Shown here piece by piece: positions 1 through 35,078 of a stretch of DNA of 35,078 bases (the first letter of the stretch is position 1; the number at the start of each line of letters is the position of its first letter). The position numbers and the translations under genes were made by a program. Under the pieces are notes generated by a model, which saw only the letters and a list, made by a program, of their open reading frames with translations, was not told the origin of the DNA and did not search any database. Origin of the DNA: a virus; IMG/VR virus record IMGVR_UViG_3300025168_000287, positions 1 to 35,078 of that record; one strand, 5' to 3'.

Positions 1-2692
1 TATTATCAGATTGAAAATTCATTCCTGGTATAATAGGATCACCTAGTATACGATCACTAACTCCCCCGTGTGGGTATTTAGAAATCATACCTCCATAAGC
101 AGCTTGCGAATTTCTAATAGCTTCTTCAGTAGGCGCACCTGGATCTCCTTTTTTTCTCATAGTTTCTCCACGTTTTCTTTTAGCATGTATGTTTGCCCAT
201 AGTCCGCCACCTTTATATTTATTTATTTTTTTCATTTTTCCTCCGTATTTAGCCATGTTAGGTACTTGATCTTCCATAGCAACTTCGTTCATAAATTGTA
301 TTGTATTTTCACCTATATCTTTATATTTAGTGGGTACATAATCCATCCAATCTTCAGATTGTATACCTTCTCTAAACTCATACGTATCTCTTAAGTGTTT
401 ATCTGACGCTCGTTTATCTTTACCTTTAGTTTGAAAATACCCTTCCTCTATATTTCTGAGAGCATCCGTAACTATTCTCTTATCTTTACCAAAACTAGTT
501 CCTGTTTGTTCTTTATATCCTTTAAGAATAAAATCTGCTATATTTTGTCCTTGGCCTTTTAAGAATTTATTTCTTTGGTGTTTCTTTTTAAATTGATGCC
601 ATTTAGGTTCGCCATATTGTCCACCTAATTCTTCAGGTATATTTCTATTTATATTAATGTTATAATTATCATACTTGCTATATGGAACATTATATTTATC
701 TAGCATCTCTTTATTAACACTTGACATTCTTTCAAATGCGTTTGCTAATTCTGGATTTGATTCTACCTCTCTATTCCAATATGTTTTAAATCCTGTTCTG
801 TCCTCTGGGTTTAAATGGCTTTGTATATACCTTGGTATATCTAGTACTTCTTCACCTCCCCATCTGTCTCTTAAATCTTTAGCACTAAACCCTTTATTAA
901 ATAAACTTCTAAAATTCTTTCTGCTTCCTTGCACTAAATCCCTTGTATCTCTATTGTCCTGTGCCCACTCTCTTCTCTTATCATACATACCAAAGCCAGG
1001 TGCGTCATAAGGATTAGCTAGATAATTCAGTCCATGAACCTCAGCATCAGTGGGGTCTCCAGGCATAAACTCTTCAGGAATTATAGGATTACGCTTACTA
1101 CCTCCTAATATTTTTTGAAATCTATCGTATCGTTTTTGGTCATCTTTTTCGTAGCGCTTAGCCATCATACCAACCCGCTCCCTAGGTACTTCCTCACCTC
1201 CTGGTAATAATTTTCCCTTTTCATCTCTTAAAGGGACCATAATATCGTCAAAAGATCCTTCTGTTCCTTTAGTAGAACTATCTAAATTTAGATTTCGCAT
1301 GTAATCAGAAAAAGAGTTTAATCCTAATCCTGTAAACTGATTTCCCATGAAATTATATCCCATGTCCTTCCCATATCCTTGCTCTAGTAAGCTCCGTAAA
1401 TTTCCTTGATCAAATTCAGACTTCATAGGATTCCAGATACCCTGTCGTTGCATACTATCTTCCCACTGAGCCTTATAAGAGCTAATCTCGTGAGGACTTC
1501 TAAAGTAAGCAGATTTATCTGATCCCCACTCTGTTCCATCATCTCGCATTTCTGTTTTATAATGCCCTTGTGTCCAAGGCTTATTAAAAAAGCTTTGATG
1601 ATAAGCAGCAGATTCATCTTGTAAAGGATTATTTCTAGAACTTGAAAAAGGAGAGTTTGTTAATGCATTATATCTATGCCCCACTTCATGGATAGCTACC
1701 GATGGGTGACGATCTGGATTCCAACTAGGATTCATTGCTATTTGCCCTGCATCAGGCTGCAGTTGATCACCTGTAAATGGATTAGATTTAAAAGAATCCG
1801 TCATATACCCCCCTACTGTTGGATCCCAGGTATTAGTACCAGTATATCCTTCAGCATTATCTGCTTCGCTTATTGGTTGAAAAAGATCTGCTTGGTTTCC
1901 TCCAATATTAAGTTGATTTAATCCACCAGAGATTAAATCAGACATACCTTGATCTGAAAGATTTATGCCATGAGCATTAGTATATTCTTTTCTTAATCTA
2001 TCTTGATAGAAAGGATTGTTAAATCTTTGTGTATGCCAATCTATAGCAGGTTGAAGGTTGTAGGTTTGAGCTAATCCTCCTGTTGGTATATCAGTTTCTC
2101 CCCCGTTCTGATATTTAGTAACTTGTCCTCCGTATTTTAAATCTCTACCTTCTCTATAAGTCTCTAAATATTTTTCAGGTGTTTTATTTGGTGCCTCTGC
2201 GTCTTCTCCATATATTTTTGGAAACACATCAGCTAAAGATCTACCATCTCTTAATACGTATCCAAAGTACTCTCTTGTACCTTGTCTACCTAATAAGTTA
2301 GAAAGTGCAGAAATCTCATCATTTGTATAATTAAATGAAATTCCTTTATCTTCTAAAACTTTTTTGTACTCTACTCTTAAGTCATCAGCATTTCTACCTA
2401 ATCCAGGTACACCAGGTATCTTACCAAAATACCTATCTTCAAATAATCTATTTTGTAATGTAGTATCAGAGGCAAAAGATTGTCTATCTACATCTTGTAG
2501 ATAAGGCATGTACTGTAATTCTTCTGCACCGTATAATTGGCCATATAAACCTGTAGCACTACTCTTTGGATTTATCATTTGTGTTCCATCAGAGCTTTCT
2601 ACATATCTCAATCCTTTCTTAACCTTAGCTAGATTAGGATCGTGAGGACCTCCGTGAGTATACTTTTTTTTCTTATATTTTTTATTAGCCAT
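1..2692 (-). CDS. Large virion protein with HEVGH zinc-peptidase motif and KY..GG repeats (3' end beyond window)
   Basis: The minus strand is open from ATG at 2692 to the left edge without a stop: 897 codons seen, C-terminus missing. The N-terminus is very basic (MANKKYKKKKYTHGG). Residues 333-339 read AIHEVGH, a HExxH zinc motif at 335-339 (nt 1676-1690), and E360 in DESAAY is a possible third ligand, as in gluzincin-type sites. Short glycine motifs recur: KYGGQVTKYQNGG from residue 186, AKYGG and YKGGG at about 814-830, and AYGG/YPHGG near 866. There is no signal peptide. It directly follows the muzzle-like gene with no terminator between. By position it could be an internal (cargo) virion protein ejected into the host, with a peptidase acting in the envelope or on virion proteins. 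The CDS is secure; the peptidase role is inferred from the motif alone. Confidence 0.85.
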   Translation of the reverse strand, partial: MANKKYKKKKYTHGGPHDPNLAKVKKGLRYVESSDGTQMINPKSSATGLYGQLYGAEELQYMPYLQDVDRQSFASDTTLQNRLFEDRYFGKIPGVPGLGRNADDLRVEYKKVLEDKGISFNYTNDEISALSNLLGRQGTREYFGYVLRDGRSLADVFPKIYGEDAEAPNKTPEKYLETYREGRDLKYGGQVTKYQNGGETDIPTGGLAQTYNLQPAIDWHTQRFNNPFYQDRLRKEYTNAHGINLSDQGMSDLISGGLNQLNIGGNQADLFQPISEADNAEGYTGTNTWDPTVGGYMTDSFKSNPFTGDQLQPDAGQIAMNPSWNPDRHPSVAIHEVGHRYNALTNSPFSSSRNNPLQDESAAYHQSFFNKPWTQGHYKTEMRDDGTEWGSDKSAYFRSPHEISSYKAQWEDSMQRQGIWNPMKSEFDQGNLRSLLEQGYGKDMGYNFMGNQFTGLGLNSFSDYMRNLNLDSSTKGTEGSFDDIMVPLRDEKGKLLPGGEEVPRERVGMMAKRYEKDDQKRYDRFQKILGGSKRNPIIPEEFMPGDPTDAEVHGLNYLANPYDAPGFGMYDKRREWAQDNRDTRDLVQGSRKNFRSLFNKGFSAKDLRDRWGGEEVLDIPRYIQSHLNPEDRTGFKTYWNREVESNPELANAFERMSSVNKEMLDKYNVPYSKYDNYNININRNIPEELGGQYGEPKWHQFKKKHQRNKFLKGQGQNIADFILKGYKEQTGTSFGKDKRIVTDALRNIEEGYFQTKGKDKRASDKHLRDTYEFREGIQSEDWMDYVPTKYKDIGENTIQFMNEVAMEDQVPNMAKYGGKMKKINKYKGGGLWANIHAKRKRGETMRKKGDPGAPTEEAIRNSQAAYGGMISKYPHGGVSDRILGDPIIPGMNFQSDN

Positions 2693-2716
2693 AATTTCGC
2701 AATATACTATTTTTTA

Positions 2717-5700
2717 TTATCTATTAGAAATTCTAAAGAAGGTTTTTACATAGTGTAATACAAACTTACTTGCATTGCTACTTACTAGTTTAACTTTCAT
2801 ATAAGTATCTCTAAACCTAGAGTGATTATTACTTGTTCTAGGTACAGGCATTTTAGTCATCCTTTCTTTTACAACTGCTTCTGATAAGTCATCTACTTTA
2901 GAATCTATATTATTAGAAAAAGTACCGCTTTGGAATTTATTATCATTTGATTCTGTATACCATTCTAGATTGTCAAATACTTTAACATTTAAAGGGTGCT
3001 TGTTTACTGTAAATTCTATAGAACTTTCATATTCTTCTCCAAACCAATTATAAGCATCGCTTATATTATGCTCGTATATCTCAGAAGAGTCAGAGTCTAC
3101 TGAAAATAATCTATCAAAAGTATTTATATATAAAGGTGTGCCATAGGTATAGAAAGATGTGAATTTATTTATATGCTCACTAAACACTAAAGTTGTATCG
3201 TCGATAGAAAATAAAACCTCATCATTAATAACATCATTACCTGTAACTAATACTGAGTCATGTTTTATATTATCAAAACTCCAAGACTTCATTCCGTGTG
3301 TATCTGATATACTATCTAAACCATTAGCTCTAAAAGCGTGTATCTTTTTAGTTTTCTTATCTACCCAATAGATACCTTTAGTGGTGTTAATAATACTTCT
3401 TTGATCTTGAGAACCTACAGTAGTTGATATGTATTTAAAGGTTTGTATAACATCTCCAGTACCTAATACTATTGAAGTACCATCATTGTCTACTACTGTA
3501 GATACAGGACTAATAGAAAGCCCTCCAAAACCTCGCTCTTGTAAGAAGAACATATTATCTTGGTGTACTATTAATTTAGTTATTCCACCATATCCTCCTT
3601 CTACATCTTTATAGTTTTCTAATTTAAATTGTCTCCACCCATCTGCTGTTGCTCCATTTATTTTAACATTTGAATATAGAACTCTAGAGTCGTATTCAAA
3701 AGTCTCTTTAAAGTTTAAAGGTTTAGGTATAAATACTTCTGTAGTATTTTGAGAAGAATAACAGTTTTCTAGCTCAAAAGTATTTAAAAGTGTTTCTGAT
3801 TCTGATGCCCAATCTTTTTTATTAGCAAAGTGCCATCCTCCTCTAAGAGCAGTATTAACAGAAGATTCTACAGGAAAAGCAAAATTAGTAGATTCTCTTT
3901 TATTTCCTGCGCTTATACCAGAATCTAAATCTACATCATGTCTTCTAACTTTTTCAAGATCGTATAATACTACATAAGTATCTCCTCCCCAAACTTCATG
4001 TTCTCCATAAGCACCTAATGCGCTATCTCCTGCAATATTTATAAAAGGTCCTGCAGGAATATAAGTATTATTTTTTCGAGCTAAAGCATCATTACCTCCA
4101 TATTGCGCAGGTAACTCTCTCTTTATAGATGTAAGTAATTTTCCTGTATTAGAAAAACCTAGCAAATAAGTAAACCATTTTTTCCAGTCTATACCTTCTC
4201 CAAAATCTGTAGGATCGTCAGGGTTCTCTCCATTAACTGCTCCAAATAAAGTTTCTTCCCCTATACCTACATACCATATATCTGAAGAGTTTTGTTGAGC
4301 TGTATCACTATCATGAGTAACTGCTTTATTTCTAATCCCAGCATATTGTAAAGGAGAATCATCGCCCCATATTTCTGCTCCGTAAAAGTCTGTATTTAGA
4401 AATTCAGAAACTCCAGGAATATTTAGTACTAATCCATTTTCTCCTCTTTCTAGTCTTGTTGTATATTCTAAAGAGTAAGTAGAAAATAAATCTTCTTTTG
4501 AATGAGCTAATTTATGGGCTCCGTACACCATAGCTTGACCAGGATCATTTGCTCCTGCAGAATCTGTAAAAGATTCTACACGCTTTCCAGTTACTCCTCC
4601 TAAAACTTTTAAATAAGAACATCCAGCACTTGCTGAAGGGTAACTTTTTAAGAAAGGCCACTCAGGAGAATCTATTGTAAATATAAAGTTATTATGTATA
4701 CCATTTGTTGCATTTCCCTCATTTGCTGTTTGATAATAAGTTGTATACTGAGGATACTCTCCTGTATTAATATGTCGACTAGAATAAGAATGAAATATTT
4801 CTCCTCCTTTAAGATAAGTGTTTAAATAATTAAGTATACCTGATCCTAATACTGTTTTATGTTCATCAGTTCTTTCTACTCTAACTATTCTATACCCACT
4901 AATTTTATCTTTTAGTTCTTCAGGAATATTAACATTAAATTGAATTCCTAATATACGTAAAGTAGAAGCAGCTAAAGTGTTAAACTGATAATCAGTGTGC
5001 TGATAAGAGCTTTGTACTTCAGAATACAATTCCAAATCTACTCCGTCAGGATAATACGATTCCATATTATCGTAAGCATCTTCAGTTTCATCTTCAAAAT
5101 TATAATTAGTACCACTGCCTGTACTACTAGTTTGAGATAATGTAAAATTATATATACCTCCATTATAAGCACCTTCATGATCGTAATCATGATAGTCAGG
5201 AAATCTAATATCTCCAATCCAATTTACAAATCCTGGATTACCTTGTAAGTCATATAGTACAATACCAAATCTATATATCTCATCTCTATGATACCCAACA
5301 AATTCTGTTGCATTTATAGGAGATTTATAATCTCCTCTCACTGAATCTCCATCTTCACACCCAGGACCACCTTTAAAAGAAGATGTTACAAAAGGAGCTT
5401 GATCAGGAATATCTATATTAGTATTTCCATCTAATTTTCTTTTAATAAACTTATATGAAATATTGGGACCTTGCCCTCCTAAAGTTATTCCATTTTTCCA
5501 AAATTTATATTGATATTCTATAGGAGCTTGTTCTTCTCCATAATTATTGTAAGGATTTATAGCATCGTCCTCTGTACTATCAATATCATCAACATAAGTT
5601 TCATAAAGTGATTCATCAGATGTATCTAGCTCAAGACTTTCAATAGGATACTGTATACCATCTGTTCTTCTATATCTATACGCTCTTGCATTAAACTCTA

Positions 5701-6748
5701 AGTCAAAAGGAGAGTAAGATACTCCTCCCATAAACAATCTATTATCTTTATGAGATAAAGTTTTAACTTTAGAAGGTATATTAGTAAGTTCTGTAACTTC
5801 TTCTACAAGAAGAGGAGCTCCAAAATTATTAGTGTGTCTAATAATTACTTCTTCTCCTGTTAACTTAACTTCTTCTACACTATAAACTTCATTTATACTA
5901 TTAGCTGCCGTTCTATGTAAAGCTACTAGCTCTATAAAATCATAATCTAAATCTAAATTAGATAATTTAACAGACACTGCTTTATCTGTTTGCTCTCCTG
6001 GTATAGTATTACTGTATTCTGTTTGGTTTTCAGGATCTTCTATGTACTCCCAATATTTAAAACCTCTAACAATATGTACAAAATTACTTAAAGGAGAAAA
6101 TCTAGTAACTGCTCCTTCTTCAGTTTTTAATCTATAAGCATACTGATACATTCCTGCAGGTAATTCTCCAGAGCCATTTACTTCTATTATTCTAGGAGCT
6201 CCAAAATTAACAGGAGGGTTTAAAGAAAGTTCTTCTACAGGAATTTCACTTAACCCTTCAGCTTTAATATTTAAAGTTCTAACAGGATTTAAGTTATCTG
6301 TCCAATATATTCTTTGTATATCTTCAGACTCATATCTACCTACAGCTTCTATAGGAAAAGAAGGATTAAAATTTAGATCTATTTCTGAATATATTTCTAC
6401 TGCTTGTAAAGTATCTAAAGTAGTATCAATAGTATGTATAGATCCTACGTTAGATGTAGTAGAAAAAACTATAATAGTATTTCTAATAGTTGTATATCCT
6501 ATTATATGATCAACAGGATCCAAAGGAATAGAAGTATCATCAGAGAAAGTTGAGTCTCCTGGCACAGATACAGTTAATACTTGAGTATTACCTTTTACAT
6601 TAATAGCTACTCCAGAACTTCCATCAGAAGAACCATCTGATATAATTCTAATATTTTCAGCATCTATATAAGAACCTTCTTGAGGTATAGTAGCCCCAAG
6701 GTCTTTCATCATACCTTTATTAAAGGAATTTATATGTTGATCTCTCAT
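2717..6748 (-). CDS. Tail nozzle/muzzle-like structural protein (tail stabilisation type)
   Basis: A 1343-aa protein without signal peptide or membrane segments. The N-terminus HINSFNKGMMKDL followed by SYIDAENIRI is the 'F..GM.kDl...i....Y.dA.NiRi' opening that I associate with large tail stabilisation, nozzle or muzzle proteins of Bacteroidota podoviruses. The rest looks beta-rich, with many short hydrophobic strands, aromatic residues and D/N/G turns, compatible with propeller-like domains. It starts by a TAATG overlap (6748) with the 295-aa gene, which implies translational coupling and fixes the start. Its neighbours (connector-like protein upstream, probable internal virion protein downstream) fit a tail-end role. 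The family assignment rests on remembered motif style and position, so the exact role (nozzle, muzzle or stabiliser) is inferred. Confidence 0.75.
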   Translation of the reverse strand: MRDQHINSFNKGMMKDLGATIPQEGSYIDAENIRIISDGSSDGSSGVAINVKGNTQVLTVSVPGDSTFSDDTSIPLDPVDHIIGYTTIRNTIIVFSTTSNVGSIHTIDTTLDTLQAVEIYSEIDLNFNPSFPIEAVGRYESEDIQRIYWTDNLNPVRTLNIKAEGLSEIPVEELSLNPPVNFGAPRIIEVNGSGELPAGMYQYAYRLKTEEGAVTRFSPLSNFVHIVRGFKYWEYIEDPENQTEYSNTIPGEQTDKAVSVKLSNLDLDYDFIELVALHRTAANSINEVYSVEEVKLTGEEVIIRHTNNFGAPLLVEEVTELTNIPSKVKTLSHKDNRLFMGGVSYSPFDLEFNARAYRYRRTDGIQYPIESLELDTSDESLYETYVDDIDSTEDDAINPYNNYGEEQAPIEYQYKFWKNGITLGGQGPNISYKFIKRKLDGNTNIDIPDQAPFVTSSFKGGPGCEDGDSVRGDYKSPINATEFVGYHRDEIYRFGIVLYDLQGNPGFVNWIGDIRFPDYHDYDHEGAYNGGIYNFTLSQTSSTGSGTNYNFEDETEDAYDNMESYYPDGVDLELYSEVQSSYQHTDYQFNTLAASTLRILGIQFNVNIPEELKDKISGYRIVRVERTDEHKTVLGSGILNYLNTYLKGGEIFHSYSSRHINTGEYPQYTTYYQTANEGNATNGIHNNFIFTIDSPEWPFLKSYPSASAGCSYLKVLGGVTGKRVESFTDSAGANDPGQAMVYGAHKLAHSKEDLFSTYSLEYTTRLERGENGLVLNIPGVSEFLNTDFYGAEIWGDDSPLQYAGIRNKAVTHDSDTAQQNSSDIWYVGIGEETLFGAVNGENPDDPTDFGEGIDWKKWFTYLLGFSNTGKLLTSIKRELPAQYGGNDALARKNNTYIPAGPFINIAGDSALGAYGEHEVWGGDTYVVLYDLEKVRRHDVDLDSGISAGNKRESTNFAFPVESSVNTALRGGWHFANKKDWASESETLLNTFELENCYSSQNTTEVFIPKPLNFKETFEYDSRVLYSNVKINGATADGWRQFKLENYKDVEGGYGGITKLIVHQDNMFFLQERGFGGLSISPVSTVVDNDGTSIVLGTGDVIQTFKYISTTVGSQDQRSIINTTKGIYWVDKKTKKIHAFRANGLDSISDTHGMKSWSFDNIKHDSVLVTGNDVINDEVLFSIDDTTLVFSEHINKFTSFYTYGTPLYINTFDRLFSVDSDSSEIYEHNISDAYNWFGEEYESSIEFTVNKHPLNVKVFDNLEWYTESNDNKFQSGTFSNNIDSKVDDLSEAVVKERMTKMPVPRTSNNHSRFRDTYMKVKLVSSNASKFVLHYVKTFFRISNR

Positions 6749-7635
6749 TATCTATTAAAATTTCTTCTTACTTCAGGTGAACCTAGTGACTTAAAAAATG
6801 TTTCATGAGCGTTTACTTTAGGTAGTAAGCGCATAGTTTGATTTTTAATAGCTTCTAATTGATCGATGTTTGGCATTTTAGCTTTATTACCTGCTTGCCC
6901 TACATACCACATCCACTCTTGTTGAGAATGTTCAAACACTGCTTGTTGTAATGTACCTCTTCTCCAAGCTATATAATCTACTTTCATTGTAAGGTATTTC
7001 TTTACAGCTAATTGGTAACTTGTATCTTCAGGGATAAGAGGCAGGCCTTCTTCATCTGTAGGAATAGCTAAGTAAGCCATACATACTTTACCTTCCTTCA
7101 CTGATAGCGTAATATTGTTATTGTTTAGATCAAATGTAATCGGGTTAAACTCAGAGTCTATTGCTCCTGTCATATCAAATGACATTATACCACCTTCAGT
7201 ATTAGAGAGAGAATCATTTCTTTGCTCATAGCTAGAGGCCCCATCATCATTAGTAACCTTAACTAGTTCTCCCCAGTTTTGTTCTTGTACATGAGCAGCT
7301 AGATTTGTAAATCCTTCTATACCACAACAGTCTCCATCAAGTAAATGATGGAATGTATTTCCAGAATACTCTGCAGGCATACCATTTACAGCCACCTGTT
7401 CTAAACTATGAAAGTCACAAGGTAATTGTGCTCTATAATTCTTTATATCTAGATTAGGATTTTCTTTATGTCCTGTTACTTTTCTTATATATTGTCTAGG
7501 ATGCCCTATTAAATTAAGAGCTTCCTCTGTCCACATCATTATATCAACCCAAGGAAGTTCAAACTGATAACCGTTATCAGCATATACTTGTTCCATTATT
7601 GAATTTAGTGATATATATTTTCCGTTTAGTGCCAT
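6748..7635 (-). CDS. Head-tail connector / ring-like structural protein
   Basis: A 295-aa soluble protein. The N-terminal part (MALNGKYISLNSIMEQVYAD, then DIMMWTEEALNLIGHPRQYI) and the later NYRAQLPCDFHSL segment match the style of conserved connector or ring proteins of Bacteroidota podoviruses: an alpha-helical start followed by 'Y.a.LPcdfhsl'. The middle is beta-rich, and the C-terminal third (residues about 200-280) is helical with many Trp and Gln residues. It sits directly upstream of, and overlaps, the muzzle-like gene, the place expected for a connector protein between portal and tail. No enzymatic motif is seen. The virion role is well supported by context; which ring it forms is not known. 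Confidence 0.65.
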   Translation of the reverse strand: MALNGKYISLNSIMEQVYADNGYQFELPWVDIMMWTEEALNLIGHPRQYIRKVTGHKENPNLDIKNYRAQLPCDFHSLEQVAVNGMPAEYSGNTFHHLLDGDCCGIEGFTNLAAHVQEQNWGELVKVTNDDGASSYEQRNDSLSNTEGGIMSFDMTGAIDSEFNPITFDLNNNNITLSVKEGKVCMAYLAIPTDEEGLPLIPEDTSYQLAVKKYLTMKVDYIAWRRGTLQQAVFEHSQQEWMWYVGQAGNKAKMPNIDQLEAIKNQTMRLLPKVNAHETFFKSLGSPEVRRNFNR

Positions 7636-7636
7636 G

Positions 7637-8065
7637 TTATGCTATTTTAACTATTCCTCTGTCGTTATACAATTTACCTGAAGCTAAACCCCTACTACTA
7701 GTAGGTAGACTGCTTCCGCTTAAATCTGTTATTGTAGGTGTGCTACCATCAGCTCCATCGCTACCATTTGAGCCTGCTGCGCCCGTCGCTCCTCTTGCAC
7801 CAGCAGAACCTGTATTCCCAGTATCCCCTTTTACACCAGCTGGACCTTGAGGGCCTTGTGCGCCATCTCCAACCTCCGAAGTTATATACCTTCTAAGTTC
7901 ATCTATGTCTTCTTTAAGAAGCTGAATTTGGTATATCAATGCTGCTTCACCTTCGTAAACCTCTAAGCTTGTGTGTTTATTATTATCGTATTTAGCTTTT
8001 AAATTAGCTAAATCACTTCCTGTTTTGCTGTGTAAATCTCCAGACTTTCTACTTGCTAGTGCCAT
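7637..8065 (-). CDS. Collagen-like phage fibre protein
   Basis: A 142-aa protein in three parts. Residues 1-62 are helical and charged (EALIYQIQLLKEDIDELRRY-like), a likely trimeric coiled coil. Residues 68-109 are about fourteen uninterrupted Gly-X-Y triplets (GPQGPAGVKGDTG onward), a collagen-like triple helix. Residues 110-142 form a short C-terminal cap. This layout is typical of trimeric virion fibres. It lies between the 663-aa fibre gene and the connector-like gene, with gaps of only a few bases, and begins MALASRKSGD, while the downstream 295-aa protein also begins MAL. A fibre on the tail or connector is likely; enzymatic function is not expected. Confidence 0.8.
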   Translation of the reverse strand: MALASRKSGDLHSKTGSDLANLKAKYDNNKHTSLEVYEGEAALIYQIQLLKEDIDELRRYITSEVGDGAQGPQGPAGVKGDTGNTGSAGARGATGAAGSNGSDGADGSTPTITDLSGSSLPTSSRGLASGKLYNDRGIVKIA

Positions 8066-8068
8066 AAG

Positions 8069-10060
8069 TTAAGCTTTTGCTATCGTTAATTTACCTCCGT
8101 AAACTTCTTCTCCAGATGCTTGTGATAATTGAATTAAAATATAATTAGTAGCGTCAGCCGTAACATCTGTTATATTTATTTGTGTACCAATATTACCAGT
8201 ACCTTTACTTGTTACCGTCTTACTGTTAACATCAGCTTCGTAAACAGTAATAGCAGATGTTGCGCTACCATATACATCAACGTGAGTTGCTTTAAACCCC
8301 ACAGGTATTTGTACAGAAGCAAACATCTTTGCAGTACTATGAGACTCTAACCACCTATCACTACCTGTATCATCAATCATAATAGGTCTACCTGCATCAT
8401 CAGGTATAAAATCACTTGGTAGTATCTTTACATACGTTATCCCAGGCAACACGTTACCAGTAACATCTAAATCTCCCCCGACTTCTAAGCCCGCTCCTAA
8501 TTTAACATTACCCGCAGCAACATTAAGAGCGTAAGCATTAGTGATGGTTTGATTAGTAGAAGCTACAGGAGCACCCTTTATATATACAGTAGAGGCAGTA
8601 GTAGTAGTTACTGAAGCGTTACTAGCCATTATTCTAGGGTTCTCAATATTTACGTGATTAAACGCAGTCGCTGTTCCAGAAGCAGAGGTATTGTTATCTG
8701 TTATGTCAGATGAATCAACATGTATCGCTGCACCATCGCCAGGTGTTGTACTACGATCTCCATCGTATATTATACCAGATGCAAAAGTTTTTGGGCCAAT
8801 GAATGTTTGAACACCACTTAAATGTGCTGTGTCAGAATCTAAGTAGTTACTAGCGATAGCAGTACCTTGCCAAACACCTGTCCCAATAGTCCCGACAGTA
8901 CTTATAGCTAAACCATTTATATCTGATTTAGTCTGGTCAGCAGTAGCCCCTGTCTCTATACCATCAAGCTTATCGTGATGTGCAATAGACATAAGACCTT
9001 CAGCAGAGCCTGTAGCTTCTGAATATGTTGTATTTGTATAGTTAGTAGCGTGTATAGTACCAGCACTAGCTCCCGTCCAATCGATGTGCTCGTTAGCAAC
9101 AAAGTTAGCTAATGAATCGTGATCGATAGTTCCTTGTGTAGCAACTTGAACTACACCACTGCTATTAACAAACGATGTTGAACCTGTAGTTAGTCCACCA
9201 TCTATTTGTAAATTACCTTCTTTACTAATTACTGCAACTACTGCAGGGGTAGGAATAGTAGATGCTGTACCGCTAGTACCATTAGAAATAAATTGAATAT
9301 CTCCACCTCCGCCACTTCCTTTACCGTAGCCTGCATAAATTTTTACAGAACCCCCAGCAGTATTATCTCCTCCAGCAGATCCTGCAATTACCTTAAAATC
9401 ACCTCCTGCACCGTCAGTATGATCATTTCTCTCAATAGTTACATCACCATTGTCGTCATTCCCAATTGAAAGTGTTTCTCCCGTATATGTAAGATTGCTT
9501 TCTGCTTGTATAGCGCTTGTACCATTACCTGTAAGTATTGCATTACTTGTAAATGTAGAAGCACCTGTACCACCACCTGCTACACTTGTTGTAGCTACAG
9601 TTCCTGTTAAATTAGGAAGAGTTAAAGTTTTATTAGAACTTGTAGCATCTTCAGCTGTAAGTATAGTAAACACTTCATCTACAGTTGAACCTTGAAACTT
9701 TATCGTACTCCCTCCTATTTTTAAATCTTTTGAAATTAATACATCTCCAGCCCCTAAAGAAGACACATACAAATCTCCTGAACGGTCATATATCTCGGTA
9801 ATAGCTATTCCACCAATGCTTGCAGTTGTATAAAATACTCCATTAGAGTCTGCTTGTATAATATTATAATTTGCAACATCTGAACTTGTTAAAGTTTTAG
9901 ATGTCATTCCTTCTACTTTAACAGGATCAGTTTTATCCTTCACATGTAACTTATGTGTAGGAACTTTTACTCCGATACCCACTCTAAATAGAGTAAACAT
10001 ATCGGAGGACCTAAGCTTAACTTGCTTCCAGAATGATATTATCTTATCTTTTACTGCCAT
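8069..10060 (-). CDS. Long Ser/Thr/Gly-rich tail fibre protein
   Basis: A 663-aa protein built from modules common in marine phage fibres. It has an N-terminal helix (residues 1-24); VGIGVKVPTHKLHV at about 27-40, a variant of the 'VGIGT..P..KLHV' fibre motif; GGGTGAS and LTGNGTSAIQ; the HHDKLDGIETGATADQT segment; and GTIGTGVWQGTAI. Composition is rich in Ser, Thr, Gly and Ala and poor in Cys, as in beta-helical trimeric shafts. The last about 110 residues (from ILPSDFIPDD) look like a globular beta tip. No intramolecular chaperone or glycanase motif is recognised. It starts 2 nt after the stop of the preceding small gene. A receptor-binding or accessory fibre is the best reading. Confidence 0.8.
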   Translation of the reverse strand: MAVKDKIISFWKQVKLRSSDMFTLFRVGIGVKVPTHKLHVKDKTDPVKVEGMTSKTLTSSDVANYNIIQADSNGVFYTTASIGGIAITEIYDRSGDLYVSSLGAGDVLISKDLKIGGSTIKFQGSTVDEVFTILTAEDATSSNKTLTLPNLTGTVATTSVAGGGTGASTFTSNAILTGNGTSAIQAESNLTYTGETLSIGNDDNGDVTIERNDHTDGAGGDFKVIAGSAGGDNTAGGSVKIYAGYGKGSGGGGDIQFISNGTSGTASTIPTPAVVAVISKEGNLQIDGGLTTGSTSFVNSSGVVQVATQGTIDHDSLANFVANEHIDWTGASAGTIHATNYTNTTYSEATGSAEGLMSIAHHDKLDGIETGATADQTKSDINGLAISTVGTIGTGVWQGTAIASNYLDSDTAHLSGVQTFIGPKTFASGIIYDGDRSTTPGDGAAIHVDSSDITDNNTSASGTATAFNHVNIENPRIMASNASVTTTTASTVYIKGAPVASTNQTITNAYALNVAAGNVKLGAGLEVGGDLDVTGNVLPGITYVKILPSDFIPDDAGRPIMIDDTGSDRWLESHSTAKMFASVQIPVGFKATHVDVYGSATSAITVYEADVNSKTVTSKGTGNIGTQINITDVTADATNYILIQLSQASGEEVYGGKLTIAKA

Positions 10061-10062
10061 AC

Positions 10063-10368
10063 TTAATAGCCTCCACCGCTTGAACTTCCGCTACTTGATC
10101 TAGGTGTAGAAGTTGTTCTATTTGTAGTAGTAGTTGTTCTTCTAGTAGGCGTTCGTCTTGCACTTTGCCTAGGAGTAGAAACTGTTGTAGGCGCTAGAGA
10201 TTCATGAGACTCTTTAAGTTCTATAAATACATATAAAGCTGATCTTTCTCCATTAGCTGTCGTATGTTCTTTATATCCTGATGCAGGATTTTTCATTAAA
10301 TAAAATCCTCCTTGTTTTTTAATCATGAAATGTGTTCCTTTCGGAGCATATAATTTTGTTTTTGCCAT
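10063..10368 (-). CDS. Small phage protein with basic Thr/Arg/Ser-rich tail, unknown function
   Basis: About 101 aa. An upstream in-frame GTG at 10374 would add two residues and overlap the preceding gene, but ATG at 10368 (MAKTKLYAPKGTHF) is the more natural start. Residues 1-55 look like a small folded domain. From about residue 60 the chain is low complexity: Thr, Arg, Ser and Pro runs ending in SSSGSSSGGGY, which is probably disordered. It lies between a connector-like gene and the long fibre gene and is presumably translated with them. It may be a minor virion or assembly protein. I do not recognise the family. Confidence 0.65.
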   Translation of the reverse strand: MAKTKLYAPKGTHFMIKKQGGFYLMKNPASGYKEHTTANGERSALYVFIELKESHESLAPTTVSTPRQSARRTPTRRTTTTTNRTTSTPRSSSGSSSGGGY

Positions 10369-10370
10369 AA

Positions 10371-10835
10371 TCACATAAAATAATCTAGTTCACGTTCTTT
10401 ATCTTTTAATATACTAGCTAATCGTCTAGTATTTGTTCTAGTAGGAATAAAAGAATATGCTGTAATATTTTTTACAATTCCTTTAGTCCAATAGAACCTG
10501 TACTTATATCCTCCTGTGTGATCGTTTAGATGATAGATTCGCTTACCAAGTTTTTTACTGGCAGCCCAATCAATTTTTAATTTATTCTTATCATCATATT
10601 TCATTTTAGATTTCTTAACTCTAATAGTCCCTAGCCTATAAGGTAACCTCATCTCTTCAGAACTTATTAAGATTTCATCTATAAATAATTTATTAAATTC
10701 GTCGCATATTTTTCTATAAGTTTTTTTATCTACTTGTAATTCTTCTATTGTATTTTCTTTATAATACTTGTACGTCTCGTCAGAGCCGTGATCTTTTTTA
10801 TACTCTCCTAATCCACGCTTACCATTTTCAAACAT
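10371..10835 (-). CDS. Conserved small head-tail connector-like protein (GKRGLGEY type)
   Basis: A 154-aa basic protein. The NGKRGLGEYKKDHG start, the LPYRLGTIRVKKSKM segment in the middle, and the WAASKKLGKRIYHLN - GGYKYRFYW - PTRTNTRRLA series have the look of a small conserved protein carried by many Bacteroidota podoviruses next to their connector genes. Its start (10835) overlaps the last base of the 231-aa gene, and its stop overlaps the next gene's upstream alternative start, so it belongs to the same translational unit. The high Lys/Arg and Tyr/Trp content would suit contact with DNA or with packed virion parts. The structural role is inferred from neighbours; no catalytic motif is present. 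Confidence 0.65.
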   Translation of the reverse strand: MFENGKRGLGEYKKDHGSDETYKYYKENTIEELQVDKKTYRKICDEFNKLFIDEILISSEEMRLPYRLGTIRVKKSKMKYDDKNKLKIDWAASKKLGKRIYHLNDHTGGYKYRFYWTKGIVKNITAYSFIPTRTNTRRLASILKDKERELDYFM

Positions 10836-11530
10836 TATTTCTGTTGATTAGGTTGTAAATCAGATTTAGCATTATTAGAGATGTCTGTAGGCATTTGAAT
10901 CATAGGCTGCAGATTCTGAGCTAACATACCTTGTTTAATTAAATCTAACATAGATGTAGAAAGAGGATATTCTTCCGTTTCTGCATCGTATGAAGAAGAG
11001 CCATCATCTTTCTTATAAGATTCTATATCTCTAGGGTTTTGCCAAACTCCTTCTACTTTTATCTTCTCTAGCATCTCAGCTTCAGGCCCTGTAATATATA
11101 CAAAGCTGTCTAATAAAAAGGCAAAAGTCATACGCTTCGTATAACGATTGTTCCCTGCCCAAGGAGCCCTATTAAAAGGAATCATATGAAAGTTAGTAGA
11201 AAGTATTCCTGTAGGCCCTACAGCAGTGATTAAATCCTGATGGGCAGTCTCAATAGCATTAGGTACTTTTTCTTTAGAACGTACAATCATAATATCATTA
11301 GATAAACCACAAGTAGTTCCAGAAACAGGTTCTACCTCTAAGCAGTGTATCATCTGTTTAATATTATCAGAAATACTACGACGTTTATTTACATCTTGAC
11401 GTATAAACTGCGCTCTTAAACTGTTAACTTGAAATTCTATTTGACGATCTGAAATCATGTCATCATCAGATTGTATTCCTCCTCTGATGATGTTTTTCAA
11501 ATCATATACTATTTCTTTTATTGTCGCCAT
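10835..11530 (-). CDS. Head-tail connector / ring-like structural protein
   Basis: A 231-aa protein. The N-terminal helix-rich part (IKEIVYDLKNIIRGG, SDRQIEFQVNSLRAQFIRQD) matches the style of connector proteins in Bacteroidota podoviruses ('lreIiyDik.ii......isdr.i.f.i...Ra.fl.q'). The middle (from about residue 66) is beta-rich with CLEVEPV and DIMIVRSKEKVPN. The C-terminal 45 residues are Gln/Asn/Pro-rich and probably flexible (LQPMIQMPTD, ending QPNQQK). It precedes and overlaps the 154-aa gene and follows the phosphoesterase gene by one base. The connector role is inferred from style and position. Confidence 0.65.
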   Translation of the reverse strand: MATIKEIVYDLKNIIRGGIQSDDDMISDRQIEFQVNSLRAQFIRQDVNKRRSISDNIKQMIHCLEVEPVSGTTCGLSNDIMIVRSKEKVPNAIETAHQDLITAVGPTGILSTNFHMIPFNRAPWAGNNRYTKRMTFAFLLDSFVYITGPEAEMLEKIKVEGVWQNPRDIESYKKDDGSSSYDAETEEYPLSTSMLDLIKQGMLAQNLQPMIQMPTDISNNAKSDLQPNQQK

Positions 11531-11531
11531 T

Positions 11532-12695
11532 CTAATTTAAATTTACTTGTAAATATCCTTCACATCCTTTTTCTTTATTCCATATATAAGCTTGAGCCTC
11601 TCTAGGAGAGCTATACCCCATTGTTTTATGCCAAGCATCGTTAGTACAAATGCTAGGTAGAAATCTTACTTTAACTCCTTGGTAGGTATTAACGATTTCT
11701 CTATGCTGATGCCCACAATGAACTTCTCTGTTCGGGCATTGCGCAAACATGAGTGGCTGTTCTGTCGCCATAAGAAGAGGCATGTTCGCAGGCTTCTCCT
11801 TATCTCCATGTGTGAACATAAGCATATTCTTTCCGTAGCGGTAATACTTTCTTGAGTCATAACTATTATCTACTGTCACTGAGCTATAATCTTTATACCA
11901 AGATGCTATTACTTCTCCTATATAAAACATACGTTCGAAATCGTGGTTACCTTGAACTACAATAACATCTACTGGTGCAAATGCTGATAAGTAATCAATA
12001 GCAATAACTAACAACTTCCAATAACCTCTAAAAGTTTCTTGCCACTCTTCAGCGTCATGCTGTGGAGTACCTTTAGTGGTGGCTCTACTATATCCTTCAG
12101 AGTTTAATCCGTCATTACCAATTGGTAAAATGAATTTCTCTATATTTAAACCTTCAGCTTTTCTATGTAACTCCTTAATAGTATTTAAGAAATCTAGATT
12201 AGCTTGTTCTTGAGACATAGTACCTATCTTACCATAATGAAAATCAGGTAAAGATATTTCGTAAGCTACAGGAGATCCCTTCTTAAAATTGTAGATTGGA
12301 TCTACAACCTGTGGGATATACTGTTTCATTTCTTCAAAGAACTTTTCTTTAAACTCAGTAAGATCTTTATTGTCTTCTTTTGTTACAATAGAAAATCTAT
12401 ATTCTCCTGAGCCTGATTGCCAGTGCTTTACTGACTGCACATCTTTTTTATCTATTCCTCTTTCTTTAAGATGTAAATCGAGTTCAGGGATATTAGGAAC
12501 TATTGCTTCTCCTACATTATCTGTTGTAGTTGTATTAGAAGTGGTTTCTATCCATTGATAACCACCTGCATAGTTCCTTGCTCCTTTAAGAACCTTTCTG
12601 ATATTACTATCATCTATTCCTAAAGCTGTTGCCGCTTCATTAGCGTTTGAGAATTCATCTACAAGATTTCCTTCTCGATCATACTGTTGTATCAT
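11532..12695 (-). CDS. NUMOD1-type domain fused to calcineurin-like metallophosphoesterase
   Basis: A 387-aa fusion. Residues 1-50 (IQQYDREGNLV, SNANEAATALGI, IRKVLKG, GGYQWIE) match the NUMOD1/IENR1 DNA-binding module usually attached to homing endonucleases. From about residue 140 comes a complete calcineurin-like metallophosphoesterase signature: D151-x-H153, G193-N194-D195, G249-N-H-D252, H296, and G328-H-Q-H331. This implies a two-metal hydrolase of phosphodiesters or phosphomonoesters, perhaps a nuclease. No GIY-YIG, HNH or LAGLIDADG motif is present. It lies between the holin gene (4-nt overlap at 12692) and a connector gene, so it is transcribed late. Roles to consider are end processing of DNA, cleavage of host nucleotides, or a relic of homing. 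The enzyme fold is secure, the substrate unknown. Confidence 0.88.
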   Translation of the reverse strand: MIQQYDREGNLVDEFSNANEAATALGIDDSNIRKVLKGARNYAGGYQWIETTSNTTTTDNVGEAIVPNIPELDLHLKERGIDKKDVQSVKHWQSGSGEYRFSIVTKEDNKDLTEFKEKFFEEMKQYIPQVVDPIYNFKKGSPVAYEISLPDFHYGKIGTMSQEQANLDFLNTIKELHRKAEGLNIEKFILPIGNDGLNSEGYSRATTKGTPQHDAEEWQETFRGYWKLLVIAIDYLSAFAPVDVIVVQGNHDFERMFYIGEVIASWYKDYSSVTVDNSYDSRKYYRYGKNMLMFTHGDKEKPANMPLLMATEQPLMFAQCPNREVHCGHQHREIVNTYQGVKVRFLPSICTNDAWHKTMGYSSPREAQAYIWNKEKGCEGYLQVNLN

Positions 12696-13078
12696 TTTTT
12701 TCTAATTTTTTCTATACTTCTACCAGCAAAATAAGCACCGTAAACGGTAATTAATAGTGTTTGGTATATAGGAATGTAGGCAGGAGATATAACAAATTCT
12801 CCTAAATTCCCATCAAATATAGAAATAATTATGAACATAGCTGTTAAAAAGATGCAAATCAGCGGTCTAATGTTCTTACTAAGCCAATTATCAGACTTCA
12901 TATCGGCTTCCCATCGCCTTGTAACTTGTTCTTGAGCCTGAGATTCAGCTTGCATAAGAACTTCTTTTATCTTACGCTGAGCTTCTAACTTCTCTTCTTT
13001 AGATGTAGTTAGATTATCTAGCACATCGCCAACTTGTTTTACAACTCCTCCACCTAATATGTCTAATAGTTTACTCAT
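12692..13078 (-). CDS. Holin, 3TM family-like
   Basis: A 128-aa membrane protein. Residues 1-23 contain a Gly/Val-rich amphipathic start (LLDILGGGVVKQVGDVLDNL). Residues 24-58 form a charged helix. Then comes SDNWLSKNIRPLICIFLTA, leading into hydrophobic segments at about 71-88 and 102-120, with a basic C-terminus (SIEKIRKK). The 'W..k.iRPl' junction and overall design match the 'holin of 3TMs' family (GTA_holin_3TM type). It overlaps by 4 nt both the upstream M15 endolysin gene and the downstream phosphoesterase gene, which supports a holin role: forming inner-membrane holes that time lysis and release the endolysin. Confidence 0.82.
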   Translation of the reverse strand: MSKLLDILGGGVVKQVGDVLDNLTTSKEEKLEAQRKIKEVLMQAESQAQEQVTRRWEADMKSDNWLSKNIRPLICIFLTAMFIIISIFDGNLGEFVISPAYIPIYQTLLITVYGAYFAGRSIEKIRKK

Positions 13079-13542
13079 ATACTAGGCTTTATGTCTGCGT
13101 ATCTATACTTAGTATCACCGTCCTCATCTTTATACGCTTCTAGAACCTGCTTTCTGTTATCTTTCTTTTTTAAAGATATATGTATCCAGGTGAAGTCAAA
13201 CTCATTAATCATTTGGTCAAACTCTAATCCTGAGTCTAACACCCATTCATAGATAGCTTTGTTGTTTATTTTTCCTTCTGACCAGAATTGCAAATCAAGC
13301 GCTTCACCTTTACAATGTTGTGATTTATTACTTCCACCAATCGCACGATTTAACTCTTTAGAACGGTAACCACTACTAATCCTGATAGGACCAAGAGCGT
13401 CACGCATAGGCTGTATAAGATTTGTAATAATCCTTTGCAACCCTTCCATATGTTTCTTTTCTGGCTCATTACTTATGCCTAATCTTCTTGCTGTATTACT
13501 TCGAGTTATTTCTGATAATACAAAATTTTTACTTAATCTCAT
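13075..13542 (-). CDS. Endolysin, M15 family peptidase (D-Ala-D-Ala carboxypeptidase-like)
   Basis: A 155-aa single-domain protein of the Peptidase M15A type. The core motifs are present: RISSGYRSKELN at 54-65, the zinc ligands H76 in SQHCKGEALDL with D83, and the third ligand H121 in WIHIS. The family are zinc peptidases that cut peptidoglycan peptide bridges. The start RLSKNFVLSEITRSNTA is the usual 'F.lsEf..S.tA' opening. It has no signal peptide, so it depends on the adjacent holin, which it overlaps by 4 nt. Length and motifs are normal for a complete, active phage endolysin. Confidence 0.93.
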   Translation of the reverse strand: MRLSKNFVLSEITRSNTARRLGISNEPEKKHMEGLQRIITNLIQPMRDALGPIRISSGYRSKELNRAIGGSNKSQHCKGEALDLQFWSEGKINNKAIYEWVLDSGLEFDQMINEFDFTWIHISLKKKDNRKQVLEAYKDEDGDTKYRYADIKPSI

Positions 13543-13551
13543 AGTTTAATT

Positions 13552-13887
13552 TTAAAATGCTTCCATTACTATTTCGTCTATAGAATTTTGCACCTCTTTA
13601 AGAGTGGCTTCCATAGTCATCATAATGTTTGCTTGAAATCTTTTTACTTCTTCTCCATTATTAAAAACAACTAAAGTTGGAACAACAACTATTTTGTACT
13701 CACTTGCCCATCTAGAGTCTGCTGTTATATCTACTCTTTCTGTCTCACAATCAGTTAGCTTTGGTAACCAAACCACTTCATTAGTTTTATTAAAGCTAGC
13801 GTTAAACTCTACCACTACTAAACCATCAGGAAAATCTTGTGCAACTCCTATAAAAGGAATTAATAATAATAATAATAATTTTTTCAT
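13552..13887 (-). CDS. Exported thioredoxin-fold protein lacking the CxxC motif
   Basis: A 111-aa protein with a clear signal peptide (MKKLLLLLLIPFIGVAQ, probable cut after A16), so it is exported to the periplasm. The mature part follows a thioredoxin pattern: a beta strand GLVVVEFNAS at 22-31, then a helix, then IVVVPTLVVFNNGEEV at 66-81 with the conserved cis-proline position (P70). Where thioredoxins carry WCxxC this protein has NASFNKTN, and its only cysteine is C47, so disulfide exchange is unlikely. It overlaps the YfiM-like gene upstream and lies next to the endolysin. A structural, chaperone or inhibitory role in the periplasm during lysis is possible. Confidence 0.75.
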   Translation of the reverse strand: MKKLLLLLLIPFIGVAQDFPDGLVVVEFNASFNKTNEVVWLPKLTDCETERVDITADSRWASEYKIVVVPTLVVFNNGEEVKRFQANIMMTMEATLKEVQNSIDEIVMEAF

Positions 13888-14186
13888 ATCGCTATTCTTA
13901 TAGTTATTATACCTAATGTAGATCCTACAGTATTTGCAAGCATGTCATTCCAATCAAGATCGCCATGTTTTCTGTCATATATTTCTTTGCCTGCACCAAT
14001 AATCATTGAAACTGCTAATCCAGATACTAAAGAACATTTTTTATTTTTTGTTTTATCATATACTATAGCAGAAACCGTAGAACTTATTACATAACTACCT
14101 CCCATGTGTAGTAGTTTGTCGTTTTGTAATATTTGAGCTCTTACAGTTAAATTTAAAAGTAGTACAATCCAAAACAATTTTATCAT
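13884..14186 (-). CDS. YfiM/DUF2279-like small envelope protein
   Basis: A 100-aa hydrophobic protein. An N-terminal signal or membrane segment (residues 1-18, ending in RAQ) is followed by a pattern typical of YfiM-like proteins: DKLLH at 23-27, a membrane-compatible segment, GAGKEIYD at 64-71, and WNDMLANTVG at 79-88. Conserved polar residues H27, K67-E68, D71 and D81 lie near hydrophobic helices, suggesting an envelope-associated protein. It begins by a TAATG overlap with the TM/coiled-coil gene at 14186 and ends overlapping the thioredoxin-like gene. It probably assists lysis or envelope modification. The function of the family is not established. Confidence 0.7.
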   Translation of the reverse strand: MIKLFWIVLLLNLTVRAQILQNDKLLHMGGSYVISSTVSAIVYDKTKNKKCSLVSGLAVSMIIGAGKEIYDRKHGDLDWNDMLANTVGSTLGIITIRIAI

Positions 14187-14470
14187 TAGCGCAATTTATC
14201 AATCTTATCTTCCATTCTTAACATCTGTGTTTTAATCTCTGTTACGTCTTCTTGAGTAGACATAATTGTTTGTCGAATAAGTTGGTCTTTCATATCATAC
14301 TCCATACGAGTAATCTCAGGGTCTAAAGGGAGAGGCAGCTTTTTAGCTTCTGCTATATCTCCTTGCAATACAAACCAGCCACTAATAACAGCTGCCATAA
14401 TAACGGCAATACCTGCTAAAGTTTTTATACTTATTTGTACTGCTGTATCTTCGTTTAATTCTTTTGCCAT
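14186..14470 (-). CDS. Small TM/coiled-coil protein, possible inner-membrane spanin-like lysis protein
   Basis: A 94-aa protein. After a short N-terminus comes one transmembrane segment (residues 16-36, IKTLAGIAVIMAAVISGWFV), then a Pro-containing spacer (LPLPLDPE), then a long charged coiled-coil helix (residues 52-94). One TM anchor with a periplasmic coiled coil is the design of an inner-membrane spanin and of similar small proteins near lysis genes in Bacteroidota phages. It has no cleavable signal sequence. It overlaps the YfiM-like gene and lies 3 kb or less from the endolysin and holin. The lysis role is inferred from topology and location only. Confidence 0.7.
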   Translation of the reverse strand: MAKELNEDTAVQISIKTLAGIAVIMAAVISGWFVLQGDIAEAKKLPLPLDPEITRMEYDMKDQLIRQTIMSTQEDVTEIKTQMLRMEDKIDKLR

Positions 14471-14472
14471 AA

Positions 14473-15507
14473 TTAAAATATTACATAATTAATTCCTACA
14501 CTAAAGTTGTGCCATTTACGATTCCAATACTTATTATATTTACCTTCTACAAATACACCTAAACTTTTATTAAATCTATATCCATATATAAGTCCTGCAG
14601 AATAATCTAACCACTGCCCATTGTTGAACTTATAGTAAGAGTATTCATTGTTTGTATTTATGTGATAAGGCATTAAGTTACCCCAGCTGTGAAACCAGAA
14701 ATCTTTTGTAAAATGGTAGTAGTCAAATCCAACTACTGCAGAGTACTCTACTATACTAGATAATTTATTTCTTTCAGCTTCTACATATTCATCTATTACT
14801 TCAGGGATAACAACTTCTTCCCACACTTCTTGACTAGTTGCAACTACTTCTCCATTGGGTGCTAAATATTGTCCATCTAGTGTTATATCGTATCCCTCTT
14901 GAAGTGCCAAGTATGTATAGTGTAATGTCCCATTGTCCAGCACCCAATCTGCCAGGGGGTCAAAACCGTATGGTTCTGCAAGACGTTGAACAGCTCCTAC
15001 ATTAAAAGATAACTTACCTTCTTTTATTTGTAATCTAAATCTTTCAGATGCCTCAAAGTATTTTATATCAGCGAAACCATCTTCTAAGTACTCTACTTTA
15101 CTAACCCACTTATCTGCAACGTATCTTATAAAGTGATGCTGGTTTGTGTAGTTAATACCTAAGCGTCTTACAAAATCAGCTTCAAATAAATATTCGAAAC
15201 CATCAACTCTACCGATTGTCGCGGCATCAGAATAAGAATTTTCTGTACCATTATAAAAAGTGTTGGCTCTATTTTCATATCCAAATCTTTTTATTTTTCT
15301 AATACCAATAGAAAACGCATAATCAAATGGAGTTTTAATTATATCTTCTTCTAATGTACCTGATGTTACAGACCATATCTGATCATCAGATAATGATGTT
15401 CCACCATTAACTGCTGCATAAAATGTAGAGTACTTAAATATTTTATTAAGAGCCTGAGCATTCCCTAAAAAAGGAATCAATAATAATATTAGTAATAACT
15501 TTTTCAT
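14473..15507 (-). CDS. Exported protein, putative outer-membrane beta-barrel
   Basis: A 344-aa protein with a signal peptide (MKKLLLILLLIPFLGNAQ, cut after about A17). The mature chain is rich in alternating hydrophobic/polar strands with many Tyr, Trp and Phe, such as FDYAFSIGIRKIKRF, YSAGLIYGYRF, LGVFVEGKYNKYW and the terminal WHNFSVGINYVIF. It ends in Phe, like many outer-membrane beta-barrels. A Glu-rich region (about 228-247) may be an extracellular loop. It would be placed in the host outer membrane late in infection, where it could alter receptors, block superinfection or help lysis. It overlaps the T9SS-tagged gene upstream by 4 nt. The barrel is inferred from pattern, not from a recognised family. 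Confidence 0.7.
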   Translation of the reverse strand: MKKLLLILLLIPFLGNAQALNKIFKYSTFYAAVNGGTSLSDDQIWSVTSGTLEEDIIKTPFDYAFSIGIRKIKRFGYENRANTFYNGTENSYSDAATIGRVDGFEYLFEADFVRRLGINYTNQHHFIRYVADKWVSKVEYLEDGFADIKYFEASERFRLQIKEGKLSFNVGAVQRLAEPYGFDPLADWVLDNGTLHYTYLALQEGYDITLDGQYLAPNGEVVATSQEVWEEVVIPEVIDEYVEAERNKLSSIVEYSAVVGFDYYHFTKDFWFHSWGNLMPYHINTNNEYSYYKFNNGQWLDYSAGLIYGYRFNKSLGVFVEGKYNKYWNRKWHNFSVGINYVIF

Positions 15508-17747
15508 CTCTTTAATACTTTTTTGTTACTAGTCATTCCTTCGTATGTAACACTAAAATTGTATACACCTGCAGGTAACAATCCTACATCTAACTGATTT
15601 AATCCTTCTTTAGTTTGAGACTCTTTAACTTGTATTACAAGTTTACCTGTAACATCATACACCTCTATGTTCACAGGACCGTTTGTTAATACGTTTAATA
15701 CATCCCCCATAGGATTAGGATATATAACTACATCATTACCTCTAAGTAAATCTCTAGTATCTAATGGGCTATCCCAGCTACAACTCCAGTAAAGTTGTTG
15801 ACATTTCTCATCCCAATCATTATTACAACAGTAAGGGTCTACCATAATTACCCAAGCATAGCACGTATCATTTAACCAATAAGGATCTCCTGGCTCCCCA
15901 ACACAACCAGCATCATATAAACACTCAGCTTCTGTATTTGCAAATATGTCATAGTTAAATGCTGTTACGTCCATACACCCTTCGATTATCTCAAGACAAT
16001 CTCCTTCTGTGTTAGCTATAGGATCGTAATTAAATGCTGTAGAATCCATACATCCAAATACAACTGGTATACAACTGAAATCTTCCGTATTAGCTTCTTC
16101 ATTATAATTGAAAGCTTCTGGATCTGTACAACCAAGAACTGTCGTGAAACAAGCTCCCTCTAGTTCTACATTAGCTATAGGATCATAGTTATCTGCAAGA
16201 GGATCCATGCAGCCAAAATAAAGACAACTTTCGTCAGCACTATTAGCTAAAAAGTTATAATTCCAAGCTGAATCATCCATGCAACCATAGACTACAGCTT
16301 CACAACTTCCATCATCTACATTAGCGATAGAGTCGTAGTTAAATGCAAAGGGCGAGGTACAACCTTCTACAATCTCTATGCAGCTATCATCAGAGGTATT
16401 AGCTTCAGGATTGTAATTTAGTGATTGTTCATCCAAACACCCGTATACTGTAGGAACACAATAATCACCACAAAAAGGTAGAGCACTATATACATTCCAA
16501 AAAGGCGGCTCGTAAGGCTGTAAAGCTCCAGCTCCGTTATCTGCAAATGGATAGGCACCACCCTGTAAGGTGATAATATCATGTGAGTTTATTAATGTAA
16601 ATGAGTTATGCATAGTCTGGAAAGCGACTTCTGCAGGAGGAGTTTGTGGACTAGCTATTTCAAAGTAATATACTTTAACAGCTTTATCTGTCTCTAATAC
16701 TATATCAAATTCTTGAGAGTATTCTCCAGGGCCCATAGTATATGTACCTAGAATACTATCTTCTTGTACTACACCTATGTAGCAATCACCCCAACCGTCA
16801 CCACCGTCATCTTCTATAATAAGAGTGTAGTTACATGTAGGTATGATTTCATTTAGTGTAGCTTGTGGGTTGTAGTTAAATGCATCTGGATTTACACATC
16901 CTAATGTATGAAGTGTTTCACAGCTACCATCATCAAGGTTAGCTTGGAAGTCAAACTCTACGTAAGTATTATTAGTGCATCCTTCTATAGCAGGTATGTC
17001 ACACTGCTGTATCCACATTGGGCCTGAGTAAGTTGCTCCGCCAAAGTTAGGTTCAGACAAAGCCCATAAAGTATCTAAACTCCCACAAGGTTGCAAATCT
17101 CCAAGTACTACTATATTGCCATCAGAACCTCCGTATAAAGAACCAGCAAGTCCATCTCCGTAAGTATCACTTAGTATTATCTCAACACCAGACTCAGGTA
17201 TACATACATCGTATATTATAGTTTGATTAGCTTGTGCATACGTATATTCACCAGCTACTACATTGTCAACGGGTTGCCCGTTAGATAAGTCAGTTATTAT
17301 CCAACCAGTCTCACCTGGAAACTGATCAAGAGTTAGCTGCATAATAATTTTGGTCTCTCCGTCAGAGCAACTCACTCCAACACAGCTGTTATCATCAGCT
17401 TCCGCCCAAGGATTAAAGTTAGGAGCTTCTGAGTCTGTACATCCAAATACAGGAAACTCACATGAGCCGTCATCTAAGTTAGCTTCAGGAACATAGTTTA
17501 AAGCTAACATATTCATACAACCTAGTACAATCTCTACAGTCTCGCAATCGCCTTCGTCGTAGTTAAACTCTTCACAGTTAAAGTTAATAGCGTTACCATT
17601 CCAAGCATAAGCACCATCGTCACACCAACCGTCACCAACCCAGTTGACAACCCCTGATGCATCGGTACCATTACAATCAACAAATAAAGTATCTTGAGCA
17701 TTTGCTGTTAAACTAAATAATAATAATATATAAAGAAGCTTCCTCAT
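15504..17747 (-). CDS. Secreted Cys-rich repeat protein with type IX secretion sorting domain
   Basis: A 747-aa protein. A signal peptide (residues 1-18, ending ANAQ) is followed by an LNR (Notch-like) module at C25-C68, with WVGDGWCDDG and NYDEGDC. Then come eleven GC(T/M)DxxAxNYNxxAxxDDGSC-type repeats, seven of them in tandem. Between them are SDTYGDGLAGS and EDDGGDGWGDC stretches like Bacteroidota acidic beta domains, and a VDPYCCNNDWDEKCQ module. The last 76 residues (672-747: VVIYPNPMGDVLNV, VEVYD-like strand, GLLPAGVY, KKVLKR) are a type A Por/T9SS C-terminal sorting domain. The protein should cross the inner membrane by Sec, then be secreted or anchored on the cell surface by the host T9SS. 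It sits between membrane/lysis genes. Being secreted, it is unlikely to be a virion part; receptor masking or surface modification is possible. Confidence 0.88.
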   Translation of the reverse strand: MRKLLYILLLFSLTANAQDTLFVDCNGTDASGVVNWVGDGWCDDGAYAWNGNAINFNCEEFNYDEGDCETVEIVLGCMNMLALNYVPEANLDDGSCEFPVFGCTDSEAPNFNPWAEADDNSCVGVSCSDGETKIIMQLTLDQFPGETGWIITDLSNGQPVDNVVAGEYTYAQANQTIIYDVCIPESGVEIILSDTYGDGLAGSLYGGSDGNIVVLGDLQPCGSLDTLWALSEPNFGGATYSGPMWIQQCDIPAIEGCTNNTYVEFDFQANLDDGSCETLHTLGCVNPDAFNYNPQATLNEIIPTCNYTLIIEDDGGDGWGDCYIGVVQEDSILGTYTMGPGEYSQEFDIVLETDKAVKVYYFEIASPQTPPAEVAFQTMHNSFTLINSHDIITLQGGAYPFADNGAGALQPYEPPFWNVYSALPFCGDYCVPTVYGCLDEQSLNYNPEANTSDDSCIEIVEGCTSPFAFNYDSIANVDDGSCEAVVYGCMDDSAWNYNFLANSADESCLYFGCMDPLADNYDPIANVELEGACFTTVLGCTDPEAFNYNEEANTEDFSCIPVVFGCMDSTAFNYDPIANTEGDCLEIIEGCMDVTAFNYDIFANTEAECLYDAGCVGEPGDPYWLNDTCYAWVIMVDPYCCNNDWDEKCQQLYWSCSWDSPLDTRDLLRGNDVVIYPNPMGDVLNVLTNGPVNIEVYDVTGKLVIQVKESQTKEGLNQLDVGLLPAGVYNFSVTYEGMTSNKKVLKR
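15921..16442 (-). repeat. Seven tandem GCxDxxAxNYNxxAxxDDGSC protein repeats
   Basis: Inside the 747-aa gene, repeats 5 to 11 lie nearly head to tail, with a period of about 23-26 codons. Each begins GC(M/T/L)D or GCTS, has (A/S)xNYD/N in the middle and ends in (D/E)xxC. The DNA copies have diverged, so this is an old protein-level repeat and not a recent tandem duplication. Single or scattered copies also occur in the 2718-aa and 1221-aa proteins. Confidence 0.85.
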
Positions 17748-17962
17748 TTTTTAGCAAATTTTTCTGCACCGCTTATACCAAATGAACCAAGAACAACCCA
17801 TACAAATGAGTTGTAAACGTATTCGTTAATTACTAAATCTGAGCCTACCCAACCTGTCACTAGATCGGCCACCATTATAATGCACATTATAGCAAATGCT
17901 ATAAAACCAACAATGGCTTTCTCATTCCAATTATTGTCGTTCTTGAATATCTCCATTATCAT
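17744..17962 (-). CDS. Small two-TM protein, possible second holin
   Basis: About 72 aa from ATG at 17962 (or 70 aa from ATG at 17956). The frame is open up to 18040, but that longer form would overlap almost all of the upstream 48-aa gene, so a downstream start is preferred. After a polar start (EIFKNDNNWNEK) come two hydrophobic segments, AIVGFIAFAIMCIIMVADLV and YVYNSFVWVVLGSFGI, and a basic end (AEKFAKK). This fits a small holin or membrane protein common in Bacteroidota phages. Its stop overlaps the start of the T9SS-tagged gene by 4 nt. A holin role is possible, but a clearer 3TM-type holin is present at 12692. Confidence 0.7.
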   Translation of the reverse strand: MIMEIFKNDNNWNEKAIVGFIAFAIMCIIMVADLVTGWVGSDLVINEYVYNSFVWVVLGSFGISGAEKFAKK

Positions 17963-18077
17963 CTTTATTAAATTTCTTTTTTCTATTATATTTCTTTTTA
18001 TTTTTCTGAATCTTAGGAGCTGTTGCTTCCCAAATTTCATCTGGTGTTAAGTTCACCCATTTATAATTCTTACTCAT
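17931..18077 (-). CDS. Small Lys-rich protein, unknown function
   Basis: A 48-aa ORF (MSKNYKWVNLTPDEIWEATA, then a Lys/Arg/Asn-rich tail). It has one of the few convincing Shine-Dalgarno-like sequences in the window and starts two bases after the stop of the 104-aa gene (TAATATG). Its 3' end overlaps the start of the two-TM gene in another frame. The first 25 residues look folded or helical; the rest is highly basic and could bind nucleic acid. The function is unknown. The start context and tight spacing make it a likely real gene despite its length. Confidence 0.6.
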   Translation of the reverse strand: MSKNYKWVNLTPDEIWEATAPKIQKNKKKYNRKKKFNKDDNGDIQERQ

Positions 18078-18078
18078 A

Positions 18079-18393
18079 TTATCTCCCTCTAGTAAAAGTT
18101 AGGAGGTGAGCCCCTCTTGAGACTATATTATTAGTCATGTCTCTAAGAGAAAAAATGTATTTTGTATTACCTGCATCATTTTCCCATTTAATTAAGTCGC
18201 TACCTTTTCTATATGTAAGAGTTCCATCTGCTACACTTAAACTTAAAGCAGAGCATGTAACTTTACAGTTACCACTAGTAGATGCTGCGTTAGAATAGAA
18301 TGTTCCAAACGCTTTTCTATTACGTCCTTGCCGCTTACCTTCTTTCATTTTAGAAGTTCCTCCAGCATGACTATTTCCTAGACGCATCCCCAT
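18079..18393 (-). CDS. Small phage protein, unknown (possible virion accessory)
   Basis: A 104-aa protein. Residues 1-30 are basic and Gly/Arg/Lys-rich (MGMRLGNSHAGGTSKMKEGK), probably flexible. Residues 40-104 look like a small beta domain (CKVTCSALSLSVADGTLTYR, SDLIKWENDAGNTKYIF, AHLLTFTRGR) with a CxxxC pair. No signal peptide or TM segment. Its start overlaps the stop of the 107-aa gene by one base, so the pair is probably cotranslated. The location just after the giant adhesin-like gene suggests a virion or assembly part, but I do not recognise the family. Confidence 0.65.
   Translation of the reverse strand: MGMRLGNSHAGGTSKMKEGKRQGRNRKAFGTFYSNAASTSGNCKVTCSALSLSVADGTLTYRKGSDLIKWENDAGNTKYIFSLRDMTNNIVSRGAHLLTFTRGR
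18082..18088 (-). promoter_or_regulatory. Ribosome binding site of the 48-aa gene
   Basis: On the minus strand the sequence is AGGGAGA followed by four bases and ATG at 18077. It lies within the last codons of the 104-aa gene. Most other genes here have only A/T-rich leaders, as is usual in Bacteroidota, so this site helps support the small gene. Confidence 0.5.
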
Positions 18394-18716
18394 TACTCTT
18401 TGTGTCTACGGTAAAACATTACTAAGCAATCTGTAGCATCAGATTCTATAACAGCATTAGTTATAGGAGCGTATAATATATCTCCTGGAGCTAATTTAAC
18501 TCCATCTAAAGCATCACCTTCAGCAGTTGTTAAGGTTGTAAAGTGAGCGCCTGTTGTTCCTGTATTATCTACTTTTATAGCTACCCAGTTTCCTGCTACT
18601 GTTTGATCTCCTGATATACCATTTACCAAATCAAGCCCATTTAAACCAAAGTCTAAATTTTCTTTACGCTGGTTACCCTTAGCAATTACATTTATTAAAT
18701 CTCTTAATCTATCCAT
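18393..18716 (-). CDS. Small beta-rich phage protein, unknown (possible decoration or fibre part)
   Basis: A 107-aa protein. The first 20 residues are a helix (MDRLRDLINVIAKGNQRKEN) and the rest is predicted beta-rich: NWVAIKVDNTGTTGAHFTTL, then LAPGDILYAPITNAVIES, then DCLVMFYRRHKE. The 'GDILYAPIT' segment resembles small jelly-roll or decoration-like domains. It follows the 2718-aa gene by 10 bases and overlaps the 104-aa gene. No catalytic motif is seen. It is most likely a minor virion protein; this is an inference from context. Confidence 0.65.
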   Translation of the reverse strand: MDRLRDLINVIAKGNQRKENLDFGLNGLDLVNGISGDQTVAGNWVAIKVDNTGTTGAHFTTLTTAEGDALDGVKLAPGDILYAPITNAVIESDATDCLVMFYRRHKE

Positions 18717-18726
18717 TTTATTTTAT

Positions 18727-21700
18727 TTAACACGTTTTACAATTACAAAGATCAGCTAACTTCTCTTTGTACATTTCTATTTTAACTGAATTCTTTTCTT
18801 TTAAAGATTCTTTGTAAGACTGATACACTGTATATATCTGTAGAGCTTTTGTAGACTCTCTACTATCACATTGTAATGTATCAATATTAAGTAAGGCGTC
18901 TTTAACACAATCGTATAAAGCAGCATCTATACATGTACCATTATCTATTCCTGCATTTTCATTATAATTTGCAGCTTCTGAATCAGTACATCCTGGTTCT
19001 AACAACTCTAAAGTAAAAGGCTCAAAGTAAGAATCATTGTATAAAGATTTAGTTTTAAGAATTTTACCTTGTTCATCTATAATTCTATATATCAACATAT
19101 TTTTAGAAATAGCTTTTACACCTAAAACAGTGGTGTCAGATAATTTGAAGTTTTCTACTCTAACTTCTCCGTTACCTATTCCTCCTATAAGATCAACAAG
19201 TCTTTCTCCTGTAGTAATATTATATAATATAAATGAAGTCTCATCATAAGAGTCTGTTGGAGATTCCTCAGTTAATATTTCTACAGTGAAATCAGTGAAT
19301 TCTTTAACATCTTTTTCCACTGATCTAGTACATCCTGTAACACTAATAGTAGTGGCATCACATCCTGCTGTACAATCTGTAGTTCCTAACTTTAATATAG
19401 CAGAGCCGTCAGGGATTATTGAAGATCCAAAAGTTTGTGTATCTAATGATCCATAATCAAGCTGCCATAAAATTGTATCATTTTTACTAATAGTAAATTT
19501 TCCTTTTAACCATTCGTTATTAGTATTAAATGCTATAGGTACAAACCCAGCACAATCTCCTACACTTCTAATAGTTTGTATTGTTCTTTTAGTGCCAGAA
19601 GAAGTTATAACATGTCTTACTTCACTTTCATCTTGAATTATTTTTCCTGCTTTAGTATAAATAATATATTCTACATCTGGAAGAGCGTCTCCTGTATAAT
19701 CAGTAGTTATAGTATAAGTACCTTGAGTAGTGTCTGTTTCTGTTTCTTCAATTTGTAGAAGATTTAAACATAAACTGTCATCTATTTCCCAAAGCCCTTC
19801 ATTTGTATCTACTTCATGGAATTCTAAATAATTAGGATCAGAACAATATGGAGTGGGTTCTTCAGGGAAAGAACAGAAATTATCATCGCCATACTCTTGG
19901 CATTCTCCTAACTCTGGTGTATAATTAATTGCATCAGAGTTTCCACATACTTGAGCGTAATCGTTCCCATTAAGAAGACAGTCATCCGTGCAAGCACAAT
20001 TAGCAGCTATCGTATATGTAGTTGTGAGTGGAGGGGTTGTAGCGGTCCCTTCTTGGTTAATAACAACTAAAGGATTTCCTGATGCTATACTTATCATATC
20101 AGCAGAAGTTATCTCTGGATACTGTGTATATACAGCTCCATTTTGAGTTTCTCCTTCTGGACAAACATCACATATATAAATATCTGTATTAACTGCATTC
20201 TCTTGTGCAGCAAAAAGAGCTGAAAGATCTACTCCTTCAGGTATCTCTGAAATAGTACCATCTGCGTCTAACCTCATAGTTACTTTATACACATGGTAAT
20301 TAGAGTATGTAGCACTAACAGGTTCAAAGGTCCCGTTTGGATGAATAACAGTGGCAGTTATCTCAGGAGTCCCTTCTACTAATTCTGACTCTAACACCTC
20401 TGCACTTCCATCTTCTTTAGATACACTTTGGATATTACTACTCATATACGGACCAAAGAAGTTATTTGCAATATTACTTACAGTGGTATTCAAATCTCCT
20501 TCTAATCTAAAATAGAAGTTTACAGTTTTACCTGAAGCAGTTGCAACATCATTACTACTAATACTTTCAGGATTTTGAGTGCTAACACCTGTTATTAAGT
20601 CTACACCACCTAGGGTAGGAGTGTAAGAATAAGTTATTTCTGCATTATCAATAGCTCTATCTAATATTAAGATAGGATTACTAGCACTAATTACTTGGCA
20701 TTTACTAGTAAAAATAGGATTATCTCTAGTTACATTAGTAGTATTACCATCTACTCCTAATTGATATTCAGTTACAATTGTTGGATTATTAGGGCCTACT
20801 ATATCTCCATAGTGTTGTATCTCTACATCAGAGTGATGAGTTATAACACTAGCCATATTACCACTAGATACTAAAGTTCCTCCATCATCAATTAATGGAT
20901 AAGCATCTGGATTAATTATGTTATAATATTCACAACAGTCTTCACAGCCTATAGTTGCAGTATTATCGTAATTAAATGCCTCTGCGTCTGTACATCCTGT
21001 ACAGTCAGAATTATCTCCGTCACATACTCCACATCCGTCTGCCACTAAAGTTCCTGGACAATTTCCACCACAATCTGCAGTAGGAGGAGTACCATCTATA
21101 GTATCTGGACAACCGCAATCTTCTCCCTCTTCTGTACCACTAGGTACTTCATCATAAGGGCCATCACAGAAACCACAAGCGTCATTAACTAACCCGTCGC
21201 ATCCACCAGCACAATCTAACTCTGTAGCTGTACCCGCAAGTACACAAGAATTTACACAAGTGTCAAATACGTAGCCAGTACAGCACCCATCTTCATTTGG
21301 CTCTATCTCTCCACTACAAGTACATTTAGTACTACCTTGGTCGTTAGTGTAAAATCCTGTACTTTCAACAAAAGTATATGTTCCTGCTTCTACCCCACAA
21401 TTATTACAGGCATCCCAAAGTTTAGGGGTTCCATCAGGATTATTAGTACATTCAGCACATATTTCACCTTCTCCAGTTCCTGTAGTATGAGGAATAATAG
21501 CCTCTCCATTAAGACAGCCACATCCTAAATCTTCTACTCCACAATCGCAAAATCCATCTGGCAGATCACCACACTCACATTCGTATATAGGCTCTCCATC
21601 AGAAGGGTAATAACAGTTATTACAATCATCTAATATTCTTATTTCTCCAGTTAGATTTCCATCTGAATCATAAGAAATACAGTCAAGGTTGCATTCATCT

Positions 21701-24700
21701 TGAAATCCATCACACCCATCTATTCCTAAAGAATCTTCTATAGTAGTCCATAAAGGATAACCTCCATCTCCGTTTCCAGCGGCTGTCACGGCATTAGGGC
21801 ACATTAACTGTAATATTTCAGGATTATAGAACCCATCACCATCACCGTCAAAGTAGTGCACTTCTGCTTGATGGTTACATAATAATTCACCATTATCATC
21901 ATAACATTCTTTACCTGGCTGTAAGATAGACTCTTGATTACAATCGCAGTAAGGTTCACCTTCATTATCAGTGGGTACTCCACAATCACAGAAGGCCGTA
22001 GAATCTATAACAGTTCCGTAACAATCACAGCCCTCTTCTACTGGGGTACCTACACAGTCACATACTCCATAAGTATTCAGCAGATATATTTTATCTGAAG
22101 GATTAAGTGTACCACTATCATGTCTAGCCCATCTATCACAATCGCAATATGTATTATCTTTGATAATAGTAGTACCAGGATCGTTATCACAATCTGTACA
22201 GTTTATATCTCCTTCTGCGACAGCACTTGGGGTTAGACCTTCACTTCCATCACACTCACATCCATTTGTAGGAAAAATACATAACTCACCTAAATGTTCG
22301 TCAGGATATAAGTCACTTCCTTCAGGTACTCCAGAATTTTCTACAGCGTTACAAGGCTGTACAAGAACCTGAGAATCGAAGCATCCGTATATTGTACACG
22401 CACTATAATCTGGATAGCAAGGGTCTTCAATGCCTTCACATCCTGTAGCTGTATTACCGTTTCCTAAATCAGTTCCTTCAGGGCATACATAACAATCAGT
22501 GTCTTGAAAAGCTTCTCCTGTATAACAAGTGCCACAATTAGTTATACCAATATAAGGTATAGCGCCATCGCATCCTCCATCACATCTATTTATTATGTCT
22601 GCATCATCAGGTATAAGGCAGCTGTTGTCGTCTATAGTTGCATATTCGTTATAATTACAAGCATTAATATTCATACAGCCAGGTATAGCTACTGTAACAT
22701 TATCATCAGGTGTAGGGCCTTGCTGTGACATACCTCCAATCTCTCCTTTAATATTATACATTATAGGACCAAACCCTGGCTCTATATTATTATCAGGTGC
22801 TATATTAATAGCATAGTATGGGGATATTGAGGTAGGCCCATATATTCTAGATATACTTTCTCCAGAATTTGTTTCTATATATATACGCCCATTAGGAAGA
22901 GATATTAAATTTTCAGCTGCTTTAATATCTTGACTACCATCATAAGTGTAAAGCCCAGCATCATCTTGTGCAAAATCTGATGAAAAGCCTTCTAGCGCAT
23001 CACTAGGAAGTATTTCAACATGAGATAGAGACTGACTATTAGCACCAAAGTACTTAAGACTTAGAGTTTCGTACTTATCTCCAATTAATATAAATGTATT
23101 AGAGGCAAGAGCAGGCTCTAAAGCTACTATTTTTTTAGGGTTATTTTTATTATAATTTACACTTGCGGCTTCTACAGATAAGACTTTTGTTAATGCTCTA
23201 GTAGTTATATTGTATTCAAATACTGTACTTCCTATAGTAATTCCAGCGTCATCAAGTTCATTCATGTTAAGAATGCTAGATGGAGGTAGTATAGAAAGGG
23301 TTAGCATTAGAAATGGGGATTGCCCGTCATGTCTAAACTTTAAAATAGAGTCATCGTAATTGTAAATAAACGATCCCATAGCAGCTCCGAGCTGTCCGAG
23401 CAAATCAACTTCATTTAACGTACCTTCTTCAGACTCTGTAAAATCATCTCCAGTAATTTCAAGCTTAGTGTAAGTTATTACCCCTGCATCTTGGGTGGCT
23501 ACATATATAGTAGTCATATTAGATACTCCTGAATTAACAATACAGCTATCAATATAGCTTTCTGTAGGCATAGTATACAATAAAGTTTCATTGAGAGTTC
23601 CAGAAGTTGAATCTAAAGATACAGCTCCGTCAGAATAATGATTATAAAGTAGTTTAAGTTTGTACACACCCTCTTCACCCGCAGTAATATTTTTTGTATA
23701 TATAATATTATAAAAAAAGCTTTCTGGATAAGAAAAAGACTCAACTGATATTAATTTATTCACTCCGTCAAGAACTTCTCCTTCCCGTACACCTCCTACT
23801 AGATAAGTCACTACAATTTGACTATCTATAAGAGACACTCTTGCTAGGATACTTCCTTGTACAGAAAGTAATCTTTCGTGAGAAGCCTCTCCATCTGGCA
23901 TATTTGGAGCAATAGTATCTACAAGAATTTCACCATCTACTACATTTGCAAGGTCTCCTATATTGTTTATGTCTACAGCTATTTTATTATCTTGATCGTC
24001 TACACCTATAATAAATTGTTCTTGATCTCCTATAGGTATACTATCTGTGATTTCTACATCATCTGCTAGATTTAATTGATACTCAATTGAGACGTCATTC
24101 CACTGTGCATCCTCGAATCCTTCATCTAAATAATTTAAGAACACTCCATCCTCTGTGCCTTTTTTTAGTAAATCTATTACGGGTTTACCAGGAACAAAGT
24201 CTATAACGCCCTCTAGAGACTTGGTAAAAAACTCAGTAAAATATAATAAAACATCCACTGACCATTGTAGATCAGGACTTGGAACCATTATATAGTCACT
24301 AGATCCTTTAGAGTAAAAATACAGGAAACCATCTGCTCCGACTTGAACTGAAGATAATTCCCCATCAAATGGATTAGGAATACTTCTAGCATCCTCTAAA
24401 ATGGAATCTACAGAAGTACCGAGTTTATAAACTACTATATGCCTATCTCCACTTTCTGGATGTTCTACAATAGCATATACAAAATTATCCATCGGAGATA
24501 TAGCAATATCTATCATTCTAAATCCTCCTTCAGTAAATTCCTCGTCATTATATCCTAACAAGGAATTATCTCCTGCAGGTATATGAAGCTCATGACCATT
24601 TGCCACACCAGTAAGTCTACCAGATAAATTATCCATAGTAAGTAGGAGCCAGCCATACTCTACCATAAGAATAGCGTACTTAATTCCTAGTCCTACTCCT

Positions 24701-26883
24701 GGAATAACACTACTCATAAGTATATCAATTTCATAAGGGTTTTCGTAGGTATAGACAACACCCTCCTCAAGATAATCGCTAGGGTCGGCGTTTACAAAAT
24801 TATCTTCTACAAAAGTTCTATAGAAAGTACCCCCCTCTCGAAGTCTCTTAGATATAACTAACTTATATCTTCCTTTCAATCTACTTATTCGATCAGAATT
24901 AAGTGTACTAGCCTGAAAGGAAGTTCCTATACTTTCTCCACCAGTATAATCCGCATATACTACTGCTAAGTCTCTGAATATTGCGTCAGTTGTATAGTTA
25001 TCTGGAACAGATTCTCCTGCCAAATATTGAGTATACTCGAAATATGTTAAAGACTTCTCAAAATCACTTGTACCCTCAAAAGATTGTGTGCTCTTCTGCC
25101 ACTTTCTACTACTTAAATTAATAAGCCCCATAGACTCTGTAGCATTGTCTCCTGTGAAAGAAAAATTACCACTAGTAGCCATAGGGTAGACAATTGCCTT
25201 TATATCTGAATTTAAATAAAAATCTTTATCCTGCTCAGCATAGCCTGGGGTAAGAGGTTCTCCCCACATACGAACTTCCTCGTCTTCAGGCACGAAAGGT
25301 CCTCTACACACAACATAGCTATCTTGGAAAGGTGATATGTATATATGCTTAACTTCTGGGTAAGATTTAAGCAGAGAAAAAGGGAATTCAGTCTCCGCTG
25401 CACCTTCAGGTAGATGTAAAACACTACTAACAAAACTATCTCTTCCAAAAACATGAGAATCAGAAAAGGTATCAGGATCAGTCATATCGAAACTAGTTGC
25501 ATCGCTTATCCCTCCCGCTGTTCCATATTCATTTATAGGACCAAAATTATAAAAGCCATTAATCCTAGTAGAGGTATCTGCAAGTTTTTCTCCCTTCCCT
25601 GAGAAGATGTTTCCCATAGTAGCGATACCGTAACCACCTATATTACCTAAATTCATACCGAAAGCATCTACGCTATTATCACAGTCTATATCTTCATAAT
25701 CAGAGGGGGTTGAACTTAAGTCAATAAGACTTCCCAGAGAATTAACTCCAAACATAAAAATGTCTAATTTCAAAGATTCTCCCTCCTTACGTACTGATTG
25801 CGTATAATAGGATCCTAATGAATTATTGTGACCATATAATTCATTTATGGTAGTAATGTAATTCCCCAGTCTATCTGATACGATTGTTACTCTATTAGTA
25901 GTATAGGGCGCGTCAATTCCTAGAAGTCCTGCCGTTAAATTAAGAATCTTATCGCCTTCCAAAGAAAGTACTACAGTGCTATTTGCCTGATATAGTACCA
26001 ATCCCCCCACAGAACTCAGTAGTTGGGGAGGAGTAGAGTAAGGAGATTCTAAAGGCACAATCCCGTCTTTAGTATACTTATAATAAGCACCATCACCATT
26101 TAAAGCAATAATCTGATGAGGGGTATTGCTTGACATTCTAGTAGGTGTGTACCTATTAGAAGAAGTTGATATAACAGTGTCATCTATGTTTATACACGAC
26201 CCATCATTTGTATTAGCTAGCGGATTATAGTTTGAGGCATTTGAATTTGTACACCCATACACTCTAGCTACAGAAGTAGCTGTACTCCCAAAAATCTTTT
26301 TAAAGTGAGGAGTTAAAAGTTTATACTTATGAAGTACTGGTTCTGTTATAAGGCCATTTCTGTCAGGAGAAAGACCATTAGATAAGTGGAAACTTTTATT
26401 TAAAGTAATAGAACTCATAGGAGTATCTCCTAACTGATTACTTAATCCTAAAAATTGCCCTACCCCATAAACAGCATATCGTAATACATCATCTACATTA
26501 GGAATTAAAGAAGATCCCCATGAAGCAGTTGAGTTGAATATTATATTTTTTGTATCTACTTTAATCTTAGGACCAGAGGTAGAACATTTAAAAATAAGAT
26601 CTGCAGACTCTACACTAGAAAGCTCAAACTTAACAGTAAGACTTCCTTTAAAGTGTACTTTGTTACTATAGAGATTAGATATAAAGTCTTCCCATTGAAA
26701 TAAGGAATTCTCAATATCTACTTTAAAATGCTCTAATGACAATGTTCTGGAAGAAATATTTTGTAACGAATCTTCGTCATAAAAATACTTAATAGTTAAA
26801 ACAGTATTTGTACCAGCTTTAACTGTATTAACAGCCTCTAGTAAAGGGAAAAATATTCCCGAATCGCTTATCTTATAAATCAC
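18727..26883 (-). CDS. Giant modular host-interaction protein: decayed matrixin-like N-terminus, propeller-like middle, Cys-rich region
   Basis: A 2718-aa protein without signal peptide, so probably a virion part. Residues about 60-200 follow a matrixin (M10) pattern: ADLIF at 94-98, NIIFNSTASW at 113-122, then RYAVYGVGQFLGLSN at 135-149 where HExxHxxGxxH would be, and TPMSS at 154-158 in the Met-turn place. The zinc ligands are replaced by Y139, Q143 and N149. A GC-D repeat follows (209-230). Residues about 240-1390 are beta-rich, with propeller-like blades. Residues about 1400-1985 are packed with Cys motifs such as CGVCDGDNSDC and a DGDGDG calcium-type loop. Further beta domains follow, then a last GC-D repeat and a helical end closing in CNCKTC. 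It lies between the 498-aa fibre and small virion-like genes. An adhesin or tail appendage is the best reading. Confidence 0.8.
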   Translation of the reverse strand: MIYKISDSGIFFPLLEAVNTVKAGTNTVLTIKYFYDEDSLQNISSRTLSLEHFKVDIENSLFQWEDFISNLYSNKVHFKGSLTVKFELSSVESADLIFKCSTSGPKIKVDTKNIIFNSTASWGSSLIPNVDDVLRYAVYGVGQFLGLSNQLGDTPMSSITLNKSFHLSNGLSPDRNGLITEPVLHKYKLLTPHFKKIFGSTATSVARVYGCTNSNASNYNPLANTNDGSCINIDDTVISTSSNRYTPTRMSSNTPHQIIALNGDGAYYKYTKDGIVPLESPYSTPPQLLSSVGGLVLYQANSTVVLSLEGDKILNLTAGLLGIDAPYTTNRVTIVSDRLGNYITTINELYGHNNSLGSYYTQSVRKEGESLKLDIFMFGVNSLGSLIDLSSTPSDYEDIDCDNSVDAFGMNLGNIGGYGIATMGNIFSGKGEKLADTSTRINGFYNFGPINEYGTAGGISDATSFDMTDPDTFSDSHVFGRDSFVSSVLHLPEGAAETEFPFSLLKSYPEVKHIYISPFQDSYVVCRGPFVPEDEEVRMWGEPLTPGYAEQDKDFYLNSDIKAIVYPMATSGNFSFTGDNATESMGLINLSSRKWQKSTQSFEGTSDFEKSLTYFEYTQYLAGESVPDNYTTDAIFRDLAVVYADYTGGESIGTSFQASTLNSDRISRLKGRYKLVISKRLREGGTFYRTFVEDNFVNADPSDYLEEGVVYTYENPYEIDILMSSVIPGVGLGIKYAILMVEYGWLLLTMDNLSGRLTGVANGHELHIPAGDNSLLGYNDEEFTEGGFRMIDIAISPMDNFVYAIVEHPESGDRHIVVYKLGTSVDSILEDARSIPNPFDGELSSVQVGADGFLYFYSKGSSDYIMVPSPDLQWSVDVLLYFTEFFTKSLEGVIDFVPGKPVIDLLKKGTEDGVFLNYLDEGFEDAQWNDVSIEYQLNLADDVEITDSIPIGDQEQFIIGVDDQDNKIAVDINNIGDLANVVDGEILVDTIAPNMPDGEASHERLLSVQGSILARVSLIDSQIVVTYLVGGVREGEVLDGVNKLISVESFSYPESFFYNIIYTKNITAGEEGVYKLKLLYNHYSDGAVSLDSTSGTLNETLLYTMPTESYIDSCIVNSGVSNMTTIYVATQDAGVITYTKLEITGDDFTESEEGTLNEVDLLGQLGAAMGSFIYNYDDSILKFRHDGQSPFLMLTLSILPPSSILNMNELDDAGITIGSTVFEYNITTRALTKVLSVEAASVNYNKNNPKKIVALEPALASNTFILIGDKYETLSLKYFGANSQSLSHVEILPSDALEGFSSDFAQDDAGLYTYDGSQDIKAAENLISLPNGRIYIETNSGESISRIYGPTSISPYYAINIAPDNNIEPGFGPIMYNIKGEIGGMSQQGPTPDDNVTVAIPGCMNINACNYNEYATIDDNSCLIPDDADIINRCDGGCDGAIPYIGITNCGTCYTGEAFQDTDCYVCPEGTDLGNGNTATGCEGIEDPCYPDYSACTIYGCFDSQVLVQPCNAVENSGVPEGSDLYPDEHLGELCIFPTNGCECDGSEGLTPSAVAEGDINCTDCDNDPGTTIIKDNTYCDCDRWARHDSGTLNPSDKIYLLNTYGVCDCVGTPVEEGCDCYGTVIDSTAFCDCGVPTDNEGEPYCDCNQESILQPGKECYDDNGELLCNHQAEVHYFDGDGDGFYNPEILQLMCPNAVTAAGNGDGGYPLWTTIEDSLGIDGCDGFQDECNLDCISYDSDGNLTGEIRILDDCNNCYYPSDGEPIYECECGDLPDGFCDCGVEDLGCGCLNGEAIIPHTTGTGEGEICAECTNNPDGTPKLWDACNNCGVEAGTYTFVESTGFYTNDQGSTKCTCSGEIEPNEDGCCTGYVFDTCVNSCVLAGTATELDCAGGCDGLVNDACGFCDGPYDEVPSGTEEGEDCGCPDTIDGTPPTADCGGNCPGTLVADGCGVCDGDNSDCTGCTDAEAFNYDNTATIGCEDCCEYYNIINPDAYPLIDDGGTLVSSGNMASVITHHSDVEIQHYGDIVGPNNPTIVTEYQLGVDGNTTNVTRDNPIFTSKCQVISASNPILILDRAIDNAEITYSYTPTLGGVDLITGVSTQNPESISSNDVATASGKTVNFYFRLEGDLNTTVSNIANNFFGPYMSSNIQSVSKEDGSAEVLESELVEGTPEITATVIHPNGTFEPVSATYSNYHVYKVTMRLDADGTISEIPEGVDLSALFAAQENAVNTDIYICDVCPEGETQNGAVYTQYPEITSADMISIASGNPLVVINQEGTATTPPLTTTYTIAANCACTDDCLLNGNDYAQVCGNSDAINYTPELGECQEYGDDNFCSFPEEPTPYCSDPNYLEFHEVDTNEGLWEIDDSLCLNLLQIEETETDTTQGTYTITTDYTGDALPDVEYIIYTKAGKIIQDESEVRHVITSSGTKRTIQTIRSVGDCAGFVPIAFNTNNEWLKGKFTISKNDTILWQLDYGSLDTQTFGSSIIPDGSAILKLGTTDCTAGCDATTISVTGCTRSVEKDVKEFTDFTVEILTEESPTDSYDETSFILYNITTGERLVDLIGGIGNGEVRVENFKLSDTTVLGVKAISKNMLIYRIIDEQGKILKTKSLYNDSYFEPFTLELLEPGCTDSEAANYNENAGIDNGTCIDAALYDCVKDALLNIDTLQCDSRESTKALQIYTVYQSYKESLKEKNSVKIEMYKEKLADLCNCKTC

Positions 26884-26889
26884 AGTATA

Positions 26890-28386
26890 TTATTTTAAAG
26901 GTTCTAATATCATCGAATAGATGTGAATATCAGAAGTAGCTGTTGCTGCATTAGCAGTTACTCCTAATTTAATTGTAGAGTTCCAATCTAAATCTAAAGC
27001 ATACGTACCATAAGTATCTGCAGCTATTCCTTCTAAAAGCATATAACCGTAAGCTATTGCATATTTATTTGCTTTTATTACTGTTAATCTTGCTGTAAAG
27101 TGATCGCTATTTGGAGCTGTAGTAGTTGCATTAGTAACTGTTGTAGTACCAGCTACATCTATCGCTACAGTTTTTGTATTACCGTTAGCTGCAAAAAATC
27201 CACTTGTTTCTATTATAAATCCTTGCCCAACATCAAATTGATTTAAATCAAGAGATGCTGTATACAATGCGAATGCCGTTCCTGTAGCAACAGGCATAAC
27301 TAACCCTGATTGTATTAATTTTTCAGAGACTTCATCTGGAGCATGTGTATTGTTTTCTATATAATAATTTTTACCATCATTATAAATAGTAACTGCTTGA
27401 TACTTATTTAATAGTGTTATTTGAGGGTTAGAATCAATAGTAGCTCCTGATGCCTTAATAGTAATATTTTTAAGATCTGCTTGTCCAAACTCATCTTTAA
27501 TAACTATTTTAAACATGTGAGGATTACTTAAACTACTAACAGTAGGAAGTGTAATAGTACATGATGATCTTCTATTATCTATAGCTAATATACCTCTATC
27601 TTCTTCTAGTACTGTATAAGTCGCTCTATCTATCAATGTTCTATTATACATACTGCTCTCTTCAAGAGAGTCTTTAAACTTTTTAGGAGTTAATGCAGTT
27701 ATATCAGAACTAAAGCTTCTAACTTCTTCATCAGTTGCTATTTTTAGTATCCCTGCTTCATCTTCTGTTGCTAGAACTACATTTGTATTTATGATAGCAA
27801 ACTGGCTCCCAGCCTCTCCGTGAGTTCCTCCCTCGCTTTCTGACAAACATATAAGTATATCTCCCATCTGAAGATCTGGTCCATTTGTAGCAAAAGTCTT
27901 ATACTCTTGAACAGCTATAAACATGTCTCCAGCAGATGCTTTAGGATAAGATGCTGCATTTAAGTTTTTAACAGTTTTTACTGCAGCGTCTAATAGTTGG
28001 TCTGCATACTCTTTAGTTACCAAATCTTTAGCAGAAAAACTAAATTTACCAGAGTAAGTTAGAGGAGCAGATATTTTAGAGCTACCATCTACTTTAACTC
28101 TATGAGCAGCACTATCGTCTACATAATTTTTAGTAGCTGCATCATTAGGGCTTTTAGGATTAGGAATTTTTAAATTCTTAGCTAATGTAGGATTCTCTTT
28201 ATTTAGAGATCTTTTAAAAACTTCAGCTCTAAGTGCCTTTATTTCAGAAGATAGCTTAGTAGTATTTTTAACTAAAGAATTTGTAAAGTCCTTAACGCTA
28301 ATAGATTTTGTAGCGTTTCCTTGTACTATAGTTATTAAGTCTGAATTCTTAGGCTTAGACGCTTTAGGTAAATTAGATATTTTCAT
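26890..28386 (-). CDS. Tail fibre protein with jelly-roll-like tip
   Basis: A 498-aa fibre. Residues 1-75 include a helical, coiled-coil-like stretch (KLSSEIKALRAEVFKRSLNK). Residues 79-90 (SPNDAATKNYVD) and 121-128 (DLVTKEYA) are the 'A.tK.YVd' repeat that marks phage tail fibre shafts. Next is a beta-rich middle (about 180-350; RGILAIDNRRSSCTITLP), then a C-terminal globular beta domain of about 140 residues (from VMPVATGTAFALY to YSMILEPLK), likely a jelly-roll receptor-binding tip. An unusually AT-only TATA-like stretch precedes the start. It lies between the 243-aa and 2718-aa genes and probably works with them in host recognition. Confidence 0.82.
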   Translation of the reverse strand: MKISNLPKASKPKNSDLITIVQGNATKSISVKDFTNSLVKNTTKLSSEIKALRAEVFKRSLNKENPTLAKNLKIPNPKSPNDAATKNYVDDSAAHRVKVDGSSKISAPLTYSGKFSFSAKDLVTKEYADQLLDAAVKTVKNLNAASYPKASAGDMFIAVQEYKTFATNGPDLQMGDILICLSESEGGTHGEAGSQFAIINTNVVLATEDEAGILKIATDEEVRSFSSDITALTPKKFKDSLEESSMYNRTLIDRATYTVLEEDRGILAIDNRRSSCTITLPTVSSLSNPHMFKIVIKDEFGQADLKNITIKASGATIDSNPQITLLNKYQAVTIYNDGKNYYIENNTHAPDEVSEKLIQSGLVMPVATGTAFALYTASLDLNQFDVGQGFIIETSGFFAANGNTKTVAIDVAGTTTVTNATTTAPNSDHFTARLTVIKANKYAIAYGYMLLEGIAADTYGTYALDLDWNSTIKLGVTANAATATSDIHIYSMILEPLK

Positions 28387-28400
28387 TTTATATATATATA

Positions 28401-29132
28401 TTATACCTCTAATGGCGCCCCATCTTCAGCAGTTAATGATAAGTTATTTGCAGTCTTTAGGCTTTGTGTAACCTCTCTTTCAAGACCTATATTATAAAGT
28501 TCTAGATATTTTTGATCTGAGTATATTAAATCTAATTCTATAGCAATCTTATCTAGTAGTACATCTATTCTAGATAATTCCTCTGAAGTTAAATTTAATG
28601 AAGTTGTTACAGAATCTGCTCCTCCAGAAATATAAATAGCAGAAGGATATGTTATAGCATTTGATACTATAATTCTTCCTCCGTTATACCTAGATCCCTT
28701 AGAAAAAGTAAGAGTTATAGCTGCATCTGAAGAATTGTAAGTAGACGATATATCAGGGTGAGCATTAATCTGTCCAGAAACTACTGCTGTAGTAGTTCCT
28801 TCAGTAGAATATCCTGTATACCCTATCTTTTCTCTTACTCCTAAACTATCTTCTATAAATATATTAACAGCTTTAGGTTCAGTATCTTCAGAAGGGAGTG
28901 TAGGAATAATTTGCATCACTACTCTATTAGGTGATCTACCGTCTTTAAATATAGGATCAGGAACTTCTTCTCCTATAAAATCTAACCAAGAAGCAATAGT
29001 ATTATATAGTGATATTTTTTTTCTAGATTTAGAGTCTGAGCCTAATCTATCTAGGAACTTTAAGGTATATTCCTCAAAAGCATGCCTAGCCTGTAAATAT
29101 TTTTTATATATAGATGAATGATTAGCTGCCAT
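28401..29132 (-). CDS. Probable virion protein, unknown (tail appendage block)
   Basis: A 243-aa protein. The first 60 residues are helical and basic (IYKKYLQARHAFEEYTLKFL). A central beta region (about 80-170) contains VNIFIEDSLGVREKIGYTGY and GGRIIVSNAI. The C-terminal 70 residues (from LTSEELSRIDVLLDKIAIEL) form two or more helices. No signal peptide, membrane segment or catalytic motif is seen. It lies 7 nt after the metalloprotease-like gene and 14 nt before the fibre gene, so it probably joins or anchors these appendages. I do not recognise the family. Confidence 0.65.
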   Translation of the reverse strand: MAANHSSIYKKYLQARHAFEEYTLKFLDRLGSDSKSRKKISLYNTIASWLDFIGEEVPDPIFKDGRSPNRVVMQIIPTLPSEDTEPKAVNIFIEDSLGVREKIGYTGYSTEGTTTAVVSGQINAHPDISSTYNSSDAAITLTFSKGSRYNGGRIIVSNAITYPSAIYISGGADSVTTSLNLTSEELSRIDVLLDKIAIELDLIYSDQKYLELYNIGLEREVTQSLKTANNLSLTAEDGAPLEV

Positions 29133-29139
29133 AGTTATA

Positions 29140-32100
29140 TTATAATTTTACAAATCTACAAATATTTTCAATATTTTTTTGTATTTTAACGAATTTTTTT
29201 GCTGTATCCTCTAAAGAGTCTAGAACTTTAACAGCTTTAGATAATTGGTCTTTAGTATACAATCTTTCTCCAGAAAGCTTTAAGCTTCCTGAGAATGCTA
29301 TTCCTCCACTTCTCACACAATAAACTCCTGAATAAGAGTCGCCTGAAGCAGTAAAGTAAATTCCTCCAGATGTATATAAATTAGCAGTTAGAGTGTACCT
29401 AGCATCAGGGCATATTAGTTCATAATGCTCTTCTCCTAGTGCTTGTATCTCTTCTGTTGTAAAAGTTTCTCCTCCTGCGCACCCTACTATTTCTAACTCT
29501 CCATATATACATTCTTCAGTATTAATACTGTAATGAAATCCTCCCCCCGCACATCCTACAGGAGCTTGAGGGTAGTCCTCTGAATACATAATGGTACTTA
29601 TAGTTTCTCCTGGAGGAAACAAATCTAAAATCTCTGGCTCGACTTGGTTACAAGTTAGTATATCAGGATCTATGCATACGTTTATTGTCTCAGTAGGTAA
29701 TATACAATTATCGTCTCCTGCATACATACAAGATCCGTCATTAAAAACTGCATCTGAATCATAGTTAACTGCTGTAGGATCTATACATCCTTGCGGCTGC
29801 GTACTATAATATTCTACATAAGCTGTTATTTCTTCTAAGGTATTTTGCATATCTGGAGAAGTAGCGTAAGAAGATTTTAAATTTGCTTCTCTAGAAAATT
29901 CTGTAATTCTACCCCACTTTCCTCTTCCAGAGTCTAGAATAGCTTCTATTCTAAAAATACCTTCAACACTAAACAAAACCCTTTTAACATTCATTGCAGT
30001 TGTCTCATGTGTAAAATCACCTTCCTCAGAAAATATTAAACTACTTCTGCCATAGTTCATAGTATTATGCATGAAGTTTACATTAAACTCTCCTACAGAT
30101 GTGTCTTCACCATATAAAGGATTTGTAGGTGAATTTTCTACGATAACTAAATCCATTGCAAACCTAGAAGGATATACAACCTGCGTAGGAACATCTACTT
30201 TGAAAGGGTTATAATAAGTATCTGCTTCGTCTGAGCTCCCTAAAAGAGTTCTAGTTAATAACTCAGAGAATGAAACTTCTCCTGTAGTTATTACTCTAGG
30301 AGTATCTGATAATAAATCATCTTTTGTGTAAAAATCTTCTGATTCAGAGTCGAAGTCTAGTCCGAACTCTTCAGGTACTCCTTGGAATGGAGTAAACCCG
30401 TAATATCCAAATAAAGGCATATGCCCATTATTTCCTACATTTAAAGAATCAGTTAAATCTATTTTAGGCTTATCAGTATTGTATAAATGGTAGTCTTCTG
30501 GGTCGTCTAGAAACTCCGTCTTAAGAGCTAGAAAACTAAAGTAATTTGTATTCCAATAACCAATTGAAGAAAGTACCTCAGCTAAAGTATCTCTACTAAA
30601 AGGCTCCCCATCTTTAGTATAATTCTGAGTTGCGTATAAACAAGGACAAAGAGGGTTACCTTCATCGTCAAACTCATCATAAGCTTTATCTGTAGGCCAG
30701 TTATCAGGATAGGCAGGATAGTCTTCATCTAGCCAATTAAAATTTATATGCCAAAACTCATCAAGCACATCTGAAGGCGTGCCATCAGGATTAGGCACAC
30801 AAAAAGGTACTCTAGTTATTGTGTCTAAAGGGTTACCTATATCTGTTACCATACTCATAGAAGTTATGGATGTAATTTCCTGATATGCAACGGTACCTAC
30901 TTTAGTAATCTCTACTTTATTTGTGAACTGAGAAAGTGGTATAGAATTAGGCTCATCTGACTGTAATGTCACAGGAATAGTAACACTCCCTCCTCCGCCA
31001 CTGAAAAACTGCTTAACATTTATATCTCTACTGCCATCCGCTTCTATAATTAAATTACGAGTTTCATCAAATGCTAGATTAGTATACCCATGTACATAAT
31101 TTAAATCTTCCTGGTATAATGTTAGAGTTCCTTCAGTTCCGTGCCACATTAATTCTATATATCCCGCAGCATCATTATATAGAATGCCACCGCCGACAAG
31201 ATGAACACCGCTTAAATCAATTACATGAGTATTCTCTACTATTTTATTAAATACTAGAGATGCATTTCCTTGAGAATTTAGTTGTGTTGTATCTACACTA
31301 CCTGACCAGAAGCTAGGTAAATTTAAAAATTGTTCAAATAATTTTCTTCTTAAATCTAGTAGATCCGCTCCTAGAGGATTAGAAATATCTTTTATTTCTT
31401 TACTTATTGATCTTGTATCAAGATTTGTTGTAGTTGCAAGTCCTACTTTAGTAGTTATTTGTCCGTTATCTTTAATCTTATTAAAAAATACATCTAAAAA
31501 AGTAGCTTCATCGTTAGACATAACATTTAATGACTGTTGCGCAGGGGTAGCATCCTCTTCTAGAGGGAAGTTCATACTAGGAACAGTAATATTTTCCATA
31601 TCTGTTATAGACCCTCCCTGAAAAGTATGAGACAACCCTAGTGAGTGCCCAAACTCATGTAGTAAAATTTGAGCATACTTATAGGAATCCTCATCAAACC
31701 GATCAGCATCATCCATGTAAATATTTCCATTATAAGAGTGGCTTGGAGATGGTCCAAATCCTTTAAAAAGAGAACTCTGGTGAATACCACCTACGGTAGT
31801 CCACACATTCATAACAGGTAAAGTATTTCCCCATAACCCAAGTTCCTCAGCAAAATCAGCAAGCGATGCATGGTCTACAGTTCCTGATACATTACCTAAA
31901 GGGGAATTATACTCCTCTGTACAGTTACCTTCAGGATGATAACAGTATGCTTCATCACAATTTATTATAGGGCTTTCTACAGACTCTCCGTGTAACGTAA
32001 TTAAGGTGCAAGGATTTAATTTACTTAAATCGTGTGTAAATATAGCTCCCTGAGTACCGCATTCTATTAACCCTCCTAAATCATTAATATATTTAGTTTG

Positions 32101-32805
32101 CACGTAGTCGGCATATTCTTGAGTTTCTTCTAATAACTCTTCAGCTTCAGCGGGAGTATTTCCCTCTGCTATTAAGGCATCATACTGTAAGTCTTTAGCT
32201 GCTTCTGCAGTAGTATATTCACTCGAAGCTGCAGCTTGAGCATTTTCTATAGAAGTGTTAGTAAAATTAAAACTAGCTATTCCTTCGAGGGTTTGTTCTC
32301 CTGAATAATAAGATGAATTTATATTTAAAAACTTAGACACAAATGTACTAGGTAAATGAGTGGCTATCTTAAATCTTATCTTACTCTCTACCCCATGATC
32401 TGGATGATCTCTATGAGCCCCTATAGTACCTGAAGGTACATGTGTACCGTCTAGAAAAGAATTTAAGTAGTCTACTACCTCTGCGTAAAACACATCTGTA
32501 TACGTAGTTTCTGTGTCCGTTGATGGCGTTGAGGGTATAAACTGATGAAAAACTAAAGGTATATATATTAAATCTTCTGGCGCATAAGTTATATATGGGG
32601 GAGTTGGAGTTGGAGTTGGAGTAATTCTTGTATTTTTATTTTGATAATAGTCATCTAAACGCTGTTTAGCATCCACAGCTTCACTCCTAAGCATTTCCAA
32701 ATCTCCGTCAGTAAGAGGTATATTAGTGCTAGGATAAGAATGTAAACACCCTCCTATAATTTCTTCTTCAGTAGTTCTATTGTTATTTTTAAATTTATTA
32801 CCCAT
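29140..32805 (-). CDS. Pappalysin-like (M43) metallopeptidase with large insertion, virion-associated
   Basis: A 1221-aa protein. After a charged start and a TPTPTPTPP linker (62-70), a pappalysin-like N-terminal part begins (YIPLVFHQFI at 81-90). Residues 329-395 follow the M43 pattern: LPVMNVWTTVGG, then NIYMDD, then HEFGHSLGLSHTF at 383-395, with ligands H383, H387, H393 and catalytic E384. A D-T-P motif (LLSDTPRV at 831-838) and a Met-turn-like NTMNYG at 914-919 with a following FTHE come about 430 residues later, so the catalytic domain seems split by an insertion. Alternatively LNVMSNDE at 426-433 is the Met-turn. A GC-D repeat (1006-1026), Cys-rich strands and a helical tail end the protein. 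No signal peptide. It overlaps the decayed paralogue gene (TAATG at 32805). It may cut host surface proteins or the capsule during adsorption. Confidence 0.85.
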   Translation of the reverse strand: MGNKFKNNNRTTEEEIIGGCLHSYPSTNIPLTDGDLEMLRSEAVDAKQRLDDYYQNKNTRITPTPTPTPPYITYAPEDLIYIPLVFHQFIPSTPSTDTETTYTDVFYAEVVDYLNSFLDGTHVPSGTIGAHRDHPDHGVESKIRFKIATHLPSTFVSKFLNINSSYYSGEQTLEGIASFNFTNTSIENAQAAASSEYTTAEAAKDLQYDALIAEGNTPAEAEELLEETQEYADYVQTKYINDLGGLIECGTQGAIFTHDLSKLNPCTLITLHGESVESPIINCDEAYCYHPEGNCTEEYNSPLGNVSGTVDHASLADFAEELGLWGNTLPVMNVWTTVGGIHQSSLFKGFGPSPSHSYNGNIYMDDADRFDEDSYKYAQILLHEFGHSLGLSHTFQGGSITDMENITVPSMNFPLEEDATPAQQSLNVMSNDEATFLDVFFNKIKDNGQITTKVGLATTTNLDTRSISKEIKDISNPLGADLLDLRRKLFEQFLNLPSFWSGSVDTTQLNSQGNASLVFNKIVENTHVIDLSGVHLVGGGILYNDAAGYIELMWHGTEGTLTLYQEDLNYVHGYTNLAFDETRNLIIEADGSRDINVKQFFSGGGGSVTIPVTLQSDEPNSIPLSQFTNKVEITKVGTVAYQEITSITSMSMVTDIGNPLDTITRVPFCVPNPDGTPSDVLDEFWHINFNWLDEDYPAYPDNWPTDKAYDEFDDEGNPLCPCLYATQNYTKDGEPFSRDTLAEVLSSIGYWNTNYFSFLALKTEFLDDPEDYHLYNTDKPKIDLTDSLNVGNNGHMPLFGYYGFTPFQGVPEEFGLDFDSESEDFYTKDDLLSDTPRVITTGEVSFSELLTRTLLGSSDEADTYYNPFKVDVPTQVVYPSRFAMDLVIVENSPTNPLYGEDTSVGEFNVNFMHNTMNYGRSSLIFSEEGDFTHETTAMNVKRVLFSVEGIFRIEAILDSGRGKWGRITEFSREANLKSSYATSPDMQNTLEEITAYVEYYSTQPQGCIDPTAVNYDSDAVFNDGSCMYAGDDNCILPTETINVCIDPDILTCNQVEPEILDLFPPGETISTIMYSEDYPQAPVGCAGGGFHYSINTEECIYGELEIVGCAGGETFTTEEIQALGEEHYELICPDARYTLTANLYTSGGIYFTASGDSYSGVYCVRSGGIAFSGSLKLSGERLYTKDQLSKAVKVLDSLEDTAKKFVKIQKNIENICRFVKL

Positions 32806-34196
32806 TACTTATAAACTATATGATTACACAATAGCTCTATTTTAGTTTTGATAGAGTTAAATTTAGTAGATTCTTCTGAATAGTTTTTATTACTAGAAGA
32901 CTTTTTTAAATACACTGCACGAAGATTATCAGGGTAGTCTTCGCAATAAATATCAGAATAAAGAGAATAACTCATATACTCAGAAAAAGTATCCTTCATT
33001 TGTTTTAAAACCGTGCCATTAGTTTCAAACCCGCTTCTCATTATATTAACTTGTTCATCGCTAAATATTATAGTAACATCTTGACTATCTAATATAAAAT
33101 TCATAGGGTTAGCAATAACTGGATTAAATATTTCTTCAGAACTAAGTTCGTAACAATCTATATCCCCCCATAGTACAATATCTTTTTCTATAGTAGAAAA
33201 ATAATTTGGAGTAATTCTTGGAGGCAAATCATCACAACAATCTCCTTCTCCTCCTGTTAAAATACATCCTGAAGTACTGCAAGTTCCTTCTGGAAAAGGA
33301 GTTTGCATTAATTCTAAACTAGATATACCTAAAGGCAGTAATCCAAACATACTCCCTATAATGTGTTTATATAAAGGTTGAGGAGATTCGACAACTAACT
33401 CTTCTTCTGAAGGAAAAGTTATATTAGGATACCAATTCATAGAACTCATACCTAACTGCATAGCAACATCAGCCCCTAAATCATCTCTAATAATTTCTCT
33501 TAACCCATAATAAGGTAGTATTGTATAGTAAGATTTAACATCTGCTACCGCAGGGTGAATTCCTGTCATATACGCCCAAGTTTCAGAAGTATCATTTATA
33601 TTAGTTGCATTTAATTTGTTAGCTATAACAACAGTAAAAACATTATTAGTGTCTACGCGCTCTGCTACTGCTTCATCTATAACATTTTTATTAACTCCTA
33701 CTATAGGGTTACCGTCAACATCTTGGTCTCCTATAGCTATACCATCCCTGTAATAAGTAAACTCTCTAGTTATATTTCCAAAACCTCCTTCTTCTAAAAG
33801 ACCAAAATATGTTGTCTCAGAGGTAAAGTCTTGAGTATCTATAAGTATACTCCCAGGATAATCTATAATATCCCCATCTACTTTAGGCTTATCTGATAAA
33901 TAAAATTTAATATTACTCTCAATCATGGCAATATTAAATCCATCTAGTAATCTTTGAGAAGCTAAAAATGCTTGTTCTGGCGTTATTTCTAAAACAGGAG
34001 CTGACGTAGCTTGATCATTGCTAGGCTCATGTAGATATACAAATACTATAGGAATCTTTATAGTAGAATCTACATCACTAGCTCCTCCAGTTACTTCAGA
34101 AGAATAGTTAGAAAGTAAATCTGCCTGTTCTCCATTAAGTAGAGAATCTACAAGTTCATCTACAAATCCAGATATTTTACCATGTCTAAGTATCAT
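32805..34196 (-). CDS. Decayed pappalysin-like protein (pseudo-metallopeptidase)
   Basis: A 463-aa protein without signal peptide. Its landmarks run in the order of an M43 peptidase: an N-terminal strand KIPIVFVYLHE at 47-57 with the helix TPEQAFLASQRLLDGFN; then KHIIGSMFGLLPLG at 277-290 in place of HExxHxxGxxH; GDCCDDLPP at 318-326 in place of GDxxxDTP; then NPMNFILD at 363-370 and FSDEQVNIM at 378-386 in place of the Met-turn and 'FTxxQxxxM'. Of the zinc-site residues only H278 remains; the Glu and the other two His are I279, S282 and P288. It should be inactive and may instead bind a target. It precedes and is coupled to the intact M43-like gene. The C-terminus is helical with one Cys. 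Confidence 0.8.
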   Translation of the reverse strand: MILRHGKISGFVDELVDSLLNGEQADLLSNYSSEVTGGASDVDSTIKIPIVFVYLHEPSNDQATSAPVLEITPEQAFLASQRLLDGFNIAMIESNIKFYLSDKPKVDGDIIDYPGSILIDTQDFTSETTYFGLLEEGGFGNITREFTYYRDGIAIGDQDVDGNPIVGVNKNVIDEAVAERVDTNNVFTVVIANKLNATNINDTSETWAYMTGIHPAVADVKSYYTILPYYGLREIIRDDLGADVAMQLGMSSMNWYPNITFPSEEELVVESPQPLYKHIIGSMFGLLPLGISSLELMQTPFPEGTCSTSGCILTGGEGDCCDDLPPRITPNYFSTIEKDIVLWGDIDCYELSSEEIFNPVIANPMNFILDSQDVTIIFSDEQVNIMRSGFETNGTVLKQMKDTFSEYMSYSLYSDIYCEDYPDNLRAVYLKKSSSNKNYSEESTKFNSIKTKIELLCNHIVYK

Positions 34197-34750
34197 ACGT
34201 TCTCTAAACTTTCTAATAAACTTTTAGCTAATAATACTTTATCTAAATCAGAATCATCACAGTCTTCACATTGTAAATTAATAGAAGTTAAGGCTTTAGA
34301 TACTAGTTTAGATGTCATACAAGTATTTTTAAAAACAAACTCTTTGTGCCCATACTCATTTGTAATATCAGTGGAGTCAGATACTCTAATACTGATTTGA
34401 TATAAATTATCTTCTACAACTTCAAACCCTTCTATCTCATCCATGATCTCTTGGAGAGTTCTTATAGGTAAAGCTAGTTTGAATTTTTTATAATTATCCT
34501 CAAAAGGTATGTCTGCAAAATTTTGGTATGTATCTAAAGAAAACACTCCTTCAGATGTTACTAATTCTTCTCCCTCATAAAAATATACTTTGACTATAAT
34601 ATATATACTAGTATTATTTTTGTAAGGAATATGATTTAGTTCTCCCCACCCTCCTAAGTTATCCTCAGAATAATTTCCTGTCATATCTTCTATAACAAGA
34701 GTTCTACAATCATTTGTAGTTTGTATATCTAATTTTAAGTCTAAAGCCAT
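34193..34750 (-). CDS. Probable virion protein at the start of the appendage block, unknown
   Basis: A 185-aa protein. It begins with beta-rich LDLKLDIQTTNDCRTLVIED, has a central beta region with TSIYIIVKVYFYEGEELVTS, and ends in a helical tail preceded by CEDC (residues about 160-163). It is the first gene after the strong terminator at 34761-34795 and overlaps the next gene by ATGA at 34193. No signal peptide or catalytic motif. A short leader of about 10 A/T-rich bases precedes the ATG. By position it could be an adaptor between the head or tail and the following appendage proteins. The family is not recognised. Confidence 0.7.
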   Translation of the reverse strand: MALDLKLDIQTTNDCRTLVIEDMTGNYSEDNLGGWGELNHIPYKNNTSIYIIVKVYFYEGEELVTSEGVFSLDTYQNFADIPFEDNYKKFKLALPIRTLQEIMDEIEGFEVVEDNLYQISIRVSDSTDITNEYGHKEFVFKNTCMTSKLVSKALTSINLQCEDCDDSDLDKVLLAKSLLESLENV

Positions 34751-34760
34751 GTGTAAGTAT

Positions 34761-34795
34761 TAAAAAAGGGCAGACAGATAAGCTGCCTGCCCTTT
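34761..34795 (-). terminator. Strong intrinsic terminator after the right-edge gene
   Basis: The sequence AAAGGGCAG (34765-34773) pairs with CTGCCCTTT (34787-34795). One A/C mismatch follows, then CAG (34775-34777) pairs with CTG (34783-34785), closed by a 5-base loop. Read on the minus strand the stem is followed by a T run (34764-34762, six T in all counting the stem base). It lies between the stop at 34819 and the ATG at 34750. It probably ends or attenuates transcripts of a highly expressed upstream gene. Confidence 0.88.
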
Positions 34796-34818
34796 GATTA
34801 TATAAAATTATAAGAGTA

Positions 34819-35078
34819 TTAATCCCAAGCTGGAGTAACACCTCCAAACGCAGTAGTAATGTTTGAATTACCTGTCCCTTCAAGACTGGCTAATACAATA
34901 CACATCTTACCTTTACCACTTCCTGCAACTGCATGTCCAGGATCATCTAAATCTACTTGTAATTCAAGTGTATTATAAGATGTAGCCAGTGTACCATCAG
35001 CAAACAAAGTAATTAAGTCTGCATTTTGAGGAACTGAACCATGACGGTAAGGAGCACCTGCAGCACCTTGAGCAAACC
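34819..35078 (-). CDS. C-terminal end of an abundant structural protein, possibly major capsid (5' end beyond window)
   Basis: The frame is open from the right edge (starting FAQGAAGAPYRHGSVPQNAD) to a TAA at 34819; 85 codons plus the stop are seen, and the true start lies beyond the window. Internal TTG at 35007 is in frame but is not needed as a start. The visible part is beta-rich, with SYNTLELQVDLDDPGHAVAG and KMCIVLASLEG, and ends GGVTPAWD. It is followed by the only strong terminator in the window, as often seen behind major capsid or other highly expressed virion genes. That identity is only a suggestion from context; the visible fragment is too short to assign. Confidence 0.75.
   Translation of the reverse strand, partial: FAQGAAGAPYRHGSVPQNADLITLFADGTLATSYNTLELQVDLDDPGHAVAGSGKGKMCIVLASLEGTGNSNITTAFGGVTPAWD

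Follow-up and report, generated by a model that had tools for sequence, protein, structure and literature searches.

A probable pappalysin homologue without a zinc site, kept beside an active-type metzincin in a crAss-like phage locus

A 463-aa ORF carries the landmarks of the pappalysins (peptidase family M43) and lacks their catalytic residues; does its product belong to that fold, and for what is it kept? The ORF lies on the minus strand of the window, i.e., the whole stretch of DNA analysed (35,078 nucleotides; IMG/VR record IMGVR_UViG_3300025168_000287); it starts with ATG and its reading frame is intact. The following features were assigned:

32805..34196, minus strand: 463-aa protein, read as a pseudo-pappalysin, a catalytically dead homologue of M43-type metzincins (ORF call, profiles, model)
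34143..34196, minus strand: N-terminal segment MILRHGKISGFVDELVDS, second in conservation within the family (family alignment)
34029..34061, minus strand: first core strand IKIPIVFVYLH, aligned with M43 IPVxFHV (PDB profile search; second M43 HMM–HMM alignment, score 32.3)
33333..33365, minus strand: degenerate zinc motif HIIGSMFGLLP in place of HExxHxxGxxH (best-conserved 12-aa window of the family)
33219..33245, minus strand: GDCCDDLPP, candidate counterpart of M43 GDxVxDTP (M43 alignment)
33096..33110, minus strand: Met-turn counterpart NPMNF, Met invariant in all six members (M43 and family alignments)
33039..33065, minus strand: C-terminal helix FSDEQVNIM, counterpart of M43 FTxGQxxRM (PDB profile and M43 alignments)
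32823..32894, minus strand: C-terminal 24-aa helical motif (F..I...I..[LI]C), common to the 1221-aa family (HMM–HMM, shuffles)

A preliminary description of this DNA, which named no strand, had listed the landmarks; with the codons checked, all of them were present and in the correct order. Its statement that the catalytic Glu and two of the three zinc His are gone was borne out: in HIIGSMFGLLP, which does not fit the HExxHxxGxxH of active M43 peptidases, the first His is kept, Glu is replaced by Ile, the second His by Ser and the third by Pro.

Relatives were located in IMG/VR via the neighbouring proteins, and a family of six homologues was assembled (window, L002, L005, L006, L008 and L011). 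Its members are 24–38% identical to that of the window, with third codon positions near-saturated; the sole close pair was L006/L007 (1 difference in 1014 bases). No homologue was found in the scan of GTDB genomes, and a degenerate DNA scan for IGxM[FL]GLLP gave, beyond the known members, two short chance ORFs and one locus without such a peptide.

Searches with the window protein alone against Pfam, PHROGs, PDB sequences and INPHARED phages gave nothing usable; none of the six members matched Pfam M43 (PF05572), and no Pfam or PHROG profile names the family. The six-member profile was run against all PDB sequences, and mirolysin (M43) was the top match (E 5e-4) in two colinear stretches, residues 26–104 and 357–408. 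For hhalign, an M43 profile was prepared from 108 bacterial M43 domains, which had been collected by scanning GTDB genomes for a DNA pattern; the family scored 43.0 against it (best of 200 column shuffles, 25.4), and a second colinear N-terminal stretch scored 32.3. The profile–profile match to M43, whose absence the preliminary description had named as the refuting outcome, was thus obtained. HMM–HMM comparison with matrixin (M10) gave no match (score 15.0, E 0.36). GDCCDDLPP and its variants aligned at the GDxVxDTP segment of M43, the T of which is not conserved among the members.

The AlphaFold model of the 463-aa protein was of modest confidence (mean pLDDT 52, pTM 0.57). Foldseek of this model against PDB gave promirolysin (twice), PAPP-A and proulilysin as the first four matches (TM 0.25–0.35); VIA-align gave ulilysin, mirolysin or PAPP-A at all of ranks 1–12, the best match being ulilysin (Z 10.2, 183 aligned residues, 4.1 Å, from a moderate-confidence model). 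Against BFVD no match was significant, a Tupanvirus 'ulilysin' standing third (E 0.25). The family resembles M43 (mirolysin, ulilysin, PAPP-A) in the order of N-terminal strand and helix, the Gly/Leu pattern of the active-site helix, tentatively the GDxxxD(T)P position, the Met-turn Met, the C-terminal F..xQ..hM helix and the predicted fold; it differs in the missing catalytic Glu and second His, in the third His, lost in five of six members, and in an additional C-terminal helix common to the phage partner. The 463-aa protein is very probably a pappalysin homologue without a zinc site.

The zinc-site positions over the six members read H/H/H/N/N/H (first ligand), I/F/N/L/F/S (catalytic Glu), S/S/N/S/S/S (second ligand) and P/P/P/P/H/P (third ligand); catalytic Glu and second His are missing from every member, and none keeps two of the three ligands, so that no zinc site is expected. 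The motif Gly and the Met-turn Met are invariant (6/6). By sequence the family is a putative pseudopeptidase, conserved and without catalytic residues. The 12-residue stretch 277–288, over the dead motif, ranked first in conservation among 452 such stretches (mean pairwise identity 0.64 vs 0.28 overall). Since the dead helix is the most conserved stretch of the protein, decay is argued against; the same helix may serve fold packing, and its conservation therefore speaks against decay more than it marks a binding cleft. ADAM22, in which the partner binds away from the cleft (PMC11266112), is a case to compare: the 463-aa helix also packs the core, and its conservation alone does not indicate a binding cleft. 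A selected binding role, as proposed in the preliminary description, is a reasonable inference; the helix conservation may reflect packing.

The neighbours that bear on the function of the 463-aa protein were the following:

34193..34750, minus strand: conserved 185-aa protein upstream of the 463-aa gene, 51–64% identity across loci, ATGA overlap
29140..32805, minus strand: 1221-aa metzincin with intact zinc site (Pfam M10 3e-7, M43 1.6e-5)
31627..31659, minus strand: intact zinc motif HEFGHSLGLSH of the 1221-aa protein
30052..30066, minus strand: Met-turn NTMNY of the 1221-aa protein, ~520 residues past the zinc motif

The gene order 185-aa protein, 463-type protein and 1221-type metzincin (two copies in L006) was common to the six loci; on contigs of sufficient length a 243-aa protein, a 498-aa fibre-like protein and a 2718-aa protein were also found. 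The 185-aa and 243-aa neighbours had no convincing relatives in PDB. The 463-aa gene overlapped the 1221-aa ORF by one base (TAATG) in the window, L002, L005, L006 and L011, and by 8 bases in L008. The gene had been described as intact and coupled to its active relative; the intact ORF and the overlap hold at six of six loci, and as evidence of coupling the overlap is weakened by the abutting or tight overlaps of most genes across this operon.

The muzzle protein of the window matched Pfam crAss_MUZ (1.5e-181) and the adjoining gene CrAss_Ring_1; among the upstream genes on the related 95-kb contig L006 were those for a P22-like portal, Crass_capsid (6.8e-128), the crAss auxiliary capsid protein and ring protein 3/4, and the L006 capsid protein was 35–38% identical to capsid proteins of gut crAss phages. 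By its muzzle, ring, auxiliary capsid (AuxCP) and capsid Pfam families the window is classed as crAss-like. Because muzzle, ring and capsid families flank the 463-aa gene, it is placed in a late operon of structural genes, with capsid genes on one side and tail genes on the other.

The motif HExxHxxxxxH is kept in all seven copies of the 1221-aa family, which matched M43 by HMM–HMM (probability 96%). The window metzincin has ~430 residues between zinc motif and SDTP segment, and the length of the insert differs among relatives. In L006 the active metzincin gene is duplicated in tandem (11862–15680 and 15680–19387); HExxHxxxxxH is present in both copies and the usual motif Gly in neither. The first Cys of the family falls at residue 18–30 in 7/7 members (window 32746–32748, minus strand) and is a candidate cysteine-switch residue of the N-terminal region; in the dead 463-aa family no N-terminal Cys is conserved.

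Between the 463- and 1221-aa families the C-terminal 24-aa motif scored 26.1 (best of 100 shuffles, 23.5). Their protease domains aligned weakly, in the correct order and without significance outside this motif, so that 'active relative', the earlier term for the neighbour, holds at superfamily level and not in the sense of a simple duplicate. Recent paralogy of the two families was considered and found unsupported outside the C-terminus. The shared motif may be a common docking or assembly element, within what would be an old, superfamily-level relationship.

The best explanation is that a pappalysin-fold metzincin lost its zinc site and would have been kept for a non-catalytic role in a tail or appendage module of a crAss-like phage; it is supported by the M43 homology, the dead site in 6/6 members, helix conservation, synteny, overlap and the shared C-terminal motif. 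The 463-aa protein would be a virion protein, a subunit whose fold serves for binding or as a scaffold; it would most likely assemble with the adjacent active metzincin via the docking site that the shared C-terminal helix suggests, and it may hold or aim the 1221-aa protease at a host-surface protein. MILRHGKISGFVDELVDS (34143..34196, minus strand) is a candidate docking segment. The chances that the protein is such a virion or appendage subunit, serving the active metzincin as a scaffold or partner without catalysis of its own, are judged to be about even.

Fold and helix conserved without catalysis would also suit a tail-appendage adhesin independent of the active neighbour, whose dead cleft holds a host-surface peptide or protein uncut, i.e., a receptor or substrate binder. 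The gene lies within the region that holds tail-fibre and spike genes in Crassvirales (PMC10136315, PMC10172136), where the tail-spike gene region is highly variable across lineages (PMC10136315); the cleft region, however, is the most conserved part of the protein, whereas receptor-binding surfaces usually vary most. This reading is considered unlikely, with an appreciable residual chance.

A regulator or folding partner of the 1221-aa protease, bound to it as a restraint, activator or chaperone like TIMP-like partners and pseudoenzymes elsewhere, is suggested by the position of the 463-aa gene, which at every locus immediately precedes and overlaps the active gene, by the C-terminal motif common to both families and by the Listeria phage-derived metzincin paired with a TIMP-like protein (PMC8235301). 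That pair is alike in that a metzincin associated with a phage is genetically paired with another protein; it is unlike in that its partner is TIMP-like and cleaved, and here the partner is a dead metzincin. L006, however, has one pseudo gene next to two active copies, the 463-aa protein is without inhibitor-like features, and the active family may keep itself latent through the invariant Cys at residue 18–30; regulation is rated as rather unlikely.

An enzyme with another metal site or mechanism is suggested by the first His (kept in 4/6 members) and by Ser in place of the second ligand (5/6), and is very improbable: the family conserves no pair of ligands, two members have Asn instead of the first His, and no conserved residue replaces the catalytic Glu. 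A Ser/His pair as an alternative active site was rejected for want of a conserved His. An unrelated protein with a chance motif resemblance to M43 would agree with the lack of single-sequence and Pfam matches and with the low model confidence, and is contradicted to a similar degree by independent sequence-profile, HMM–HMM and structure searches that converge on the pappalysins with colinear landmarks. A decaying former protease without function, for which the missing catalytic residues speak, is hardly credible: six divergent genomes hold the ORF (434–492 codons) without premature stops, the dead helix is top-conserved, six Cys columns are invariant, and synonymous codons turn over at conserved residues, the Ser at the second ligand position being encoded by AGT in four of the genomes and by TCT in a further one, codon classes not one base change apart. 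The 463-aa protein is almost certainly maintained by selection, and the earlier view that the scaffold is conserved and catalysis lost, by something other than decay, stands on six syntenic intact homologues that lack Glu and second His and have the dead helix as their best-conserved part.

The return to the appendage-subunit reading brings in a second protein of the operon:

26269..26883, minus strand: N-terminal domain of the 2718-aa protein, read as a degenerate metzincin of matrixin (M10) type (profiles)
26437..26469, minus strand: degenerate zinc motif YGVGQFLGLSN of the 2718-aa protein

Its relatives read YAVGSFLGLGD, FAIGFLFGLES and HYIGNLLGLGD at the zinc motif; over four genomes the domain (205 residues) has lost the catalytic Glu and second His in each. 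Matrixin was the sole Pfam family matched (2/4 members, best E 0.0036), and hhalign with the matrixin profile scored 32.5 over 133 columns (shuffle maximum, 17.2). The AlphaFold model of this N-terminus was poor (pLDDT 35), and so the dead-matrixin claim rests on the profiles, by which the 2718-aa protein is taken to begin with a second dead, matrixin-like metzincin. A tail appendage of three metzincin-fold parts, namely the active protease (sometimes duplicated), the dead pappalysin and the dead matrixin joined to the fibre-like 2718-aa protein, is a tentative proposal, somewhat improbable as it stands; if true, the protease fold would be a reusable structural or binding module in the virus particle.

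Among known systems, the M12 pseudopeptidases ADAM11, 22 and 23 have a degraded zinc motif, keep Gly and Met-turn, and are reused for protein binding (PMC11266112); unlike the 463-aa family, they are eukaryotic membrane receptors of another metzincin family (PMC11266112). The words 'M43', 'pappalysin' and 'phage' are absent from the text of that review (PMC11266112). The virion architecture of Crassvirales was described for crAss001 (PMC10172136), whose tail hub and fibre assembly belongs to the same phage order and is alike in that its appendages are encoded close to the genes for capsid, ring and muzzle; some of its tail-fibre proteins are unresolved (PMC10172136), and PDB searches gave no crAss001 chain as a relative of the 463-aa family. 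Literature searches for pappalysin in bacteriophage and for crAss-like phages with metalloprotease and tail gave nothing relevant among the papers covered, most subscription papers lying outside the search. Metzincin pseudopeptidases as such are known from the ADAMs; only their occurrence as a dead pappalysin, conserved within a structural operon of a phage, is provisionally regarded as new. The loss of zinc-binding and catalytic residues in every relative found, with the shape kept, suggests that the phage reuses a protease fold for building or gripping and not as an enzyme; a dead pappalysin with a live metzincin adjoining and a second dead metzincin near would show that viruses, too, put protease folds to new use as structural or binding components. 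Among the appendage proteins of crAss-like phages many are without an assigned function, and a concrete, testable one is proposed here.

A GCTxxxAxNYxxxAxTxDGSC-like cysteine motif was noted in both the 2718-aa (18727–26883, minus strand) and the 1221-aa (29140–32805, minus strand) ORFs; a similar stretch occurs in PDB sequences of macrophage-expressed gene 1 protein. A 747-aa protein of the window (15504–17747, minus strand) has at its C-terminus a sorting domain of type IX secretion (Pfam Por_Secre_tail, 1.4e-11), which points to a Bacteroidota host and a possible use of the host secretion system.
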